From the NCBI GenBank assembly GCA_018268595.1, contig JAFDWH010000014.1:186001-250000 (forward strand): a DNA stretch of 64,000 nt, written 5' to 3'. Source of the stretch: Actinomycetota bacterium. Lineage in GTDB: Bacteria; Actinomycetota; Thermoleophilia; Solirubrobacterales; Solirubrobacteraceae. Both the position numbers and the translations under genes were made by a program. Each line of letters opens with the position of its first letter. Within the stretch, counting starts at the first letter, position 1. This document shows, in pieces, positions 1 through 64,000 of the stretch. The notes beneath the pieces were generated by a model that worked only from the letters and a program-made list of their open reading frames with translations, made no database searches and was not told the origin of the DNA.

Positions 1-326
1 GCGGTGATCACCATGAACGCGCCTTCGAGGTCGGACGGCTCGTAGGGCCGTGCTTGCCACGCGATCGAGCCCTCGTCTGACAGGCCCCGCAGCTGCGGAT
101 GCAGCTCCGGCGCGACGACCGTCACGTCGCCGTCGCAGGCGAGCAGGCCCTCGACCTTCTCCAAGCCGACGTCGCCGCCGCCGACGACGAGGCAGCGCCG
201 CCCCTTCAGCTTCAGGCAGGCGACGTAGAAGGGCGTCTCGAGCATGTCCCGCACGCACGACTGGTCGCAGATCCCCTTGCGGAGCTGACAGACGCACTCC
301 TTGCCGCTGTAGGCCTGGGCGGGCAT
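1..326 (-). CDS. Precorrin-2 dehydrogenase/sirohydrochlorin ferrochelatase, N-terminal part (cut by window edge)
   Basis: The first 108 residues match the Met8p/CysG-N type enzyme that oxidises precorrin-2 with NAD and inserts iron to make siroheme, the cofactor of sulfite and nitrite reductases. The Rossmann glycine motif [15 protein letters not shown] lies at residues 47-61 and is followed by a typical VTVVAPE strand. The protein continues beyond base 1. Unusually, about 30 residues precede the Rossmann fold and hold four cysteines (C11, C13, C20, C24). The ATG at 326 has no Shine-Dalgarno sequence but has TACCCT seven bases upstream, so it is probably translated from a leaderless mRNA. The family call is strong; the extension's role is unknown. 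Confidence 0.85.
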
Positions 327-387
327 CGGCTTGAGGGTATCGCGAGGCTGCGGGGTGGCGGCGTGCTGCCCGGCTACCCTGGGTCGC
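327..387. promoter_or_regulatory. Divergent leaderless promoters
   Basis: Both flanking genes have the same -10-like hexamer TACCCT exactly seven bases before their ATG: 334-339 on the minus strand for the siroheme gene and 375-380 on the plus strand for the MpaB-like gene. No ribosome binding site is visible for either, so both transcripts probably begin at the A of the start codon. Confidence 0.55.
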
Positions 388-1212
388 ATGGGGAACGTCG
401 AGGGGGTCTACCCGAACGACGCGGTCATCCGCCGCCTCTACCGCGAGCACGTGATGATGCTCGCCGGCCCGCGCGCGCTGCTGATGCAGGCCGCGCACCC
501 GGTCGCGTGGGCCGGCTTCTACGCCCAGACCACCTCGAAGGACGAGCCGTACGAGCGGCTGCACCGCACCGCGCAGATCGTCGAGCTGGTCACGTACGGC
601 CCGCGTAGAGAGGCCGAGCGCGCCACGCGCCGCGTGCGCGCGATGCACGGGAAGGTGCGCGGCGAGCTGCACGAGGCCGCCGGCAACTTCCCGGCCGGCA
701 CGCCATACGCGGCCGACGACCCCGAGCTGCTGCTGTGGATCCTCGCCACGCTCGTCGACTCCGGCATGACCGTCTACCAGCGCTACGTCTGTCGGCTGAC
801 GCTGGACGAGCGTGAGTCGCTGTGGCAGGAGTACCGCGTCTTCGGTCGCCTGTTCGGCCTGCCCGACACGGCGATGCCCGCCACCTACGAGGACTTCCGC
901 CGCTACCTGCGGCGCATGCTCGACGGCGACGAGTTGTTCGTGACCGAGGAGGCGCGCACGACCGCGCGGCAGATCGTGATGCGCCCGCCCGTGCCGCTCG
1001 CGGCGCGTCCGCTGCTCGAGCTGGCGAACTTCGTGACCGTCGGGCTGCTGCCGCCGCGCATCCGCCGCATGTACGGCTTCTCGTGGGACCCGGCGCGCGG
1101 GCTGGCGCTGTTCGGCCACACCGAGTACGCGCGGCGCGTGCTCGTGCCGTTGCTGCCGGGACGGCTGCGCTACGCCAACCGCGCGCAACTGACCGCCCGC
1201 GCCGCCGCCTGA
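388..1212 (+). CDS. Oxygenase MpaB/DUF2236 family protein
   Basis: A 274-residue protein of the DUF2236 (MpaB/latex-clearing-protein-like) family, heme-associated oxygenases of which most bacterial members have no defined substrate. The family pattern is visible at the N-terminus: a short arm, [20 protein letters not shown], and then the HRTA and TVYQRYV helical segments. The protein is mostly alpha-helical, with no signal peptide or membrane segment. An in-frame extension to 331 exists, but the ATG at 388 fits the family start and follows a -10-like TACCCT. Function beyond the family is not inferable; there is no operon partner. Confidence 0.8.
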
Positions 1213-1286
1213 GCGCACGCCGTTCCGTAGTCGCCGCGGAGCGCGATGCGCGAACCACACGGTGATTGAGGTGCCGGCTTCAGGCG

Positions 1287-1292
1287 TACGCT
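1287..1292 (+). promoter_or_regulatory. -10-like hexamer, leaderless start
   Basis: TACGCT ends seven bases before the ATG at 1300, and no Shine-Dalgarno sequence is present in between. Confidence 0.4.
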
Positions 1293-1299
1293 GGCGTTC

Positions 1300-1824
1300 A
1301 TGTCACCGTTCACCGCACTGCTGAGCGACGCCGTCAACGGCGCGCTCGCGCTGCCGTCGATCCCGCTCCAACTCGCGCGCATCGCCGAGGCGACCGACGC
1401 GCTGCCCGAGCTGCGTCGCGAGATGGCGCGCGTGGCCAAGGCCACCGACACGCTGCCGGGCATCCGTCACGACATGGCGCGCGTCGCCGAGGCGACGGAA
1501 GTGCTCCCTGCGGTGCTGGCGGCGCTCGAGAAGGTCGCCGAGCAAACCGCGGTGTTGAGCGACATCGACGAGCACACGACGCACATCGAGCGGATGCTCC
1601 CCGCGCTGGTGGAGCTCGAGCGCTCGCTGCCGGAGCTGACGCCCGCGATCGCGAGATTGACGGAGCCGATCGAGCGTCTGCTGCTCGTGCTCGACCACCT
1701 CGACGGGACGATGAACACGCTCGTGCACGTCGTCGAGCCGCTCCAGGGCCCCGCCGAGCGCTTCGGCCGCCTCGCCGGCCGCTTCCCCCGACGCTCCGGC
1801 AACGGCAGAGCGACCGGAGGCTAG
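1300..1824 (+). CDS. Helical 17-residue-repeat protein, unknown function
   Basis: A 174-residue protein I cannot assign to a characterised family. Residues 26-93 are four tandem 17-residue units (consensus ARVAEATDxLPxIRxxM), followed by further amphipathic helices and a C-terminal PLQGPAERFGRLAGRFPRR stretch. Short phasin-like or envelope-associated actinobacterial proteins end in a similar way, but that is only a resemblance. The composition predicts a long amphipathic alpha-solenoid or coiled coil able to coat a surface (membrane, granule or polymer). It has no transmembrane segment or signal peptide. It converges on rarA with a 4-base overlap of the stop codons. Codon use is like its neighbours, so it is a real gene. 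Confidence 0.75.
   Translation: MSPFTALLSDAVNGALALPSIPLQLARIAEATDALPELRREMARVAKATDTLPGIRHDMARVAEATEVLPAVLAALEKVAEQTAVLSDIDEHTTHIERMLPALVELERSLPELTPAIARLTEPIERLLLVLDHLDGTMNTLVHVVEPLQGPAERFGRLAGRFPRRSGNGRATGG
1375..1578 (+). repeat. Four in-frame 51-base repeats (17 aa each)
   Basis: Residues 26-42, 43-59, 60-76 and 77-93 of the helical protein align without gaps. Positions 3 (I/V), 4 (A), 7 (T), 10 (L) and 11 (P, or S in unit 4) are conserved. Unit 4 is the most diverged. Confidence 0.75.
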
Positions 1825-3128
1825 GGCTCCCGCCCGCGCGCTCTCCGGATCTCGGCGAGCCGCGCGGCCAGCGCCGCCTCCTGCGCGTCCGGCGCGTAGA
1901 AGCGCTCGCCGACCGCGCCCGGCGGCGCGACCTCCTGCTCGCCGAGGTGGCCCGGATGACCGTGCGGCGAGTCGTAGCCGTGCCCGCGCCCGCCGGAGCG
2001 CAGCTGCGCCGGCGGCGGCTCGGCGCCCCGCTCGCGCACGAAGCCGCGCGCGGCGCCGATCGCGCGCTTGGCGGCGTCCGACTTGGGCGCGAGCGACAGG
2101 TAGATGGCGGCCTGCGCCAGCGGGAACTGCGCCTCGGGCAGCCCTACGCGGTCGACGGCGGCCGCGGCTGCGGTCGCCACCGACAGCGCCTGTGGGTCGG
2201 CGTTGCCGACGTCCTCGCTCGCGAGGATCACCATCCGCCGCGCGATGAAGCGCGGGTCCTCGCCGCCCTCCAGCATCACCGCGAGGTAGTAGAGCGAGGC
2301 GTCCGGGTCGGACGCGCGCGTCGCCTTGATCCAGGCCGAGATCGTGTCGTAGTGGCGATCGTCGGCGCGGTCGTAGTGAAGGATCCGCCGCTGCAGCGCG
2401 TCCTCCGCGTGCGCCTGCGTGACGACGCCTTCGGGCGCGGTTCTGCACGCCAGCTCCAAGGCCGCCAGCGCGGTGCGCGCGTCGCCCCCGGCGCGCGCCG
2501 CCAGCAGCTCGAGCGCGTCGTCCTCCACGCGCACGTCGCTGCACTCGCCGCGCTCCAGCGCGCGCCGCAGCAGCGTGCGCACGTGCGCCTCCGTCAGCTC
2601 CGCCAGCTCGTACTGGCGCGTGCGCGACAGCAGCGCCCCGTTGACCTCGAACGACGGGTTCTCGGTCGTGGCGCCGATCAGCGTCACGAGCCCGTCCTCG
2701 ACGGCCGGCAGCAGCGCATCCTGCTGGGCCTTGTTGAAGCGGTGGATCTCGTCGAGGAAGAAGATCGTCCCGCGCCCGTCGCGGCGGCGTTGCTCGGCGC
2801 GTCTCAGCACCTCCCGCACCTCGGGTCTGCCGGCTTGGACGGCGCTCAGCTCCTCGAACGCCGCGTCGGCGCTCGCGGCGACGATCCGTGCGAGCGTCGT
2901 CTTCCCCGACCCCGGCGGCCCGTGCAGGATCATCGAGTGCGGCCGGCCCTGCTCGATCGCGGTGCGCAGCGCCGACCCCGCGGCCAGCAGGTGCTCCTGC
3001 CCCACGAAATCGTCGAGCGACCGCGGACGCATGCGCGCGGCGAGCGGCGCATCGGCCGGCGCGGTCGCGTCCGGTCGAGTCGCGTCGGCGGGGTCGAACA
3101 GGGAGTCCACAACCCAAGTCTGCCGCAC
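1821..3128 (-). CDS. rarA: Replication-associated recombination protein RarA (MgsA), AAA+ ATPase
   Basis: A clamp-loader-like AAA+ ATPase that acts at stalled replication forks. It shows MRPRSLDDFVGQEHLL, Walker A GPPGSGKT at residues 70-77, Walker B IFFLDEIHRFNKAQQD, sensor 1 GATTENPSFEVN and a C-terminal oligomerisation region with SAWIKATRASDPDASLYYL, all RarA hallmarks. At 435 residues it is the usual length. The listed start is a GTG at 3128; a second GTG at 3110 (VDSLFDPAD) is closer to many family starts. It is transcribed alone, convergent with the repeat protein and divergent from the M20 peptidase. Confidence 0.95.
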   Translation of the reverse strand: MRQTWVVDSLFDPADATRPDATAPADAPLAARMRPRSLDDFVGQEHLLAAGSALRTAIEQGRPHSMILHGPPGSGKTTLARIVAASADAAFEELSAVQAGRPEVREVLRRAEQRRRDGRGTIFFLDEIHRFNKAQQDALLPAVEDGLVTLIGATTENPSFEVNGALLSRTRQYELAELTEAHVRTLLRRALERGECSDVRVEDDALELLAARAGGDARTALAALELACRTAPEGVVTQAHAEDALQRRILHYDRADDRHYDTISAWIKATRASDPDASLYYLAVMLEGGEDPRFIARRMVILASEDVGNADPQALSVATAAAAAVDRVGLPEAQFPLAQAAIYLSLAPKSDAAKRAIGAARGFVRERGAEPPPAQLRSGGRGHGYDSPHGHPGHLGEQEVAPPGAVGERFYAPDAQEAALAARLAEIRRARGREP

Positions 3129-3160
3129 AGGTCGGCAGGTTCCGTAGCATCAGCTCGCCG

Positions 3161-4474
3161 ATGAGCCACGAACTCCAGACCGCCACCACCGAGCTGCTGC
3201 AGCGGCTGATCCGCTTCGACACGGTCAACCCGCCAGGCAATGAGCGCCTGCTGCAGGAGTACCTGCTCGGAGAGCTGACGAGCGCCAGCTTCGACTGCGA
3301 GCTGCTCGGCGCCGAGCCGCAGCGGCCGAACCTGCTCGCGCGGCTGCGGGGCGCGCAGGACGGCCCCACGCTCTGCCTGCTGGGCCACGTCGACACCGTC
3401 CTCGCCCACCCGGCGGAGTGGACGCACGAGCCGTGGTCCGGCGACGTCGCCGACGGCTTCGTGTGGGGACGCGGCGCGCTCGACATGAAGTCGCAGGTCG
3501 CGGCCGAGATCGCCGCCGCGCTCGCACTCGCGCGCTCAGGCTGGCGCCCGACGCGCGGCGAGCTGCTGATCTGCGCGGTCGTCGACGAGGAGACCGGCGG
3601 CGCGCTCGGCGCGCAGTGGATCACCGAGACGCATCCGGACAAGGTGCGCTGCGACTACCTGATCAACGAGGGCGGCGGTCCCTTCTTCGAGTACGACGGC
3701 GCGCGCCGCTACGGCGTCTGCTGCGCCGAGAAGGGCGTCTTCCGCTTCAAGCTGATCACCGACGGCGTCGCCGGCCACGCGTCGCTGCCGAAGATGGGCG
3801 ACAACGCGCTGCTGAAGCTCGGACCGCTGCTCGAGCGGCTCGGCGCGCGGCAGCCGTCCTACGCGATCACCGACGTGCCGGCGGCGTTCCTGCGCGGGCT
3901 CGGCGAGGACCCGGCCGACCCGGCCGGCGCGGTGCGGCGCCTCGCCGCGGCCGACCCGCGCCTCGCGACGATGTTCGAGCCGATGCTCGGCGTCACCTTC
4001 ACGCCGACGCGCGCGGCCGCCTCCGAGAAGGTCAACGTGATCCCCAGCCGCGCCGAGCTGCACGTCGACTGCCGCGTCCCGCCCGGACTCGGCGAGGACG
4101 AGGTGCGCCGCGCGATCGCGGAGGTCCTCGGGGCGGGCGGGGACGGGGACGGCTTCCGCGTCGAGTTCACCGAGCAGGTCGTCGGCAACGGCTCGCCGCT
4201 CGACTCGCCGCTGCGCGAGGCGATCGACGGCTGGATCGCCGAGCACGACCCCGGCGCCGTGACCGTGCCGGTGATCCTGCCCGGCTTCACCGACTCGCGC
4301 TGGTTCCGCAAGACGTTCCCGGACTGCGTCGCCTACGGCTTCTTCCCGCACCGCCACCAGTCGCTGCTGGAGGCCGCGCCGCTCGTGCACGGCGCCGACG
4401 AGCGCGTCGACGTGCGCGACCTCGGCTACGCCGCGCGTTTCTACGCGGACGTGGCGCGCACGCTGCTCGGTTGA
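3161..4474 (+). CDS. M20 family metallopeptidase (ArgE/DapE-like)
   Basis: A 437-residue cytosolic M20/M25/M40 zinc amidohydrolase that would cleave an N-acyl or peptide bond of a small substrate. Visible metal ligands are H in LLGHVDTV, D in GRGALDMKSQ, the DEETGG glutamate pair and a distal H in FFPHRHQS. A dimerisation lid lies between the two catalytic halves. There is no signal peptide. The ATG at 3161 is chosen because the protein then begins with the family-typical ELLQRLIRFDTVNPPGNE; the longer frame upstream lies antisense to rarA. TAGCAT lies ten bases before the start. The exact substrate cannot be read from the sequence. Confidence 0.88.
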   Translation: MSHELQTATTELLQRLIRFDTVNPPGNERLLQEYLLGELTSASFDCELLGAEPQRPNLLARLRGAQDGPTLCLLGHVDTVLAHPAEWTHEPWSGDVADGFVWGRGALDMKSQVAAEIAAALALARSGWRPTRGELLICAVVDEETGGALGAQWITETHPDKVRCDYLINEGGGPFFEYDGARRYGVCCAEKGVFRFKLITDGVAGHASLPKMGDNALLKLGPLLERLGARQPSYAITDVPAAFLRGLGEDPADPAGAVRRLAAADPRLATMFEPMLGVTFTPTRAAASEKVNVIPSRAELHVDCRVPPGLGEDEVRRAIAEVLGAGGDGDGFRVEFTEQVVGNGSPLDSPLREAIDGWIAEHDPGAVTVPVILPGFTDSRWFRKTFPDCVAYGFFPHRHQSLLEAAPLVHGADERVDVRDLGYAARFYADVARTLLG

Positions 4475-4505
4475 GGCGCGCGGCCGAGCTGCCGATGAGG
4501 ACCTC

Positions 4506-6017
4506 GTGAGCGTCCTCGCGTCATTCCTCGGCTCCTACGACTTCTCGTCCTGGGCGCAGACGTGGCTGCCCATCATCTTCATGGGCCTGCTCGTGCTCGC
4601 CCTGTTCGCGGCGCTGCGCCACATGCCGCGCACGAAGCCCCAGCAGATCAAGCCGGACCGGTCGCCGCAGATCGCCTGGGACGAGATCGCCGGCGCCGAC
4701 GAGGCGAAAGAGGAGCTGCAAGAGGTCGTCGAGTTCCTGCGCGACCCCAAGCGCTTCAAGCAGCTCGGGGCGACGGTCCCGAAGGGCATCCTGCTGCACG
4801 GTCCGCCCGGCACCGGCAAGACGCTGCTCGCGAAGGCGGTCGCGCACGAGTCGGGCGCGAACTTCTTCGCCCAGTCGGCCGCCTCATTCGTCGAGATGTT
4901 CGCGGGCCTCGGCGCGGCGCGCATCCGGCGCCTCTTCAAGATCGCGCGCCAGAAGGCGCCGGCGATCGTCTTCATCGACGAGCTGGACGCGGTCGGTGGC
5001 CGCCGCGGCGCTGACATCAGCGGCGAGAAGGACCAGACGCTCAATCAGCTGCTGGTCGAGCTGGACGGGTTCGATGCCCGCAGAGAGGTCGTCGTCATCG
5101 CCGCCTCGAACCTGCTGGAGAAGCTCGATCCGGCACTGCTGCGCCCCGGCCGCTTCGACCGCCAGATCTTCGTCGCGCCGCCCGACCGCCGCGGGCGGGA
5201 GCGGATCCTCGGCGTTCACACGCGCGGCAAGCCGCTTGCGCCGAGCGTCGACCTCGAGGTGATCGCGCGTCAGACGAGTGGCCTCGCCGGCGCCGACCTC
5301 GCGAACATCTGCAACGAGGCGGCCATCTTCGCCGCGCGCCGCCACGCCGACCTGATCACCTCAGCTGACTTCGACGCCGCGCTCGAGCGCGTCGTCGCGG
5401 GCATGCAGGCGCGCCGCGCGCTCGGCGAGCGCGAGAAACGGATCGTCGCCTACCACGAGGCCGGCCACGCGCTGTGCGCGGAGCTGCTGCCGTCCGTCGA
5501 CCGCGTCCACCGCATCTCGATTGTGCCGCGCGGCCGCGCGCTCGGCTACACGCTCAACCTGCCCGAGGAGGATCGCTACCTCAAGACGCGCGAGGAGCTG
5601 ATCGACCGCATGACGATGCTGCTCGGCGGTCGCGCGGCGGAGCAGCTCGTGTTCGGCTCCGTCACGACCGGCGCGGCCGGCGACTACGAGGCGGTCACCG
5701 TGCTCGCCGCCGCGATGATCGACGAGTACGCGATGGGCACGCGCGTGAAGCTGCAGCGGACCGGCGGCCCCGTCGCCTCCGCCGAGGCGACGCTGCGGCT
5801 GCGCGACGAGGAGCAGCACGAGCTGGCGGACGGCGCCTATCGCTGTGCGCTCGCGCTGCTCGGCGAGCACCGCCGCTGGCTCGACGCGCTCGCCGAGGCG
5901 CTGCTCGAGTCCGAGGTGCTCGAGCGCGCCGACGTGGACCGCCTGCTGGAGGACCTGCCGCGCTCGGCAGGCGCATCGCGCGGCGGCCAGCTCGGCGTCG
6001 CGGCCTCGCGCGACTGA
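4506..6017 (+). CDS. FtsH-like membrane AAA+ zinc metalloprotease, short N-terminus
   Basis: An FtsH-family protease of 503 residues. One transmembrane helix (about 19-37) is followed directly by the AAA+ domain: Walker A GPPGTGKT at 99-106, Walker B IVFIDELDAVGG, and the second region of homology with LRPGRFDRQI. The peptidase domain has HEAGH at 317-321 and the third-ligand segment TGAAGDYEAVT. Classical FtsH has two membrane helices around a periplasmic domain of about 70 residues and is over 600 residues long; both the first helix with its periplasmic domain and the long C-tail are missing here. All catalytic residues are present, so it should be active, possibly as a second, specialised FtsH. 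The start is GTG. Confidence 0.9.
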   Translation: MSVLASFLGSYDFSSWAQTWLPIIFMGLLVLALFAALRHMPRTKPQQIKPDRSPQIAWDEIAGADEAKEELQEVVEFLRDPKRFKQLGATVPKGILLHGPPGTGKTLLAKAVAHESGANFFAQSAASFVEMFAGLGAARIRRLFKIARQKAPAIVFIDELDAVGGRRGADISGEKDQTLNQLLVELDGFDARREVVVIAASNLLEKLDPALLRPGRFDRQIFVAPPDRRGRERILGVHTRGKPLAPSVDLEVIARQTSGLAGADLANICNEAAIFAARRHADLITSADFDAALERVVAGMQARRALGEREKRIVAYHEAGHALCAELLPSVDRVHRISIVPRGRALGYTLNLPEEDRYLKTREELIDRMTMLLGGRAAEQLVFGSVTTGAAGDYEAVTVLAAAMIDEYAMGTRVKLQRTGGPVASAEATLRLRDEEQHELADGAYRCALALLGEHRRWLDALAEALLESEVLERADVDRLLEDLPRSAGASRGGQLGVAASRD

Positions 6018-6018
6018 C

Positions 6019-6024
6019 TATCCT
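6019..6024 (+). promoter_or_regulatory. -10-like TATCCT, leaderless start
   Basis: TATCCT lies seven bases before the GTG of the epimerase gene and just after the FtsH stop codon. This suggests an independent leaderless transcript rather than simple read-through. Confidence 0.4.
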
Positions 6025-6031
6025 CCGGCCC

Positions 6032-6442
6032 GTGCTGGGACGCATCGACCACATCGGCGTCGCCGTCGAGGACCTCGACACCGCTCTGAAGCTGTATGCC
6101 GACGTCCTGAAGATGCCGGTCGTGCACCGCGAGACGGTGACCGAGCAGGGCGTCGAGGCGGTCCTGCTCGACGTCGGCGAGAGCCATGTCGAGCTGCTCG
6201 CGCCGCTCGGCCCCGACACGCCGGTCGGCAAGTTCCTCGCGAAGAAGGGCCCCGGCCTGCACCACGTCGCCTATCAGGTGAGCGACATCGAGGCGACGCT
6301 CGCCGCACTGAAGGCGGCCGGCACGCGCCTGATTGACGAGACGCCGCGGATCGGGATCCGCAACTCGCGCGTCGCGTTCGTGCATCCGGCGTCGACCGGC
6401 GGCGTGCTGACCGAGATCGTGCAACCCGCGGAGGACCACTAG
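6032..6442 (+). CDS. mce: Methylmalonyl-CoA epimerase
   Basis: A 136-residue vicinal-oxygen-chelate (glyoxalase fold) protein that interconverts (S)- and (R)-methylmalonyl-CoA in propionyl-CoA catabolism. It shows IDHIGVAVEDLDTALKLY at the N-terminus, ESHVELLAP, the metal-ligand segment GPGLHHVAYQV and a C-terminal GVLTEIVQP glutamate. The length equals the family norm. The GTG at 6032 is used because IDHIGVAV is the canonical N-terminus. Its stop codon abuts the ATG of the next small gene, so they are cotranscribed. The mutase and propionyl-CoA carboxylase genes are not in this window. Confidence 0.9.
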   Translation: MLGRIDHIGVAVEDLDTALKLYADVLKMPVVHRETVTEQGVEAVLLDVGESHVELLAPLGPDTPVGKFLAKKGPGLHHVAYQVSDIEATLAALKAAGTRLIDETPRIGIRNSRVAFVHPASTGGVLTEIVQPAEDH

Positions 6443-6670
6443 ATGGCCGAGGTCAGGCAGCGCATCACGATCGGCTTCCACGGCCAGACGGTCGCCGCGC
6501 GCGTCGGCGACGAGCAGCTCGCCGCCTTCCGGCGGGCGCTCGAGGAGAGCAAGGGCACGGCCGACTGGTACGAGCTGCAGGCCGAGGACGGCACGATCTC
6601 GCTCGACCTCGCGAAGGTCGTGTTCGTGCAGGTCGACGCCGCCGAGCAGCGCGTCGGCTTCGGCGCTTGA
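6443..6670 (+). CDS. Small conserved hypothetical protein (75 aa)
   Basis: A 75-residue protein with an alternating beta-alpha-beta pattern (RITIGFHGQTVAARV, helical AFRRALEESKG, TISLDLAKVVFVQVD). It somewhat resembles the small DUF3107-type actinobacterial proteins, especially in the C-terminal strand, but I cannot confirm the family. The ATG immediately follows the epimerase stop codon, and its own stop overlaps the TTG start of the PAP2 gene. It therefore sits in a tightly coupled operon from mce to ychF. No catalytic motif is visible. Confidence 0.7.
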   Translation: MAEVRQRITIGFHGQTVAARVGDEQLAAFRRALEESKGTADWYELQAEDGTISLDLAKVVFVQVDAAEQRVGFGA

Positions 6671-7176
6671 ACCGCTTGATCGGCCGGCTCGCCGCGCTGG
6701 ACGTCGCCGGCCTGCGCCTCGCGCGGACCGTCGCGCACACGCCGCGCGCCGAGCGCGCGGTCCGCGCCTACTCGACGCTCGGCCAGCACGGCGCGCTGTG
6801 GCTCGCGCTCGGCGCCGCCGGCGCGGCGCTCGACGGCGGGCGCGGCGCGCGCTGGCGCCGCGCGACGCTCGCCGTCGCCGCGGCCTACGGCGCCAACCAG
6901 GCGGTCAAGCTCGCCGTCAGGCGCCGGCGGCCTCGGCTCGCCGGCCTGCCGCCGCTGATCGGCACGCCGACGCAGCTCTCCTTCCCCAGCGCGCACGCCG
7001 CCACCTCGGCCGCCGCCGTGCACGCCTTCCGCCACCTGCTGCCGCGCGGGCCGCTGCGCGCGGCGGCGGTCGCGATGACGTGGTCGCGGCTGTACCTCGG
7101 CGTCCACTACCCGTCGGATATCGTCGCCGGCGTGGCGCTCGGGGCGGCGATCGGACGGATCGGGGACGACCGGTGA
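6667..7176 (+). CDS. PAP2-family membrane phosphatase
   Basis: A 169-residue integral membrane phosphatase of the PAP2/undecaprenyl-diphosphatase superfamily. All three signature blocks are present: KLAVRRRRPRL (the K-x6-RP block), FPSAHA, and SRLYLGVHYPSDIVAG with the catalytic histidine and aspartate. The hydrophobic stretches allow about four membrane helices. Likely substrates are lipid phosphates such as phosphatidate or polyprenyl pyrophosphate. The TTG start overlaps the preceding stop codon as TTGA, and its own stop overlaps the ychF start as GTGA, indicating translational coupling. Confidence 0.88.
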   Translation: MNRLIGRLAALDVAGLRLARTVAHTPRAERAVRAYSTLGQHGALWLALGAAGAALDGGRGARWRRATLAVAAAYGANQAVKLAVRRRRPRLAGLPPLIGTPTQLSFPSAHAATSAAAVHAFRHLLPRGPLRAAAVAMTWSRLYLGVHYPSDIVAGVALGAAIGRIGDDR

Positions 7177-8252
7177 AGGTCGGCATCGTCGGCATGCCGA
7201 ACGCCGGCAAGTCCTCGCTGTTCAACGCGCTCACGCGCGCGGGCGCGGAGGCCGCCAACTACCCGTTCACGACGATCGAGCCGAACGTCGCGATCGTGCC
7301 GGTCGCCGACGAGCGGCTGGAGCGGCTCGCGGCGACGCTGAGAGCGAGCGAGGTCGTGCACGACACGATCGCCTTCCACGACATCGCCGGCCTCGTGAGA
7401 GGCGCGTCGGAGGGCGAGGGGCTCGGCAACAAGTTCCTCGCGAACATCCGCGAGACGGACGCGATCGTGCACGTCGTGCGCGCGCACGGCGACGAGAACG
7501 TCGTGCATCCCGAGGGCCGCGTCGACCCGCGCGCCGACATCGACACGATCGAGACCGAGCTGACCTACGCCGACCTGGAGCAGGCCGAGCGGCGCCTGGA
7601 GCGCGTGACGAAGGCGGCGCGCGGCGGCGACAAGGCCGCGAGAGCGGAGCAGGCGTGGCTGGAGGAGCTGGTCGCCGCGTTGCAGGAAGGGCGCCCGGCG
7701 CGGACCGTGCCGCCGCCGGAGGACGCGCCGAACGCGTTGCGCGACCTGCAGCCGCTGACCGCCAAGCCGGTGCTGTTCGTCGCCAACGTCGACGAGGGCT
7801 CCGACGACGTGCCGGCGGAGGTCGCCGCGCACGCGGACGCGCACGGGGCGCGCGCCGTGGCGGTCTCCTCGCGCATCGAGGCCGAGCTGAGCGAGCTGGA
7901 CGACGAGGAGGCGGCGGTCATGCGGGCCGAGCTGGGCATCGCGGAGAGCGGTCTCCAGCGCGTCGTGCGCGGCGCGTTCGCGCTGCTCGACCTGATCGCC
8001 TTCTTCACCGCCGGCGAGGGCAAGCCGGCGCAGTCGTGGCACCTGCGCAGAGGGCTGACCGCCTGGCACGCCGCCGGGCAGATCCACTCGGACATCCAGC
8101 GAGGCTTCGTGCGCGCCGAGGTGATCGGCTGCGACGAGCTGGTCGACGCCGGCGGCTACGGCGCCGCGCGCGAGCGCGGCACGCTGCGGCTCGAGGGGCG
8201 CGACTACGTGATGCGGGACGGCGACGTGCTGACCGTCAAGTTCACGCCGTAG
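7173..8252 (+). CDS. ychF: Ribosome-binding ATPase YchF (Obg family)
   Basis: A 359-residue YchF/OLA1-type P-loop protein that binds the 50S subunit and hydrolyses ATP. The P-loop GMPNAGKS is at residues 7-14, followed by NYPFTTIEPN, HDIAGLVRGASEGEGLGNKFL (the G3 region, quoted here in part) and a C-terminal TGS domain with LIAFFTAGEGKPAQSW. The length is typical. The start is a GTG at 7173 overlapping the PAP2 stop. It is the last gene of the mce-ychF run and converges on the flavin reductase with an 11-base overlap. Confidence 0.95.
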   Translation: MKVGIVGMPNAGKSSLFNALTRAGAEAANYPFTTIEPNVAIVPVADERLERLAATLRASEVVHDTIAFHDIAGLVRGASEGEGLGNKFLANIRETDAIVHVVRAHGDENVVHPEGRVDPRADIDTIETELTYADLEQAERRLERVTKAARGGDKAARAEQAWLEELVAALQEGRPARTVPPPEDAPNALRDLQPLTAKPVLFVANVDEGSDDVPAEVAAHADAHGARAVAVSSRIEAELSELDDEEAAVMRAELGIAESGLQRVVRGAFALLDLIAFFTAGEGKPAQSWHLRRGLTAWHAAGQIHSDIQRGFVRAEVIGCDELVDAGGYGAARERGTLRLEGRDYVMRDGDVLTVKFTP

Positions 8253-8841
8253 GCCAGCGCGGCCGGTCGATCTCCAGCAGCTCGCCGAGCGTCGTCCACT
8301 GTCTGCCGCCGAGGCGCGCGAGCGGGCGCAGCAGCTCGGCCGCCGGCCGCCCGTCGCGCATCGCCGTCTGCGCGATCGCGACGTGCACCACGCGGCCGAA
8401 CACGACGGTCGAGTCCCCGAACGACAGCGTCTCGTGCAGCACGCACTCGATCGCCACCGGCGCGTCGCGCACGCGCGGTGGCGCGACCCGCAGGCTCGGC
8501 TCGCGCGCGATCCCGACATGGTCGAACTCGCTGACGTGCGGCGGGGCGTTGACGCTCGTCGCGTTGACCGCCTCGAACAGCGGCTCGGGCGTGAAGTTGA
8601 CGACGAACTCGCCCGTCGCCTCGACGTTGCGCAGCGAGTCCTTGCGGCCGACGGAGGTGAACTGCACGATCGGCGGGGCGGTGCACGCGACCGTGAAGAA
8701 CGAGTGCGGCGCGAGGTTGTCGACCCCCTCCGCCGAGCGCGACGAGACCCACGCGATCGGCCGCGGGATCACGACGCGGTTCAGCAGCCGGTAGAACGCG
8801 AGCGGGTCGGTCCGCTCGGGATCGAAGTCCACGCGCGCCAC
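8242..8841 (-). CDS. Flavin reductase family protein (FMN-binding split barrel)
   Basis: A flavin-reductase-like protein of 199 residues. Its N-terminal half carries YRLLNRVVIPRPIAWVSSRS, then NLAPHSFFTVACTAPPIVQF and GEFVVNFT, the FMN-binding split-barrel pattern seen in many DIM6/NTAB-type proteins. The catalytic partner is unknown. The frame stays open up to 9081, but that part is arginine-rich and runs antisense to the small gene 8898-9110. The GTG at 8841 (VARVDFDPERTDPLAFY) gives the family-typical N-terminus. It is probably monocistronic; the ychF stop codon overlaps its 3' end. Confidence 0.85.
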   Translation of the reverse strand: MARVDFDPERTDPLAFYRLLNRVVIPRPIAWVSSRSAEGVDNLAPHSFFTVACTAPPIVQFTSVGRKDSLRNVEATGEFVVNFTPEPLFEAVNATSVNAPPHVSEFDHVGIAREPSLRVAPPRVRDAPVAIECVLHETLSFGDSTVVFGRVVHVAIAQTAMRDGRPAAELLRPLARLGGRQWTTLGELLEIDRPRWPTA

Positions 8842-8897
8842 GGCGACGATGATCGCAGGCGCGCTCGCCGTCTCGCGCGCTTGTCGCCTCGCGCGCG

Positions 8898-9110
8898 TCA
8901 GTCGCGAGCCCGCGCTGCCGCTTCGCGTTCCGCGCGCCGCTGCTCCCGCAGGTATCGCCGATACCACCCCACCGCCGCGATCTTCTCCCGCAGCGTCCGG
9001 CGGGGCGGGATGTCGCTCATCAGCACGCCGTAGTCGTGAGAGACGAATGGGTCCGGAGTCTGCGGGTTGTACAGCCGCCAAATGCGTTCTCTTCGCTCTT
9101 GTTCGTCCAT
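8898..9110 (-). CDS. Small basic hypothetical protein (70 aa)
   Basis: A 70-residue protein of unknown function. It has an acidic/aromatic front (RLYNPQTPDPFVSHDYGVLM), a PPRR turn and a highly charged C-terminal helix rich in Arg, Glu and Ala. GAGG lies seven bases before the ATG at 9110. It starts 13 bases after the stop of the membrane gene 9124-9585, so the two probably form one unit. Base composition here is visibly less GC-rich than in the flanking housekeeping genes. No domain is recognised. Confidence 0.6.
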   Translation of the reverse strand: MDEQERRERIWRLYNPQTPDPFVSHDYGVLMSDIPPRRTLREKIAAVGWYRRYLREQRRAEREAAARARD

Positions 9111-9123
9111 CGCGATCCTCCGG

Positions 9124-9585
9124 TTAGACGGTGACTGTCGCTGCGATCAGCGTCAACAGCATCTGAATGGCAAGAAGGCAGGCACCGATGCGAAAGCTGC
9201 TCGACATCTGCTCGAGCCGTCGCGCATTGACGCGGTGATACCTCGCGATTCGCGCGATGAGGTCTGCGCTGAGCGCCGTGCCGTCGGGTTCGCCGCTCGC
9301 AAGGTGCGACGCGAGCAGCGTCTGCGGGTCGGTGCTGAAGGCTCGGTCTCCATGCGGCCAGATCACCGCAAGCACACACAGGCTCAGGAGCACAAAGCAC
9401 AGGACGGCGAGCCACGCCAGTGGCCGCACCGCGCCGACCGACTCACGTCCGAACGAGACAGCGATCGAAGCTGCGGCGAGCAGCATCCCAGAGCGGCTCT
9501 GGAGCTCCGACGCCACCGCCCGCTGCTGCTCCAGCGCCCGCACTGCCTCGCGGTATGCCAGCTCGTACGCGTCCTCGATCGCCAC
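9124..9585 (-). CDS. Three-helix membrane protein of unknown function (153 aa)
   Basis: An N-terminal amphipathic helix (about 1-30) is followed by two close hydrophobic segments (about 32-47 and 55-75), a soluble stretch of about 55 residues and a last membrane helix at 131-152. This layout resembles small actinobacterial hypothetical proteins and, loosely, the SLATT/effector-type membrane proteins found next to nucleotide-signal or toxin genes; no homology can be shown here. It leads a two-gene unit with the small protein at 8898-9110. The lower GC suggests transfer. Confidence 0.65.
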   Translation of the reverse strand: MAIEDAYELAYREAVRALEQQRAVASELQSRSGMLLAAASIAVSFGRESVGAVRPLAWLAVLCFVLLSLCVLAVIWPHGDRAFSTDPQTLLASHLASGEPDGTALSADLIARIARYHRVNARRLEQMSSSFRIGACLLAIQMLLTLIAATVTV

Positions 9586-9644
9586 CGGCCGACGGTATGG
9601 CTGCGCATCGCGACGGCGCTACCGGCGTCTGTGACGAATCGGCG

Positions 9645-10514
9645 TCAGAGGCGCGACGGGTCGCCGGCGCCGCGCAGGCGCGCCGCGAGTCTGAGCATCC
9701 CGAGCTGCTCGGCGGCGTTGGCGCCGGCGTCGAGGTCGGTCGCGCGGTCGGCGGGGCGGACGACCTCCACCCGCTGGAGCGTGGCGATCGCCAGGAAGTC
9801 GCGCAGCTCGCCGGCCTGGTCACGCAGCGCGCCCTGCACGCGCGGCGTCTCGCCGATCGGTCTCGCGAGCGCGGCCTCGAGCGAGCCGTGCCGCGCCAGC
9901 AGGTCGGCCGCCGTCTTCTCGCCGATCCCTCTCGCGCCCGGCAGCCCGTCCGACGGATCGCCGCGCAGCGCGATGAAGTCGGGCACCAGCTCCGGCGGAA
10001 CGCCGTAGCGCTTGCGCACCTCCGCGGGACCCATCTCCTCGAACCCTCTGACGCCCGTCTTCAGGTACAGGACCGTCACCGCCGGCGCGGCGCACTGGAA
10101 CATGTCGCGGTCGCCGGTCATCAGCAGCGCCGAGCCGCCCGCCTCGACCTCCGTCAGCGCGAACGAGTGCAGCAGGTCGTCGGCCTCCAGCTCCTCCGTC
10201 GCCGCGAGCGTCCAGCCGAGCGCTTCGAACAGCACCGGGGAGTGCGCGATCTGCCACGCGAGCCCCTCCGGCACCGGCGGGCGGTCGGCGTGGTAGCCGG
10301 CGTACAGCTCGATCCGGTAGCGGGCCGCCTCCGCGCCCGAGCAGATCACGACCGCGCGCGGCGCACGGTCGGCCACCACGCGCAGGATCGCGTTCGTCGC
10401 CCCGAGCAGCGCGTTCACCGGCCGCCCGTCCGCATCGGTGATCGAGTCCGGCAGCGCGAACCACGCGCGGTAGAGCAACGAGGGCGCATCCACGACGAGA
10501 AGCGGCGCTGGCAT
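9645..10514 (-). CDS. 5'-3' exonuclease/flap endonuclease (Pol I N-domain-like)
   Basis: A 289-residue stand-alone homologue of the 5'-nuclease domain of DNA polymerase I, expected to remove 5' flaps or RNA primers. Acidic metal-binding motifs are visible: LLVVDAPSLLYRAWFALP, ELEADDLLHSFA, LLMTGDRDMFQ and ALRGDPSDGLPGARGIGEKTA (the H3TH region, DNA-binding). The N-terminus is complete. No polymerase domain follows. The ATG at 10514 has TAGGCT seven bases upstream and shares a 26-base intergenic region with the divergent MaoC gene. Confidence 0.92.
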   Translation of the reverse strand: MPAPLLVVDAPSLLYRAWFALPDSITDADGRPVNALLGATNAILRVVADRAPRAVVICSGAEAARYRIELYAGYHADRPPVPEGLAWQIAHSPVLFEALGWTLAATEELEADDLLHSFALTEVEAGGSALLMTGDRDMFQCAAPAVTVLYLKTGVRGFEEMGPAEVRKRYGVPPELVPDFIALRGDPSDGLPGARGIGEKTAADLLARHGSLEAALARPIGETPRVQGALRDQAGELRDFLAIATLQRVEVVRPADRATDLDAGANAAEQLGMLRLAARLRGAGDPSRL

Positions 10515-10540
10515 CGCCGGCAGCCTAGTACGGTCGCCGC
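10515..10540. promoter_or_regulatory. 26-base divergent promoter region, both genes leaderless
   Basis: TAGGCT (minus strand, 10522-10527) lies seven bases before the exonuclease ATG, and TACGGT (plus strand, 10529-10534) lies six bases before the MaoC ATG. The two -10-like elements almost touch, and no Shine-Dalgarno sequence fits in the space. Confidence 0.55.
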
Positions 10541-10996
10541 ATGATCACGCTCAACGGCATCGACGACATCAAGGCGCGCATCGGCGAGGAGCTGGGCGTC
10601 AGCGAGTGGCACCTCGTCACGCAGGAGGACATCGACGCGTTCGCCGACGTGACAGGCGACCACCAGTGGATCCACGTCGACGTCGAGCGAGCGCAGCAGA
10701 CGCCCTTCGGCGGGACGATCGCGCACGGCTACTACACGCTCTCGCTTGCGCCGAAGTTCACGTACGAGCTGTTCTCGGTCGAGGGCTTCGCGTTCGGCAT
10801 CAACTACGGGCTCAACAAGGTGCGCTTCCCCGCGCCGCTGCCGGTCGGCAGCAAGGTGCGCATGCGCGCCGCGATCGCCTCCGTCGAGGACGTACCGGGC
10901 GGCATCCAGATGGCGACCGCGCTGACGTTCGAGCGCGAGGGCGGCGAGAAGCCGGTCTGCGTCGCCGAGACGCTCGTGCGCCTCTACACCGGCTGA
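10541..10996 (+). CDS. MaoC-family (NodN-like) enoyl-CoA hydratase/dehydratase
   Basis: A single hot-dog-fold MaoC protein of 151 residues. The motif ADVTGDHQWIHVDVERA carries the Asp and His of the hydratase 2 active site, followed by FGGTIAHGYYTLSLAPK (substrate pocket and dimer helix) and a NYGLNKVRFPAPLPVGSKVR strand pair. Such proteins hydrate trans-2-enoyl-CoA thioesters in fatty-acid or polyketide metabolism; the chain-length preference is unknown. No cotranscribed partner is evident. Confidence 0.9.
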   Translation: MITLNGIDDIKARIGEELGVSEWHLVTQEDIDAFADVTGDHQWIHVDVERAQQTPFGGTIAHGYYTLSLAPKFTYELFSVEGFAFGINYGLNKVRFPAPLPVGSKVRMRAAIASVEDVPGGIQMATALTFEREGGEKPVCVAETLVRLYTG

Positions 10997-11083
10997 CCGC
11001 CCGCTCCGCGTTCGACGGCTGACCGCGCCGCCGGCGAGCGTCAGCTCGCCGGGCGGCCGGGGACGCCGCCCGCGACGCCGCCG

Positions 11084-12244
11084 ATGCGCAAGGGGATCTC
11101 GCTGATCGGGGACGTGAACCGCTACGACGACGCGCTCGGCGTGCGCCCGTACCTGCTCGCCGGGACGCACCCGACGACGTTCGTCTCGCTGTGGCTGAGC
11201 TGGCCGACCGTCCAGCCGCTCGCACCCGAGCCGTTCACGCGCGAGCAGGCGGCCGCCGACCTCGGCGACCCGGCCGGGCCGGCCGCGGCCGTCTTCGCGG
11301 CGCTCGACGCGCAGATCGCGCGTGCGAAAGCCGACGGCCTCGAGGTCGCGCTGACGCTGTGCCAGGCGTTCCCGGACTGGACGCACGCGCCCGGCACCGT
11401 CCCGCCGGCGCCGCTGCCGCCCGACGCGCAGGTGCCTGCCGACCGCTCCCTCGACGGCCCGTGGGCGTGGCTCGTCGCCTACCTGTGCGAGCGCTACGCG
11501 CGCGGCGGCGCCGGCAACCCGGTCGGCGCGCGCGTCGACCGGCTGCAGCCGATGAACGAGCCGAACCTGACCTGGTGGCCGCAGGCGTCCCCCGCCTACC
11601 CGGGCGGGACGATCGCCGGCGCGGTCGCGGAGCTGGCCCGCAGCGCGGCGACCGTCGCCGCCGCGGTGCCCGGCAGCCCGGGGCTGCTGCTGCCGGCGAC
11701 GTCCGACGTCGTGAGCGCCGCCAGCCCCCACGGCACCCCGTGGGACGCGTTCACCGACGAGCTGCTCGCGCGCCTGCGCGGCTGGCGACCGGGCGTGCCG
11801 GTCGGCTGGGCGCAGCACAACTACGCCGACGTCAAGCTCGGCCCGCTGCCCGACGGCCGCTGGCGCGTCGAGCGGCTGCTCGAGCTGCAGCGCGCGCACG
11901 ACTGGCCCGAGCCGTCCGTGTGGCTGACCGAGGGCGGGTACCAGTTCGGCGTGCGGCGCGACGGCTGGATCGCGCCCGACGTCGAGCGCTGGGTCGTCGA
12001 TCCCGACAGCGCACGCGACGCGGCGCACGCCGATGCGGTCGCCGAGCAGGTCGCCGCAATCGAGCGCAACTGGGCGGCGATGGCGACGCTGCCGGTTCGC
12101 CTGTGGACGCAGTACCAGGTCAACGACCGCGACGTGCGCTTCCAGTCGAGCCTGCGCGGTCCGGTGCGCGAGACGCCGGCGGGCCGCCTTCCGAACGACC
12201 CGCCGTATCCCGCGTACGAGCTGTGGCCGACGCTGTCGGCCTGA
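11084..12244 (+). CDS. Clan GH-A-like glycoside hydrolase (TIM barrel), cytosolic
   Basis: A 386-residue protein that looks like a retaining (beta/alpha)8 glycoside hydrolase. QPMNEPNLTWWP places a probable acid/base Glu at residue 159 and SVWLTEGGYQFG a probable nucleophile Glu at 283; this spacing fits clan GH-A (GH5/GH39-like). Other barrel-lining motifs are FVSLWLSWP, WAQHNYADVK and LWTQYQVND. There is no signal peptide, so it would act inside the cell or leave by another route. The glycan substrate is unknown. It is an isolated gene, convergent with fumC. Confidence 0.75.
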   Translation: MRKGISLIGDVNRYDDALGVRPYLLAGTHPTTFVSLWLSWPTVQPLAPEPFTREQAAADLGDPAGPAAAVFAALDAQIARAKADGLEVALTLCQAFPDWTHAPGTVPPAPLPPDAQVPADRSLDGPWAWLVAYLCERYARGGAGNPVGARVDRLQPMNEPNLTWWPQASPAYPGGTIAGAVAELARSAATVAAAVPGSPGLLLPATSDVVSAASPHGTPWDAFTDELLARLRGWRPGVPVGWAQHNYADVKLGPLPDGRWRVERLLELQRAHDWPEPSVWLTEGGYQFGVRRDGWIAPDVERWVVDPDSARDAAHADAVAEQVAAIERNWAAMATLPVRLWTQYQVNDRDVRFQSSLRGPVRETPAGRLPNDPPYPAYELWPTLSA

Positions 12245-12292
12245 CGCGGCTTTCGCCCTCCGGTCACCGCAAGCGGCGACCCGTGGGCAACG

Positions 12293-13618
12293 TCACCCGC
12301 CCCGCGCGATTCTGCGCAGGTCGAGCGCCTCGGCCAGCACCGACTCCTCGACGCCCGCCTCGAGCGCGACCTCGCGCAGCGTGCGACCGGAGGCGGTCGC
12401 CTCCTTGACGATCTCGGTCGCCTTGTCGTAGCCGATGAACGGGTTCAAGGCCGTCGCGACCGCGAGCGTGGACTCGGCCGAGCGCTCGCAGCCGGCGAGG
12501 TTCGCCTCGATCCCGTCGACGCACTTCTCCGCGAACAGGCGCGAGGTCGAGGCGAGCAGGCGGACCGACTGCAGCAGGTTGCGCGCGATCAGCGGGATGC
12601 GCACGTTCAGCTCGAACTGGCCCTGCAGGCCGCCGACCGTGATCGCGGCGTCGTTGCCGATCACCTGCGCGCTCACCTGCAGCACGACCTCGGGGATCAC
12701 CGGGTTGACCTTCCCGGGCATGATCGAGGAGCCCTTTTGCAGCTCGGGCAGGAACAGCTCGCCGATGCCGGCGCGCGGGCCCGATCCCATCAGCGCGAGG
12801 TCGTTCGCGATCTTCGTCAGCGAGACGGCGATCACCTTGAGCGCGCCCGACAGCTCGACGAGCGCGTCGCGGTTCGCCTGCGCCTCGAACGGGTCCTCCG
12901 GCGGCGAGATCGCAAGGCCGCTGGCCTCGCTCAGCTTCGCCCGCACGCGCGCCGCGAACTCGGGATGCGTGTTGAGGCCGGTCCCGGTCGCGGTGCCGCC
13001 GAGCGGGATCTGCGCGACCTGCGGCAGCGCGCCCTGCACGCGCCGCTGGGCGAGGCGGAGCTGCGCGGCGTAGCCGGCGAACTCCTGCCCGAGCGTGACC
13101 GGCACCGCGTCCATCAGGTGCGTGCGACCCGACTTGACGACGTCCTCGAACGCCGCCGCCTTCGCCGCGAACGACGCCTCCAGCTGCGCGAGCGCCGGCA
13201 GCAGGTCGTTCGTCGCCTCGTCCAGCGCGGCGAGGTGCACGGCGCTGGGGAAGACGTCGTTCGACGACTGGCCCATGTTGACGTGATCGTTCGCGTGCGT
13301 GCCCTCGCCGGCCAGCGCCGCGATCACCTCGTTCGCGTTCATGTTCGAGGAGGTGCCCGAGCCGGTCTGGAAGACGTCGACCGGGAACTGGTCGTCGTGC
13401 TCGCCGGCCGCGATCGCGTCCCCGGCCGCGCCGATCCGCTCCGCGAGCGCGCCGTCGAGCAGCCCCAGCTCGCCGTTCACGCGCGCCGCGGCGCCCTTGA
13501 TGCGACCGAGCCAGCGCACGACCGGCACCGGCACGCGCTCGCCCGACACCGGGAAGTTCGCGACCGCCTTGGTCGTCTCACCGCCCCACAGCTGCTGCTC
13601 CGTCTCCTGCACGCCCAT
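12293..13618 (-). CDS. fumC: Class II fumarate hydratase FumC
   Basis: A 441-residue iron-independent fumarase of the TCA cycle that interconverts fumarate and malate as a homotetramer. It shows SSNMNANEV, the THANDHVNMGQSSNDVFPSA block (split here), KSGRTHLMDAVPVTLGQEF and the superfamily signature GSSIMPGKVNP. The length is slightly short of the E. coli enzyme but complete. The start is an ATG at 13618. It is the promoter-distal member of a minus-strand run with the hydrolase and lipoprotein upstream, though a link is not obvious. Confidence 0.96.
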   Translation of the reverse strand: MGVQETEQQLWGGETTKAVANFPVSGERVPVPVVRWLGRIKGAAARVNGELGLLDGALAERIGAAGDAIAAGEHDDQFPVDVFQTGSGTSSNMNANEVIAALAGEGTHANDHVNMGQSSNDVFPSAVHLAALDEATNDLLPALAQLEASFAAKAAAFEDVVKSGRTHLMDAVPVTLGQEFAGYAAQLRLAQRRVQGALPQVAQIPLGGTATGTGLNTHPEFAARVRAKLSEASGLAISPPEDPFEAQANRDALVELSGALKVIAVSLTKIANDLALMGSGPRAGIGELFLPELQKGSSIMPGKVNPVIPEVVLQVSAQVIGNDAAITVGGLQGQFELNVRIPLIARNLLQSVRLLASTSRLFAEKCVDGIEANLAGCERSAESTLAVATALNPFIGYDKATEIVKEATASGRTLREVALEAGVEESVLAEALDLRRIARGG

Positions 13619-13646
13619 GTCACACCGCCTGTTTCAGCTCAGAGGT

Positions 13647-14507
13647 TCACCCACAGAAGGAAATCAGCTCTCGGGCGAGGCCGACGGGGTCGTCGTAGGC
13701 GAGCAGGAAGCCGGTGCGGTCGAGCGTGCGCAGCTGCCCGTCCGGCAGCAGGTCGAGCGCTTGGCGCGCCGCTGCGATCGGATACAGCGGATCCTCGTCG
13801 GCCCACAGCAGCAGCGTCGGCACGCTCACCCGCCCGTACGCGTCGAACAGCTCGCGCCACGGCTCGCTCGGCCAGCGGCGCGCGAATCTGGCCCACGAGC
13901 GGGCGCGAGCGCGATTTCCGGGCAGGTCGGCGAGCGCGTGGCGCACGAGGTCGCGCGCGGCCGGGTTGCGCTGCGCGGAGAGCTTCTCGCCGAGCGACGG
14001 GCGGAACACCAGCGGGGCGGCGCGCGCGAGCAGGCGGTCGAGCCCCGGCACGACGGCGGCCATCGCGGTGCCGCGCCACGCGGCCAGCCCGGCGCGACGC
14101 TCGGCGCGGCGGTGCAGCCGGTTCGGCATCAGCACGAGCCGGCGCGGGGTCAGGTGCCCGTCGAGCACGGCGCGCAGCAGCAGCTCCGCGCCGATGTCGT
14201 GCCCGCCGACGAGCGGCCGCGGACCGAGCACCTCCGCGCAGAAGCCGGCGACGACCTCGGCGAGCCACTCCGGCGTGTAGGGATGGCGGGGGCGGTCCTC
14301 GCTGTCGCCGTGCAGCGGCAGGTCCGGCAGCACCACGCGGAAGCGCCGCGAGAGCGGCTCGACGACCGGCTCCCACTCGCGGTGCGAGAGGCCGAGCGAG
14401 TGCAGCAGCGCCAGTCCGGGACCGGCGCCCGCCTCGCGGTAGGCGATGCGCGCGCCGTCTCCGTGGTGATAGAGCCGCAGCCGCATCCGCGCGAGATTCT
14501 CACCCAT
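13647..14507 (-). CDS. Alpha/beta hydrolase with Asp at the nucleophile elbow and no obvious catalytic His
   Basis: A 286-residue alpha/beta-hydrolase-fold protein. The nucleophile elbow reads GGHDIGAEL, putting an Asp where lipases have Ser, as in haloalkane dehalogenases and epoxide hydrolases. The acid-like segment LLWADEDPLYP is present. At the usual C-terminal histidine position the sequence is LDRTGFLLAYDDP, so the catalytic His appears to be Phe or missing. The oxyanion region is LLHSLGLSHREW rather than HG-x-P. It may be a specialised or inactive enzyme. Its start lies 8 bases inside the upstream lipoprotein gene, so the two are cotranscribed. Confidence 0.8.
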   Translation of the reverse strand: MGENLARMRLRLYHHGDGARIAYREAGAGPGLALLHSLGLSHREWEPVVEPLSRRFRVVLPDLPLHGDSEDRPRHPYTPEWLAEVVAGFCAEVLGPRPLVGGHDIGAELLLRAVLDGHLTPRRLVLMPNRLHRRAERRAGLAAWRGTAMAAVVPGLDRLLARAAPLVFRPSLGEKLSAQRNPAARDLVRHALADLPGNRARARSWARFARRWPSEPWRELFDAYGRVSVPTLLLWADEDPLYPIAAARQALDLLPDGQLRTLDRTGFLLAYDDPVGLARELISFCG

Positions 14508-14943
14508 GCCCGCGGCCGGCTGCGCGGCCTCGCAGCAGCAGCGCCCGCCGCGGGCCGCCGTCGGGCGGGGCGGCGCCCGCGATGCGGTTCGCCAGCTCGC
14601 CCTGCAGGCCGGCCGCCTGCGCCGACCCGCGCGCGGTCGCGCCGATCAGGAAGCCGAGTTGCAGCGCGGCGGCGTCGCTCGCGTGCATGCGTCTGGCGAG
14701 CCGGTCGGCCGCCTGTGTGAGCGTCGCCCCGAGCGCCTGCAGCCGGACGTCGTCGACTGTCCGCCGCACGCATTGCGACAGCGGCGTGCCGTCGCCCAGC
14801 GTCACGTGTCCGGGGGCGCTCCTCAGCGCTTGCAGCACGTCGGCCGGCTGTGCTTGGATGCACGCCTGCGCAGGCGGCCTGCGGCTGCCGCAGCCGCAGA
14901 GGGCGAGCAGCGCGAGCAGGCACGCGACGCCGATCCGTCCCAC
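14500..14943 (-). CDS. Putative small lipoprotein
   Basis: With the GTG at 14943 as start, the 147-residue product begins with a positively charged residue, a hydrophobic run and a lipobox-like LCGC (VGRIGVACLLALLALCGC), so it should be a lipid-anchored extracytoplasmic protein. The remainder has two further cysteines (C27 and C58 by my count, in QACIQ and SQCVR) and a helical C-terminus, with no recognised domain. The frame remains open up to 15219, but that part runs antisense to the BldC-like gene and lacks a signal. The gene overlaps the next hydrolase start by 8 bases. Confidence 0.65.
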   Translation of the reverse strand: MGRIGVACLLALLALCGCGSRRPPAQACIQAQPADVLQALRSAPGHVTLGDGTPLSQCVRRTVDDVRLQALGATLTQAADRLARRMHASDAAALQLGFLIGATARGSAQAAGLQGELANRIAGAAPPDGGPRRALLLRGRAAGRGHG

Positions 14944-14988
14944 GGATCCATCCTTCCAGTCCGCGCAGCTTTCGTCACGTTCCGGCGA

Positions 14989-15008
14989 GGAGGTTGTGCA
15001 AAACCTCC
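14989..15008. promoter_or_regulatory. Inverted repeat GGAGGTT-N6-AACCTCC upstream of BldC-like gene
   Basis: A perfect 7-base palindrome (14989-14995 and 15002-15008) with the spacer GTGCAA. On the minus strand it reads GGAGGTTTTGCACAACCTCC. The 13-mer GGAGGTTTTGCAC recurs at 16889-16901 before the first MerR gene. A shared operator for the regulators of this block is likely, though no factor is proven. Confidence 0.5.
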
Positions 15009-15051
15009 CCCCGACCTTCACAGAAGGGGGCAAACCCTCCCTAATGGGCTC

Positions 15052-15309
15052 ATGCCTTTGCAGATGCACGGGATGAACGCGCGGCCGTTGGGGCTTTCCA
15101 CCTCGCAGGCCGCCCGCGAGCTGGGCGTGTCGCTCGGCACCGTCCGCCGCTGGTCCGACATGGGCTACCTCCAGTCCTACCGGACCCCGGGCGGGCAGCG
15201 CCGCTTCAGCGTCGAGCACATCGAACAGTTCGTGCGCTCCCTCCAGCAGAACAGCTTCGCGGTGCAGCAGGACCGCGAGGACTCGTTCCTGCAGCGCGCC
15301 ACGGGCTGA
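15052..15309 (+). CDS. BldC-like MerR-superfamily HTH protein
   Basis: An 85-residue protein consisting essentially of one winged-helix MerR/excisionase-type domain: LSTSQAARELGVSLGTVRRW (HTH) and GYLQSYRTPGGQRRFSVEH (wing), with a short charged tail. This matches the BldC family of small developmental regulators, which bind head-to-tail direct repeats without an effector domain. The ATG at 15052 is used; an ATG at 15073 (MNARPLG) is possible. It is flanked upstream by a perfect inverted repeat and downstream by a terminator. Confidence 0.82.
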   Translation: MPLQMHGMNARPLGLSTSQAARELGVSLGTVRRWSDMGYLQSYRTPGGQRRFSVEHIEQFVRSLQQNSFAVQQDREDSFLQRATG

Positions 15310-15337
15310 CCCTCCCCCACAACTGCAGCAGACCGCG

Positions 15338-15358
15338 AGCGCGCCCCTGCGGCGCGCT
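15338..15358. terminator. Bidirectional hairpin terminator
   Basis: AGCGCGCC and GGCGCGCT form a perfect 8-base-pair stem around a 5-base loop, between two convergent genes (BldC-like and HD-GYP). It lacks a strong T-tract, as is usual at this GC content. Confidence 0.55.
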
Positions 15359-15372
15359 TCGTCGTGCAGCGG

Positions 15373-16719
15373 TCAGCCGCCGACGGCGGCCTCGTTGATA
15401 CGGCGTTCGAGGTCCAGCTCGCTGCCGAAGTCGGCCGCGTCGGCGTGGCGGTACGTCGCGTCGCTGCCCGCGAGCACTCTCGCGAGCGCCTCGACGTAGT
15501 CGGCGTCGAGCTGCGAGCCGGCGACGCGGCGCAGCTCCGTCAGCGCCTGGAACGAGCTGACCGGCGTGCGGTACGTGTCGTGCGCCGTGAGCGTGTCGTA
15601 GACCTCGGCGACCGCGATGATCTTCGCCAGCTCCGGGATCCGGTCGGCCTTCAGGCGGTCCGGATAGCCGCGCCCGTCGACGCGCTCGTGGTGCGCGCGC
15701 ACGATCTCCGCGACCGGGCCGTAGAGCCCGAGGTCGCGCAGCATGTCGGCGCCCAGCACGGGGTGCTGGCGGATCGCGTCCCAGTCCTCGTCCGTCAGCA
15801 CGCGGCCGCGCTCGAACACGCGGTCCGACAGCGCGAAGTTGCCGATGTCGTGCAGCAGGCCCGCGGTGTGCGCCAGCTCCTGGTCCTCGGCGGACATCCC
15901 CGCCTCTTTGGCGATGTCGCGCGCGAACGCCGCGACGGCGGCGGCGTGGCGCGCCGCGCGCGGGTCGCGGATGTCGAGCGTGCGCAGGAGGCCGGACAGC
16001 ACGCCCCAGGACAGGGAGGCGTACTGCTTGCTGCGATGTCGGGCGGTCGCGACGAGTCGCGCCATGTAGCTGAATGCGATCAGCGTGAAGGCCGCGAACG
16101 CGGTGCCGCCCAGGCCGAGCTGGAGGCACAGCCCGGTCGCCGCGAGCGCGAGCGCGACGTTGATCGCGATCGAGGCGAGCAGCGTGCCGAGCGCGCTCCA
16201 GATCGTTCTCCAGAACGGGACGTCGTCGAGCATCGAGGTGATGCCCGCGACGATCAGCAGGTTGAGCGCGAACATCAGCGTCGCGGCGAGCGCGAGCGCG
16301 AGGTAGAAGCCCGCCGAGCCGTCCTCGGCGGGACGGAGCGCGTCGAACAGCGTGCCGGCGATCAGCACCGGGGCGCCGCTGCCGACGAGGTTCATCGCCA
16401 TGCGCTCCGTGCGGTAGCGCTCGACGAGCCAGGTGATCAGCTCAGAGGCGACGACGACGACGAACGCCCACGCGGGCCCGAACAGGGCCAGCACGACGAT
16501 CGCGGCCAGTGCGGAGCCGGAGACGTGAACGGCTTGCGCCCCGGTGCCCGTGCCGAACAAGTCGGCGCCGACGACACCGAGGGCAAGCACACCAAAAAGC
16601 CAGGACAGCCGACCAGGATCGGCGGCAACCATCGCCCACGCGACACAACCGAGTATGCCGACAAGGGTGATCCCCCTCGCGAGGCTGTCCCTTCGCGGCC
16701 ACGCGCGTGCGACACGCAT
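15373..16719 (-). CDS. Membrane HD-GYP-type phosphohydrolase
   Basis: A 448-residue protein with about seven or eight N-terminal membrane helices (to about residue 225) and a C-terminal HD-GYP-like domain. Motifs are RHAAAVAAFARD, LLHDIGNFALSDRVF, HPVLGADMLRDL, HHERVDGRGYPD and AEVYDTLTAHDTYR. Such proteins normally hydrolyse cyclic di-GMP. Here the core HDIGK lysine is Asn (HDIGN), while the metal-binding HD and the GYP are intact. The N-domain may sense a membrane signal. It is divergent from the first MerR gene across 259 bases. Confidence 0.85.
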   Translation of the reverse strand: MRVARAWPRRDSLARGITLVGILGCVAWAMVAADPGRLSWLFGVLALGVVGADLFGTGTGAQAVHVSGSALAAIVVLALFGPAWAFVVVVASELITWLVERYRTERMAMNLVGSGAPVLIAGTLFDALRPAEDGSAGFYLALALAATLMFALNLLIVAGITSMLDDVPFWRTIWSALGTLLASIAINVALALAATGLCLQLGLGGTAFAAFTLIAFSYMARLVATARHRSKQYASLSWGVLSGLLRTLDIRDPRAARHAAAVAAFARDIAKEAGMSAEDQELAHTAGLLHDIGNFALSDRVFERGRVLTDEDWDAIRQHPVLGADMLRDLGLYGPVAEIVRAHHERVDGRGYPDRLKADRIPELAKIIAVAEVYDTLTAHDTYRTPVSSFQALTELRRVAGSQLDADYVEALARVLAGSDATYRHADAADFGSELDLERRINEAAVGG

Positions 16720-16888
16720 GTCCGGAAGGTAACGGTCCTTACGGACCTTTACGAGTCAAGGAGAACTACTTGCCCTTGAAGAACATCCACAGCCTCCAGT
16801 CGTGTCGCGCTGCACATTCGGTCCGCGAGTCGCCTGGAGAGCGGCGCGCGGACCCGCTGCCCTTCGCGCCGAACTGTAGCCGCTCGAT

Positions 16889-16935
16889 GGAGGTTTTGCA
16901 CCCAAATCGGGCCGAAACCTGTGCAAATCCGTGCA
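16889..16935 (+). promoter_or_regulatory. GTGCA/TGCAC motif cluster upstream of MerR gene
   Basis: GGAGGTTTTGCAC (16889-16901) repeats the palindrome arm found before the BldC-like gene. It is followed by GTGCA at 16921-16925 and 16931-16935, ten bases apart on the same DNA face. Spaced direct repeats of this kind are how CarA/CarH-type MerR proteins bind, so this is a candidate autoregulatory operator. Confidence 0.45.
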
Positions 16936-16978
16936 GGGTGCCGATGGGAGGACCGGAAAAGGCCGACATTCCCCCGTG

Positions 16979-17866
16979 ATGCGCTACCTGAAGACCAGCG
17001 AGGCTGCGGCGCTGCTGAATGTCAGCCCGAATACCTTGCGCGCGTGGGAGCGCCGTTTCGGCTTCCCGCGGCCGCAACGCTCGCCCGGTCGTCATCGCCT
17101 GTACACGCACGGGGAGATCGCTGCCCTCCGCGATGCGCTGCTCGACGGGCTGTCCATCTCGTCCGCGGTCTCACGCGCGCGAGAGGGGCTCGGCGCAGAC
17201 ACCAACGCACTGGTCGGCGCGCTCAACGCGTTCGACCAGGCACGCGCCGACAACGCGATCGAGGGAGCCCTCGCGCTGCGCTCGCTCGACCGCACGGTGC
17301 AGGAGGTCCTGCTCAACTCGCTCGACGAGGTCGCCCGCCGGCACGGAACCGAGTCCGTGCAGTGGGCCTTCGCCGCGCGGTGGGGCAACAGCTGGCTGCG
17401 CCGCGCGCAGCGGCTCGTCACGCCGGGGATGCAGTCGAGCGCGACGATCGTGCTCGGCGACGCCACGCGCGACGAGCTCGACCCCGACGCCGCCTACGTG
17501 CGCGCACTGGAGCTGCTCGCGATGCGAGCAGGCGCGCGCGTCCTCGGCCTGTCGGTGCGCGGCGTGGCGAACATGTCGGAGGCGCTCGCCACCCATCGGC
17601 CCGACGGCGTCGTGATCGCCGGCGGGGCGCTGTCGGACGACACGGTCGCGCGCTGGGCGTACGCGGTGCGACTCGCGACCGGGCCGCTCCCGGTCTCGGT
17701 GTATCGCCGTGGCCCGCAGCGGACGCGCGTGCGCACGACAGGCGCTACGATGCTCCCGGGCACGCCAGGAGAGGCAGCCCGGCAGATGATCGAGCTCGTG
17801 AGCCATCCGGTCACGAGCATCACGACAGGGACGTCGCCCGCTCGGCTCGCCGCCGACGGGGCGTAG
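16979..17866 (+). CDS. MerR/CarH-like regulator with His-less B12-type sensor domain (1)
   Basis: A 295-residue regulator. Residues 1-70 are a MerR HTH (SEAAALLNVSPNTLRAWERR, wing SPGRHRLYTHGEI). A helical bundle follows, then a Rossmann-like region with LGLSVRGVANMSEALA and DGVVIAGGALS, the layout of cobalamin-binding CarA/CarH/LitR photoregulators. The cobalamin-ligating block E/D-x-H-x-x-G is replaced by DATRDELDPDAAY, which has no His, so B12 binding is doubtful. The ATG at 16979 is preferred; a GTG lies one codon upstream. The zinc-ribbon/PAS gene starts 35 bases downstream and a paralogue follows it. Confidence 0.82.
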   Translation: MRYLKTSEAAALLNVSPNTLRAWERRFGFPRPQRSPGRHRLYTHGEIAALRDALLDGLSISSAVSRAREGLGADTNALVGALNAFDQARADNAIEGALALRSLDRTVQEVLLNSLDEVARRHGTESVQWAFAARWGNSWLRRAQRLVTPGMQSSATIVLGDATRDELDPDAAYVRALELLAMRAGARVLGLSVRGVANMSEALATHRPDGVVIAGGALSDDTVARWAYAVRLATGPLPVSVYRRGPQRTRVRTTGATMLPGTPGEAARQMIELVSHPVTSITTGTSPARLAADGA

Positions 17867-17901
17867 GTCACGGAACGACAGGCACGGAGGCTCAGGGGAC
17901 C

Positions 17902-18408
17902 ATGGCAATCGACTTCACGGGACGCGCTGCGCTGCGACTCGTCCCGTCGACCGCCGAAGAGGCGTGCCCGTCCCAGTGGTTCTGCGGCCACTGCGGCGCG
18001 CCGCCGCCGAACAACGAGACGCCGGCGCCGCCGGCGCGCGTGTGCGGCGAGTGCGGGCTCGGCCTGCTGCTCGAGGCGCGCGGCGACGTCGCCCCCAAGC
18101 CCGAGGACCCGTTCCTGATCGTCGACGGCTCGCTGCACGTGTGCGCGATGTCCGCGTCGAGCGAATCGCTGCTGGCGGTTGCCGAGACCGACGTCATCAA
18201 CCGGCCGGTCACCGAGCTGCTGACGCCGGCCGACGCGGAGGCCTCCGGTCCCGAGTCGCTCGCCGGCGCGATCATGCACGCGGCCGGCGGCGAGGACGAG
18301 GTGCGGCGCCTGATGGTGCGCCCCGCCAACGTCTTCGGCGTGCGCATGCCGCTGCGCGTCGGCGCGTGCGGTCCGCCGCGCGCCGCGCTCATCGTCCTCG
18401 AGGACTGA
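17902..18408 (+). CDS. Zinc-ribbon plus PAS-like sensor protein
   Basis: A 168-residue protein. A zinc ribbon formed by CGHC (residues 31-34) and CGEC (about 50-53) is followed by a PAS-like domain (FLIVDGSLHVCAMSASSESL, then VTELLTP and a C-terminal RAALIVLED strand). The PAS half resembles sensor modules that would bind a cofactor or small ligand. There is no output domain, so it may modulate a partner. It lies between two paralogous MerR regulators, and the arrangement suggests a three-component signalling unit. GGGGAC lies just before the ATG. I know of no characterised protein with this exact architecture. Confidence 0.75.
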   Translation: MAIDFTGRAALRLVPSTAEEACPSQWFCGHCGAPPPNNETPAPPARVCGECGLGLLLEARGDVAPKPEDPFLIVDGSLHVCAMSASSESLLAVAETDVINRPVTELLTPADAEASGPESLAGAIMHAAGGEDEVRRLMVRPANVFGVRMPLRVGACGPPRAALIVLED

Positions 18409-18420
18409 TCTCCTCTTCCA

Positions 18421-18459
18421 TGCACGCGCGCTTGCGCGGTGCAGCTTTCCCTGCACGCG
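18421..18459 (+). promoter_or_regulatory. Repeated TGCACGCG motifs upstream of second MerR gene
   Basis: TGCACGCG occurs at 18421-18428 and 18452-18459, and GTGCA (18439-18443) pairs with TGCAC (18452-18456) as an inverted repeat. The GTGCA core is shared with the elements at 14996 and 16921. Candidate operator. Confidence 0.4.
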
Positions 18460-18498
18460 TTGCGCATGCGGGCCCGAGCTGGGACGGTGCTGCCTGCG

Positions 18499-19416
18499 AT
18501 GAGTGGGATCCGCACCAACGCGGCGGCCGTGATGCTCGGCGTGTCACCGAACACGCTGCGCTCGTGGGAGCGCCGCTTCGGTTACCCCTCGCCGGCGCGC
18601 ACGTCCGGCGGGCACCGTCAGTACGACCTCGCGGACGTCGAGGCGCTCAAGCAGGCGTTCGAGGAGACGCAGAACGTCTCCTCCGCGATCTCGATCGCGC
18701 GCCAGCGCGGGGCGGGGCCGCCGTCGTCCAACCGCCTCGCGCTCGCGCTCGCCCGCTTCGAGGAGGACAAGGCCGCGCGCCTGCTGGAGGAGAGCCTCGC
18801 GATCCGCTCGCTCGAGCGCACGATCGCGGAGGTGCTGCTGCCGGCCGTCGCCGAGCTGCACGCCGAGGACGCCGGCAGTCCCGAGCACAGCTTCGCCTGG
18901 CGCTTCGCGAGCGACTGGCTGTCCGCCTTGCGTCGCGTCGCCGCGCCGGCGACGCGCGAGGAGGGCGTGCTGATCTCCGACGCGACCGCGCCCGGCGACC
19001 TCGCCGCCCTGCAGGTGCAGGCACTCGAGCTGCTGCTGCGCCGCGCCGGCCTGCGCACGCTCACGCTCACGGCGGCGACCGAGCCGGCCCGTCTCGGCCG
19101 CGCGCTGCGCGCGCTGGCGCCCGCCGCGCTCGTGCTCGGCGGGACGCGCGCCTCGCTCGACGCGATCGGGCGCCTCGTCTACGCCGTGCGCAGCGCACGC
19201 GAGGGGATCGACGTGCTGGCCTTCGCCGGCGCGCTGCCCGACACCGGCGCCAGCACCGTGTTGCGGCTCGGCGACGAGCCGCTCGCCGCGCGCGACGCGC
19301 TGGTCGACCGCCTTGCGGCGCAGCCGGCCGTCGCCCCGCCGCAGGCGATGCCGCCGGCGGCCCACGACGCCGAGATCCGCGTCGCTCGCCGCCATACCGC
19401 GGCGCTGCCGTTCTAG
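18499..19416 (+). CDS. MerR/CarH-like regulator with His-less B12-type sensor domain (2)
   Basis: A 305-residue paralogue of the gene at 16979. The HTH is AAVMLGVSPNTLRSWERRFG, the wing TSGGHRQYDLADV. A four-helix segment follows (LAIRSLERTIAEVLLPAVAEL, split here), then a Rossmann-like domain with LQVQALELLLRRAGLRTLTL and ALVLGGTRASLDAIG. Again the histidine of the B12 motif is absent (SDATAPGDLAALQ). The ATG at 18499 is used rather than an upstream frame that would translate the motif-rich control region. The two MerR copies share the RSLERT/RSLDRT helix, so they arose by duplication around the PAS gene. Confidence 0.82.
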   Translation: MSGIRTNAAAVMLGVSPNTLRSWERRFGYPSPARTSGGHRQYDLADVEALKQAFEETQNVSSAISIARQRGAGPPSSNRLALALARFEEDKAARLLEESLAIRSLERTIAEVLLPAVAELHAEDAGSPEHSFAWRFASDWLSALRRVAAPATREEGVLISDATAPGDLAALQVQALELLLRRAGLRTLTLTAATEPARLGRALRALAPAALVLGGTRASLDAIGRLVYAVRSAREGIDVLAFAGALPDTGASTVLRLGDEPLAARDALVDRLAAQPAVAPPQAMPPAAHDAEIRVARRHTAALPF

Positions 19417-19421
19417 TCAGT

Positions 19422-19453
19422 TAGTCGCTACGCCGTAATACATCGACTACACT
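19422..19453 (+). promoter_or_regulatory. Promoter/operator of toxin-antitoxin pair
   Basis: TAGTCG (19422-19427) and CGACTA (19444-19449) form an inverted repeat with a 16-base spacer, and its right arm overlaps the -10-like TACACT at 19448-19453. The ATG follows six bases later, so the mRNA is probably leaderless. This placement suits autorepression by the ribbon-helix-helix antitoxin. Confidence 0.5.
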
Positions 19454-19459
19454 GGCCCT

Positions 19460-19888
19460 ATGGCCAGCAAGTCCGCGCCGTTCAGCATGCGTCTCTCCAA
19501 GGAGACGGATCGCATCATCACGGCCGAGGCCCAGCGAACCAAGCGCAGCAAAGGCAGTGTCGTCGAGTCGTTGGCCGAAGAGGCGCTCAAAGCCCGGCTT
19601 GTCCCGGGAGTGGCGTTTCGCGGGGACGATTACAACCGTCGCGCTTGGGTGATCGGCACGAGCCTCGACGTCTGGCAGATCATCGAGGCCTACGAGGACT
19701 TCGAGCGAGACGTCGACCGCGTGGTCGCCGAGACGGATCTCGCCAAGCGGGAGCTGCGAACTGCGGTCAGCTACTACGCGCGGTTCCCTGAGGAGATCGA
19801 CGCGTTCATCGAGCTGAATCGGCGTTCCCTCGCGGACCTGCAGGCAGAGCACCCTCATGCTGACGTCATAGCGGTCAACCTCGACTGA
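19460..19888 (+). CDS. Ribbon-helix-helix/DUF433-like antitoxin
   Basis: A 142-residue protein. Its N-terminus (SAPFSMRLSKETDRIITAEA) looks like a ribbon-helix-helix DNA-binding fold, and its middle (RAWVIGTSLDVWQIIEAYED then VSYYARFPEEIDAFIELNRR) resembles the DUF433 domain found beside DUF5615 toxins. It would neutralise the adjacent PIN-like protein and repress its own promoter. GC is lower than in the flanking MerR and ileS genes, indicating acquisition. The partner gene starts 8 bases after its stop. Confidence 0.82.
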   Translation: MASKSAPFSMRLSKETDRIITAEAQRTKRSKGSVVESLAEEALKARLVPGVAFRGDDYNRRAWVIGTSLDVWQIIEAYEDFERDVDRVVAETDLAKRELRTAVSYYARFPEEIDAFIELNRRSLADLQAEHPHADVIAVNLD

Positions 19889-19896
19889 TCCGCGCA

Positions 19897-20259
19897 TTGC
19901 GGCTGCTGCTTGACGCGCACGTCTCCGGCCGGCGAATCGGCAGCGCCCTCCGCGAGCGCGGGCACGACGTGCTGGCGGTGGATGAGGAACGGGACCTCGA
20001 CGGCTGCCCCGACGAGGAGCTGCTCGAGCTGGCAACCAGCCAGAAGCGAGTCCTGGTGACGTTCGACGCCGCCGACTTCCCTCGCATCTGTCACGAATGG
20101 CTCGAGAGCGGCAAGCCTCATCATGGGTGCGCTCTGCTGGTCGGGATCAGGAACCACGAGATCGGCGCCGTCGTGCGGGCGCTCGATGGCGCATTCGGCG
20201 CGCGACCTGATCCGGGCGATTGGCACGACCACCTCGCGTTCGTCTCGCGAGCCCATTGA
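19897..20259 (+). CDS. DUF5615 PIN-like toxin
   Basis: A 120-residue PIN-like (DUF5615/Mut7-C-type) protein, the expected RNase partner of the preceding antitoxin. It shows the N-terminal LRLLLDAHVSGRRIGSALRE with its acidic residue, VLAVDEERDLDG, and RVLVTFDAADFPRI, which supplies further acidic metal ligands. The start codon is TTG at 19897. The small, lower-GC pair has all features of a type II toxin-antitoxin module; RNase activity itself is not shown. Confidence 0.82.
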   Translation: MRLLLDAHVSGRRIGSALRERGHDVLAVDEERDLDGCPDEELLELATSQKRVLVTFDAADFPRICHEWLESGKPHHGCALLVGIRNHEIGAVVRALDGAFGARPDPGDWHDHLAFVSRAH

Positions 20260-20265
20260 CGCACG

Positions 20266-21225
20266 ATGCCGCGCAGATACGTCAGAGACGACGCAGATCT
20301 GCCGGAGAACGACTTCATCCTGGAGCTGCCCGGCTCGTTCAGTCCACTGAGCTGTCACATCCGGCATTACGTCAACGACGACCACCATGTGGTGATCGTC
20401 GGGAAATTCGCCGGTGGAGCGGGCGGAGTCCTGTTTGCCGAGCCGATCGCGCGCGAGGTGGCTGAGGCGGTCGTGCCGCCAGGGCGCGAGTTCGCGATGG
20501 TGGCCTACGCTCCCCAGCACCCGCTCAGCGGCGGACGTCACTTCCAGGAAGTGACGTTCGAGCTCGACGATTCGGTTCGACGACCCTCGTCTGCAGTCTT
20601 CGCCGGGCCAAGGGTGACCCTCCCGCACTTTCGTCCGCTCGATCTGGATGCCGTCGAGGCGATGACCGGTCGGCCGGTGTTCACCTTCCCGTACGGCTTC
20701 TACACCAGGGAGCTGGCGGAGGCGATGAACGGACAGCCTGCGAAGCGTCTGCTCGAGCTGCTGATCGAGGAAGGCCTGGTCTGTCCGGAGCACGGCCCCT
20801 CCAGCCATGGGGAGTACTGCGGCATCGATCCGCGCTGCGACGAGCTGCGGAATCGGCGCGCGCGAAGATGGCGCTCGCCGTACGAGCCGCGGCTACGGTC
20901 GAATCCCGGCGCCTATGTCGGGATCGACACTGGTTACGGCTCATGCGTCGAGTTCGAAGAGGAGGGCATCCGGCGGCCGGTGCCGATCTTCGGCCTCGAT
21001 GCGCCCGAAGTGGCGTGGGGTTACCACGGGTCCGGCTCCTGGGAGGCGGCGACCTCGATCCTGGCGGACTACCTCGGTTTCCTGCCGCGGCCCGAGCTGC
21101 GCGCACGCTTCAAGGACGAGCTCGTGGCGCTGTTGCCGCACGACCGATTAGGGGTCGACCAGGCGTGCGCGGCATACGAATGCCTGCACGCTCCCGTCGG
21201 ACCGCGGCCGCCCGCGGCAACCTAG
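20266..21225 (+). CDS. DUF6166-like hypothetical protein
   Basis: A 319-residue protein with no characterised function. The C-terminal part (VAWGYHGSGSWEAATSILAD, YLGF, RFKDELVALLPHDR) follows the DUF6166 pattern. A central CPEHGPSSHGEYCGIDPRC segment holds Cys and His residues that could bind zinc. It lies seven bases after the toxin gene on the same strand with similar, lower-GC codon use, so it may be a third member of the island or a separate passenger gene. No signal peptide or membrane helix is seen. Confidence 0.7.
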   Translation: MPRRYVRDDADLPENDFILELPGSFSPLSCHIRHYVNDDHHVVIVGKFAGGAGGVLFAEPIAREVAEAVVPPGREFAMVAYAPQHPLSGGRHFQEVTFELDDSVRRPSSAVFAGPRVTLPHFRPLDLDAVEAMTGRPVFTFPYGFYTRELAEAMNGQPAKRLLELLIEEGLVCPEHGPSSHGEYCGIDPRCDELRNRRARRWRSPYEPRLRSNPGAYVGIDTGYGSCVEFEEEGIRRPVPIFGLDAPEVAWGYHGSGSWEAATSILADYLGFLPRPELRARFKDELVALLPHDRLGVDQACAAYECLHAPVGPRPPAAT

Positions 21226-21228
21226 AAT
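21223..21228 (+). promoter_or_regulatory. -10-like TAGAAT of ileS
   Basis: TAGAAT lies nine bases before the ileS ATG at the very end of the preceding gene. The short distance and absence of a ribosome binding site suggest a leaderless or nearly leaderless transcript. No T-box leader is present. Confidence 0.45.
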
Positions 21229-21237
21229 CAGGCGCCC

Positions 21238-24200
21238 ATGTCCGCGCCGCACCGTCCGGTCGATCCGCAGCAGTCCTTCCCCGCGATGGAGGAGGCGCTG
21301 CTCGCGCGCTGGAAGGACGAGGACGTCTTCCACGAGACGATCCGGCGCCGCAGCGGGCGCCCGCCGTGGATCTTCTACGAGGGGCCGCCGACCGCGAACG
21401 GGAGGCCGGGCACGCACCACGTCCTCGCCCGCATCTTCAAGGACATCTTCCCCCGCTACCGCACGATGTGCGGCTACTACGTCGAGCGCAAGGGCGGCTG
21501 GGACTGCCACGGGCTGCCGGTCGAGCTGGCCGTCGAGGAGCAACTCGGCTTCACCTCCAAGGACGACATCGAGCGCTACGGCATCGCTGAGTTCAACGCG
21601 AAGTGCCGCGAGTCGGTCTTCACCTACGTCGAGGAGTGGGCGCGGCTGACGGAGCGGATCGCCTACTGGGTGGACCTCGACGAGGCCTACCGCACGCTCG
21701 ACGACTCCTACATCGAGTCGGTCTGGTGGGCGCTGCGCACGATCTGGGACAAGGGGCTGCTGTACGAGGGCCACAAGGTCGTCCCGTACTGCCCGCGCTG
21801 CGGCACCGCGCTCTCGTCGCACGAGCTGGGTCAGCCGGGGGCCTACCGCGACGTCGTGGATCCCTCGGCGTACGTGCGGCTGCCGGTGACGCGGCCGGCC
21901 GGGCCGCTGCACGCCGGCGACGAGCTGCTGATCTGGACGACGACGCCGTGGACGCTGCCGTCGAACGCGGCGGTTGCGGTCGACCCCGACCTCACGTACG
22001 TGCGCGTGCGCAGCGACGACGGCGCGGTCTTCGTGCTGGCCGAGGCGCTGATCGAGCGGGTGCTTGGGAACGGCGTCGACATCCTCGCGCGCTTCGCCGG
22101 CGGCGACATGGTGGGCGCGGCATACGAGCCGCCGTTCCCCTTCATCCCCGGCAGCGCCTACGGCGAGAAGGGGCACACCGTGCTGCCGGCCGACTTCGTC
22201 ACCGCCGAGGACGGCACCGGGCTCGTGCACACCGCGCTCGCGTTCGGGGAGGACGACTATCGCCTCGGTGAGCAGCAGGGCATGACGGTCGTCAACCCGG
22301 TCAGACCGGACGGCACCTACGACGAGCGGATCGGGCCGTACGCCGGGCGTGCCGTGCGCGAGGCGAACGCCGACCTGGTCGAGGACCTGCGTGCGCGCGG
22401 GCGCCTCTTCCGTGTCGAGGACTACGAGCATGCCTACCCGCACTGCTGGCGCTGCGGGACGCCGCTGCTCTACTACGCGAAGCCGTCCTGGTACATCCGC
22501 ACGTCGCAGATCCGCGACCGGCTGCTCGCCTCCAACGAGGCGGTCAACTGGCACCCGCCGCACGTCAAGCACGGGCGCTTCGGCAACTGGCTGGAAGGCA
22601 ACGTCGACTGGGCGCTGTCGCGCGAGCGCTACTGGGGCACGCCGCTGCCGGTGTGGCGCTGCGAGAGCGGGCACGTGCACTGCGTCGGCTCGTTCGACGA
22701 GCTGGAGGAGCTGAGCGGCGTGCGGCTGGAGGACGCGCATCGTCCGTACGTGGACGAGGTCGGCTTCCCGTGCGCCGAGTGCGGCAGACGGATGCAGCGC
22801 GTGCCCGAGGTGATCGACGTGTGGTTCGACTCCGGCGCGATGCCGTTCGCGCAGTGGCACGCGCCGCACGAGAACGCCGAGCACTTCAGAGAGCGCTTCC
22901 CGGCCGACTACGTGTGCGAGGCGCTCGACCAGACGCGCGGCTGGTTTTACTCGCTGCTGGCCGTCTCGACGCTGCTGTTCGACTGCTCCTCGTACAAGAA
23001 CGTCGTCTGCCTCGGGCTGATCCTCGACGCCGAGGGGCAGAAGATGTCGAAGTCGAAGGGCAACGTCGTCGTGCCGTGGGAGGTGCTCGACCGGTATGGA
23101 GCCGACGCGCTGCGCTGGTACTTCTTCACCTCCAAGCAGCCGTGGGACGGCTACCGCTTCTCGCTGGAGACGATCGGCGAGGCGGTGCGGCAGTTCCTCT
23201 TGCAGCTGTGGAACACGTACGGCTTCTACGTGCTGTACGCGAACGCGAACGGGCTGGCGCCGAGCGCGCTGCCCGATCCGGCGGAGTCGTCGCACGAGCT
23301 GGACCGCTGGGCGCTGTCGCGCCTGAGCGCGACCGTCGAGATCGCGCGCGAGCGGATGGACGACTACGACGCGACGGCCGCCGGCCGCGCGATCCAGGCG
23401 TTCGTCGACGACCTCTCGAACTGGTACGTGCGCCGCTCGCGCAGGCGCTTCTGGGACGGTGACCCGGCCGCGTTCGCGACGCTGCGGCACTGCCTCGTCT
23501 CGGTCGTGCAACTGCTGGCGCCGTTCACGCCGTTCGTCACCGACGAGATCTACCGCAACCTCGATCCCGACGGCGAGCCGAGCGTGCACCTGTGCGACTA
23601 CCCGCACCCGACTGCGCGAAATCTCGCGCTGGAGGAGGCGATGGAGGTCGCGCGTGAGGCGGTGCGGCTCGGGCTCGCGGCGCGGGGACAGTCGAGGATC
23701 AAGCTGCGCCAGCCGTTGCATGCGGCGGCGATCGTCGCGACCGGCCGCGAGCGCGAGGCGATCGAGCGGCTCGCCGACGTCGTGCGCGAGGAGCTGAACG
23801 TGAAGGCGCTGCGCTTCGTCTCCGCCGCCGACGAGCTGGGCCAGCTCGAGGTCAAGCCCAACTACCGTGCGCTCGGTCCGCGCTTCGGCAGGCAGATGCC
23901 GCTGGCGGCCGAGGCGGTCGCGGGGCTCGACCCCGCGCACGTGGCGGTCGCACTGCGCGAGGGCCGGACCGTCGGCGTGGTGGTCGACGGACACGACCAC
24001 GAGCTGACGGCCGACGACCTCGTGGTGGCGATGCAGCCGTTGGAGGGCTACCAGCTCGAGCGCGAGGGCTCGCACGCGGTCGCGCTGGAGCTGGCGCTGG
24101 ACGACGAGCTGCGGCGCGAGGGCCTCGCGCGGGAGGTCGTCCACGCGGTGCAGGCGGCGCGCAAGGCGGCGGGGCTGGACGTGAGCGACAGGATCGCGCT

Positions 24201-24375
24201 CACGCTCGCGGGCGCCGACGAGCTGCTCGCCGCCGCGCGGGCGCACGAGCCGTACGTGACGGGCGAGACGCTCACGACGGCGATCTCGTACGACGGCGCG
24301 GCGCAGTCGAACGGCGGCTCGCACGCGGTCGAGATCGAGGGTCTCGCGCTGCGCATCGCCGTCGCGCGCGCGTAG
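21238..24375 (+). CDS. ileS: Isoleucyl-tRNA synthetase, type 2, with GXHH signature motif
   Basis: A 1045-residue class I synthetase charging tRNA-Ile. The N-terminus is Thermus/eukaryote-like (YEGPPTANGRPGTHHVLAR then FKDIFPRYRTMCGYY). The HIGH-type signature, normally HXGH, reads GTHH at residues 58-61, that is GXHH. KMSKS is intact at 602-606. The editing-domain segment IWTTTPWTLPSNAAVAV and zinc-binding Cys pairs (CPRC, CWRC, CAEC) are present. Type 2 IleRS is mupirocin tolerant, and published work links the GXHH form to very strong mupirocin resistance. It is the only IleRS in the window; whether a type 1 copy exists elsewhere is unknown. Confidence 0.96.
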   Translation: MSAPHRPVDPQQSFPAMEEALLARWKDEDVFHETIRRRSGRPPWIFYEGPPTANGRPGTHHVLARIFKDIFPRYRTMCGYYVERKGGWDCHGLPVELAVEEQLGFTSKDDIERYGIAEFNAKCRESVFTYVEEWARLTERIAYWVDLDEAYRTLDDSYIESVWWALRTIWDKGLLYEGHKVVPYCPRCGTALSSHELGQPGAYRDVVDPSAYVRLPVTRPAGPLHAGDELLIWTTTPWTLPSNAAVAVDPDLTYVRVRSDDGAVFVLAEALIERVLGNGVDILARFAGGDMVGAAYEPPFPFIPGSAYGEKGHTVLPADFVTAEDGTGLVHTALAFGEDDYRLGEQQGMTVVNPVRPDGTYDERIGPYAGRAVREANADLVEDLRARGRLFRVEDYEHAYPHCWRCGTPLLYYAKPSWYIRTSQIRDRLLASNEAVNWHPPHVKHGRFGNWLEGNVDWALSRERYWGTPLPVWRCESGHVHCVGSFDELEELSGVRLEDAHRPYVDEVGFPCAECGRRMQRVPEVIDVWFDSGAMPFAQWHAPHENAEHFRERFPADYVCEALDQTRGWFYSLLAVSTLLFDCSSYKNVVCLGLILDAEGQKMSKSKGNVVVPWEVLDRYGADALRWYFFTSKQPWDGYRFSLETIGEAVRQFLLQLWNTYGFYVLYANANGLAPSALPDPAESSHELDRWALSRLSATVEIARERMDDYDATAAGRAIQAFVDDLSNWYVRRSRRRFWDGDPAAFATLRHCLVSVVQLLAPFTPFVTDEIYRNLDPDGEPSVHLCDYPHPTARNLALEEAMEVAREAVRLGLAARGQSRIKLRQPLHAAAIVATGREREAIERLADVVREELNVKALRFVSAADELGQLEVKPNYRALGPRFGRQMPLAAEAVAGLDPAHVAVALREGRTVGVVVDGHDHELTADDLVVAMQPLEGYQLEREGSHAVALELALDDELRREGLAREVVHAVQAARKAAGLDVSDRIALTLAGADELLAAARAHEPYVTGETLTTAISYDGAAQSNGGSHAVEIEGLALRIAVARA

Positions 24376-24394
24376 GCCCGGCGCCGCGAGCCGG
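24374..24394 (+). terminator. ileS hairpin terminator
   Basis: GCCCGGC and GCCGGGC form a 7-base-pair stem around a 7-base loop directly at the ileS stop codon. Confidence 0.5.
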
Positions 24395-24448
24395 GCGTCG
24401 GCGCTTCCCGTTTGACCGCGGGGCGGTCGTTGCTCAACATTTATTCCT

Positions 24449-24835
24449 GTGTTCCGGGGCATCGACTCCTCGCCCTGGCGTCCGTCCGTGCGCGCTCCAC
24501 GCCTCGACGCGGCGCTGGCGCGCGGCACGCTCGCCTGCGTCGTCGTGGAGTCGATCGCCGGCGAGGTCGTGCACGCGATCGTCCTGCCTTGGCCGCAGGT
24601 CGACCGGCACGGCTGCCTCGTCTTCCACGATTCCGGCCCGACGCGCCGCCTCGAGGTGCGCGTGGAGCAGCTCGGCGCGGCGCCCGGCGTGGGGAGCCTC
24701 TACGCGGCTGAGCTGGCGACGACGGACGCGGAGGCTGGGGCCCTGTCCGCCTCGTTCGCGTGGCCGCCCCTCGACGTGACCGCGCACGCGCACGCGTTCG
24801 TGCGCAGCGGGCTGCGCGGGGGAGCGGGCGGCTAG
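24449..24835 (+). CDS. Hypothetical protein (128 aa)
   Basis: An unassigned soluble protein of 128 residues starting at a GTG. It reads as mainly beta-strand (LACVVVESIAGEVVHAIVLP, CLVFHDSG, RRLEVRVEQLG) with no motif I recognise. Third-position GC is high and uninterrupted, supporting a true gene. Its 3' end overlaps the convergent F420-reductase-like gene by four bases. An AT-rich patch (24437-24446) just before the start may be part of its promoter. Confidence 0.5.
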   Translation: MFRGIDSSPWRPSVRAPRLDAALARGTLACVVVESIAGEVVHAIVLPWPQVDRHGCLVFHDSGPTRRLEVRVEQLGAAPGVGSLYAAELATTDAEAGALSASFAWPPLDVTAHAHAFVRSGLRGGAGG

Positions 24836-25494
24836 CTCGAGGGCGTGACGAGCGTGAAGGCGTGGTCGTAGGCGCCGCGCGCTCTGCCGATCGCGACCCA
24901 CAGCAGCACGAGCGACTCGAGCTGGCGCGACTGCTCGATGCCGCCGACGTCGAACGCCTTCCAACCGACGTCGGCGAGCAGCTCGGCGACGGCCTGCTTC
25001 GCGGCGTCGTCGTCGCCGGCGATGAACATCGGGTGCGGGCCGCCCGGCAGGCTCGGGTCGACCATCAGCGCGTTGTTGACGGTGTTGAACGCCTTCACGA
25101 CGCGCGCGTCGGGGAGCGCGCGCTGGGCGATCTCGCCACCGGAGTCGGTGTGGCCGACCGCGAGGCCCGGGCCGCCGGTCGCCGGGTCGGGCGCGAGCGG
25201 GTTGGTCGCGTCGATCACGACCTTGCCGGCGAAGTGCTGCGGGCCGGCCGTCTGGATCGCCGCCTCGACGGCGGTGCCTCTCGGGGCCAGCACGACGATC
25301 TCGCCGGCCTCCGCCGCACCGGCGAAGGTGCCGATCGCGACGCGGTCGTGCTGCGCGGCCCACGCTTGGAGGTCGTCGTTCTCCTCCGGCGCGCGTGTGC
25401 CGATCGTGACCTCGTGCCCGTGGGCGGCGAAGCCGGCCGCGAGTGCGCGGCCGACCGCTCCGCTGCCGATCACGCCGACGCGCGTGGGGTCCAT
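24832..25494 (-). CDS. NADPH-dependent F420 reductase-like NAD(P)-binding protein
   Basis: A 220-residue single Rossmann-domain protein resembling the F420H2:NADP oxidoreductase (NpdG/Fno) family. It has VGVIGSGAVGRALAAGFAAH and TIGTRAPEE at the nucleotide site, IVVLAPRGTAVEAAIQ, VIDATNPLA and VVKAFNTVNNALM. Family members pass hydride between NADPH and coenzyme F420 in actinobacteria, but related proteins reduce other substrates, so the substrate is tentative. Cytosolic. It lies 29 bases downstream of trxA on the same strand and could share its transcript. Confidence 0.8.
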   Translation of the reverse strand: MDPTRVGVIGSGAVGRALAAGFAAHGHEVTIGTRAPEENDDLQAWAAQHDRVAIGTFAGAAEAGEIVVLAPRGTAVEAAIQTAGPQHFAGKVVIDATNPLAPDPATGGPGLAVGHTDSGGEIAQRALPDARVVKAFNTVNNALMVDPSLPGGPHPMFIAGDDDAAKQAVAELLADVGWKAFDVGGIEQSRQLESLVLLWVAIGRARGAYDHAFTLVTPSS

Positions 25495-25523
25495 GACGGA
25501 CGCTTACCCCGCGGCGGCGCGCC

Positions 25524-25856
25524 TCAGGCCGTGAGGACCGGGTCGAGCTCGGCCTCGAGCTTGCGCTTCGGGTAGGCGCCGACGACCTTCTTCGCGATCT
25601 GCCCGTTCTTGAAGAGGATCAGCGTCGGGATCGAGAGGACCTCGTAGGCGATCGCCGTCTGCTGGTTCTCGTCGGTGTTGAGCTTGACGATCTTCAGCGC
25701 GTCGCCCTTCTCCTGCGCGATCTCCTCGAGCACCGGGGCCACCATCCGGCACGGCCCGCACCAGGGCGCCCAGAAGTCGACGAGGACGGGGGTCTCGGAC
25801 TCGATCACCTCGGCCTGGAAGTTGTTGTCGGTGACCTCGTTGATGGTGCCTGCCAT
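25524..25856 (-). CDS. trxA: Thioredoxin
   Basis: A canonical 110-residue cytosolic thioredoxin that reduces protein disulfides. The active site WCGPC has cysteines at 33 and 36; the buried Asp (VLVDFWAPW) and cis-proline (SIPTLILF) are present. AAGGAG lies five bases before the ATG and a TATACT -10 lies at 25896-25901, so this is one of the few genes here with a classical leader. The reductase-like Rossmann gene follows. Confidence 0.97.
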   Translation of the reverse strand: MAGTINEVTDNNFQAEVIESETPVLVDFWAPWCGPCRMVAPVLEEIAQEKGDALKIVKLNTDENQQTAIAYEVLSIPTLILFKNGQIAKKVVGAYPKRKLEAELDPVLTA

Positions 25857-25861
25857 GAGGG

Positions 25862-25901
25862 CTCCTTGGACGGATTCGGCGTCTTTACTTCACAAAGTAT
25901 A
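25862..25901 (-). promoter_or_regulatory. trxA promoter and ribosome binding site
   Basis: On the minus strand TATACT (25901-25896) is followed by a leader of about 30 bases and AAGGAG (25867-25862) five bases before the ATG. The AT-rich stretch stands out from its surroundings. Confidence 0.55.
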
Positions 25902-25965
25902 GTAGCCCGGCCGCGAGGGCGGCGGCGTGGGTCGTGCCGTGGCGGCGGTACCGGCCCTCAACGAG

Positions 25966-25995
25966 GAGAGCCCGGCGTAGCGGCGCCGGGCTCTC
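25966..25995. terminator. GC hairpin between spoIIM-like gene and trxA
   Basis: GAGAGCCCGGC (25966-25976) and GCCGGGCTCTC (25985-25995) form a perfect 11-base-pair stem with an 8-base loop. It lies downstream of the SpoIIM-like gene and upstream of the trxA promoter, as expected of a terminator that insulates the two. The rest of 25902-26081 shows nothing else. Confidence 0.6.
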
Positions 25996-26081
25996 GGGAG
26001 GTGAAGCTCGTAGAGCTCGTCCTGATCGCTGGTGAGGATAGCGACGCGGGTGGGGAGCGCAACAGCAGCTATGTGGCGGGC

Positions 26082-26780
26082 TCAGCGGATCAGCGCGGCG
26101 AGCAGGTGTGGGGAGACGTAGACCTCGATCACGCTGGCGAGGATCAGGACGGGGATGGCGATCGTGACGGTCACCACGGTTGCGGCGAGCAGCTCGTCCC
26201 AGCGGCCGCGGCGGCTGGCGATGAGCCAGGCCGCGAGCGGCAGGAACAGCGCCCACAGCTCGAGCAGCGCATGCGGCAGCAGCGCCACGAGCAGCAGGCC
26301 GGGCGCGATGCCGAGCTGCGCCGAGACGGTCGTGGCGGTGCTGCCGATCACGAACGCCTGCGTCATCAGCGAGAACAGCGTTGCGGCGGTCACGAACGCG
26401 ATCGCGAGCGGGCCGGCGGCGTCGTGGACGCGGCGCCAGATCCCGCTGCGTCGCGCGGCCTCGCGCGGCAGCGAGCTGCCGGCGATGTAGCCCGCGACGC
26501 ACGCGAACGCGTGCAGCGCCAGCACGAGCGCGTTGCGGTGCAGGATCTGCGCGACGTCGTCCAGGCTCGGCGGCGCCGTGATGCCGAGCACCGGCAGCGG
26601 CGTCGGATCGGCCTGCATCGCGAGCGCGACGAGGTAGACGGCGCCGAGCAGCAGCGCGGCGACCGTCAGGCTGCCGAGCGACCAGGCAAGCAGGACCGGC
26701 CCCGGCCGCGCGTTCCAGCGCACGAGCGTGCCGCGCGTCGGGCCGAGCCCGCGGACGAGTGCGAGGTCCTGCACCTGCAT
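26082..26780 (-). CDS. SpoIIM/DUF95-family membrane protein
   Basis: A 232-residue integral membrane protein with about five helices. It ends with the family pattern PHALLELWALFLPLAAWL and VIEVYVSPHLL, as in stage II sporulation protein M and non-sporulating DUF95 relatives. In spore formers SpoIIM drives septal peptidoglycan hydrolysis; in non-sporulating actinobacteria the role is unknown. The ATG at 26780 is used because the longer frame runs antisense to polX. It is divergent from polX. Confidence 0.78.
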   Translation of the reverse strand: MQVQDLALVRGLGPTRGTLVRWNARPGPVLLAWSLGSLTVAALLLGAVYLVALAMQADPTPLPVLGITAPPSLDDVAQILHRNALVLALHAFACVAGYIAGSSLPREAARRSGIWRRVHDAAGPLAIAFVTAATLFSLMTQAFVIGSTATTVSAQLGIAPGLLLVALLPHALLELWALFLPLAAWLIASRRGRWDELLAATVVTVTIAIPVLILASVIEVYVSPHLLAALIR

Positions 26781-26888
26781 GCGCCCACGATGACAGACGG
26801 GCCGCGGCTCGACGGGGGGTGGCTGGACGACCGTGGACGCGCCTGGACGCGGGCGCGCCGCCGCTCGTCCTACGCTTGCAGCGCGGAG

Positions 26889-28688
26889 ATGGCGGACCTC
26901 ACGAACAGCGACATCGCGGCGAGACTCGAGGAGCTCGGCGACCTGTACGAGCTCGACGGCGCGATCGTGCACCGCGTCGTCGCGTACCGCAACGCCGCCA
27001 AGGCCGTGCGCGACGCCTCGACCTCGATCGCCGCGCTCACGCGCGCCGGCCGCGTGACCGAGCTGTCCGGCATCGGCGCGACGCTCGAGACGAAGCTGCA
27101 GGCGCTGCTGGAGCAGGGCGACATCCCGCAGGCGGTCGCGCTGCGCGAGAAGTTCCCCGCCGGGCTGCTGGAGATGACGCGGCTGCCCGGGCTCGGGCCC
27201 AAGCGCGCGCGCCGGCTCCACGAGGAGCTCGGCGTCGACTCGCTCGAGACGCTCGCGACCGCCGCCAGACAGGGCCGCATCCAGGACCTCAGAGGCTTCG
27301 GCGCCAGAGCCGAGGCGAAGCTGCTGGAGGCGGTCGAGCGCGCGGTCGCCGCCGACGAGGAGGGCGAGGAAGGCGGCGGCTCGGGCCGCGTCGTGCTCGA
27401 CCGCGCGCGCGGGATCGGCGAGCAGGTCGTCGAGGCGCTGCGCGCGCACCCGGCTGCCGTGCGCGTCGAGCTGGCCGGCTCCGCCCGGCGCTGGGCCGAC
27501 TCCGTCAAGGACCTCGACGTCGTCGCGGCCTCCGACGATCCCGGGGCGCTGATCGATGCGTTCACGCGGCTCGACCAGATCGAGGTCGTCACGGCCAGCG
27601 GGGAGGCCGGCGCGCGCGCCCGCACGCACAGCGGCATGAGCATCGACCTGAAGGTCGTCGCGCCCGGCCAGTTCGGCAACCTGCTCCAGCACTTCACCGG
27701 CAACAAGCAGCACAACGTCGCGCTGCGCGAGGCGGCCGTGCGCAGAGGGCTGCACGTCTCCGAGTACGGGATCCTCGACGACGCGACCGGTGAGACGCTG
27801 ACGTGCGCGACCGAGGAGGAGGTCTACGCGGCGCTCGGCTACGCCTACATCGAGCCGGAGCTGCGTGAGGGCCGCGGCGAGCTGGCCGCCGCCGCGCTCG
27901 ACGGAGGGGCGGGGAAGGGCGGCGGCGCGCCGAGCGGTCTTCCGAGACTGATCACGGTCGAGGACCTCAAGGGCGAGCTGCACTGCCACACGACCGCGTC
28001 GGACGGCAAGGACGAGATCGAGGAGATGGCGTACGCGGCGCGCGACCTCGGCTACGAGTACCTCGCGATCACCGACCACTCCGCCTCGCACGGCTTCGGA
28101 AACGACGTCTCACCCGAGCGGCTCGAGCAGCAGATCGAGCGCATCCGCGCCGCGAACCAAGCGATCGACGGAATCGAGCTGCTCGCCGGCAGCGAGGTGA
28201 ACATCCTCCCCGACGGCTCGCCCGACTACAGCGACGAGCTGCTCGCGCAGCTCGACTGGGCGATCGCGAGCGTGCACACGTCGTTCGCGCTCGACGAGCG
28301 CGCGATGACGGAGCGGATCGTGGCCGCCGTCGAGCACCCGTTCGTCGACGCGATCGGCCACCTGACCGGCCGCAAGATCGAGGCGCGCCCGCCGTACGCG
28401 GTCGACGTCGAGCGCGTGATCGAGGCGTGCGCGCGCACCGGCACGATGCTGGAGATCAACGGCAGCGTCAATCGCCGCGACCTCAACGACGTCCACGCGC
28501 GCGCGGCCGCCGCCGCCGGCGTCTGGATCGTCGTGACGACCGACGCGCACCGCGTCGCGACGCTCGCGACCACGCGCCCCTACGGGATCGCCACCGCACG
28601 CCGCGCCTGGCTGACCGCGGCGCAGGTCGCCAACACGCGTCCGTGGGACGAGTTCGCCGCGCTCCGGAAAAGGGCACACGGTCGGTAG
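26889..28688 (+). CDS. polX: DNA polymerase X family with PHP domain (bacterial PolX)
   Basis: A 599-residue bacterial PolX. N-terminal helix-hairpin-helix segments (ELSGIGATLETKL, LPGLGPKRARRL, DLRGFGARAEAKL) are followed by the polymerase palm with LAGSARRWADSVKDLDVVAA (catalytic D208 and D210, third Asp in SIDLKV). The C-terminal PHP domain has intact metal ligands (ELHCHTTASDGK, ITDHS, GSEVNI, TTDAHR), so 3'-5' exonuclease or AP-endonuclease activity is expected. It serves in base-excision gap repair. The ATG at 26889 follows TACGCT and GGAG. Confidence 0.95.
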   Translation: MADLTNSDIAARLEELGDLYELDGAIVHRVVAYRNAAKAVRDASTSIAALTRAGRVTELSGIGATLETKLQALLEQGDIPQAVALREKFPAGLLEMTRLPGLGPKRARRLHEELGVDSLETLATAARQGRIQDLRGFGARAEAKLLEAVERAVAADEEGEEGGGSGRVVLDRARGIGEQVVEALRAHPAAVRVELAGSARRWADSVKDLDVVAASDDPGALIDAFTRLDQIEVVTASGEAGARARTHSGMSIDLKVVAPGQFGNLLQHFTGNKQHNVALREAAVRRGLHVSEYGILDDATGETLTCATEEEVYAALGYAYIEPELREGRGELAAAALDGGAGKGGGAPSGLPRLITVEDLKGELHCHTTASDGKDEIEEMAYAARDLGYEYLAITDHSASHGFGNDVSPERLEQQIERIRAANQAIDGIELLAGSEVNILPDGSPDYSDELLAQLDWAIASVHTSFALDERAMTERIVAAVEHPFVDAIGHLTGRKIEARPPYAVDVERVIEACARTGTMLEINGSVNRRDLNDVHARAAAAAGVWIVVTTDAHRVATLATTRPYGIATARRAWLTAAQVANTRPWDEFAALRKRAHGR

Positions 28689-29339
<651 letters not shown>

Positions 29340-29353
29340 TCGTGCACGGGCGA

Positions 29354-29381
29354 GGCGGCGCGTGTGGCGGAGCGCGCCGCT
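29354..29381. terminator. Bidirectional hairpin terminator
   Basis: GCGGCGCG (29355-29362) and CGCGCCGC (29373-29380) form a perfect 8-base-pair stem between the convergent hdeD-like and glycosyltransferase genes. Confidence 0.5.
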
Positions 29382-30428
29382 TCAGCTCGTGCCGGTCAGC
29401 AGCGCCGGCAGCACGCGCTCGGCGACGGTCGCCTCGAACGCGGCGCGGCGGTACGGGGCGAGCAGCTCCGCGGCGCGCTCCGCGTAGTCGCCGGCGGGCG
29501 CGTCGAGCGCGCTGCGGATCGCGCCCGCGAGGTCCTCGCACACGAGCGCCGGGTCGAGCGCGCGCGCCAGCTCGCGCGCCGGGTAGGGGCCGCCGCCGGG
29601 CGTCGTGACGAGCCGGCAGCCGTCGGCGAGCGCCTCGAGCTGGGCGATCCCGTAGTCCTCGTGGCGCGGCGCCGCGACGAAGATGCGCGCGCGGCGCAGC
29701 AGCGCGCGGTACTGCTGCTGCGGCAGCAGTCCGGTGCCCTGTGCGCCGTCGCCGAGCGCGCCGGCCGGCTGCCCGGCGACCAGCAGCGTCTCGTGCGGGC
29801 GGCGCGCTCGCGCCCAGGCGGCGAGGATGCGCGCGAGCCCCTTCTTCTCGGCGTCGGCCGCGTAGGCGAGCGCGGCGACGTCGCGCTCGGCCGCCGCGGG
29901 CGGCACCCCGTCCGCCGCGCTCGGCTCGACCGGGACCGGCAGCACGAGCGCGGGCGTGCGCACCGAGCCCCATCCGTCCAGCGCGCGCAGGCCGCCGGCG
30001 CTCATCGGCAGCAGCAGCGGCGCGAGCGCGACGCGCTGGCGCTCCAGCGGCCGCTGCCACAACCCGTGACGGCCGGGCCGGTTCTCCGCCGCCGGCGAGT
30101 CGAACCAGATCGCGCCGGCGCGCGGGCCGAGCAGCGCGGCGGTCGAGGACGCGTAGACGAGTGCGCGCGGACGGTGCGCGGCGATCCCGGCGCGCGCGGC
30201 GGCGCGCGCGGCGCGCGCCTGCACGAGGTCGGTCGCCATCAGCGTGCGCACGTCGCGCACCGGGGCCGCGGCGGCGACCGCGACGCGCGCGCCCGCGCGC
30301 TCGATCGCGTCCGCCAGCGCGGGCACGGCGCCGCGCCAGCCGGCCGTCGTCGGCAGCGCGACGACGAGCACGTCGACCGCGCGCGGCACGCGCGTGGCGG
30401 ACGCCGCCGCCGAGGCGGCGGCACTCAC
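29382..30428 (-). CDS. Glycosyltransferase family 1 (GT-B fold)
   Basis: A 348-residue GT-B glycosyltransferase-like protein. The C-terminal donor domain shows AAPRHEDYGIAQLEALADGCRL (family E-x7-E region, split here) and TTPGGGPYPARELA. The N-terminal acceptor domain begins VDVLVVALPTTAGWRGAVPAL. The donor sugar and acceptor are unknown. The GTG start overlaps the stop of the preceding membrane gene as GTGA, and that gene follows otsB. The three genes thus form one operon, possibly for a trehalose-related or envelope glycan. Confidence 0.82.
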   Translation of the reverse strand: MSAAASAAASATRVPRAVDVLVVALPTTAGWRGAVPALADAIERAGARVAVAAAAPVRDVRTLMATDLVQARAARAAARAGIAAHRPRALVYASSTAALLGPRAGAIWFDSPAAENRPGRHGLWQRPLERQRVALAPLLLPMSAGGLRALDGWGSVRTPALVLPVPVEPSAADGVPPAAAERDVAALAYAADAEKKGLARILAAWARARRPHETLLVAGQPAGALGDGAQGTGLLPQQQYRALLRRARIFVAAPRHEDYGIAQLEALADGCRLVTTPGGGPYPARELARALDPALVCEDLAGAIRSALDAPAGDYAERAAELLAPYRRAAFEATVAERVLPALLTGTS

Positions 30429-30970
30429 GCGCGCGGGGCCGGCGTCGGCTCGACGTCCTCGAACTGCCACACGTTCGCCTTGAAGCCCGGCGTGCGCAAG
30501 AGCTGGATCGGCTTCAGCGGCGACGTGCGCTCGACGTAGTAGCGCACGCCGTCGCGCTCCTCGATCGCCGTCACGGCGGAGTCCTGGCGCCGCCACGAGA
30601 GCGCCCAGATGATCGCGAAGCCGGTCGCGATCGCGGCGATCTGCGGGAGCACGAGCGCGAGGCCGCCCGCGGCGACGGTGCACAGCAGCAGCGGCCACAG
30701 GCGGTTGAAGAGGATCCGCGTGGGGTGGACCTCGGGCAGCGCCTTCGTCGATCTCGCGCCCGCGAGCAGCCGCGCGATCGGCGGCGAGGTCTCCGCGCGG
30801 CGGCCGAGCGCCGCCCCGACGATCGCCGCCAGCAGCCACCAGCCCGCCGCGAACGGGACGAGCAGCGGGTCGTCGTGCGAGCCGGCGGCGGCGACCGTGA
30901 TCGCCGCCAGCAGCGTCGCCGCTGCGGCGCTCGTCATCACCGTCGCCTTGAGGAAGTCCGTGAAGCGCAT
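30425..30970 (-). CDS. Four-helix membrane protein of unknown function
   Basis: A 181-residue protein with hydrophobic segments at about 11-29, 37-56, 91-107 and 108-124 and a charged cytoplasmic tail (WRRQDSAVTAIEERDGVRYY). No known domain is recognised. It is embedded in the otsB-glycosyltransferase operon: it starts 12 bases after otsB and overlaps the transferase start by four bases. A role in membrane attachment or export of the operon's product is a guess. Confidence 0.7.
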   Translation of the reverse strand: MRFTDFLKATVMTSAAAATLLAAITVAAAGSHDDPLLVPFAAGWWLLAAIVGAALGRRAETSPPIARLLAGARSTKALPEVHPTRILFNRLWPLLLCTVAAGGLALVLPQIAAIATGFAIIWALSWRRQDSAVTAIEERDGVRYYVERTSPLKPIQLLRTPGFKANVWQFEDVEPTPAPRA

Positions 30971-30982
30971 CCCGACTGCCCC

Positions 30983-31816
30983 TCAGTCGCCGGCCAGCAG
31001 GCCCTCGAGCACGGCGCGCACGCCGTCGGGCCCGTCGACGACGAGGTCGGCCGCCTGCTCCAGCTCGGTCGGGCCCTCGTCGGAGCGGGCGCAGACGCGC
31101 AGCACCTGTCTGAGCGTGCCGGCGGCCTGCAGCTCGCCGAGGCCGCGGAACGCGTCGAGGTCGGTCGCGTCGTCGCCGACGTAGGCGGCGGCGTCGAGCT
31201 CGAGGCCGGACAGCAGGGCGACGACCCCCGCGCCCTTGTCCATCCGCACCGGCGGGCGCACCTCCAGCACCTTGCGGCCCCAGTGCGTGCGCAGGCCGCT
31301 CTGCTCCGCGCGCGCGGCGATCGCGTCGATCGCGGCGCGCGCAGCCGCCTCGTCCGGCGCGGCGCGCCAGTGGAACGCGACGATCGAGCCCTTGTCCTCG
31401 ATCCGCACGCGCAGGCGGCGCAGCTCCGAGGTGTCGGCCTCGCGCCCGAACGCCTGGATGCGGCGGCTCCAGTCGCGCACCGCCGGATCGAGCGCCGGCT
31501 CGGTCCAGCCGGCGCGCAGCAGCTCGGTGCCGTGGCTGCCGAGGTAGGAGATCGTCCCGATCGAGACGATCCGGCGCGCGTCCGAGGCGCGCCGGCCGCT
31601 CACGCACGCGACGAGCGCGTAGCGGCGCGCGAGCTCGATCAGCAGGCTGCGCGTGCCCTCCGGCACGTGCGCGTCCTCCGCGTAGCGCACGATCGGCGCG
31701 AGCGTCCCGTCGACGTCGAGCAGGATCGCGCTGCGGCTCGGGTCGGATCGCAGGGGGCTCAGCGCGTCGGCGAGACGGGCATCCGAGGCGCCCGCCGTGG
31801 ATCGGGCGGGGGTCAC
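30983..31816 (-). CDS. otsB: Trehalose-6-phosphate phosphatase OtsB
   Basis: A 277-residue HAD-superfamily phosphatase that makes trehalose from trehalose 6-phosphate. It shows HAD motif I AILLDVDGTLAPI, motif II CVSGR, SHGTELL, motif III RMDKGAGV and motif IV YVGDDATDLDAF. The start is GTG at 31816, with AATACT six bases upstream (leaderless). No otsA synthase is adjacent. It leads the operon with a membrane protein and a glycosyltransferase. Confidence 0.92.
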   Translation of the reverse strand: MTPARSTAGASDARLADALSPLRSDPSRSAILLDVDGTLAPIVRYAEDAHVPEGTRSLLIELARRYALVACVSGRRASDARRIVSIGTISYLGSHGTELLRAGWTEPALDPAVRDWSRRIQAFGREADTSELRRLRVRIEDKGSIVAFHWRAAPDEAAARAAIDAIAARAEQSGLRTHWGRKVLEVRPPVRMDKGAGVVALLSGLELDAAAYVGDDATDLDAFRGLGELQAAGTLRQVLRVCARSDEGPTELEQAADLVVDGPDGVRAVLEGLLAGD

Positions 31817-31907
31817 TCGACCAGTATTGCGCGCCGGGCGCGTCGCCGACGGGCGCGGCGTTGCGGCGCTTGGGTGGCGCGGCGAGCGTGCGGCCGGCCG
31901 GACGCGC

Positions 31908-33689
31908 TCAGAGAGCCAGCGCGCCCAGCACCTCCTCCCACCACGCGCGCTCGGCCTCGCTCGCGGCGGCGCGCGCCTTGCGGCGCACCCAGTCGCTCAG
32001 CAGCTGCTCGCGGCCGAGCGCCAGCACCGGGCCCGTGACCGCGAGGTAGCCGTCGTCCAGCAGCACGAGCGCGCCCGGACGGTCGCGGCGCGTGCGCAGG
32101 CGGTCGACGACCGCGCGGCCCGCCACGCGCTCGGGATGTCCCGGGTCACCGTCCTGTTCGCTCCAGCCGCGCACGTGGAAGACCGGCGCGTGGCCCTCGG
32201 GGATCCGTTGCGGGCGCGGCGGCGGCCCGACCGGGCCCTCGCGCCAGCGCTCGAGCAGCGCCCGCATCGCGCCGACCTCCTCGCGGCGGATCAGCACGTG
32301 CAGGCGGTCGCCCGCCTCGATCCGCGTCGAGCCGCGCGGCGGGATCGCCTGCCCGTCGCGCACGATCACGTTGACGATCGCCGCGCGCGGCAGGCCGAGG
32401 TCGCGGATGCGGTGGCCGATCAGCGCGTCGCCCGGCGCCGCCTCGACCTCGAACGCGTCGGCGCCGAGCTGGCGGATCGTGCCGGTCTCCGTCAGCGCGC
32501 TCGCGGCCAGCGGCGTGGCGGTCGTCGTCGCGCCGAGCCAGCGCGCGACCGGCTCGATCGTGGCGCCTTGCAGGACGGTCGAGGTCAGCACCGCGAAGAA
32601 GACGATGTTGAAGAACTCGCGACTGTCGTGGACACCGGCGATCACCGGGAAGGTGGCGAGCACGACCGGCACCGCGCCGCGCAGGCCGGCCCACCCCAGC
32701 ACGGCGCGGTCGGCGAGGCTGAACGGTCCGATCGTCGCGACGAGCGCCGCCAGCGGCCGCGCGACCAGCGCCAGCACGAGCGCCAGCGCGGTCCCCTCGA
32801 CCGCCACGTCGCCGAGCTGGCTGGGCAGCACGAGCAGGCCGAGCACGAGGAACATCCCGAGCTGCGCGATCCACGCCATCCCCTGGTGGAACGCGACGAT
32901 CGTGTGGCGGGCGGGGATCGTCGCGCTGCCGAGCACGAGGCCGGCGAGGTAGACCGCGAGGAAGCCCGAGCCGTGCAGCGTGTCGGCGGCGCCGAAGGCG
33001 AGCGCCGCCGTCGCGATCGAGGCGACCGGGTAGAGCCCCGGCGTCGCGAGCTGCACGTGCTTGAACGCCCACACCGCCGCGACGCCGACGACGGCTCCCG
33101 CCGCGACGCCGATCGAGACCTCTCTCGCGAACAGCAGCACCATGTCGCCGACGCCGTAGCCCGGCTGCTCGATCCAGTCGATGAAGCCGACGACGAGCAG
33201 CACCGCGATCGGGTCGTTCATCCCGGCCTCGCCCTCCAGCGTGCGCGCCAGCCGGCGTCTGAGCGACGAGCCGCGCAGCATCGCGAAGATCGCGGCGCCG
33301 TCGGTCGAGGAGACGATCGCGCCGAGCAGCAGTCCCTCCAGCAGCGTGAAGCCGAACAGCCACGTCGCCGCCAGCCCGCAGATCGCGGCGGTCACGAGCG
33401 TGCCGAGGAACGCCAGGCTGACGACCGGCTTGAGCACCGGCCGGATCTCGTCGAAGCCGGCGTTGAGGCCGCCCTCGAACAGGATCAGCGCGAGCGCGAC
33501 GATGCCGACGTCGCGCGCGAGCCGGTAGTCGCTGAAGTCGACCCAGCCGAGGCCGTCGCTGCCGACCGCCATCCCGACGCCGAGGAACAGCACAAGCGAC
33601 GGCAGCCGCAGGCGGCCGGCGAGCAGGGAGGCCGCGAGGCCCGCCGTCAGCAGCGCGCCCGCGACGAGCACCAGATGGCCGTCCGTCAT
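31908..33689 (-). CDS. nhaP2: Potassium/proton antiporter, CPA1/NhaP2 type with RCK-C domain
   Basis: A 593-residue cation/proton antiporter. About 12-13 membrane helices (to about 395) carry the CPA core ILFEGGLNAGFDEI, VSSTDGAAIFAML and EGEAGMNDPIAVLL with the transport Asp. A cytosolic TrkA-C/RCK-C ligand-binding domain follows (PGDALIGHRIRDLGLPRAAI), then a C-terminal extension. This layout is that of NhaP2/CvrA antiporters exporting K+ or Na+. Upstream of the ATG, CATGGT lies six bases away, again leaderless. The gene stands alone. Confidence 0.9.
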   Translation of the reverse strand: MTDGHLVLVAGALLTAGLAASLLAGRLRLPSLVLFLGVGMAVGSDGLGWVDFSDYRLARDVGIVALALILFEGGLNAGFDEIRPVLKPVVSLAFLGTLVTAAICGLAATWLFGFTLLEGLLLGAIVSSTDGAAIFAMLRGSSLRRRLARTLEGEAGMNDPIAVLLVVGFIDWIEQPGYGVGDMVLLFAREVSIGVAAGAVVGVAAVWAFKHVQLATPGLYPVASIATAALAFGAADTLHGSGFLAVYLAGLVLGSATIPARHTIVAFHQGMAWIAQLGMFLVLGLLVLPSQLGDVAVEGTALALVLALVARPLAALVATIGPFSLADRAVLGWAGLRGAVPVVLATFPVIAGVHDSREFFNIVFFAVLTSTVLQGATIEPVARWLGATTTATPLAASALTETGTIRQLGADAFEVEAAPGDALIGHRIRDLGLPRAAIVNVIVRDGQAIPPRGSTRIEAGDRLHVLIRREEVGAMRALLERWREGPVGPPPRPQRIPEGHAPVFHVRGWSEQDGDPGHPERVAGRAVVDRLRTRRDRPGALVLLDDGYLAVTGPVLALGREQLLSDWVRRKARAAASEAERAWWEEVLGALAL

Positions 33690-33740
33690 GGCGGAACCAT
33701 GCCAGGCGGCGACGCGACGAGGCGCGCGGCCGCTCCGCCG

Positions 33741-34352
33741 CTACGCGTCCGCGGGCGGCGGAGCGATCCCGTCGAGTGCCTCCAGCACGCGCTCGACGGC
33801 GACTTCGAGGTCGAGGCAGCGCAGCTCGACGTCCGGTGCGACGGGCGGCTCGTAGGGGTCGTCGACGCCGGTGAAGCCGCGCAACTGGCCGGCCTTCGCG
33901 CGTGCGTAGAGCCCCTTCGGATCGCGCTCCTCGCACACTTCCAGCGGCGTGTTGACGAACACCTCTATGAAGCGCAGCCCGTCGCGCTCGTGCAGCTCGC
34001 GCGCGAACGTGCGCGCGGCGGCGTAGGGCGAGACGACCGACACGAGCGCGACGACGCCGGCGTCGGCGAACAGGCGCGCGACCTCGGCCGTGCGGCGGAC
34101 GTTGCGGTCGCGGTCCTCGGCGGTGAAGCCGAGGTCGCCGCACACGCCGTGGCGCAGGTTGTCGCCGTCGAGGCGGTAGGCCGCGCGGCCGGCGCGGACC
34201 AGCTCGGCCTCGACCGCCGCCGACAAGGTCGACTTGCCCGAGGCGGGCAGGCCCGTGAACCACACGGTCGCTCCCCGCTGCCCGATCGCGTCCCACCGTT
34301 GCGCGCGCTCGACGACCCCCGGGTGCCACGTCACGTTGGCGCTCGTCGTCAT
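33741..34352 (-). CDS. cysC: Adenylylsulfate (APS) kinase CysC
   Basis: A 203-residue cytosolic kinase converting APS to PAPS, used for sulfate assimilation or sulfotransfer. It shows Walker A GLPASGKST, YRLDGDNLRHGVCGDLGF, NVRRTAEVARLFADAG, SVVSPYAAAR and FVNTPLEVCEERDPKGLY. It is a stand-alone kinase, with no sulfurylase fused or adjacent. The ATG at 34352 gives the usual WHPGVV N-terminus. It is divergent from the PHP phosphoesterase. Confidence 0.94.
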   Translation of the reverse strand: MTTSANVTWHPGVVERAQRWDAIGQRGATVWFTGLPASGKSTLSAAVEAELVRAGRAAYRLDGDNLRHGVCGDLGFTAEDRDRNVRRTAEVARLFADAGVVALVSVVSPYAAARTFARELHERDGLRFIEVFVNTPLEVCEERDPKGLYARAKAGQLRGFTGVDDPYEPPVAPDVELRCLDLEVAVERVLEALDGIAPPPADA

Positions 34353-34442
34353 CGCCCGATGCTCCCACAGTCCGAGGGGCCCGCGTGACGGAAGCGGGTC
34401 GCGAGCCGGAGCCGGCCTCGGCGGGCGCGCGCGGGTGCCCGA

Positions 34443-34448
34443 TATCCT
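34443..34448 (+). promoter_or_regulatory. -10-like TATCCT, leaderless start
   Basis: TATCCT lies eight bases before the ATG of the PHP phosphoesterase gene with no ribosome binding site between. Confidence 0.4.
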
Positions 34449-34456
34449 CGCGCGCC

Positions 34457-35338
34457 ATGAGCCTCCCGACCTACGAGCTTCAATCCCACTCGCTGCACTC
34501 CGACGGGGCGCTGCCGCCCGCGGAGGTCGTCGCGAACGCGGCGGCCGCCGGCATCGAGCTGCTGGCGCTGTCCGACCACGACACCGTCGACGGCGTCGAC
34601 GAGGCGATCGCGGCCGGCGCGCGGCACGGCGTGACGATCGTCCCGGCAACCGAGATCTCCGCGGTCTTCGGCCGCTACGAGGACCTGCACGTGCTCGGCT
34701 ACGGCATCGACCACCACGACGCGGCGCTCGCCGAGCGGCTGCACACCGCGCGCGCCGACCGCGAGCTGCGCGCGGAGCGGATGGGAGCGAAGCTCGAGCA
34801 GCTCGGGTGGCAGGTGGACGACAGCGTGCTGGAGCAGCGGCGCGCGGCCGGCAAGCCGATCGGCCGGCCGCACCTCACGCAGGCGGTGCTTCAGCACCCC
34901 GCGAACGCGGACAGACTGGCGGCGGCGGGCTACGACGACGTCTCGTCGTTCCTGCCCGACTTCCTGATCCCCGGCAAGCCGGCGTACCTCGCGCGCACGC
35001 ATCCGACCGTGATCGAGGCGATTCAGTGGATCCACGACGCCGGGGGCGTCGCGATCTGGGCGCACCCCTACTGGGACCTCGACAGCGACGCCGAGGTGCT
35101 GGAGGCGATCGACCTGTTCCGCGAGCACGGGCTCGACGGCGTCGAGTGCTTCTACGTCACGCATACGCCCGAGCAAACCCGCCTGCTGGCCGAACGTTGC
35201 GACGAGCTGGGGCTGCTGAAGACCGGCTCCTCCGACTACCACGGGCCGGAGCACCGCCTCTTCTCGCACTTCGGGGCGTTCGACCCCGACGGCTACGCAG
35301 CCGACCTCGACGCGCTGCTGAAGCCGACGGCGCGCTGA
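34457..35338 (+). CDS. PHP-domain phosphoesterase (YciV/RNase AM-like)
   Basis: A 293-residue PHP-fold metal phosphoesterase. Ligand motifs in order are ELQSHSLHSDGALPP, ALSDHDTVDGVDEA, PATEISAVF, LHVLGYGID, AIWAHPYW and a final GSSDYHG, matching the YciV family that removes 5' nucleotides from RNA or hydrolyses 3',5'-bisphosphonucleotides such as pAp. pAp is the by-product of PAPS use, so location next to cysC is suggestive but unproven. The ATG at 34457 is chosen on the leaderless signal; an upstream in-frame ATG at 34385 is less likely. Confidence 0.88.
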   Translation: MSLPTYELQSHSLHSDGALPPAEVVANAAAAGIELLALSDHDTVDGVDEAIAAGARHGVTIVPATEISAVFGRYEDLHVLGYGIDHHDAALAERLHTARADRELRAERMGAKLEQLGWQVDDSVLEQRRAAGKPIGRPHLTQAVLQHPANADRLAAAGYDDVSSFLPDFLIPGKPAYLARTHPTVIEAIQWIHDAGGVAIWAHPYWDLDSDAEVLEAIDLFREHGLDGVECFYVTHTPEQTRLLAERCDELGLLKTGSSDYHGPEHRLFSHFGAFDPDGYAADLDALLKPTAR

Positions 35339-35345
35339 GCGACGA

Positions 35346-35369
35346 GGGGCGCCGATCACTCGGCGCCCC
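35346..35369. terminator. Strong bidirectional terminator
   Basis: GGGGCGCCGA and TCGGCGCCCC form a perfect 10-base-pair stem with a TCAC loop between the convergent PHP and MFS genes. It overlaps the last codons of the MFS gene. Confidence 0.7.
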
Positions 35370-37278
35370 GTCCGTCGGTGTGGCCGTTCCCGCCGCGGCG
35401 GTCGACCTGCTCGCGCAGCGTGCGCAGCGCGTCCTCCAGCTCGGCGATGCGGGCGGTCACGGACGAGGAGCCCGTGCCGGGCAGCGCGCCGATCTTGGGG
35501 GACGTGCCCGGCCCCGGCGGCGGCGCGTGCGCCGGCGCCGGGGGCGCGGCGCCCGCGCCCGCCAGCGCCGGCTCGGGCGCGCTCGCGCCGGCGGCCGCGG
35601 CCGCGGCAGCAGCTCTCGCCGCCGCCATCGCTCTCATCGCGATCGCGCGCACCTCCTCCGGCGTGCGCGTCAGCCGGCGCGCGAACGGCATCGCCAGCAG
35701 CAGCAGCAGCGCGGCGCCGCGGAACGCCCAGCCCAAGCTGTCGCGCGCGATGCCGGCGCTCTGGCGCCGCAGCCAGCGGTCGAAGCCGACCGGCGCGTGC
35801 TGCTCGCGCGGGATCGCGCCCGCGAACTCGCCGAGGTTCTTGCCGACGAGCCCGAGCGCGAGCGGGTCCGGCACCGCCCACACGTACGCCTTGTCCTCGA
35901 CCGGGTCGACCTTCGCGTCGAAGTACCAGCCGCTCGTCATCGTGAATACGCCGATCAGCACGGCGATCCCGAGCGCCGCGCCGAGCTGGCGCGAGGTGTT
36001 CACGACGCCCGAGGCGACGCCGACCTCCGGCCCGATCGCGGCGCCCATCGCGCCGACGTTGATCGCCGGGAAGGCGGTGCCGACGCCGAGCCCGAACAGG
36101 ATGATCCCGGGCAGCACGACGAGGTAGTCGAGCTGGCCCTCGTACGTCGCCGGCAGGAACGAGAACCACAGCATCCCGAGCGCCATCGACAGCAGCGCGG
36201 GCATCGCGAGGCGGTAGGGCGCGAGATGGTCGGCGCCCTTGCCGACGACCGGCCACATGACCAGGCCGCAGGCGCCGATCGGCGTCAGCGCGAGCGCCGC
36301 CTCGAGCTGCGAGTAGCCCCACAGGTTCACGAGCGTGATCGACAGCAGGAACAGCGCGCCGAGCGCGCCGGCGCCGAGCAGCAGCATCGCCGCGTTCGCG
36401 CTCAGGAACTGCCGGTTGCTCTGCAGCGCCTTCGGGATCATCGCGACCTTGGCGTGGCGCTGCCACAGCACGAACCCGATCAGCAGCACGATCGAGATCT
36501 CGAGGAAGAACAGCACGCTGGCGTTGCCCCAGCCGCGCACGTTCGCCTCGACGAGGCCGTAGATCAAGAGGCCGACGCCGGAGCTGAGCAGGACGACGCC
36601 GAGCCAGTCGACCTGCCGCGGCGCCGACAGGTCGTACGTCTCCGGCCACCAGCGCCAGGCGAGGAACAGCCCGACGATCCCGATCGGGACGTTGATGATG
36701 AAGATCCACTCCCAGCTCAGCGTCTCGACCAGCACGCCGCCGATCACCGGCCCCATGCCGGAGGCGGCGAGCGCGACGACCGCGATCATCGCGAGCCCGC
36801 GGCCGCGCATCTGCGGCGGGAAGATCAGCGAGGTGATCGCGAAGCCGAGCGGCGCCAGCAGGCCGGCGCCGAAGCCCTGCAGCGCGCGGAAGCCGATCAG
36901 CCAGCCGATGTTCCACGAAGCCGCGCACAGGCCGGAGCCGAGCGTGAAGACGAACAGCCCGATCATGAAGAACTTCTTGCGGCCGAACATGTCGGCGAGG
37001 CGGCCGGCCGTGATCAGCATCACGGCGAACACGAGGTTGTAGGCGTTCGCGACCCAGGAGACGGTCGCGAGGCTCGTCTCGAAGTCGTGCTCCAGCTCCG
37101 GGATCGAGATGTTGACGATCGACACGTCCATCAAGGACATGAACCAGCCGATCATCATCACCGCGAAGATTCTGTCGCGGTGCGCGTAGAGCCACTCGGT
37201 CGGCGGGTTGACGCGCTCCTTGCGCGGCTTGCGCGGACGGGCGGGACGGCGTGCGGGGGCGTCGGCGCTCATGCTCAT
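35356..37278 (-). CDS. MFS transporter, DHA2 (EmrB/QacA) drug:H+ antiporter family
   Basis: A 640-residue exporter with about 14 membrane helices. It has the DHA2 start MIGWFMSLMDVSIVNISIPE, motif A GRLADMFGRKKFF, motif C-like ASGMGPVIGGVLVE and WEWIFIINVPIG. The C-terminal 130 residues are cytosolic, Ala/Pro-rich and end in a short coiled coil (ARIAELEDALRTLREQVDRR). The start ATG overlaps the stop of the upstream sulfatase-like gene as ATGA, so exporter and sulfatase-like proteins are translationally coupled; it may export what they act on. The N-terminal 25 residues are basic. Confidence 0.9.
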   Translation of the reverse strand: MSMSADAPARRPARPRKPRKERVNPPTEWLYAHRDRIFAVMMIGWFMSLMDVSIVNISIPELEHDFETSLATVSWVANAYNLVFAVMLITAGRLADMFGRKKFFMIGLFVFTLGSGLCAASWNIGWLIGFRALQGFGAGLLAPLGFAITSLIFPPQMRGRGLAMIAVVALAASGMGPVIGGVLVETLSWEWIFIINVPIGIVGLFLAWRWWPETYDLSAPRQVDWLGVVLLSSGVGLLIYGLVEANVRGWGNASVLFFLEISIVLLIGFVLWQRHAKVAMIPKALQSNRQFLSANAAMLLLGAGALGALFLLSITLVNLWGYSQLEAALALTPIGACGLVMWPVVGKGADHLAPYRLAMPALLSMALGMLWFSFLPATYEGQLDYLVVLPGIILFGLGVGTAFPAINVGAMGAAIGPEVGVASGVVNTSRQLGAALGIAVLIGVFTMTSGWYFDAKVDPVEDKAYVWAVPDPLALGLVGKNLGEFAGAIPREQHAPVGFDRWLRRQSAGIARDSLGWAFRGAALLLLLAMPFARRLTRTPEEVRAIAMRAMAAARAAAAAAAAGASAPEPALAGAGAAPPAPAHAPPPGPGTSPKIGALPGTGSSSVTARIAELEDALRTLREQVDRRGGNGHTDGRGAE

Positions 37279-38795
37279 CCTCCCTGTGCGACGCCGAGGC
37301 GCTGGGCGTCCTGCTCGTCCTGGTTGAGCGTGCCGTCGGAGGCGACGGTCGTCTTCTCGTCCGGCTTGTTCGGGCGCAGCGCGGAGGTGTGGCCGAACTC
37401 CGGCAGCGTCCCGCCGGCGCTCCAGATCGCGAACTCTCTGATGCTCTGCAGCACGGTCGGCGCGGTCACCGTCTTGTCCTCGACGTCGTCCGGCTTGTCG
37501 GTGTCGTCGAGGTGGTAGAGCCGCCACTGGTCCTCGTCGCTGCGGCCGATCAGCAGCCACTCGCGGTCGCCGGCCATCAGGTGCGTGTCGATCCCGCTCG
37601 TGAAGTACAGACGGCCCGGCAGGTCGTCGTCGTCGAACAGCGTCGTGAGGTCCTCGCCGGCCATCTTGCCGGGGATCACGACGTCCAGGTAGGAGAGGAT
37701 CGTCGTCGGGACGTCGTGCGTGGAAGCGAACCACGAGCTGGTCTCGCCGGCCCAGCGCCGGCGCGGGTCGCGCACGAGCAGCGGCGCCTGGTAGACGCGC
37801 CGGTGCCACATGCCGGCCGGGTGCCCGAAGGTGCCCTGCTCGCCGAGCCCGATGCCGCCCTCGCTGGCGAAGATCACGACCGTGTTGTGCCCCAGGCCGG
37901 CCGCGTCAAGCTTGTGCAGCAGGCGCCCGACCGCGTCGTCCACCTGCCGCACCTCTCTCGCGTACAGCTCGCGCACCGTGTCGGCAAGCCCGGCCCCGTG
38001 CACCTTGACGGTCTGCTGGTAGGAGAAGTAGTCGGGCTCGAGCGAGGAGTAGAGCTGCACCGGCCCCTCACCCAGCACGTACTGGCGCGGCATCTCGAAC
38101 GCGTCGACCGGGTCGAACGCGTCGAGGCCGAGGAAGAACGGCTGCTTCCCCTTCAGCTCGTCGATCAGTCTGACGCCCTCGTCCAGCACGGCGGTCGTCG
38201 GCTCGCGCCGCAGCGGCGCTCTGCGCAACGGCTGGAAGTAGCTGCGCTCGGTCGACGTGTGGCCCGCCGACAACGGCAGCTTGCCGGTGCGGCGCACGAA
38301 GTCGAAGCGCGGGCCGCTCAGCAGCGGGTTGTCGGTCACGTAGACGGTCTCGACGCCGCTCGCCTTCACCAGCTCCGGCATCAGCGGCTGGAAGTCCCAG
38401 ATCTTGTGCCAGCCGGGGATCGCCGGCACGCCCGCGGTCGCCCTCCAGTCGCGGAACGGGTAGGAGCGCATGCCGGTCAGCAGCGCGCGGCGCGCCGGGA
38501 TCGCCGGCAGCCCGTCGGGCACGAAGTATCTGAAGCGCAGGCTCTCGTCGGCGAGCGCGTCGAGGCTCGGCGTGTGGGCCGAGTTGGGCAGCACGTCGTC
38601 GTAGGACTTGAGCGCGTCGGCGCGCAGGCGGTCGGCCATGATCAGCACGACGTTCGGGCGCTCGCGCGGGTCGCGTCCGGACGCGGCCAGCGCGGTGCCG
38701 GCGAGGCCGCTCAGGCCGCCGAGCGCGGCGACGCCCGCGGCGCCGCCGCCGCCGCGCAGCAGCGCGCGGCGGGTGAGGGGGTGGCGAGCGCTCAT
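37275..38795 (-). CDS. Sulfatase-superfamily protein 1, degenerate active site
   Basis: A 506-residue alkaline-phosphatase/sulfatase-fold protein with a twin-arginine signal (LTRRALLRGGGGAAGVAALG), so it is exported folded. The C/S-x-P-x-R position that forms formylglycine in sulfatases reads AIPAR, with Ala98. The first metal motif is MADRLRAD instead of TDDxRxD, and the late metal pair DH is changed to EG (ASEGGIGLGEQG). Nucleophile and metal ligands are therefore lost; it is likely a pseudo-enzyme or binding partner of its paralogue. It overlaps both neighbours by four bases. Confidence 0.85.
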   Translation of the reverse strand: MSARHPLTRRALLRGGGGAAGVAALGGLSGLAGTALAASGRDPRERPNVVLIMADRLRADALKSYDDVLPNSAHTPSLDALADESLRFRYFVPDGLPAIPARRALLTGMRSYPFRDWRATAGVPAIPGWHKIWDFQPLMPELVKASGVETVYVTDNPLLSGPRFDFVRRTGKLPLSAGHTSTERSYFQPLRRAPLRREPTTAVLDEGVRLIDELKGKQPFFLGLDAFDPVDAFEMPRQYVLGEGPVQLYSSLEPDYFSYQQTVKVHGAGLADTVRELYAREVRQVDDAVGRLLHKLDAAGLGHNTVVIFASEGGIGLGEQGTFGHPAGMWHRRVYQAPLLVRDPRRRWAGETSSWFASTHDVPTTILSYLDVVIPGKMAGEDLTTLFDDDDLPGRLYFTSGIDTHLMAGDREWLLIGRSDEDQWRLYHLDDTDKPDDVEDKTVTAPTVLQSIREFAIWSAGGTLPEFGHTSALRPNKPDEKTTVASDGTLNQDEQDAQRLGVAQGG

Positions 38796-40330
38796 CCGCC
38801 CACCACGCCGATGTGCTTCTTGAACTCGGGCAGCGTGCCGCCGGCCTCGTCCGTCAGCACCGCCCACAGCTTGTCGGTGACGTCGGTGTGGTCGGCCGAC
38901 ACGTCGTGGTTCGCGTCCGGGTCGTCGGGCAGGTGGTAGAGCTCGCGTCTGCTGCCCTCGGTGTTGGAGATCATCACCCACTCGCGGTCGCCCGCGATCC
39001 ACGTCTCCTGGTAGCAGGCGGTGTAGTAGGGCCGCGCGGGCGGCTGCTTGCCGTCGAACAGCACGGTCAGGTCCTCGCCGCTCATCAGGCCGGGCGCGCG
39101 CACGCCGAAGTAGGAGAGGATCGTGCGCGCGACGTCGTAGGAGGACGCGAAGTACTCGTTGCGCGTGCCCGCGAGCCGCTTGGAGGGGTCGCGGATCATG
39201 TACGGCACGTGGTGGATCTCGGGGTACGGCCGCGGCGTCGACTTGCCGATGATGCCGTGCTCGCCGAGCGTGATGCCGTGGTCGGAGAGGTAGTAGACGA
39301 CCGTGTTGTCGGCCAGCCCGAGGTCCTCGAGCTTGTTCAGCAGCTTGCCGATCCACACGTCCGTGTAGCTCAGCTCGGCGGCGTACAGGTCGCGCACCAG
39401 CTCGAGCGTCTCGGGGTCGATGTCGACGCTCTTGAGCGTGGACGCCGGCGTCAGGAACGGCTGGATCGGCAGAATCCCTCTCGTCCGCTGGATGCCGAGC
39501 TTTCTGCCTCTCTCCTCGATGTTCACGTACACGGGCGGTGCGTCGAACGGCTCGTGCGGGTCGAACGAGTCGACGCCGAGGAAGAACGGCTGCTTGTCCT
39601 TCAGCTCCTCGAGCGCGTCCATCCCGCCGCGCATGACGCGCGCGGCCGAGTAGTTTCTCTCGCCCACGCGGTAGAGGCTCGCCCAGCCGACGTGGCTCTC
39701 CAGGCGGTCGACCTCGAGTGTGTTCGACAACGCCGGCAGCAGGTACTTCTCGATCGCGCTGCGCGGCGCGGGGCGTCTGAAGGGCGTGTTGAGCGCGCGG
39801 TAGGCGCCCTGCGAGAAGTCGGGTCTCGCGATGTCGAGCGTGCGGCGGAAGTCGATGTAGCGCGGCCCGATCAGGAACGGGTTGTCGGTCACGTACGCGG
39901 TCGCGACGCCGGCCTGGCCGAGCACCTCGGTCAGCAGCGGCTGGTGCGGCAGGATGCTGGTCCAGCCGACCTCGGCCGGCAGCGGCGGCGAGAGGACCCA
40001 ATCGCGGCACGGGAAGCCGCGCATGCCGGTGAGGATCTCGCGGCGCGTGAGGCCCGTCGGCATCGCGCCCGACACGGAGTAGTCGAACAGCGTGCCGCTC
40101 TTGGCGAGCGCGTCGAGGTTCGCGGTTCTCGCGCGCGTCTGCGGGTTGTACGCGCCGACGTAGTCCGCGCGCGTGCTGTCCGTGATGATCAGCAGGACGT
40201 TCGGGGCGTCCTTCGCCTTGCCGATCGTCGTCTGGTACTCCTCGCCGCACGCGCTGAGGCCGAGCGCGGCCGCGCCCGCTGCGCCGGTTTGCAGCGCGCG
40301 CCGTCGTGTCAAGCCTGGTCCTCGGGCCAT
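38792..40330 (-). CDS. Sulfatase-superfamily protein 2, TAT lipoprotein, Thr at nucleophile site
   Basis: A 512-residue sulfatase-like protein. The N-terminus TRRRALQTGAAGAAALGLSAC combines a twin-arginine motif with a lipobox, so it is a lipid-anchored TAT substrate. The metal motifs are kept (IITDSTRADYVGAY and LSDHGITLGEHG), but the formylglycine site reads TGLTR with Thr92. Thr nucleophiles occur in phospho- and phosphoglycerol transferases of this superfamily, so a phosphoester or phosphotransfer reaction is more likely than sulfate ester hydrolysis. AAGGAG lies at 40335-40340. It is the first gene of the three-gene operon ending in the MFS exporter. Confidence 0.88.
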   Translation of the reverse strand: MARGPGLTRRRALQTGAAGAAALGLSACGEEYQTTIGKAKDAPNVLLIITDSTRADYVGAYNPQTRARTANLDALAKSGTLFDYSVSGAMPTGLTRREILTGMRGFPCRDWVLSPPLPAEVGWTSILPHQPLLTEVLGQAGVATAYVTDNPFLIGPRYIDFRRTLDIARPDFSQGAYRALNTPFRRPAPRSAIEKYLLPALSNTLEVDRLESHVGWASLYRVGERNYSAARVMRGGMDALEELKDKQPFFLGVDSFDPHEPFDAPPVYVNIEERGRKLGIQRTRGILPIQPFLTPASTLKSVDIDPETLELVRDLYAAELSYTDVWIGKLLNKLEDLGLADNTVVYYLSDHGITLGEHGIIGKSTPRPYPEIHHVPYMIRDPSKRLAGTRNEYFASSYDVARTILSYFGVRAPGLMSGEDLTVLFDGKQPPARPYYTACYQETWIAGDREWVMISNTEGSRRELYHLPDDPDANHDVSADHTDVTDKLWAVLTDEAGGTLPEFKKHIGVVGG

Positions 40331-40476
40331 CGTGCTCCTTCTTACACGGCGCGTCGGTCGTGGGGGTGTGTCGGCGGACGGGCGCCGAGACGCGCCGCGG
40401 ACCCTACCGGCCCCGCAACACGGCGCGCGCGGCGGAGTTGCGCGGGCAGGTCGCAACTTCACCGTGACGTGAGTGT

Positions 40477-41661
40477 TTGAATCCGGCCATCCGCCTGCCC
40501 TCGCTCCCCACCGTCTTTCGCCTGCTGGTCGTGCTGATCGGCGTCGGCACGCTCGTCGCGATGGCGCTGCTGTGGTCCGGTCACGCGCCGCGCCGCTTCC
40601 AGTCGGTGGTGACGCCGAGCGACCGCGCGACCGTGATCGGGATCGTCGACCGCCCCTGCGGCGCGACCGTCTCGACCGACTGCCGGCGGGTGAGAATTCA
40701 CCTCGACAGCGGTGACAACCGCGGCACCACCGGGATCATCCAGTGGAACGCGAACGGCGACGACCCGCCCGTTCACCTCGGCGACAAGATCCGCGTCGTG
40801 TCGGCGCCGCCGGTTCCCGGCTACGACCAGGAGAACGTCGCCTTCTACACGCTCGTCGACTACCAGCGCGGCGGTGCGCTGATCGCCCTCTTCCTGGTGT
40901 TCGCGCTGCTCGTGATCGTGCTCTCGCGCTGGCGCGGCTTCCTGTCGCTCGTCGGGCTCGGCGTGAGCCTCGCGGTCGTGCTGCTGTTCGTCGTGCCGGG
41001 GATCCTCAACGGCGAGCCGCCGGTGACGGTGGCGCTCGTCGGATCGCTCGCGGTGATGTTCGCGACCGTGCTGCTGGCGCACGGCGCCGGCCCGAAGTCG
41101 ATCGCCGCGCTGCTCGGGACGACCGCGACGCTGCTGCTGACGGCCGGCCTCGCCGCCTTCTTCACGCAGCTCTCGCGGCTCACCGGCCTGGCCGGCGACG
41201 AGGCGTTCGCGCTGCGGCTCGCCGACCCGACCGTCTCGCTGCAGGGGCTGCTGATCGCCGGCATGATCATCGCCGCGCTCGGCGTGCTCGACGACGTGAC
41301 GGTCAGCCAGTCCTCGATCGTGCTGTCGCTGCGCGCCGTCAACCCGGAGCTCGGCCACCGCGAGCTGTTCCGCCGCGCGATGCACGTCGGCCGCGACCAC
41401 GTCAGCGCGACCGTCAACACGCTCGTGCTCGCGTACGCCGGCTCGTCGCTGCCGGTGCTGCTGATCTTCGCCTCCGGCGCGCTGCCGCTCGGGCAGGCGG
41501 TGAACCTGGAGCTGGTGTCCGAGCAGGTCGTCGCGACGCTGGTCGGCTCGATCGGCCTGATCGTCGCGGTGCCGGCGACGACCGCGCTCGCCGTCCTGCT
41601 CGCGATGCGGCTTCCGCGCGACCAGCTCGAGGCCGCCGCCGCGCACGGCCACCCGCACTAG
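40477..41661 (+). CDS. YibE/F family membrane protein
   Basis: A 394-residue protein: one N-terminal membrane helix, a beta-rich extracytoplasmic domain (about 45-125, with RVRIHLDSGDNRGTTG), then about seven helices. The family core GMIIAALGVLDDVTVSQSSI and LVLAYAGSSLPVLLIF is clear. YibE/F proteins are widespread and uncharacterised. The start is a TTG at 40477 with only a weak ribosome binding site, so it is uncertain by a few codons. It converges on sulfatase-like gene 3 with a 4-base overlap. Confidence 0.85.
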   Translation: MNPAIRLPSLPTVFRLLVVLIGVGTLVAMALLWSGHAPRRFQSVVTPSDRATVIGIVDRPCGATVSTDCRRVRIHLDSGDNRGTTGIIQWNANGDDPPVHLGDKIRVVSAPPVPGYDQENVAFYTLVDYQRGGALIALFLVFALLVIVLSRWRGFLSLVGLGVSLAVVLLFVVPGILNGEPPVTVALVGSLAVMFATVLLAHGAGPKSIAALLGTTATLLLTAGLAAFFTQLSRLTGLAGDEAFALRLADPTVSLQGLLIAGMIIAALGVLDDVTVSQSSIVLSLRAVNPELGHRELFRRAMHVGRDHVSATVNTLVLAYAGSSLPVLLIFASGALPLGQAVNLELVSEQVVATLVGSIGLIVAVPATTALAVLLAMRLPRDQLEAAAAHGHPH

Positions 41662-43136
41662 TCCGCCGCGGAGAAGAACGGCAGTCTTCTGGCGCCCGCC
41701 GAGTGCAGCACGCGCTGGTAGATCGTGTCGAGCAGGGCCGGGTGGTCTCTGGCGACGCTCGTCTGCTCGCCGGGATCCTGCGTGAGGTCGAACAGCTCGC
41801 GCCCGCTGTTGTTGCCGTCGGCGATCAGCGCCCAGCGGTCGTCGCGGTAGTACCAGTGGTTGGCGTAGCCGCCGAAGCAGAAGCGGCGACTCAGCCGCGG
41901 CCGGCCGCCGCTCAGCAGCGGCGAGAGGTCGACGCCGTTCATGTCGCTCGGCGTCGGCATGCCGGTCATGCGCAGCAGCGTCGGCCCGACGTCGTGCGGC
42001 GAGACGAAGTACGGCGTCGTCTGGCCGGCCATCCGGCCGCTCGGGTCGCGCAGCAGGAACGGCACCTGGATCAGCTCCGGGTGCAGCTCGAGCGCCGGCT
42101 TGCCGGTCCAGCCGCGGTCGCCGAGCAGGATGCCGTGGTCGCTGAGGAACACGACGACCGTCTCGTGCTGGAGGCCGCTCGCGTAGAAGCGCTCGAGGAA
42201 GCGGCCCATCCACGTGTCGGCGAGCGTCAGCGAGGCGCCGTAGACGGTCGGCAGGCGCTTGACGGCGGCCGCCGGCATGTAGCCGCTGCGCTTGTACTGG
42301 ACGTTGCCCGGCCAGCTGCCGTCGTAGTGGCGGTCGCCGTAGAGGTCGAGGTACTTCTGCGGCGGCGTCCACGGCTCGTGCGGGTCGAACGAGTCGACGA
42401 CGAGCGCGAACGGCCGGTTGCGCATCGCCGTGACGAGCTCGTCGATCCCGCGTGAGAAGACGCGCGCGGCGCACGACTCGCTCTCGACGTTGCCGCCGTC
42501 GACGTTCGCGAGGTGCTGGCGCATCCCCTTCAGGTACCGCTCGGTGCGCATCCCCTGCGGCAGCCAGTGCAGCACGTCGCGCTCGGAGATCGTGCCCGCC
42601 GGGTGCAGCGCCCCGACCTGGCCGCCGACGCGATGGAACTTGCTGAGCGTCGAGCGGAAGCCGGCCCACTCCGGCGCGAAGCCGAGGAACGGGTTGTCGG
42701 TCACGTAGCCGGTCCAGTAGCCGTGGCGGCGCAGCGTCTTGAGCCACGTCGTCGTCTGCGCGGAGAGGCCGGTCCAGCCGGGCGAGCCGGGCAGGTTGCG
42801 CGTCGGCTTCCAGTCGTGCCACGGATAGACGCGGCGGCCCATCATCAGCGAGCGGCGCGCGGGGACGGTCGGCATCGCCTCCGGGAACGCGCGCGTGAAG
42901 CGCAGGCTCTCGCGCGCGAGCGCGTCGATCGTCGGCGTTCTCATCCACGTGTTGCCGTACGCGCCGACGTAGTCGTGGCGCGTCGAGTCGAGCACGATCA
43001 CCAGCACGTTGGGGGCGTGCTGCGCGGCGCGGGTGCGCGCCGCGAGCGCGGCCGCGCCGGGGCGCCAGACGGTCGCGGCGGCGGCGCCGGCCCCGGCGAC
43101 GCGCAGGAACGTCTTGCGGTCGATTCTGTCCTGCAC
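41658..43136 (-). CDS. Sulfatase-superfamily protein 3, Thr at nucleophile site
   Basis: A 492-residue sulfatase-like protein, paralogous to the two upstream copies. The N-terminus DRKTFLRVAGAGAAAAT resembles a TAT signal with RK instead of RR. The motif VIVLDSTRHDYVGAYG and the metal motif LSDHGILLGDRG are kept. The nucleophile site is TVPAR with Thr90. The regions YVTDNPFLG and SFDPHEPWTPP are shared with the paralogues, so the three belong to one subfamily. The start is a GTG at 43136, about ten bases after GGGAGG. Export and a phosphoester-type activity are inference. Confidence 0.85.
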   Translation of the reverse strand: MQDRIDRKTFLRVAGAGAAAATVWRPGAAALAARTRAAQHAPNVLVIVLDSTRHDYVGAYGNTWMRTPTIDALARESLRFTRAFPEAMPTVPARRSLMMGRRVYPWHDWKPTRNLPGSPGWTGLSAQTTTWLKTLRRHGYWTGYVTDNPFLGFAPEWAGFRSTLSKFHRVGGQVGALHPAGTISERDVLHWLPQGMRTERYLKGMRQHLANVDGGNVESESCAARVFSRGIDELVTAMRNRPFALVVDSFDPHEPWTPPQKYLDLYGDRHYDGSWPGNVQYKRSGYMPAAAVKRLPTVYGASLTLADTWMGRFLERFYASGLQHETVVVFLSDHGILLGDRGWTGKPALELHPELIQVPFLLRDPSGRMAGQTTPYFVSPHDVGPTLLRMTGMPTPSDMNGVDLSPLLSGGRPRLSRRFCFGGYANHWYYRDDRWALIADGNNSGRELFDLTQDPGEQTSVARDHPALLDTIYQRVLHSAGARRLPFFSAAD

Positions 43137-43230
43137 GCGCCCGTCGGCCTCCCGCTGTCGCCTGCCCTCGTCCGGCCCTGAAACGCCCGGCGAGACCGAA
43201 AGGTGCGCCGTGCGACAGGATTCTGCTGCG

Positions 43231-43638
43231 ATGCGCGGACAGCGAAACCGGCCCCCTCGCCCCGACGTCCGCGAGCTGGCAGCGATCTTCGCCGGCGGCA
43301 TGCTCGGGGCGCTCGCGCGCGTGGGGCTCGCGCAGGGCTTTCCGCACGCCACAGGGGCGTGGCCGTGGCCGACCTTCTCCGTCAACGTCGCCGGTGCGCT
43401 GCTGCTCGGCTGGGCCGTCACGCGGCTGCCGCCGGGCAGCTACCGGCGGCCGTTCGTCGGCATCGGCGTGTGCGGGGCGCTGACGACCTTCTCGACGCTT
43501 CAGCTCGAGCTGCTGCACATGCTCGACGACGGGCGCTGGGCGCTCGCGCTGGCGTACGCGGCCGCCTCGCTCGCCGGCGGTCTGACGGCCGTGCGCGCGG
43601 GGATCGCGCTCGCGCGCGAGGAGCGGAGGGCGCCGTGA
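43231..43638 (+). CDS. crcB: Fluoride channel CrcB/Fluc, subunit 1
   Basis: A 135-residue four-helix fluoride channel. It shows the Fluc signatures AIFAGGMLGALARVGL, TFSVNVAGALLLGW and GVCGALTTFSTLQLE (the Phe-box/T-S-F track). An ATG at 43231 is used; a GTG at 43210 would add seven residues. Its stop overlaps the GTG of the second crcB gene, as in actinobacteria that use a heterodimeric or two-gene channel. No fluoride riboswitch is recognisable upstream. Confidence 0.92.
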   Translation: MRGQRNRPPRPDVRELAAIFAGGMLGALARVGLAQGFPHATGAWPWPTFSVNVAGALLLGWAVTRLPPGSYRRPFVGIGVCGALTTFSTLQLELLHMLDDGRWALALAYAAASLAGGLTAVRAGIALAREERRAP

Positions 43639-44000
43639 GCGCGGTGCTGCTGTGGGCCGGGGTCGCGCTGCTCGGCGGCGTCGGCGCGGTCGCGCGCTTC
43701 GCGCTCAGCACCGCGGTCGCGCGGCGCGGCGCGGGCTGGTTCCCGTGGGGCACGCTCGCGGTCAACCTGTCCGGCAGCGCGCTGCTCGGGCTCGTCGCCG
43801 GGCTCGCGCTGCACGGCGACGCGCTGACGCTCGTCGCCGGCGGACTGCTCGGCTCCTACACGACCTTCTCGACCTGGATGCTCGACAGCGAGCGGCTGGG
43901 CGAGCACCACAGCGGGCGCGCGCTGACCGTCAACCTGCTCGGGAGCGTGCTGCTCGGGCTGGCGGCCGTCGCGCTCGGGCGCGCGCTCGGCGGCCTCTGA
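43635..44000 (+). CDS. crcB: Fluoride channel CrcB/Fluc, subunit 2
   Basis: A 121-residue second Fluc subunit with GGVGAVARFALSTAV, TLAVNLSGSALLGL and GLLGSYTTFSTWMLDSERL. It starts at a GTG that overlaps the preceding stop (GTGA). Paired small CrcB genes usually assemble as an antiparallel heterodimer that passively exports fluoride across the cytoplasmic membrane. Confidence 0.92.
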   Translation: MSAVLLWAGVALLGGVGAVARFALSTAVARRGAGWFPWGTLAVNLSGSALLGLVAGLALHGDALTLVAGGLLGSYTTFSTWMLDSERLGEHHSGRALTVNLLGSVLLGLAAVALGRALGGL

Positions 44001-44021
44001 GCGGCGCGGGCTCGCCGGGCG

Positions 44022-44591
44022 CTACGCCGCCGCCGGGTCGCGGCGGCCGGCGGCCTCCCACTCCTCGTCGCTGACGCCCTCGTCGCGCGCTGGCGGGGCG
44101 GCGACCTGTGAGAGCGTGAGCGGCTGACGCGAGGCGAGCTTGACGCCACCGGCCTCGTCGGCCAGCACGCCTTCGCGCTTGAGCTTCGAGACGGTCGTCG
44201 CGACGGTCGGCTTCGCGATCTTCGTGACGGACGCGATCTCGGCGACCGACACGCCCGGGCGCTCCTCCACGATTGCGAGGATCGCCGCCTGGTTCGCGCC
44301 GCGCGGGGCGCGCTCGTCGGTGTCCTCGGCGGCGGCGCCGTTGCTGCGCGCGGGCGCGCTCGACGCGATCGACAGCGGCGTCGAGGCGGCGCCGTTGCGC
44401 AGCTCCTCGCGGAAGCCGTTGGCCGCGCGCGGGGCGCGTGCGCGACGGCTCGCCGCCTCCGCGGCGGCCGCCTCCGCCAGCATCGCCTCCTTGGCCGCCA
44501 CGAGCCGTTCCGCTTCCCGCACGATCGGCCTCAGCTCGGCCAGGCGCGCCTCGATCTCACGCTTCAGGCGGGGGAGCAGCGGCTCGAGCAT
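44022..44591 (-). CDS. Coiled-coil plus winged-helix (MarR-like) DNA-binding protein
   Basis: A 189-residue protein. The N-terminal 50 residues form a basic coiled coil (LKREIEARLAELRPIVREAE), a low-complexity linker follows, and the C-terminal half is a winged helix (AAILAIVEERPGVSVAEIAS then PTVATTVSKLKREGVLADE). It probably binds DNA as a dimer through the coiled coil. No ligand domain is visible. Target unknown; similar proteins are common in Solirubrobacterales-like genomes by my recollection only. Confidence 0.75.
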   Translation of the reverse strand: MLEPLLPRLKREIEARLAELRPIVREAERLVAAKEAMLAEAAAAEAASRRARAPRAANGFREELRNGAASTPLSIASSAPARSNGAAAEDTDERAPRGANQAAILAIVEERPGVSVAEIASVTKIAKPTVATTVSKLKREGVLADEAGGVKLASRQPLTLSQVAAPPARDEGVSDEEWEAAGRRDPAAA

Positions 44592-44663
44592 CGGTGGGAC
44601 CTCCGGCGGCAGTCGTGGGGGACGGGAGCGACCATCGATCTTAACCAGCTGAACGGATCGGGC

Positions 44664-45269
44664 TTAGGACGAGGTCAGCAGCGAGCGCACGTCGCGCGCC
44701 AGGCCGGCCGTGTCGAACGGCTGGCCGGCCGGCACCTTCGCGGCGAGGCGGCCGCGCGCGTCGATCACCCACACGATCGCCGTGTGGGCGCTCTCGGGGT
44801 CGCCGGGGATCTGCGGCGCCGCGTACCACGCTCTCCACACCGGTGCGAGCTGCGGCTGAGAGCCGATCAGATAGTGGAACTGCGCCGGCTCGCGCTCGCG
44901 GCGCAGCCATGCGCGGACGGTCGCGGCCGTGTCGCCGCGCGGGTCGACGCTGACGGCGACCACGCCGACGCGGGCCGCGTCGCCGCCGAGCCGCGCGAGC
45001 GTGTCGCGCAGCTGCGCGCCGATCAGCGGGCAGACGTCCGGGCAGTTCGCGTACAGGAACGTGACGAGGTACGGCTTGCCGGCCAGCGAGCGGCTGTCGA
45101 ACGTGCCGCCGCGCGCGTCGGCGAGCCGGATGCGCGGCGCGGCTCTGCCTGCGAGCCCCGGCGGCAGCGGCTCGGCGACCGCAAAGCGGCTCCCCCCGCC
45201 GCCGGCGCTCGCGCCTCCGCCGCCGGCCGAGCTGCCGCAGGCGGCGAGCAGCCCGCACGATAGAGCCAC
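44664..45269 (-). CDS. SCO1/SenC-type copper chaperone lipoprotein
   Basis: A 201-residue thioredoxin-fold SCO protein. The lipobox LLAAC (C11) anchors it outside the membrane. The copper-binding CPDVC has cysteines at 76 and 80, with the conserved His in ESAHTAIVW. It delivers copper to cytochrome oxidase CuA or acts as a thiol reductase. The GTG start at 45269 leaves a very short signal, and the hydrophobic run extends upstream in frame (AAAAVLVALS), so the true start may be a few codons earlier. It is the third gene of the dsbA-vkor-sco operon. Confidence 0.9.
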   Translation of the reverse strand: MALSCGLLAACGSSAGGGGASAGGGGSRFAVAEPLPPGLAGRAAPRIRLADARGGTFDSRSLAGKPYLVTFLYANCPDVCPLIGAQLRDTLARLGGDAARVGVVAVSVDPRGDTAATVRAWLRREREPAQFHYLIGSQPQLAPVWRAWYAAPQIPGDPESAHTAIVWVIDARGRLAAKVPAGQPFDTAGLARDVRSLLTSS

Positions 45270-45303
45270 CAGGACGGCCGCGGCCGCCGCCCGGACACGG
45301 CGC

Positions 45304-45780
45304 TCAGGCAGGTTCGCCCTCCGGCTCCAGGCCCGCCAGGTGCGGCTCCGCCGAGGCGTCGAGCAGCGCGTCGTCCGGCGCGCGCAGCGCGCGGATCGTC
45401 GACAGCACCGCGATCGAGGTCATCACGATCGCGCTGCCGACGCACCACTGGCAGATCGCATGGATCTTGAACAGCTCCAGCGACGTGAGGTAGACGCTGA
45501 AGGCGAACCCGCCGATCGCCATGCCGGCCGTCGCGAGCCGCGCCAGCTCGCCGCGCACGAGCAGCGAGGCGAGGATCGCGACGTACCCGACGAGCCCGAT
45601 CAGCGGGACCGGGACGCCCCCCACCTTCGCGTATCTCGACGACTGCACCTTCTCGCAGCCCGCGTTGATCGCGCAGATCGGGGAGAGGCCGCGGTAGTGG
45701 ACGTACGTCAGATAGCTCGCGATGCCGATCCCGACGAGCGCCAGGACGACGAGCACGCGATGGAGGAGGCGGTCGGTCAT
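45304..45780 (-). CDS. Vitamin K epoxide reductase (VKOR) family protein
   Basis: A 158-residue four-to-five-helix VKOR that re-oxidises DsbA-type proteins and passes electrons to quinone. Loop cysteines C36 and C42 (PICAINAGC) and the active-site pair C110-x-x-C113 (AICQWC) are present. It replaces DsbB in actinobacteria. It lies one base downstream of the DsbA gene, and the SCO1 gene follows. Confidence 0.94.
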   Translation of the reverse strand: MTDRLLHRVLVVLALVGIGIASYLTYVHYRGLSPICAINAGCEKVQSSRYAKVGGVPVPLIGLVGYVAILASLLVRGELARLATAGMAIGGFAFSVYLTSLELFKIHAICQWCVGSAIVMTSIAVLSTIRALRAPDDALLDASAEPHLAGLEPEGEPA

Positions 45781-45781
45781 G

Positions 45782-46585
45782 TCATGAGCTGCTCGCGCTG
45801 TGGAGCGCCGCGTCGATCGCCTGTCTGAACGGGGCGGGCGTGAACGAGTTGAACTGCAGTGCGTCGAGTCTGCCGCCGGTCCGGCCGATCACGAACGACG
45901 GGGTGCCCTGGAAGCCGTTGACGGTCATCTGCGTCTGCGCCTCGTTGAGCAGTCTGTCGACCTGCGGCAGGTTGCGGTCGCTGAGCGCCTTCTGGACGTC
46001 GAGCCCTCTGACGGCCGCGGCGATTCTGGTCAGGAACGCGTCGGTGACGTAGCCCGAGTTCTCCTCGCCCTGGTTGGCGTAGAAGATGTCGATGAACGGC
46101 CACAGCTTGTTCTGCATGCCGGCCGCGGCCGCGACCCTCGCCGCCGTCGTCGAGTCGGTGCCGAGTATCGAGACGTTGCGGAAGACCATCTTGAGCTTGC
46201 CGGTTCTGACGTAGTCGGCGACGAGGGTCGGCATCACCTGCGTCGTGTACTGGCGGCAGTAGGGGCACTGCAGGTCGGCGAACTCGACCATCGTCACCGG
46301 CGCTCTCGGGCTGCCGAGCGTGATGCCGCTCTGCGGGATGCCGGCGAAGCGCGCGTTGGCCTCGAACTGGCCCGGCAGCGCCTCGCCCGCCTTCTTGGCC
46401 GGCTTGTTGTCGCTACCGCCCGAGGCGGCGATCGCGATCACGACGACGATCACCGCGGCGAGCGCGAGCACGCCGCCGAGAATCCACAGCCGCTGACGCT
46501 GACGCGCTCTGGCCGCTGCCGCGCGGTCGCGCTCGGCGCGCGCCGTCGCGCGGCGCTCCGACCGTGTCTGCCCCGAATTCTCCAT
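45782..46585 (-). CDS. DsbA-family membrane-anchored thiol oxidase
   Basis: A 267-residue oxidoreductase. A basic cytoplasmic N-terminus and one membrane helix (33-55) display a thioredoxin-fold domain outside. The active site QCPYC has cysteines at 107 and 110, with a cis-proline in QGTPSFVIG. It inserts disulfides into exported proteins, and the adjacent VKOR would re-oxidise it. It is the first gene of the operon; the ATG is at 46585 with a CATACG-like -10 close by. It is divergent from a lipoprotein gene. Confidence 0.93.
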   Translation of the reverse strand: MENSGQTRSERRATARAERDRAAAARARQRQRLWILGGVLALAAVIVVVIAIAASGGSDNKPAKKAGEALPGQFEANARFAGIPQSGITLGSPRAPVTMVEFADLQCPYCRQYTTQVMPTLVADYVRTGKLKMVFRNVSILGTDSTTAARVAAAAGMQNKLWPFIDIFYANQGEENSGYVTDAFLTRIAAAVRGLDVQKALSDRNLPQVDRLLNEAQTQMTVNGFQGTPSFVIGRTGGRLDALQFNSFTPAPFRQAIDAALHSASSS

Positions 46586-46736
46586 CGCGCGTATGCCTCG
46601 CTCTTTCGTGTTGATCGCTCGCGACCCCGACGGCGCCGGGCGTCTCGCCCCCGCAGCCTTCGGGCGATGGTAACGACTGGAAATGCTGCCCGAGCAACCT
46701 CAGCGCCACCTCAAGGAACGCGGCCATACTTGGGGC

Positions 46737-47438
46737 GTGGCCCGCTTCGTCCCCCCGGCGCTCGCGCTTCTGCTCGCGGTCGTCACGCTCGCCGGCGCGC
46801 TGTCCGGCTGCGGCGGCGACGGCGCGGCCCGCGCCGGCGCCGCCGCGCGCCCCGCGAGCGCGCCGCAGGCGGTCGACCGGCTCGTGCCGCACCCGCGCGC
46901 CGTCGATCCCTCGGTGGGCGTGCCGGTCGGCCACAGCGGCGTGGTCGCGCAGCAGAGCGCCTCGCTGCCGCGGCCGCAGAGCGACGCGGAGATCCGCCGC
47001 GAGCTGGCGGCGAGCGGCATCCCGTCGGGCGACGCCGCCGCGCTCACGGCCGACGGGCTGGCCGTCGCGCCGCTCGGCGCGCCGCCCGTCGTGCAGGCGG
47101 TGATCCAGGCCGGCAATCAGATCGCGCGGCTGCCCTACCGCTACGGCGGCGGCCACGCGACCTGGATCGACACCGCCTACGACTGCTCCGCCTCGATCAG
47201 CTTCGCGTTCGCCGCCGCCGGGCTGATCTCCGCGCCGATGGTCTCGGGCCAGCTCGCGCAGTGGGGCGCGCCGGGGCCGGGCAGATGGATCACCGTCTTT
47301 GCGAACGGCGGCCACACGTTCATGTACGTGGCCGGCCTGCGCTTCGACACCGGCGGCCTCGCCGCGACCGGCTCGCGCTGGCAGGCGACGACGCGGCCGA
47401 GCGCGGGCTTCGCCGAGCGGCACCCTGTGGGCTTGTGA
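46737..47438 (+). CDS. NlpC/P60-like lipoprotein peptidase
   Basis: A 233-residue lipoprotein (lipobox LSGC, C25) with a C-terminal domain resembling NlpC/P60 cysteine peptidases. YRYGGGHATWIDTAYDCSAS gives a probable nucleophile C150, and GGHTFMYVAGLRFDTGG gives a probable His193. Such enzymes cut peptidoglycan stem peptides. The region between the helix after the Cys and the His is compact, and the family fit is moderate. The GTG at 46737 is chosen because CATACT lies six bases upstream and the signal peptide then starts correctly. Confidence 0.75.
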   Translation: MARFVPPALALLLAVVTLAGALSGCGGDGAARAGAAARPASAPQAVDRLVPHPRAVDPSVGVPVGHSGVVAQQSASLPRPQSDAEIRRELAASGIPSGDAAALTADGLAVAPLGAPPVVQAVIQAGNQIARLPYRYGGGHATWIDTAYDCSASISFAFAAAGLISAPMVSGQLAQWGAPGPGRWITVFANGGHTFMYVAGLRFDTGGLAATGSRWQATTRPSAGFAERHPVGL

Positions 47439-47455
47439 CGTCGCGCGAAAGCCGC

Positions 47456-48646
47456 CTACGCGACGGCGCGCAGGTGCCGCCGCGCTCTGCGCTGCTCGGG
47501 CGTCTCCGCCGTGGCGGCGAGGAAGTCGTCGAGCAGCCGCCACGTCGTGCCGCGCGCGGCGCGGCCGGTGAGGACGCCGAGGTGGCCGCCGGGCGCGCTC
47601 GCGATCCGCACCGCGGGCGCGTTCGGGAGCAGCTCGGCGACGTGGTGGACCGCCGCCTGCGGCGCGATCCCGTCGCCCTCACCGGCGATCGACAGCACCG
47701 GCACGCGCACGTCGGCGAGATCGATCGCGCGGCCGCCCAGCTCGATGCGGCCGTCGGCGAGGTCGTTGCGGCGCAGGAAGCGGTGGTAGATCTGCCCGAA
47801 CGTGCGGCCCGGGTAGGCGAGCATGCTGGCCATGAACGCGTCGACCGCCTCGACCTGCGCGAGGAAGTCGCGGTCGTCGAGGTTCGTCGCCAGCGTGAAC
47901 GGCTTCAGCACGTACTTGTCGAAGCCGGCGAGTCTGTACATGCGCTTGACGAGCGGCGCGGGCGCGCCGCCGAGCAGCTTGTAGGCGAGCGTGCCGACGC
48001 CGCCCCCCGCGAGGTTCGCGAGCGGTCGCAGCGGCGCGACCATCGGCACCTGCGTCACGTCGAACGGGCTCGCGACGACGGCGACGGAGCGGATCGGCCG
48101 CGTGCCCGACGCGGTCGCGAGCAGCGCCATGATCCCGCCGAGGCACCAGCCGACGAGCTGCACGTCGCGACCGCCGGCGTCGGCCGAGACGGCGGCGACC
48201 GCGCGCGGGATCACCTCGTCGACCCAGTGCTCGATGCCGAGGTTGCGGTCGCCGTACGCGATCGCCCCGTAGTCGACGACGTAGGGCCGGCGGCCGGCGG
48301 CGAGCAGGTGCTCGGCGAGGCTGCAGCCGCGGCGCAGGTCGAAGCAGCGCGTGGGCGCGGCCAGCGGCGGGACGAGCAGGACCGGCGGCGGCGGTGTGAC
48401 GTCGCGCGCAGGCGACCGGTCCCGGTCGCCGGAGCGCGAAACGTCGGTCGCAGGCGACCGGTCCCGGTCGCCGGAGCGCGAAACGTCGGTCGCCGAGTGC
48501 AGGAAGCGCCGCACGGTCCGCTGCGGGCCCTCGTCGACGATCGCGGTCGGCAGCGGCCGCAGGTCCGCGAGGCCGCCGCGCAGGACGCGGTCGAACACGT
48601 TCGCGGCGGCGGCGCCGAGCTGCTCGGGGGTCGGCACGAGGTCCAT
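47456..48646 (-). CDS. PhaC-like poly-3-hydroxyalkanoate synthase/alpha-beta hydrolase with inserted repeat
   Basis: A 396-residue protein of the PhaC family, which polymerises hydroxyacyl-CoA into polyester. The lipase-like box is GWCLGG with nucleophile C168, preceded by PPVLLVPPLAAP, RRGCSLAEHLL and YVVDYG. Asp (AGEGDGIAP) and His (GGHLGVLTG) complete a catalytic triad. It is shorter than classical class I/III synthases (usually 350-600), closer to class III. Residues 52-80 contain two copies of the 14-residue unit SRSGDRDRSPATDV, encoded by a 42-base tandem repeat that looks inserted in a linker. No phaE or phasin is adjacent. Confidence 0.85.
   Translation of the reverse strand: MDLVPTPEQLGAAAANVFDRVLRGGLADLRPLPTAIVDEGPQRTVRRFLHSATDVSRSGDRDRSPATDVSRSGDRDRSPARDVTPPPPVLLVPPLAAPTRCFDLRRGCSLAEHLLAAGRRPYVVDYGAIAYGDRNLGIEHWVDEVIPRAVAAVSADAGGRDVQLVGWCLGGIMALLATASGTRPIRSVAVVASPFDVTQVPMVAPLRPLANLAGGGVGTLAYKLLGGAPAPLVKRMYRLAGFDKYVLKPFTLATNLDDRDFLAQVEAVDAFMASMLAYPGRTFGQIYHRFLRRNDLADGRIELGGRAIDLADVRVPVLSIAGEGDGIAPQAAVHHVAELLPNAPAVRIASAPGGHLGVLTGRAARGTTWRLLDDFLAATAETPEQRRARRHLRAVA
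48408..48491. repeat. Two tandem 42-base palindromic repeats inside the PhaC-like gene
   Basis: Units 48408-48449 and 48450-48491 are identical over 42 bases. Each holds the hairpin GGCGACCG-GTCC-CGGTCGCC (8-base-pair stem, 4-base loop). The unit length is a multiple of three, so the reading frame is kept and 14 residues are added per copy. Confidence 0.85.
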
Positions 48647-48732
48647 GGGGAGGGGGATTGTGGCAAAGCGGCGCGCGCCGCCGCGCGTCGGCTGGCCGGC
48701 CGGCCAGGCGCCTGGCGGCGCGTGGCGGCGCG

Positions 48733-49608
48733 TCAGGCGGCCTGCGCGAGCGGCCCGTCGTCGCGGGCCGCGAGCAGCAGGCGCACGACGCGGTCGGGAT
48801 GCTCGATGTGCGGCGAGTGGCCACAGCGCTCGATCAGCTCGAGCGTCGAGCCGGGGACGGCCGCCAGCAGCCGCTGCGCGCCGCGATGGAACACGAGTCG
48901 GTCGCTGTCGCCCCACACGAGCTGGACGCGGCAGCGGATCGCGGCGAAGTCGAACGGGTCGTGCAGCTCGGGCAGCACGCGGCGCCCGGACGCGAGCATC
49001 CGCACGAGCGCCGCACGGTCCGGATGGTGCTTGGCGAACGCCCGCACGATCCCGGGCTCGACCGCGCCGGGGTCCGCGAACGCGAGCGAGCGGTACGCGC
49101 GCGCGACCGCGCCCCGCACGATCCGCGCGGGGAACGGCACCGGCGCGTGCACGAGCACGCGCAGCAGCTGGTCGTGCTCGATCAGCGCCAGCCAGCGCGC
49201 CATGTCGAGGCCGGCCGGCGCGAGCGCGACGACGCGCTCGACCGCCTCCGGCGCGCGCTCGGCGAGTCGCAGCGCGACGCAGCCGCCGAGCGAGTTGCCG
49301 ACGACGACGCCGCGTCTGCCGCGACGCCGGCCGCCGGCGCCCGCATAGGCGAGCGCCGCCCGCGCGAACGCGTCGAGCTGGGGCAGCATCGGGCCGTCCT
49401 CGAGCGGGGTGGCCGTGCCGAAGCCCGGCAGGTCGACGGCGACCGCGCGCCGCTCCTCGCGTCCCAGTCGCGCGAGCACGCAGCGCCACGTGTCGGCGCT
49501 GTCGGACCAGCCGTGCAGCAGCAGGATCGGATCGCCCCGACCCTCGAGCTCCAAGACGCGCGTCTCGCAGCCCGCGAACTCCATGCGGTGCTCGAACAAC
49601 GGCTCCAC
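48733..49608 (-). CDS. Alpha/beta hydrolase (esterase/lyase type)
   Basis: A 291-residue alpha/beta hydrolase with a full triad: LLHGWSDSADTW oxyanion loop, nucleophile Ser in VVGNSLGGCVAL, Asp in LVWGDSDRLVF and His in ERCGHSPHIEHPD. It is cytosolic with a short helical cap. The substrate is not inferable. The GTG at 49608 follows AGAGGAGAG at the right distance. It lies upstream of the PhaC-like gene on the same strand, 86 bases away. Confidence 0.85.
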   Translation of the reverse strand: MEPLFEHRMEFAGCETRVLELEGRGDPILLLHGWSDSADTWRCVLARLGREERRAVAVDLPGFGTATPLEDGPMLPQLDAFARAALAYAGAGGRRRGRRGVVVGNSLGGCVALRLAERAPEAVERVVALAPAGLDMARWLALIEHDQLLRVLVHAPVPFPARIVRGAVARAYRSLAFADPGAVEPGIVRAFAKHHPDRAALVRMLASGRRVLPELHDPFDFAAIRCRVQLVWGDSDRLVFHRGAQRLLAAVPGSTLELIERCGHSPHIEHPDRVVRLLLAARDDGPLAQAA

Positions 49609-49711
49609 GTTCTCTCCTCTCCCCCGCACCGCTTGTAGCAAACGGCACGGGGGCGAACCGGCACTGTTGTTTGAACGCTGACGTTTGAGGCGGACGGAAC
49701 GCGGGAACGTT

Positions 49712-50344
49712 CTATGGCTCCTCGCCGCCCTCGATCAGTGGGACGAAGCGGACCGGCTCCAGCTCCACGCGGGTCAGCTCGCCGCTCGCCGCGTCGCGCT
49801 CCACCAGCACGAGCTGCTGGCCGCTCGCGCCGACCGGCGCGACCAGACGGCCGCCGGGCGCGAGCTGGCGCTCGAGCGCGGGCGGGATCTCCGGCCACGC
49901 GGCCGCCGCGACGTTGATCGCGTCGAACGGCGCCGCGTCCGGCAGGCCGCGCGAGCCGTCGCCGACGACCAGCGTCACGTTCTCGACGCCCGCGCGCCGC
50001 AGGTGCGCCGCCGCCTTCTCGCTGAGCGCGCGGTGGCGCTCGACCGTCCAGACGTGCGCGGCCAGCCGCGCCAGCACGGCCGCGTGGTAGCCGGAGCCGG
50101 TGCCGACGTCGAGCACGCGGTCGCCCGGCCGCAGGCGCAGCAGCTCCGCCATGCGCGCGACGACCAGCGGCTGCGAGATCGTCTGCTGATGCCCGATCGG
50201 CAGCGCGACGTTCGCGTACGCGCGCGGCCGCAGCGCGAGCGAAACGAACGCCTCGCGCGGCACGGTCCGGATCGCGTCCAGCACGCGCTCGTCGGCGATC
50301 GCGGGACGCAGCTCCTCGATCAGGCGGTCGGCGCCGCGGGTCAT
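49712..50344 (-). CDS. pcm: Protein-L-isoaspartate O-methyltransferase
   Basis: A 210-residue SAM-dependent repair methyltransferase that initiates conversion of isoaspartyl residues to aspartate. It shows the PCMT motifs PIGHQQTISQP, RVLDVGTGSGYHAAVLA (SAM site), VVGDGSRGLP and APFDAINVAAA. The start at 50344 is preferred over 50356 because CATGCT ends seven bases upstream, matching the leaderless pattern seen elsewhere. It is divergent from the polysaccharide deacetylase. Confidence 0.93.
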   Translation of the reverse strand: MTRGADRLIEELRPAIADERVLDAIRTVPREAFVSLALRPRAYANVALPIGHQQTISQPLVVARMAELLRLRPGDRVLDVGTGSGYHAAVLARLAAHVWTVERHRALSEKAAAHLRRAGVENVTLVVGDGSRGLPDAAPFDAINVAAAAWPEIPPALERQLAPGGRLVAPVGASGQQLVLVERDAASGELTRVELEPVRFVPLIEGGEEP

Positions 50345-50357
50345 GTCTGACAGCATG
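50345..50357 (-). promoter_or_regulatory. Leaderless promoter element of pcm
   Basis: CATGCT (minus strand, 50357-50352) lies seven bases before the ATG at 50344 and overlaps the alternative ATG at 50356, which argues against the longer form. Confidence 0.4.
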
Positions 50358-50364
50358 CCCGTCG

Positions 50365-51285
50365 ATGGCGCAACCCCCCACGCCCTCGCATCGTCGCCGC
50401 CGCGGCCTCGCGCTGCTCGGACTCGCGGCCGCGCTCGTCGCGCTCGTCGCGCTGGTCGCCGGTGCGCTCGGGTCGGGCGGGGGAGGCGGCGCTGCGCACG
50501 GTGCGGCGAAGCCGCCGCGCGCGGTCGGCGGGGCGACGACGGCCGCGACCCCTCGCTCCATGGGCGGCCCGGCGCGCGAGATGGGCTCGCCCGGGCCGCC
50601 GCGCCCGGTCCCGATCCTCATGTACCACGTCGTCAGCGACCCGCTGCCGGGCTCGCCGTACCCCGATCTGTACGTCCCGCGCGCCGAGTTCCAGCAGCAG
50701 ATGCGGGCGCTGAAGGCGGCCGGCTACACGGCCGTGACGCTGCAGGAGGTGTGGGACTCGTGGCACGCGCACGGGCCGCTGCCGGCCAAGCCGGTCGTCG
50801 TCAGCTTCGACGACGGCTACCGCTCGCACGTCGTCAACGCGTTGCCGGTGCTGCGCGCGCTCGGCTGGCCCGGCGTGCTGAACCTCGAGCTGAAGAACAT
50901 CCGGCCCGACTACGGCCTCACGGTGCCGCAGGTCAGAGCGCTGCTCGCGGCCGGCTGGGAGCTCGACTCGCACACGATCGACCACCCCGACCTGACGACC
51001 GTCGACGCCGCCGCGCTGCGTCACGAGGTGGCCGACTCGCGCGCCGAGCTGCGGCGCCGCTTCGGCGTCCCCGTCAACTTCTTCTGCTATCCGGCCGGCA
51101 GATACGACGCCGCCGCGATCGCGGCCGTGCGGGCGGCCGGGTACCTCGCCGCCACGACGACCGAGCCGGGCCTCGCGCAGCCGGCCGCGGCGGACCGCTT
51201 CACGCTGCATCGCGTGCGCGTCAACGGCGGCGTCGGCGGGGCGTCGCTGGTCGCGCAGCTCGCGAGCCTGGGCGCGGGCGGCTGA
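50365..51285 (+). CDS. Polysaccharide deacetylase (NodB/CE4 domain), secreted or anchored
   Basis: A 306-residue protein with an N-terminal membrane helix (about 15-36) that anchors or exports it, a low-complexity linker and a CE4/NodB domain. Metal and catalytic motifs are ILMYHVVSD, VVSFDDGYRSH (catalytic Asp and metal Asp) and WELDSHTIDHPDL (two His ligands), with a later FCYPAGRYD. It would remove N-acetyl groups from peptidoglycan or another extracellular glycan. It is a single gene, divergent from pcm. Confidence 0.9.
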   Translation: MAQPPTPSHRRRRGLALLGLAAALVALVALVAGALGSGGGGGAAHGAAKPPRAVGGATTAATPRSMGGPAREMGSPGPPRPVPILMYHVVSDPLPGSPYPDLYVPRAEFQQQMRALKAAGYTAVTLQEVWDSWHAHGPLPAKPVVVSFDDGYRSHVVNALPVLRALGWPGVLNLELKNIRPDYGLTVPQVRALLAAGWELDSHTIDHPDLTTVDAAALRHEVADSRAELRRRFGVPVNFFCYPAGRYDAAAIAAVRAAGYLAATTTEPGLAQPAAADRFTLHRVRVNGGVGGASLVAQLASLGAGG

Positions 51286-51320
51286 GCGCGGCGAGCGGAG
51301 CCTGGACCGCCCGCCGCGCT
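51285..51320. terminator. Hairpin between deacetylase and esterase genes
   Basis: AGCGCGGCG (51285-51293) and CGCCGCGCT (51312-51320) form a 9-base-pair stem with an 18-base loop between convergent genes. The long loop lowers confidence. Confidence 0.35.
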
Positions 51321-51346
51321 GGGGGGTGTGGGGGAGGACCCAGGCC

Positions 51347-52129
51347 TCAGCCGATCACGGAGCGCACGAGCGGCTCGTATCCGCTCCTGTGGCCCGTTCT
51401 GTTCGGGTGGAAGCTTTCTTCCACCGGGTCGGAGAGACCGTTGAGCCACTCCGATTCCGAGCAGATCGCATGGCCGACGAACGGCGGGATCGCGTCCTTG
51501 AAGACCGCCCCGGCCGCGACCGCGCGTTCCTGCGTGACGGTCTTGATCAGGTCCGCGATGTGGTTCATGCGCGTCATCTCGGTCGTGCTGAAGAACGTGC
51601 CGGCGTTGCAGTCGACGCCCATGAACAGGCGCGGGTAGTCGAGCGCGATCACGGTCGCGTTCGGCGCCCTCGACCTGATCGCCGCGTAGAGCGTGCTCAG
51701 GCGGCCGGGCAGCGTCGTGGTGACGAACCTTTCCGCTTCCGTCAGTTCGGCTTCGCACGACCACGGCCACGGTAGGGCGCAGGACGTGACGATCGGGCCG
51801 AAGCCGGCGTCGTTGCCGCCGACCGTGATGGTGACTATGTTCGTCGTCGAGCTGAGCGCGCTCAGCTGTTCGCTGGTGACGCTGCTGGTGGTGGCGCCGG
51901 AGCACGCCTTGAACGTGAGGCTCGTGCCGGAGCGGTCCCTGGCGATCAGTCTCGGATACGCGTATTCGCTGCGCTTGCACGTCGTTTCGTAGAACGACTT
52001 GGTGCCGACGCCAGATGAGTACGAGTCCCCGAGCGCGACGTAGTTGTCGGCGCTCGCGGCCGCCGCGGCGAGCAGCAGCGCGAGCATGGCGAGGCCGACC
52101 GCGAGCGCGGTCGTGCGCGAGTGATGCAT
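51347..52129 (-). CDS. Secreted SGNH-hydrolase esterase (SEST-like)
   Basis: A 260-residue secreted esterase. A signal peptide runs to about residue 27 (ASA before DNY). Block I is VALGDSYSSGVG with nucleophile Ser36, block III is TVGGNDAGF, and block V is ESFHPNRTGH, giving a Ser-His dyad as in Streptomyces scabies esterase. Six cysteines could form disulfides, consistent with the DsbA-VKOR system. Base composition is lower in GC than most of the window. A palindrome lies just before its ribosome binding region. Confidence 0.9.
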   Translation of the reverse strand: MHHSRTTALAVGLAMLALLLAAAAASADNYVALGDSYSSGVGTKSFYETTCKRSEYAYPRLIARDRSGTSLTFKACSGATTSSVTSEQLSALSSTTNIVTITVGGNDAGFGPIVTSCALPWPWSCEAELTEAERFVTTTLPGRLSTLYAAIRSRAPNATVIALDYPRLFMGVDCNAGTFFSTTEMTRMNHIADLIKTVTQERAVAAGAVFKDAIPPFVGHAICSESEWLNGLSDPVEESFHPNRTGHRSGYEPLVRSVIG

Positions 52130-52140
52130 GACCCCATCCC

Positions 52141-52158
52141 CCTGTCTGAATTGACAGG
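52141..52158. promoter_or_regulatory. Palindrome CCTGTC-N6-GACAGG in the esterase leader
   Basis: A perfect 6-base inverted repeat, 11 bases upstream of the esterase ATG (minus strand), inside an AT-rich stretch (52147-52200) that is the only such patch nearby. It could be an operator or a 5'-UTR hairpin. Confidence 0.4.
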
Positions 52159-52194
52159 AATCAAGATAATCGCTTTGAGTCGCTGTGTGTGGAT

Positions 52195-52548
52195 TTAATC
52201 GCGGCCGGCCGCGCGCGCCCACGCGAGAAACAGCAGTTGCAGCGGCAGGCGCGCATACAGCGCACGGCGCCCGCCCGGCACGCGGTAGCGCTCCGGGTGC
52301 AGCGCCATGTGGACGTTCGCGGGGAACACCGCGAGCAGCGTCGCGACGCTGAAGCGGCTGCCGGCGCGGCGCGTGCGCGGATGCAGGACCGCCAGGCCGC
52401 CGGCGATCTCGGCGACGCCGCTCGCCTGCACGAGCGCGCGTCTGGCCGGCAGCCAGTCCGGCACGATCGCCTCGTAGGCGCGCGGGACGACGAAGTGCAT
52501 GACCCCGGCGAGCACGAAGAACGGGCCGAACAGGCGGGCGCGCGTCAT
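52195..52548 (-). CDS. DoxX-like membrane protein
   Basis: A 117-residue protein with three to four membrane helices and the DoxX-family pattern (GPFFVLAGVMHFVVPRAYEA, GVAEIAGGLAVL, NVHMALHPER). Members act as small quinone-interacting or redox membrane subunits in mycobacteria, but most are uncharacterised. It is 11 bases downstream of arfB on the same strand, so the two are probably cotranscribed. Confidence 0.8.
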   Translation of the reverse strand: MTRARLFGPFFVLAGVMHFVVPRAYEAIVPDWLPARRALVQASGVAEIAGGLAVLHPRTRRAGSRFSVATLLAVFPANVHMALHPERYRVPGGRRALYARLPLQLLFLAWARAAGRD

Positions 52549-52559
52549 CGCACCGCAGA

Positions 52560-52973
52560 CTAGTCGTCAGCCGGCGGGCGGCGTCGCGCTTGCTTGCGCT
52601 CCGCCTGGCGCTGCTTCGTCGCCGCGCGCCGTCTTCTGGAGGCGGCGGTCGGCCGCGTCGCGCGCCGCGGTCTCGGCACGGCGAGCGCGGCGGCGAGTCG
52701 CTCGCGCAGCCGCTCGAGCGCCAGCTCGCGGTTGCGCGCCTGGCTGCGCGCGTCCTGCGCGACCGCCGTCACGCGCGGCCCCAGCCGCGCGAGCACGCGC
52801 GCCTTCTGCGCCTCGCTCAGCGCCTGCGAGGCGTCGACGTCGAAGACCGCCTCGACGCGCGAGGCGGTGACGTTCGCGTGCTGGCCGCCCGGTCCGGACG
52901 AGCGGCTCGTGCGCAGCACGACCTCGTCGAGCGGCAGCGGCAGCCCCGGGGCGATCTCGAGCGGGTCCTCCAT
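52560..52973 (-). CDS. arfB: Ribosome-rescue peptidyl-tRNA hydrolase ArfB
   Basis: A 137-residue ArfB (YaeJ/ICT1) factor that frees ribosomes stalled on mRNAs lacking a stop codon. The GGQ motif is at residues 29-31 in SSGPGGQHANVTASRVEA, and the basic C-terminal tail (RRRRAATKQRQAERKQARRR) that enters the mRNA channel is present. Leaderless and non-stop mRNAs may make it important here. The ATG is at 52973. It is divergent from the glutaredoxin-like gene. Confidence 0.93.
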   Translation of the reverse strand: MEDPLEIAPGLPLPLDEVVLRTSRSSGPGGQHANVTASRVEAVFDVDASQALSEAQKARVLARLGPRVTAVAQDARSQARNRELALERLRERLAAALAVPRPRRATRPTAASRRRRAATKQRQAERKQARRRPPADD

Positions 52974-53029
52974 CGCGACGGATGATGGCGGTAAGGTCCG
53001 CCGCGACCGGTCGATCCGAAGGAGGCGCG

Positions 53030-53314
53030 ATGTCCGTCAAGCTGCACCGCTGCTCCGTCATGTGGGCGAGAGGCCCGCATCCGTGCTGGAGAGTGCAGAA
53101 GGCGCTCGACGAGGCGGGCATCCCGTACGAGGTCGTCAAGCATCCGCCGTTCCCGAGAAGCCGCCGCACCGAGCTGGAGGCCAAGAGCGGCCAGCGCAAG
53201 CTGCCGGTGATCGAGTTCGAGGACGGCACCACGCTGCGCGAGGAGTCGAAGGACCTCGCGGCGAGAATCCGCGCCGGCCGGCTGGCCGGCCCGGGGGCGG
53301 GGCCGGCCGCGTAG
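53030..53314 (+). CDS. Glutaredoxin/GST-N-like protein with C-x10-C
   Basis: A 94-residue thioredoxin-fold protein. Beta1-loop-alpha1 is VKLHRCSVMWARGPHPCWRV, with C8 and C19, and the fold continues VQKALDEAGIPYEVVKHPP and LPVIEFEDGTTLREESKD (cis-Pro and GSH-site Glu/Ser), as in the GST N-terminal domain. The usual CxxC is stretched to C-x10-C. A similar small family occurs in other actinobacteria. AAGGAGG lies five bases before the ATG at 53030, one of the best ribosome binding sites in the window. Confidence 0.85.
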   Translation: MSVKLHRCSVMWARGPHPCWRVQKALDEAGIPYEVVKHPPFPRSRRTELEAKSGQRKLPVIEFEDGTTLREESKDLAARIRAGRLAGPGAGPAA

Positions 53315-53321
53315 TAGGCGC

Positions 53322-54014
53322 TCAGGCGGCCGCGTCGCCGTCGCGCGGCGGCGTGCGCGCGACCAGCCAGTCGCGCAGCGCCGGCACGAACGCCGGGTCG
53401 ATCGTGTGCCCCATGCCGGGCGTCTCGCGGTAGAGCAGCTCGACGCCGGCGTCGAGCAGCCGCTCGCGCGCCTGCCGTGCGAAGCCGACCGGGATCACCG
53501 GGTCGCCCGCGCCGTGCCCGAGCGCGACGGGGAAGCGCTCGCGCCCGCGCAGCACCGGCTCGAAGCCCGGCACGCTCGGCAGGAAGCCGCTGAGCGCGAG
53601 GATCCCGGCCGGCGCCGCGCGGCCTGACCCGAGCCCCAGCGCGAGCGACATCGCGGCGCCCTGCGAGAAGCCCCCGATCACGGTGCGCTCCCACGGCACG
53701 CCGAGCGCTTGGGGCAGCGCGTCGAGCCACGCCGCGAGGCGCGCCCAGGCGGGGCCGAACGTCTCCTCGTCGGGGAAGCCGACGCGCCGCACGAGGTACC
53801 AGTGCGCGCCCGGCTGGCCGGGGAACGTCCACGGGCCGCGCGGCGTCAGCGCGACCAGCCGCCGCTCCGGGTCGAGCGCGTCGGCGAGCGGCTGCAGGTC
53901 GTCCTCGTCGGTCCCTCTGCCGTGCAGCAGCACGAGCGCCCCCTGCGGCGCGTCCGCGGCCGGCCGCACGCGGTGCGCGAGCAGCTCGAGCCCGCGCGGC
54001 TCGTCGGCTCCCAT
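53322..54014 (-). CDS. Phospholipase/carboxylesterase family hydrolase
   Basis: A 230-residue cytosolic alpha/beta hydrolase of the lysophospholipase-carboxylesterase (LysoPLA2) family. It shows LVLLHGRGTDEDDL (oxyanion), nucleophile Ser in IGGFSQGAAMSL, Asp in GAGDPVIPV and His in PGMGHTIDP. The short form without a cap is typical. It starts four bases after the small LapA-like gene's stop on the same strand, so the two are coupled. Confidence 0.9.
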   Translation of the reverse strand: MGADEPRGLELLAHRVRPAADAPQGALVLLHGRGTDEDDLQPLADALDPERRLVALTPRGPWTFPGQPGAHWYLVRRVGFPDEETFGPAWARLAAWLDALPQALGVPWERTVIGGFSQGAAMSLALGLGSGRAAPAGILALSGFLPSVPGFEPVLRGRERFPVALGHGAGDPVIPVGFARQARERLLDAGVELLYRETPGMGHTIDPAFVPALRDWLVARTPPRDGDAAA

Positions 54015-54018
54015 CGGC

Positions 54019-54267
54019 TCAGTGGCGCCGCCGTGCGCGGCGGCCGAGGTAGGAGCCGATCAGCCCGCCGATCAGCAGGCAGGCGGCGATCACGACCACG
54101 AGCGGCATCGTGACGGTGCCGAACACGACGAGGTCGACCTTCACGGTGTCGAGGTTGAAGAGTGCGAACAGCAGCGCCGCCGCGGCCAGGATCGCGACCG
54201 CGAGGCGGCGCGCGTTCTCGCGCTTCGAGCGCTCGACGGCGCCGCCCGAGTCGTGCCCGCTGCTCAT
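54019..54267 (-). CDS. LapA-domain (DUF1049) small membrane protein
   Basis: An 82-residue protein with two membrane helices and the DUF1049 signature LFALFNLDTVKVDLVVFGTV (split here) between them, followed by IAACLLIGGLIGSYLGRRAR. In Gram-negatives LapA helps lipopolysaccharide assembly; in actinobacteria the role is unknown. The ATG at 54267 is used. It is cotranscribed with the downstream hydrolase. Confidence 0.85.
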   Translation of the reverse strand: MSSGHDSGGAVERSKRENARRLAVAILAAAALLFALFNLDTVKVDLVVFGTVTMPLVVVIAACLLIGGLIGSYLGRRARRRH

Positions 54268-54325
54268 CGTCGTCCATGATGCCCCACCATCCGGCGCGCC
54301 TGAACCCGGCGCGGCGCGGGGACGG

Positions 54326-54331
54326 TAACGT
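54326..54331 (+). promoter_or_regulatory. -10-like TAACGT of the ECF sigma gene
   Basis: TAACGT lies seven bases before the ATG at 54339. GGTAACGTCC could also fit an ECF-type promoter and hence autoregulation, but no -35 AAC is seen. Confidence 0.35.
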
Positions 54332-54338
54332 CCGGGGC

Positions 54339-54869
54339 ATGGCGCGCCTCGACCCGCAGGCGCTCGTGACGCATCTCGACCGCCTCTACCGCGTGGCATG
54401 GGCGCTGTGCGGCTCGCGCGAGGAGGCGGAGGACCTCGTCCAGGAGACGGCGGCGCGCGTGCTCGCGAAGCCCCGCCAGCTCCACGGACAGGACGAGCTG
54501 GCCTACCTCGTGCGCGCGCTGCGCAACACGTTCCTGCTCGCGCGCCGCACGCGCTCGCGCCGGCCGCAGGAGGTCGCGACGCTCGACCAGGTCGAGCCGG
54601 TGCAGCGGCACGGCACCGGGCTGCCGGAGGTCGCGCTCGAGGCGAGGGAGCTGTTCGCGGCGATCGCGACGCTGCCGGACGACTTCCGCCACGCGCTCGT
54701 CGCGGTCGACGTCGCCGGCCTCTCCTACCGCGAGGCGGCCGAGCTGCTCGACACGCGCGAGGCGACCGTCGCCTCGCGCCTCTTCCGCGCGCGCGAACGG
54801 GTCGCGTCAGCGCTCGTCCCGCCGGCCGACGCCGGGGAAGGCAACGCCCCCGCGCGGAGTCTCAGATGA
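54339..54869 (+). CDS. ECF-family RNA polymerase sigma factor
   Basis: A 176-residue group 4 sigma factor: region 2 (LYRVAWALCGSREEAEDLVQE) with the DLVQET motif and region 4 (LPDDFRHALVAVDVAGLSYR, EAAELL, TREATVASRLFRARERV) that contacts the -35. There is no C-terminal extension. It directs transcription of a small stress regulon together with the membrane protein encoded ten bases downstream, the likely anti-sigma factor. A start at 54339 follows TAACGT, again without a leader. Confidence 0.92.
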   Translation: MARLDPQALVTHLDRLYRVAWALCGSREEAEDLVQETAARVLAKPRQLHGQDELAYLVRALRNTFLLARRTRSRRPQEVATLDQVEPVQRHGTGLPEVALEARELFAAIATLPDDFRHALVAVDVAGLSYREAAELLDTREATVASRLFRARERVASALVPPADAGEGNAPARSLR

Positions 54870-54879
54870 TGGAAGCCCG

Positions 54880-55545
54880 ATGACGCACGACGACCACACC
54901 GAACACGTCGACCCGCCCGCCGCGCTGCGCGCGCTCGACGACGTCGTCGCGCCCGACCGGCTGCGACTGGCGGTCGCCGGTCAGGTCGCGGACGCGCGGC
55001 GCGCGCAGACGCGCGAGCGCCGCCTGCGCGGCCGCCTCGGCGGCCTGCTGGCGGCCGCCGGGGCCGTCGCGGCGGCGCTCGTCGTGCTCGGCCTGTTCGC
55101 CGGCTCGCTGCTGAACGACCGCAGCTCGGCGCCGAATGTGCGCGCGGTCGCGCCGGTCGCTTTGCGCGCGCCGACGGCACCCGCCCCGGCGGCGCGCCCG
55201 GGCGGCGAGCTGCTCGCCGCGCAGGCCGGTCCGATCGCCTTCCCGACCTGGACGCGCGTCGGCTGGCGCGCCGTCGGGACGCGCCGCGACACGATCCGCG
55301 GGCACGAGGTGCGCACCGTCTTCTACGCCGACGCGGCCGGCCGGCGGATCGGCTACGCGATCGCCGACGCGCCGCTGCCGGTCGCCGGCGGCCGGCTCGT
55401 CACGCGCGGCGGCGCGCAGTTGCGCGTGCTGGCGAGCGGGGCGACGGCGGTCGTCACGTGGCGCCGCGACGGGCGCACCTGCGTGCTGGCCGGTCGTGGC
55501 GTGCCGGTCGGGCGGCTGCTGACGCTCGCCGGCTACGCGGCGTGA
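54880..55545 (+). CDS. Probable membrane anti-sigma factor
   Basis: A 221-residue protein: a cytoplasmic N-terminus of about 54 residues, one membrane helix (about 55-78) and an extracytoplasmic domain. The position directly after the ECF sigma gene and the topology indicate an anti-sigma factor that releases sigma on an external signal. The usual zinc-binding H-x3-C-x2-C motif is absent; the N-terminus has only His and acidic residues (MTHDDHTEHVDPP). The external domain (GHEVRTVFYADAAGRRIGYA) has one Cys, C205. Confidence 0.78.
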   Translation: MTHDDHTEHVDPPAALRALDDVVAPDRLRLAVAGQVADARRAQTRERRLRGRLGGLLAAAGAVAAALVVLGLFAGSLLNDRSSAPNVRAVAPVALRAPTAPAPAARPGGELLAAQAGPIAFPTWTRVGWRAVGTRRDTIRGHEVRTVFYADAAGRRIGYAIADAPLPVAGGRLVTRGGAQLRVLASGATAVVTWRRDGRTCVLAGRGVPVGRLLTLAGYAA

Positions 55546-55560
55546 CCGCGAGCGCGGCGC

Positions 55561-55968
55561 TCAGACGCTGCGCTCGCGGTACACGAGCACCGTCCGGCCC
55601 AGCATGATCGCGTCGCCGTCGCGCAGCTCGGCCTCCAGCACGCGGCGGCCGTTGACCCACGTCCCGTTCGCGCTGCGGTCGTCGAGGACGCGCACGCCAC
55701 CGCGCCGTTGGACGACGATCGCGTGCCGGCGCGAGACGCCCGCATCCTCCAGCTGCAGCGTCGCCGCGAAGCCGCGCCCGAGATGCGTGACCTGCCGCGT
55801 CAGCGCGACCGCGCGCACGCTGCCGCCCTCCTCCACGAGCAGGTAGCGGCCCGGGGCGAGCGGGCCGCTCGGCGCGCCGGCCTCGGCGAGCGGGCGGTCG
55901 ATCGCCTCGAGCTGCTCGGTGCTGCCCGAGCGGGTCGCAGGGTCGAGCGGTGCGGAGGGGGCGTGCAT
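55561..55968 (-). CDS. FHA-domain protein
   Basis: A 135-residue protein, mostly one forkhead-associated domain that binds phosphothreonine peptides: VTHLGRGFAATLQL, GVSRRHAIVVQR and LDDRSANGTWVNGR contain the GR, S-x2-H and NG core. The N-terminal 50 residues are acidic and may carry a phospho-acceptor Thr (ATRSGSTEQ). It likely links a Ser/Thr kinase to a target. The ATG at 55968 is eight bases from TAGCGT. Confidence 0.9.
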   Translation of the reverse strand: MHAPSAPLDPATRSGSTEQLEAIDRPLAEAGAPSGPLAPGRYLLVEEGGSVRAVALTRQVTHLGRGFAATLQLEDAGVSRRHAIVVQRRGGVRVLDDRSANGTWVNGRRVLEAELRDGDAIMLGRTVLVYRERSV

Positions 55969-56036
55969 CCCGGCTGACGCTACGGCGCCAACCTGAGCAG
56001 CGGATGAAGATCCGGTGAAGCGACGCCGGGCGGCGC

Positions 56037-56789
56037 TCAGCCGCGCTGCCGCGACGGGCGCACGAGCAGCTCGTTGACGCTCACGTGCGGCGGCTGGCCG
56101 AGCGCGAACACGATCGCGTTCGCGACGTCCTCGCTCGTCAGCCGCTCGACGTCGCCGAGGCGTCTGCGCAGCTGCTCCAGGACCTCGGGGCGGTTGTGCC
56201 CCGGCAGCTCGGTGTCGACGGCGCCCGGCTCGACGATCGTCACGCGGATGCCGTGCTCGACGCACTCCTGCCGCAGCGCCTCGGAGAAGGCGTTGACGCC
56301 CCACTTCGTGAGGTTGTAGACGCCGGAGCCGGCGCGCGCGACGCGGCCGGCGACGGAGCTGACGTTCACGATGTGACCCGACCCCTGCGCGCGCATCAGC
56401 GGGAGCGCCGCGTGCGTGCACCAGAGGACGCCGAACACGTTGACGTGGACCATCCGGCGCCACTCCTCCGTCGGCGCGCCGTCGATCGAGCCGAGCAGCA
56501 TCACGCCGGCGTTGTTGACGAGCGCGTCGAGCCGGCCGAAGTGCGCGTGCGCGCGCTCGACGAAGGCGCGCGCCTGCTGCTCCTCGCCGACGTCGGTCGG
56601 CAGCGCCAGCGCGCGGTCCGGCCCGTGCTGCTGCTCGATCCGCCGCGCGAGCGCCTCGATCCGCTCGGCGCGCCGCGCCGCCAGCGCGACGCGTGCGCCC
56701 GCGGCCGCGCACGCGAGCGCGGTCGCCTCGCCGATCCCCGACGACGCGCCGGTGATCGCCACGGCCCTGCCCGTCAGATCGATCGCCAT
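56037..56789 (-). CDS. Short-chain dehydrogenase/reductase (SDR)
   Basis: A 250-residue classical SDR. Cofactor motif [11 protein letters not shown] with Arg-rich second strand end ([11 protein letters not shown]) indicates NADP preference. NNAGV, the VNVSSVAGR serine and YNLTKWG (Y-x3-K) give the catalytic tetrad. The C-terminus is typical of the SDR family close to serine dehydrogenase YdfG. Substrate not inferable. It is divergent from chdC across 24 bases. Confidence 0.92.
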
Positions 56790-56813
56790 GGGCCCACGAT
56801 AGTCTGCGGCTGC
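56790..56813. promoter_or_regulatory. 24-base divergent region with two overlapping -10 elements
   Basis: TATCGT (minus, 56801-56796) lies six bases before the SDR ATG and TAGTCT (plus, 56800-56805) lies eight bases before the chdC GTG. The two hexamers share bases 56800-56801, so RNA polymerase cannot occupy both. Confidence 0.55.
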
Positions 56814-57470
56814 GTGACGCAGTTCGAGAACCCCTACGTGCTGTACGCCGCGCTGCGCGTGCGCGAGCCGGGCGCCGGCGTGCAGGCCGACGCGGCCGCC
56901 GCCGAGGCGGCGCTCGCCGGCGGGGGCGTGACGCTGCGCGGCGCTTACTCGCTGAGCGGCTTCCGCGCCGACGCCGACCTGCTGCTGTGGCTCGTCGGGC
57001 CGAGCGCGGACGCGCTGCAGGACGCGTTCGTCGCGTTCCGCCGCAGCGAGCTGGGGCGCCGGCTCGACGCCGTCTGGACGAACCTCGGCGTGCACCGCGA
57101 CGCCGAGTTCAACAAAGCGCACGTGCCCGCCTTCCTGCAGGGCGAGGAGCCGCGCAAGTACGTCTGCGTCTACCCGTTCGTGCGCTCCTACGAGTGGTAT
57201 CTGCTGCCGCCGCAGGAGCGCTCGGACCTGCTGCGCGAGCACGGCATGATGGCGCGCGACTTCGCCGACGTGCGCGCCAACACCGTCAGCGCGTTCGCCT
57301 TGAACGACTACGAGTGGCTGCTGGCGTTCGAGGCCGACGAGCTGACGCGCATCGTCGACCTGATGCGGCACCTGCGCGGCGCCGCGGCGCGCCGGCACAC
57401 GCGCGAGGAGCTGCCGTTCTACACCGGCATCCGCAAGCCGCTCGCCGACGTCGTCGCCGACCTGCCGTAG
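56814..57470 (+). CDS. chdC: Coproheme decarboxylase (ChdC/HemQ)
   Basis: A 218-residue chlorite-dismutase-fold enzyme that decarboxylates coproheme III to heme b in the Gram-positive heme route. It shows [37 protein letters not shown] with the proximal His, and [13 protein letters not shown]. The family-typical C-terminal RKPLADVV is present. The start is GTG at 56814. It is divergent from the SDR gene. No other heme gene is in the window. Confidence 0.93.
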
Positions 57471-57549
57471 CGGCCGGACCCGCCGGTCGATCGTGTCGCC
57501 GGCTCAGGGGGCAGACTGATCGGCGCAGGCAGGCGACGAAGGAGCGGCG

Positions 57550-58563
57550 ATGCAAATCGGGATGATCGGGCTCGGCCGGATGGGCGCCAACATGGTGCGG
57601 CGGCTGATGCGCCACGGGCATGACGCGGTGGTCTTCGACCGCAGCCCCGAGGCGGTCGCGCAGCTCGCGGGCGAGGGCGCGGTCGGGGGCGACTCGCTGG
57701 AGGACTTCGTCGCCAAGCTCGACGCGCCGCGCGCCGTGTGGCTGATGGTCCCCGCCGCGGTCGTCGACGAGACGCTCGACGCGCTGCTGCCGCTGCTCGG
57801 CGCCGGCGACATCGTCGTCGACGGCGGCAACTCGAGCTACCGCGACGACCAGCGGCGCGCCAAGCGGGCGTCCGCCCAGGGCGTCCACTACGTCGACTGC
57901 GGCACGAGCGGCGGCGTGTGGGGGCTGGAGCGCGGCTACTCGCTGATGATCGGCGCCGACGACGACGCCGTCGGGCGCCTCGCGCCGGTCTTCGCGGCGC
58001 TCGCGCCCGGCATCGCGTCGGCCGCGCGGACGCCCGGCCGCGAGGGCGCGCCGCAGGCGGGCGAGGAGGGCTGGCTGCACTGCGGCCCGCCCGGCGCGGG
58101 GCACTTCGTGAAGATGGTCCACAACGGGATCGAGTACGGGCTGATGGCCGCCTACGCCGAGGGCCTCAACGTCCTCAAGCACGCGAACGCGGGCGCGGCC
58201 GCGCGCGAGGCCGACGCCGAGACCGCCCCGCTCGCCGACCCCGAGGCGTACATGTACGACCTCGACCTGCCCGCGATCGCCGAGGTGTGGCGGCGCGGCA
58301 GCGTGATCTCCTCGTGGCTGCTCGACCTGACCGCCGCGGCGCTCGCCGCCTCGCCCGAGCTGGAGCAGTTCTCCGGGCGCGTGTCCGACTCCGGCGAGGG
58401 GCGCTGGACCGCGCTCGCGGCGATCGAGGAGGGCGTGCCGGCGCCGATCCTCGTCGGCGCGCTGTTCGAGCGCTTCGCCTCGCAGGGCGCCGCGACGTTC
58501 GCCGACAAGGCGATGTCGGCGATGCGCGCGCAGTTCGGCGGCCACGCGGAGAAGGCGTCGTGA
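57550..58563 (+). CDS. gnd: 6-phosphogluconate dehydrogenase, decarboxylating (short, NAD-type)
   Basis: A 337-residue 6PGDH that makes ribulose 5-phosphate and CO2. The Rossmann motif [37 protein letters not shown] and [14 protein letters not shown] are diagnostic. The short form (about 300-340 residues, versus about 470 for the long dimer) is usually NAD-linked. AAGGAG precedes the ATG. Its stop overlaps the zwf start, so the oxidative pentose phosphate pair is translationally coupled. Confidence 0.94.
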
Positions 58564-59948
58564 CCTCCGACGCGCTCGTCTTCTTCGGCGCGACCGGCGA
58601 CCTCGCCTACAAGCAGATCTTCCCGGCGCTCCAGGCGCTCGTGCACGACGGCAAGCTCGACGTGCCGGTCGTCGGTGTGGCGAAGTCCGGCTGGACGCTC
58701 GAGGACCTGCGCGAGCGCGCGCGCAGATCGCTGGAAGAGCACGGCGGCGTGGACGAGGACGCGTTCCGCCGGCTGTGCGAGCGGCTGCGCTACGTCGACG
58801 GCGACTACGGCGACCCCGGCACATTCGACCGCCTGCGCGGCGAGCTGGGCGCCGCGCGCCGCCCGCTGCACTACCTCGCGATCCCGCCGAGCCTGTTCGG
58901 CACGGTCGTCGAGCAGCTCGGACGCTCGGGCTGCGCCGCCAAGGGCGCGCGGGTCGTCGTCGAGAAGCCGTTCGGGCGCGACCTCGCCTCCGCGCAGGAG
59001 CTGAACCGCACGCTGCGGTCCGTCTTCCCGGAGCAGGCGATCTTCCGCATCGACCACTACCTCGGCAAGGAGGCGGTCGAGAACCTCATCTACTTCCGCT
59101 TCGCGAACTCGTTTCTGGAGCCGGTCTGGAACCGGCAGCACGTCAAGCGCGTGCAGATCACGATGGCGGAGGCGTTCGGGGTCGCCGGGCGCGGCAGGTT
59201 CTACGAGGAGGCCGGCGCGATCCGCGACGTGATCCAGAACCACATGCTGCAGGTGCTCGCGCTGCTGACGATGGACGCGCCGGTCGAGCGCTCGGCGGAG
59301 GCGCTGCGCGACGAGAAGGCGCGGCTGCTGAAGTCGATCGCGCCGCTGCGGCCGGCCGACGTCGTGCGCGGGCAGTTCCGCGGCTACCGCGACGAGCCGG
59401 GCGTCGCGTCCGACTCGGAGGTCGAGACGTTCGCGGCCGTGCGGCTGCACGTCGACAGCTGGCGCTGGGCCGGCGTGCCGTTCCTGATCCGCGCCGGCAA
59501 GCGGCTGCCGACGACCGCGACCGAGGTGCTGGTGGAGCTGCACCACCCGCCGCAGACGGTCTTCGACACGCCCGACGACAGCGCGCCCAACTCGTTCCGC
59601 TTCCTGCTCGGTCCGGCCGTGCAGCTCGCGCTGCGAGCGCGCGCGAAGCTGCCCGGCGAGCGGATGGTCGGCGAGGAGGTCGAGCTGCTCGCGCAGCACG
59701 AGCATCCCGGCGAGATGCCGCCGTACGAGCGGCTGCTGGGCGACGCGATGCGCGGCGACCCGACGTTGTTCGCGCGCGAGGACGGCGTCGAGGCGGCGTG
59801 GCGCGTGGTCGAGCCGGTGCTCGGCGACGCGGTCCCCGTGCACGGCTACGAGCCCGGCAGCTGGGGGCCGTCCGAGGCCGACCGGCTGATCGACGGCGGG
59901 GGCGCCTGGCACGCGCCGAGAGGCGTCGATAGCACCGATCCGGCGTAG
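58560..59948 (+). CDS. zwf: Glucose-6-phosphate dehydrogenase
   Basis: A 462-residue G6PDH, first enzyme of the oxidative pentose phosphate pathway. The coenzyme motif [15 protein letters not shown] (GxxGDLA), EKPFGRD, and the active-site RIDHYLGKE are present. The start is GTG overlapping the gnd stop (GTGA). With gnd it supplies NADPH or NADH and pentoses; the lactonase gene is not between or beside them. Confidence 0.95.
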
Positions 59949-59997
59949 CCGCATCGCCGTTCATGTGCATCGCGGAGCGCTTTTCGACCGGAAGTCG

Positions 59998-60071
59998 GTT
60001 CGTACGCGAACGTGGCACGTGCGCATGCGAACCTCCACCCCCGCTTGACCCCGCCGATCGGGCTCTATGCT
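59998..60071 (+). promoter_or_regulatory. TetR-type palindrome and promoter of the TetR gene
   Basis: GTTCG-TACG-CGAAC (59998-60011) is a 14-base inverted repeat. TTGACC (60045-60050) and TATGCT (60066-60071) form a promoter with a 15-base spacer. The ATG at 60079 lies seven bases after the -10, so the transcript is probably leaderless; the in-frame ATG at 60067 lies inside the -10. The rest of 59949-60078 shows nothing else. Confidence 0.5.
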
Positions 60072-60078
60072 GCCGGGA

Positions 60079-60771
60079 ATGCCGAACCGCGCCTCCGGTG
60101 TGATGTGGGACCGCCTCGTCGAGGAGGCCGCGCCCGGCGCCCGTGCGCGCGGCGGTCTGAGCCTCCAGGCGATCGTCGACACGGCGATCGCGATCGCGGA
60201 CGTCGACGGGCTCGACGCCGTCTCGATCCGCCGCGTCGCGGCCGTCCTCGAGGTGCGGCCGATGAGCCTCTACACGCACATCGCCAGCAAGGACGAGCTG
60301 CTCGCGCTGATGGCCGACGAGCTGATCGGCACGCTGCTCGTGGAGCAGCCGCTGCCCGACGACTGGCGCGAGGCGCTGACGGTGCACGCGCGCAAGATGT
60401 TCCTGATGTGCGTCTCGCACCCGTGGCTGCTCGCGCTCTTCACGCGCCGTCCGCGGCCCGGCCCCAACGCCGCGCGGCAGGCGAAGCAGGCGGCGCGCGC
60501 GTTGGAGGGTCTGCCGCTGCCGGCCGAGGAGCGCTGGAAGGTGCTCGGCATCGTCAACGACTACGTGATCGGCAACGCGCTGCGGGTCGCGACGACCGGA
60601 ACCGCGAGAGACCTCGTCGAGGCGCTGACCGCCGCGGACAGAGCGGCGCGGCCGGAGCTCGACGCGCTGACGGCCTTCGAGGACTCGCGCCTCGCCGACG
60701 AGACGTTCGGGCTCGGCCTGCGCGTCGTGCTCGACGGCGTCGAGCGCCGCTTCCTCAGCGGGCCGCGCTGA
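60079..60771 (+). CDS. TetR/AcrR-family repressor (TetR_C_1 type)
   Basis: A 230-residue repressor. The HTH runs SLQAIVDTAIAIADVDGLDA, VSIRRVAAVLEVRPMSLYTH, followed by a tetracycline-repressor-like C-terminal ligand domain. The start at 60079 is chosen from the promoter position. Its 3' end overlaps the convergent Rieske gene by 17 bases. The likely targets are itself and possibly the neighbouring terpene operon, though the operon promoter is outside the window. Confidence 0.88.
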   Translation: MPNRASGVMWDRLVEEAAPGARARGGLSLQAIVDTAIAIADVDGLDAVSIRRVAAVLEVRPMSLYTHIASKDELLALMADELIGTLLVEQPLPDDWREALTVHARKMFLMCVSHPWLLALFTRRPRPGPNAARQAKQAARALEGLPLPAEERWKVLGIVNDYVIGNALRVATTGTARDLVEALTAADRAARPELDALTAFEDSRLADETFGLGLRVVLDGVERRFLSGPR

Positions 60772-61816
60772 GCGCCGCCGCGGCGTCGCGCGCGCGGGCC
60801 GCCGGCGAGGCCGGATAGAACTGCTCGGTCCAGCGCCGGAAGGCCGGCAGCGGGCCGTCGCCCTTCGCCAGCCGCGGCTGCTCGACGTACACCTTGTGCT
60901 CCCATATCGGGAAGTCGCGCTCCAGGTCGCGCCTGAAGGCGGGGCCGAGCGCGTGCGTCAGCAGCCGCGACGCGAGCAGCTGCGCGCGTGGGTGCGCCGG
61001 GTCGCCGCCGACGCGCAGCGCGACGCTGAAGCGGATCGCGACGCGCAGCGGGTCGAGCGGCGTCGCCATCGCCTGGAACTGCGCCGCCGCGCGCAGGCGC
61101 GGGATCGTCGCGTCGACCCAGATGTGCCCGAGGCCGTCCACGGCGATGTCGAAGACGATCTCGACCGGGCCGGCGAGCGGGAACACGCGCTGCCCCGTCG
61201 CGGCGAGCGTGAAGGACGGCCCGCGCGGCTCGAACGGGCGCCGGACGCGCACGCCGCGGTAGCCGTGGACCGGGCCGATGTGGCCGATGTCGACCGCGTT
61301 CTCGACGATGTCCTGCGGGTGGTCGACGAGCGTGGAGAGCTGCCGGAAGGGCGCCGGGAAGCCGTCCCTCGAGCGCGCCGGGACCTCCCAGTCCGGCGGC
61401 GCGCCGCCGGCGTGGTGCCACACGAGGATCGCGCCGTTGACCTCGCGCACCTCGCGCCGCACGAGCCGCGCGGACGGCGGTCTCGTGCCGTAGCCCGTGC
61501 GCACGCACGTGCCGCTGACGTCGAACGCGAAGCGGTGGAACGGGCACACGATCTGCTCGCCCTCGACCCAGCCGCCGTGGCCGAGGTGCGCGCCGAGGTG
61601 CGGGCAGTACGGCTCGACGGCGCGCACGACGCCGCTGCGCGTGCGGTAGACGACGAGGTCCTCGCCCATGAAGCGGGGGCGCAGCACGCGGCCCGGCGGC
61701 AGCTCGTCGGCGAACGCGACCGCGAACCAGCCGTTCGGATACGGCAGGCGTGGTTGCCGCTCGGCGAGCGGCGGCGGCGGCGCGGGCGGGCGGTGGGCGC
61801 GCGGCGGGCGGATCAC
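60755..61816 (-). CDS. Rieske non-heme iron oxygenase (KshA/DAF-36-like)
   Basis: A 353-residue oxygenase. The Rieske [2Fe-2S] ligands are C71-P-H73 and C91-P-F-H94 (YCPHLGAHLGHGG and CPFHRFAFD). The catalytic mononuclear iron site has D176, H179 and H184 in VENAVDIGHIGPVHGY (D-x2-H-x4-H). The layout resembles 3-ketosteroid 9-alpha-hydroxylase and cholesterol 7-desaturase, which act on terpenoids. The GTG start overlaps the terpene synthase stop (GTGA). It is likely to oxidise the synthase/P450 product. The needed ferredoxin reductase is not in the window. Confidence 0.9.
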   Translation of the reverse strand: MIRPPRAHRPPAPPPPLAERQPRLPYPNGWFAVAFADELPPGRVLRPRFMGEDLVVYRTRSGVVRAVEPYCPHLGAHLGHGGWVEGEQIVCPFHRFAFDVSGTCVRTGYGTRPPSARLVRREVREVNGAILVWHHAGGAPPDWEVPARSRDGFPAPFRQLSTLVDHPQDIVENAVDIGHIGPVHGYRGVRVRRPFEPRGPSFTLAATGQRVFPLAGPVEIVFDIAVDGLGHIWVDATIPRLRAAAQFQAMATPLDPLRVAIRFSVALRVGGDPAHPRAQLLASRLLTHALGPAFRRDLERDFPIWEHKVYVEQPRLAKGDGPLPAFRRWTEQFYPASPAARARDAAAALSAAR

Positions 61817-62895
61817 GCCAGCTCCTCCCACCACCAGGCGATCGCCGGATACGGCAGCGGCGCGAGGCTGTCGTCGCGGGGGGCGTCGGCCCAGCCGGGG
61901 AACGTCAGCAGCGCCGGGGCGCCGGGGTCGCCGCCGGTGACGTAGCGGGCCGTGCGGAAGCCCCAGTCGAGGATCGCCCGCCACGTGTGCGCGAGGCTCG
62001 CGAGGAAGCGCGCGAGCGGCGCGTCGCCGTCCGCCTGCGCGAGGAGCTGCCCGTGCAGCGCGAGGAACAGCGTCGCGATGCGGTCGCACAGCGCGTGCGC
62101 CGCGTGCAGCGCCTCGCGCGGCGCGCAGCTGCGCTCGTGCGCGAGCACGGCGACGACGTTGCTGGAGCTGTCGGCGTTGCGCGCCTCCTTCGCGAACGAC
62201 ATCAGGTCGTTCAGCAGCAGGCAGAAGGTCGACCACGCCTCGACCAGCGCGCGCACCGGGCCCGACGCCGCCCGCGCCGGCGCCAGCTCGATCCCGTTCG
62301 CGATGTTGAGCGTCGTCAGCCAGCTCGCGAGCCCGCCCGTGTGCATCCGCATCGCGAGGTACTCGTTGAGCGACGGCGGCGTCCCGCGCTCGGCGTTCGC
62401 GACGTCCCACGCCATCCCGAAGAACCAGGCGCGCGCGGTGTGCGCCCACTCGATCCGCTGGCTCGGCGTCGCGTGGCGCAGGATCGCGCGCGTCAGGTCG
62501 CGCAGCGCCGCGTCGTACGGCAGCGGCCACGCGAAGCCCGCGCGCGGCTCCTCGCTGAGGCGGACGAGCGGGGCGCCGAGCGCGAGGAAGTCGGCGACGC
62601 GCCTGCTCGTCGGGCCGTTGTCGTAGTAGAGGTCGTCGGTCGCGAAGCCCCAGTAGAGCCACTTCGCGACGTCGGCGACGCGCTCGGCGTCGGCCGTCGG
62701 CAGCGCCCGCGCGTAGACCTCCGCCGCGCGCGTGGCGATCAGCCGCTCGCGCTGCGCCTCCCCGCCGTACAGCTCGAAGCGGTCGATCCACGCGACGCAG
62801 TGGCGCTCGATCTCCTCGGCGCGCGGATGGACCGCCGCCGGGAAGGGGCAGTGGAACGGCTGCAGCTCGAGCGCCGGCGCTACCGCGGGCGGCAT
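61813..62895 (-). CDS. Class I terpene synthase (bacterial family 2)
   Basis: A 360-residue class I terpene cyclase. The aspartate-rich motif is D87-D88-L-Y-Y-D92 and the NSE triad N229-D230-x2-S233-x3-E237 (NDLMSFAKE) is complete. Arg183 lies exactly 46 residues before the NSE Asn, as expected of the pyrophosphate sensor, and the RY pair is R317-Y318. All metal and diphosphate ligands are intact, so it should be active. The product (sesqui- or diterpene) cannot be told. It starts 16 bases inside the P450 gene and its stop overlaps the Rieske start. Confidence 0.92.
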   Translation of the reverse strand: MPPAVAPALELQPFHCPFPAAVHPRAEEIERHCVAWIDRFELYGGEAQRERLIATRAAEVYARALPTADAERVADVAKWLYWGFATDDLYYDNGPTSRRVADFLALGAPLVRLSEEPRAGFAWPLPYDAALRDLTRAILRHATPSQRIEWAHTARAWFFGMAWDVANAERGTPPSLNEYLAMRMHTGGLASWLTTLNIANGIELAPARAASGPVRALVEAWSTFCLLLNDLMSFAKEARNADSSSNVVAVLAHERSCAPREALHAAHALCDRIATLFLALHGQLLAQADGDAPLARFLASLAHTWRAILDWGFRTARYVTGGDPGAPALLTFPGWADAPRDDSLAPLPYPAIAWWWEELA

Positions 62896-64000
62896 CGGAT
62901 CCGCACCGGCCTCGAAGGACGGATCGTGCTGAGCTGGTCCATCGGCATGTCGGCGTCGAGCGACTCGATCCGGCAGCGCTCCAGCAGCGCGCGCACGAAG
63001 CTGCGCGACTCGGCCAGCGAGAGGTGCCGCCCGATGCACGCGCGCGCGCCACCGCCGAACGGGAACCAGGCGTGCTGCGGCCGCTCGTCGCGCGCGTGCG
63101 CGTCGGCGAAGCGCGACGGGTCGAACCGCTCGGGGTCGCGCCAGAAGCCGGGATGGCGGTGCGTGACCCAGGGCGAGACGAGCACGCCGGTGCCCGGCGG
63201 CAGCGTGCGCCCGGCCACCTCGGCGCCGCCCGCGCCGACGCGACGGCCGAGCACGTACGAGGGCGGGTAGAGCCGCAGCCCCTCCTGCACGGCCGCGTCC
63301 GCCCACTGCTCGCCGCCGGCGGCGACCTGCTCCTGCGCCTCGGGGTGGCAGCCCAGCAGCTGGAGCGTCGAGCAGAGCGCGGCCGACGTCGTCGTGTAGC
63401 CGGCGAGCAGGAACATCAGCGCCTGGTCACGGATCTCGCGCTCCGACAGCGGCTCGCCGCCCGCGGGATCGCGCGCGGCGCGCAGCTGGCTCAGCAGGCC
63501 GGGCCCGTCGCCCTCCGGCGCGCGGGCGAGCACGCGCTCGATCGTCGCGTGCAGCGCGCTGCGCGTCGCGGCGAAGCGGCGGTTGCGCGGCGTCGGCCAG
63601 GCGAGCGGGAGCCGCACCGTCTGCTTCGCGCGCGCGGGCATCTGACGGCTCACGACCGGTATCAGCCGCTCGAGCGCCGCGACGGTGTCGTCGTCGATCC
63701 CGCGGTCGTCGCCGAAGAGGGTGCGGCTGAGCACGCGCAGGGCGTAGCGCTCGGTGGTGCGCAGCGCGTCGATCGTGGTCGCGGGCTCGCGGCCGAGGCG
63801 CTCGACCGCCGCGTGCGCCTCCTCCTCGATCACGGCGGCGTAGCGGCTCGCCGCCGCGCGCGTCAGGAGCGGTTGCAGCAGCCGCTTCTGGCGGCGCCAG
63901 TCGTCGCCCTCGGCCGTCGCGATGTTGCGCCCGAACAGCTCGCGCACCGCGCGGTAGGAGGCCGTCCTGCGGGTGAACGCCTCGGTGTCGGCGAAGAAGC
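62880..64000 (-). CDS. Cytochrome P450, C-terminal part (cut by window edge)
   Basis: A P450 that runs off the right end; 373 residues are visible. The I-helix is LLAGYTTTSAAL, the K-helix E-x2-R is EGLRLYPPS, the PERF region is DPERFDPSRF and the heme loop is FPFGGGARACIG with the cysteine ligand. The visible N-side (FFADTEAFTRRTASY then RNIATAEGDDWRRQKRLLQP, C-helix WxxxR) is standard. The sequence style is like the CYP102/CYP183-type enzymes that oxidise terpenes. The overlap with the terpene synthase indicates a shared operon. Redox partners are not visible. Confidence 0.9.
   Translation of the reverse strand, partial: FFADTEAFTRRTASYRAVRELFGRNIATAEGDDWRRQKRLLQPLLTRAAASRYAAVIEEEAHAAVERLGREPATTIDALRTTERYALRVLSRTLFGDDRGIDDDTVAALERLIPVVSRQMPARAKQTVRLPLAWPTPRNRRFAATRSALHATIERVLARAPEGDGPGLLSQLRAARDPAGGEPLSEREIRDQALMFLLAGYTTTSAALCSTLQLLGCHPEAQEQVAAGGEQWADAAVQEGLRLYPPSYVLGRRVGAGGAEVAGRTLPPGTGVLVSPWVTHRHPGFWRDPERFDPSRFADAHARDERPQHAWFPFGGGARACIGRHLSLAESRSFVRALLERCRIESLDADMPMDQLSTIRPSRPVRIRCRPR

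Follow-up and report, generated by a model that had tools for sequence, protein, structure and literature searches.

Four overlapping genes at the end of the analysed DNA encode a polyprenyl diphosphate synthase, a cytochrome P450, a class I terpene synthase and a Rieske non-heme iron oxygenase. We consider it likely that this operon makes an oxidised sesterterpenoid (C25) and that the sesterviridene locus of Kitasatospora viridis is its ortholog.

The operon and its surroundings

The window (the whole 64,000-nucleotide stretch that was analysed) corresponds to positions 186001-250000 of a contig of 289 kb, from a genome of 3.57 Mb that is 98.9% complete. As the contig continues past the window end, sequence beyond position 64000 was read for upstream genes. 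This extension, suggested in the original prediction, located the start of the P450 gene at 64247 and a prenyltransferase gene directly upstream. The genes of the operon and the adjacent regulator gene are, in window coordinates:

64244-65341 (window-equivalent; contig 250244-251341), wholly beyond the window, minus strand: polyprenyl diphosphate synthase, 365 aa, PF00348 (198.9 bits)
62880-64247 (window part 62880..64000), minus strand: cytochrome P450, 455 aa, intact, PF00067 (197.1 bits)
61813-62895, minus strand: class I terpene synthase, 360 aa, PF19086 (113.9 bits against a cut-off of 23.7)
60755-61816, minus strand: Rieske non-heme iron oxygenase, GTG start, 353 aa, PF00355 and PF19298 (KshA_C)
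60067-60771, plus strand: TetR-family regulator, PF00440 and PF02909

The four minus-strand genes lie head to tail in the order listed, with the prenyltransferase gene first and the Rieske oxygenase gene last, and the first 247 bases of the P450 gene lie beyond the window end. Consecutive genes overlap by 4 bases (prenyltransferase/P450, an ATGA overlap), 16 bases (P450/synthase) and 4 bases (synthase/Rieske), the last two junctions agreeing with the three minus-strand genes overlapping by 4-16 bases that had been described from the window alone. All four proteins score far above their Pfam family cut-offs and keep their catalytic motifs. Overlapping, full-length family members whose order is kept in another family of the phylum are far beyond what chance would produce. 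Immediately 5' of the prenyltransferase start there is an A+T-rich stretch (window-equivalent 65342-65399; 52% G+C against a background of 73-76%), which is a candidate promoter or leader. A sigma-70-like promoter or consensus could not be found ahead of the prenyltransferase gene.

The TetR gene is convergent with the operon, overlaps the 3' end of the Rieske oxygenase gene by 17 bases and follows gnd-zwf on the other strand. The 32 kb stretch read at the K. viridis operon contains no relative of this gene. The regulator had been counted as part of the set in the original prediction; the gene is real, but its orientation, its position behind gnd-zwf and its absence at the K. viridis locus speak against a role as pathway regulator, and it is probably not part of the operon unit.

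An M48 peptidase gene beside the operon has homologues of 67-74% identity in five of the six congeners, which indicates that the contig belongs to the genome. The M48 flank was not syntenic in the four congeners read, and an empty insertion site was not found there. The G+C content of the operon (76.1%, against 73.5% for the window) gives no sign of foreign origin. No relatives of the synthase were detected among 398 other genomes of the class (127 other genera), there is no second PF19086 synthase in the genome, and among 298 further genomes of its class the P450 finds no match above 37% identity. The operon is probably an accessory cassette gained horizontally.

The terpene synthase and the Kitasatospora viridis locus

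The synthase has the Asp-rich motif DDLYYD at residue 87, the NSE triad (NDLMSFAKE) at residue 229, an RY pair at residue 317 and a diphosphate-sensing arginine, Arg183, exactly 46 residues ahead of the NSE triad. Together with its alpha fold these features place it among the class I synthases, and the motifs and the PF19086 match bear out the intact class I cyclase of the original prediction. An AlphaFold2 model of the protein had a pLDDT of 94.3, and its top structural match in the PDB was 9rs2 (Z 51.4, rmsd 1.1, 64% identity). This entry shows the complex with GFSPP, a surrogate of the C25 substrate, and is one of four (9rrz, 9rs2, 9rs4 and 9rs5) whose titles name them as a sesterterpene synthase of Kitasatospora viridis; together they comprise an apo structure, the GFSPP complex and the V57L and I303Y variants. 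All four match the model with Z of 49-51 and rmsd of 1.1-1.3. The same four entries are also the nearest solved structures by sequence, at 64% identity. K. viridis possesses the sesterviridene synthase (PMC10509563, citing Xu et al. 2023, doi 10.1002/anie.202306429); the identifiers 9RRZ, 9RS2, 9RS4 and 9RS5 had no relevant mention in the literature searched.

Selinadiene, spiroviolene and cattleyene synthases were the next structural matches, at 33-40% identity. By sequence, the K. viridis enzyme is the best match to the window synthase (492 bits), with the next family at 227 bits. The score of the window synthase to the NCBIfam equivalog for selinadiene synthase (217 bits) falls below the cut-off of 450, which argues against that identity. 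The two mutated residues of the K. viridis enzyme, V57 and I303, lie in the active site and correspond to V60 and I308 in the window synthase, where the same residues are found. Among 44 other relatives, the V57 site holds F, L or, in one case, V, and the I303 site holds N, C, H, A and others; the I303-site residue therefore differs in all of them and the V57-site residue in all but one. In a tree with these 44 sequences, the window and K. viridis synthases form an isolated, fully supported pair. On the basis of its sequence and modelled structure, we propose that the window synthase is a sesterterpene (C25) synthase of the sesterviridene type. The 64% identity and the two shared residues are strong evidence for a C25 substrate, not proof.

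A first scan of named genomes with the window synthase and 9rrz yielded no match. A genome with a 64% match to the synthase was found by searching the family that holds Streptomyces. The synthase in this genome matches 9rrz at each of the 352 residues compared (100%), and we therefore took the genome to be that of K. viridis. Its locus contains a polyprenyl synthase, a P450, the synthase and a Rieske oxygenase, in the same order and on one strand as in the window operon. These are 52%, 44%, 63% and 56% identical, respectively, to their window counterparts, and all three junctions are 4-base overlaps. The genes that flank the operon in the window (gnd, zwf, TetR, M48 peptidase and others) are all missing from the 32 kb of the K. 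viridis contig that were read, so the shared cassette consists of exactly four genes. On the 3' side of the four K. viridis genes, on one strand with them, are a short-chain dehydrogenase gene and an erythromycin-esterase-like gene (positions 7363-9605 of the stretch read), possibly encoding extra tailoring steps that have no counterpart in the window operon.

The original prediction was right that two oxygenase types accompany a class I synthase in one compact operon, as the gene calls and motifs confirm. It had also held that no pathway of this make-up was described. This was correct in so far as the literature searched (a limited collection) gave us no account of the P450 and Rieske steps of K. 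viridis; it was mistaken in that the same set surrounds the solved K. viridis synthase. The search it had called for, for P450/synthase/Rieske triplets elsewhere, thus turned against it: the triplet is a shared cassette, present in K. viridis beside a structurally characterised cyclase. A scan of named genomes with a wider search pattern recovered 46 synthase relatives at 27-42% identity (the K. viridis genome is not among them). A Rieske gene lies near the synthase only in a Collimonas MAG, and the four-gene set is found beside none of the 46. No synthase was present within 1.5 kb at the 29 other Rieske loci in our sample of the phylum.

Accompanying enzymes and the proposed pathway

The operon prenyltransferase contains two DDxxD motifs (DDVLD at residues 109 and 235), as expected of a trans-prenyltransferase. 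It is one of three PF00348 genes in the genome, the others being of the FPP-synthase type and the long-chain type. The best NCBIfam scores of both the operon enzyme and its K. viridis counterpart are to long-chain models, all far below the cut-offs. In a phylogenetic tree the operon enzyme pairs, on long branches, with the host's long-chain enzyme and not with the prenyltransferases encoded beside spiroviolene-type synthases. A prenyltransferase adjoins the sesterterpene synthase at the sesterviolene locus (PMC10107272), and in Streptomyces mobaraensis the prenyltransferase beside a sesterterpene synthase was shown to make geranylfarnesyl diphosphate (GFPP) (PMC7693059). Given this precedent and the sesterterpene synthase next door, the best assignment of the operon prenyltransferase is a putative GFPP (C25) synthase, its chain length being deduced from these neighbours.

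The P450 has the expected I-helix (AGYTTT, residue 282), ExxR (EGLR, residue 322) and heme-cysteine (FGGGARACIG, residue 397) motifs and is a member of its family. In the Rieske oxygenase, the cluster ligands C71, H73, C91 and H94 and the iron site D176, H179, H184 and D301 are all present, the latter confirming the complete iron site that had been reported for this protein. A structure prediction for this enzyme from three sequences had a pLDDT of 44 and was left out of the analysis. The enzyme is the only KshA_C protein of the genome and, with Rieske and KshA_C domains and complete metal sites, it qualifies as KshA-type by domain content. The original description of it as KshA/DAF-36-like therefore holds for the KshA_C domain but not for the phylogeny, in which it does not group with KshA. 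In a tree of 40 members it falls in a clade of 14 (support 100/99), together with oxygenases of betaproteobacterial terpene loci and of Streptomyces loci, some of them polyketide-type. The verified KshA lies outside this clade, although it is a single reference and itself a long branch. When the K. viridis Rieske oxygenase was added, the clade was kept, and the K. viridis protein was nearest to the window enzyme by path, with the fork that joins them lacking resolution. The score of the window enzyme to the NCBIfam equivalog for SdmA-type 4beta-methylsterol monooxygenases is low (54.5 bits against 600), and this assignment was rejected. The KshB-type reductase domain PF00970 (FAD_binding_6) has no match in the whole genome, so the electron donor of the Rieske oxygenase must be of another family. 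From its sequence we propose that this enzyme is a tailoring hydroxylase or desaturase.

In the proposed pathway, the prenyltransferase would extend C5 and C15 precursors to GFPP. The synthase would then ionise GFPP via its Asp-rich motif, NSE triad and Arg183, yielding a polycyclic sesterviridene-like hydrocarbon or alcohol. Finally, the P450 and the Rieske oxygenase would each modify a different position, by adding oxygen or introducing a double bond, with redox partners encoded elsewhere. We infer the first two steps from homology to characterised systems, and the action of both oxygenases on the terpene, its positions and its order from their conserved co-occurrence. The substrates originally proposed for expression of the synthase (GPP, FPP and GGPP) omit GFPP, the likely one.

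The chain length of the substrate is not predictable from the phylogeny of bacterial terpene synthases (PMC10509563), so a diterpene (C20) or sesquiterpene (C15) pathway has to be considered, fed by a GGPP-making prenyltransferase or by the host FPP pool, with the likeness to K. viridis reflecting scaffold ancestry. Chain length often switches between relatives (PMC10509563), and the wider clade includes spiroviolene and cattleyene synthases, which use GGPP, and selinadiene synthase, which uses FPP. We nevertheless regard a C20 or C15 product as unlikely: the residue pair at the V57 and I303 sites is shared with the C25 enzyme only, the prenyltransferase is unlike those beside the relatives of spiroviolene synthase, and the whole set of four genes parallels that of K. 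viridis. A different objection concerns the oxygenases, whose only link to the terpene is gene order. One of them could have another substrate or be dispensable, giving a singly oxidised product, and the nearest Rieske relatives outside terpene loci are partly in polyketide-type clusters. Against this, both oxygenase genes overlap the adjoining genes in the window operon as well as in K. viridis. The proteins of the two lineages have drifted apart to 44-63% identity; that such overlaps are retained nonetheless argues that all four genes serve one product, and we think it improbable that either oxygenase stands apart.

There is very little to recommend a role in steroid or terpenoid degradation, with the Rieske oxygenase as a KshA-type 9-alpha-hydroxylase. 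Its KshA_C match is above the cut-off and KshA provides the closest solved Rieske structures; yet the enzyme groups away from true KshA in a supported clade of specialised metabolism, a KshB-type reductase domain was not found in the genome, and the cyclase and prenyltransferase are biosynthetic.

For the oxidised C25 product, we see about an even chance of a further-reaching reading. In it, a single C25 skeleton is decorated by both the P450 and the Rieske oxygenase, and the latter belongs to a Rieske clade dedicated to terpenes, comprising actinobacterial C25 loci and betaproteobacterial methyltransferase-cyclase loci, with undescribed substrates and chemistry.

Comparison with known terpene and Rieske loci

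Few bacterial class I sesterterpene synthases have been characterised, examples being those for sestermobaraene, sesterviolene and sesterviridene (PMC7693059, PMC10107272, PMC10509563). Final oxidised products of their pathways were largely not found in the literature searched. The sestermobaraene locus of S. mobaraensis (PMC7693059) and the sesterviolene locus (PMC10107272) share with the window operon a GFPP prenyltransferase adjoining a class I sesterterpene synthase. However, the sestermobaraene locus is described as a two-gene cluster and its cyclase, SmTS1, is only about 26% identical to the window synthase, while no P450 is near the sesterviolene synthase gene (as stated in PMC10107272). 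The spiroviolene, cattleyene and selinadiene synthases have the same class I fold and motifs at 33-40% identity, but they take C20 or C15 substrates and the V57 and I303 sites differ in the spiroviolene group.

KshA, the 3-ketosteroid 9-alpha-hydroxylase, resembles the window Rieske oxygenase in domain architecture and metal ligands. The window enzyme differs in its separate position in the tree, in lacking a steroid context and in the lack of a PF00970 reductase in its genome. Duell et al. 2019 (PMC6366047) reported Rieske proteins for clusters of the sodorifen-like kind in Serratia sp. FS14, P. chlororaphis and B. pyrrocinia, so the pairing of a Rieske gene with a class I synthase has precedents. 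Such clusters combine an FPP methyltransferase with a terpene cyclase. In the B. cenocepacia and Collimonas loci of this kind, a Rieske oxygenase of the window enzyme's clade adjoins the terpene synthase. These two loci differ from the window operon in their methyltransferase and their pair of Rieske genes, and the stretch read contains no relative of the window P450. The window operon has no gene for an FPP C-methyltransferase and was not assigned to the sodorifen-like clusters.

Several of the loci read along the way have features of their own. In Burkholderia cenocepacia CMCC(B)23006 (NZ_CP091014.1:22721-39635, stretch positions 5771-10051), the gene order is methyltransferase, PF19086 synthase, Rieske, Rieske, a sodorifen-like arrangement with tandem Rieske genes of the window enzyme's clade. 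The Collimonas fungivorans MAG (NZ_JAQGLV010000218.1, 344-13486; the species label is that of the MAG) has ispG, a prenyltransferase, a methyltransferase, three terpene synthases, dxs, a dUTPase_2-like gene and two Rieske genes, and thus built-in genes for precursor supply. On plasmid p2 of Planktothrix agardhii (NZ_LR882940.1:31258-48199), a P450, an ERG4/ERG24-type sterol reductase, three Rieske oxygenases and an emopamil-binding-family protein adjoin one another, in what looks like a tailoring set for sterols or triterpenoids.

The closest known system is the sesterviridene synthase locus of K. viridis (PDB 9RRZ, 9RS2, 9RS4, 9RS5), with which the window operon shares the cyclase fold, the active-site positions, the four-gene order and the overlapping junctions. 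The two loci differ in their flanks and in the dehydrogenase and esterase-like genes, which are not directly behind the window operon. The oxygenases are only 44% (P450) and 56% (Rieske) identical, and the decoration of the product may therefore differ. That a diverged second locus of the K. viridis type has kept the P450 and the Rieske oxygenase with the cyclase points to an oxidised end product, and two homologous gene sets are now available for reconstitution. Judged by its sequence, the window operon is very probably an ortholog of the sesterviridene locus, and thus another instance of a pathway that has hardly been explored and not a new kind of system.
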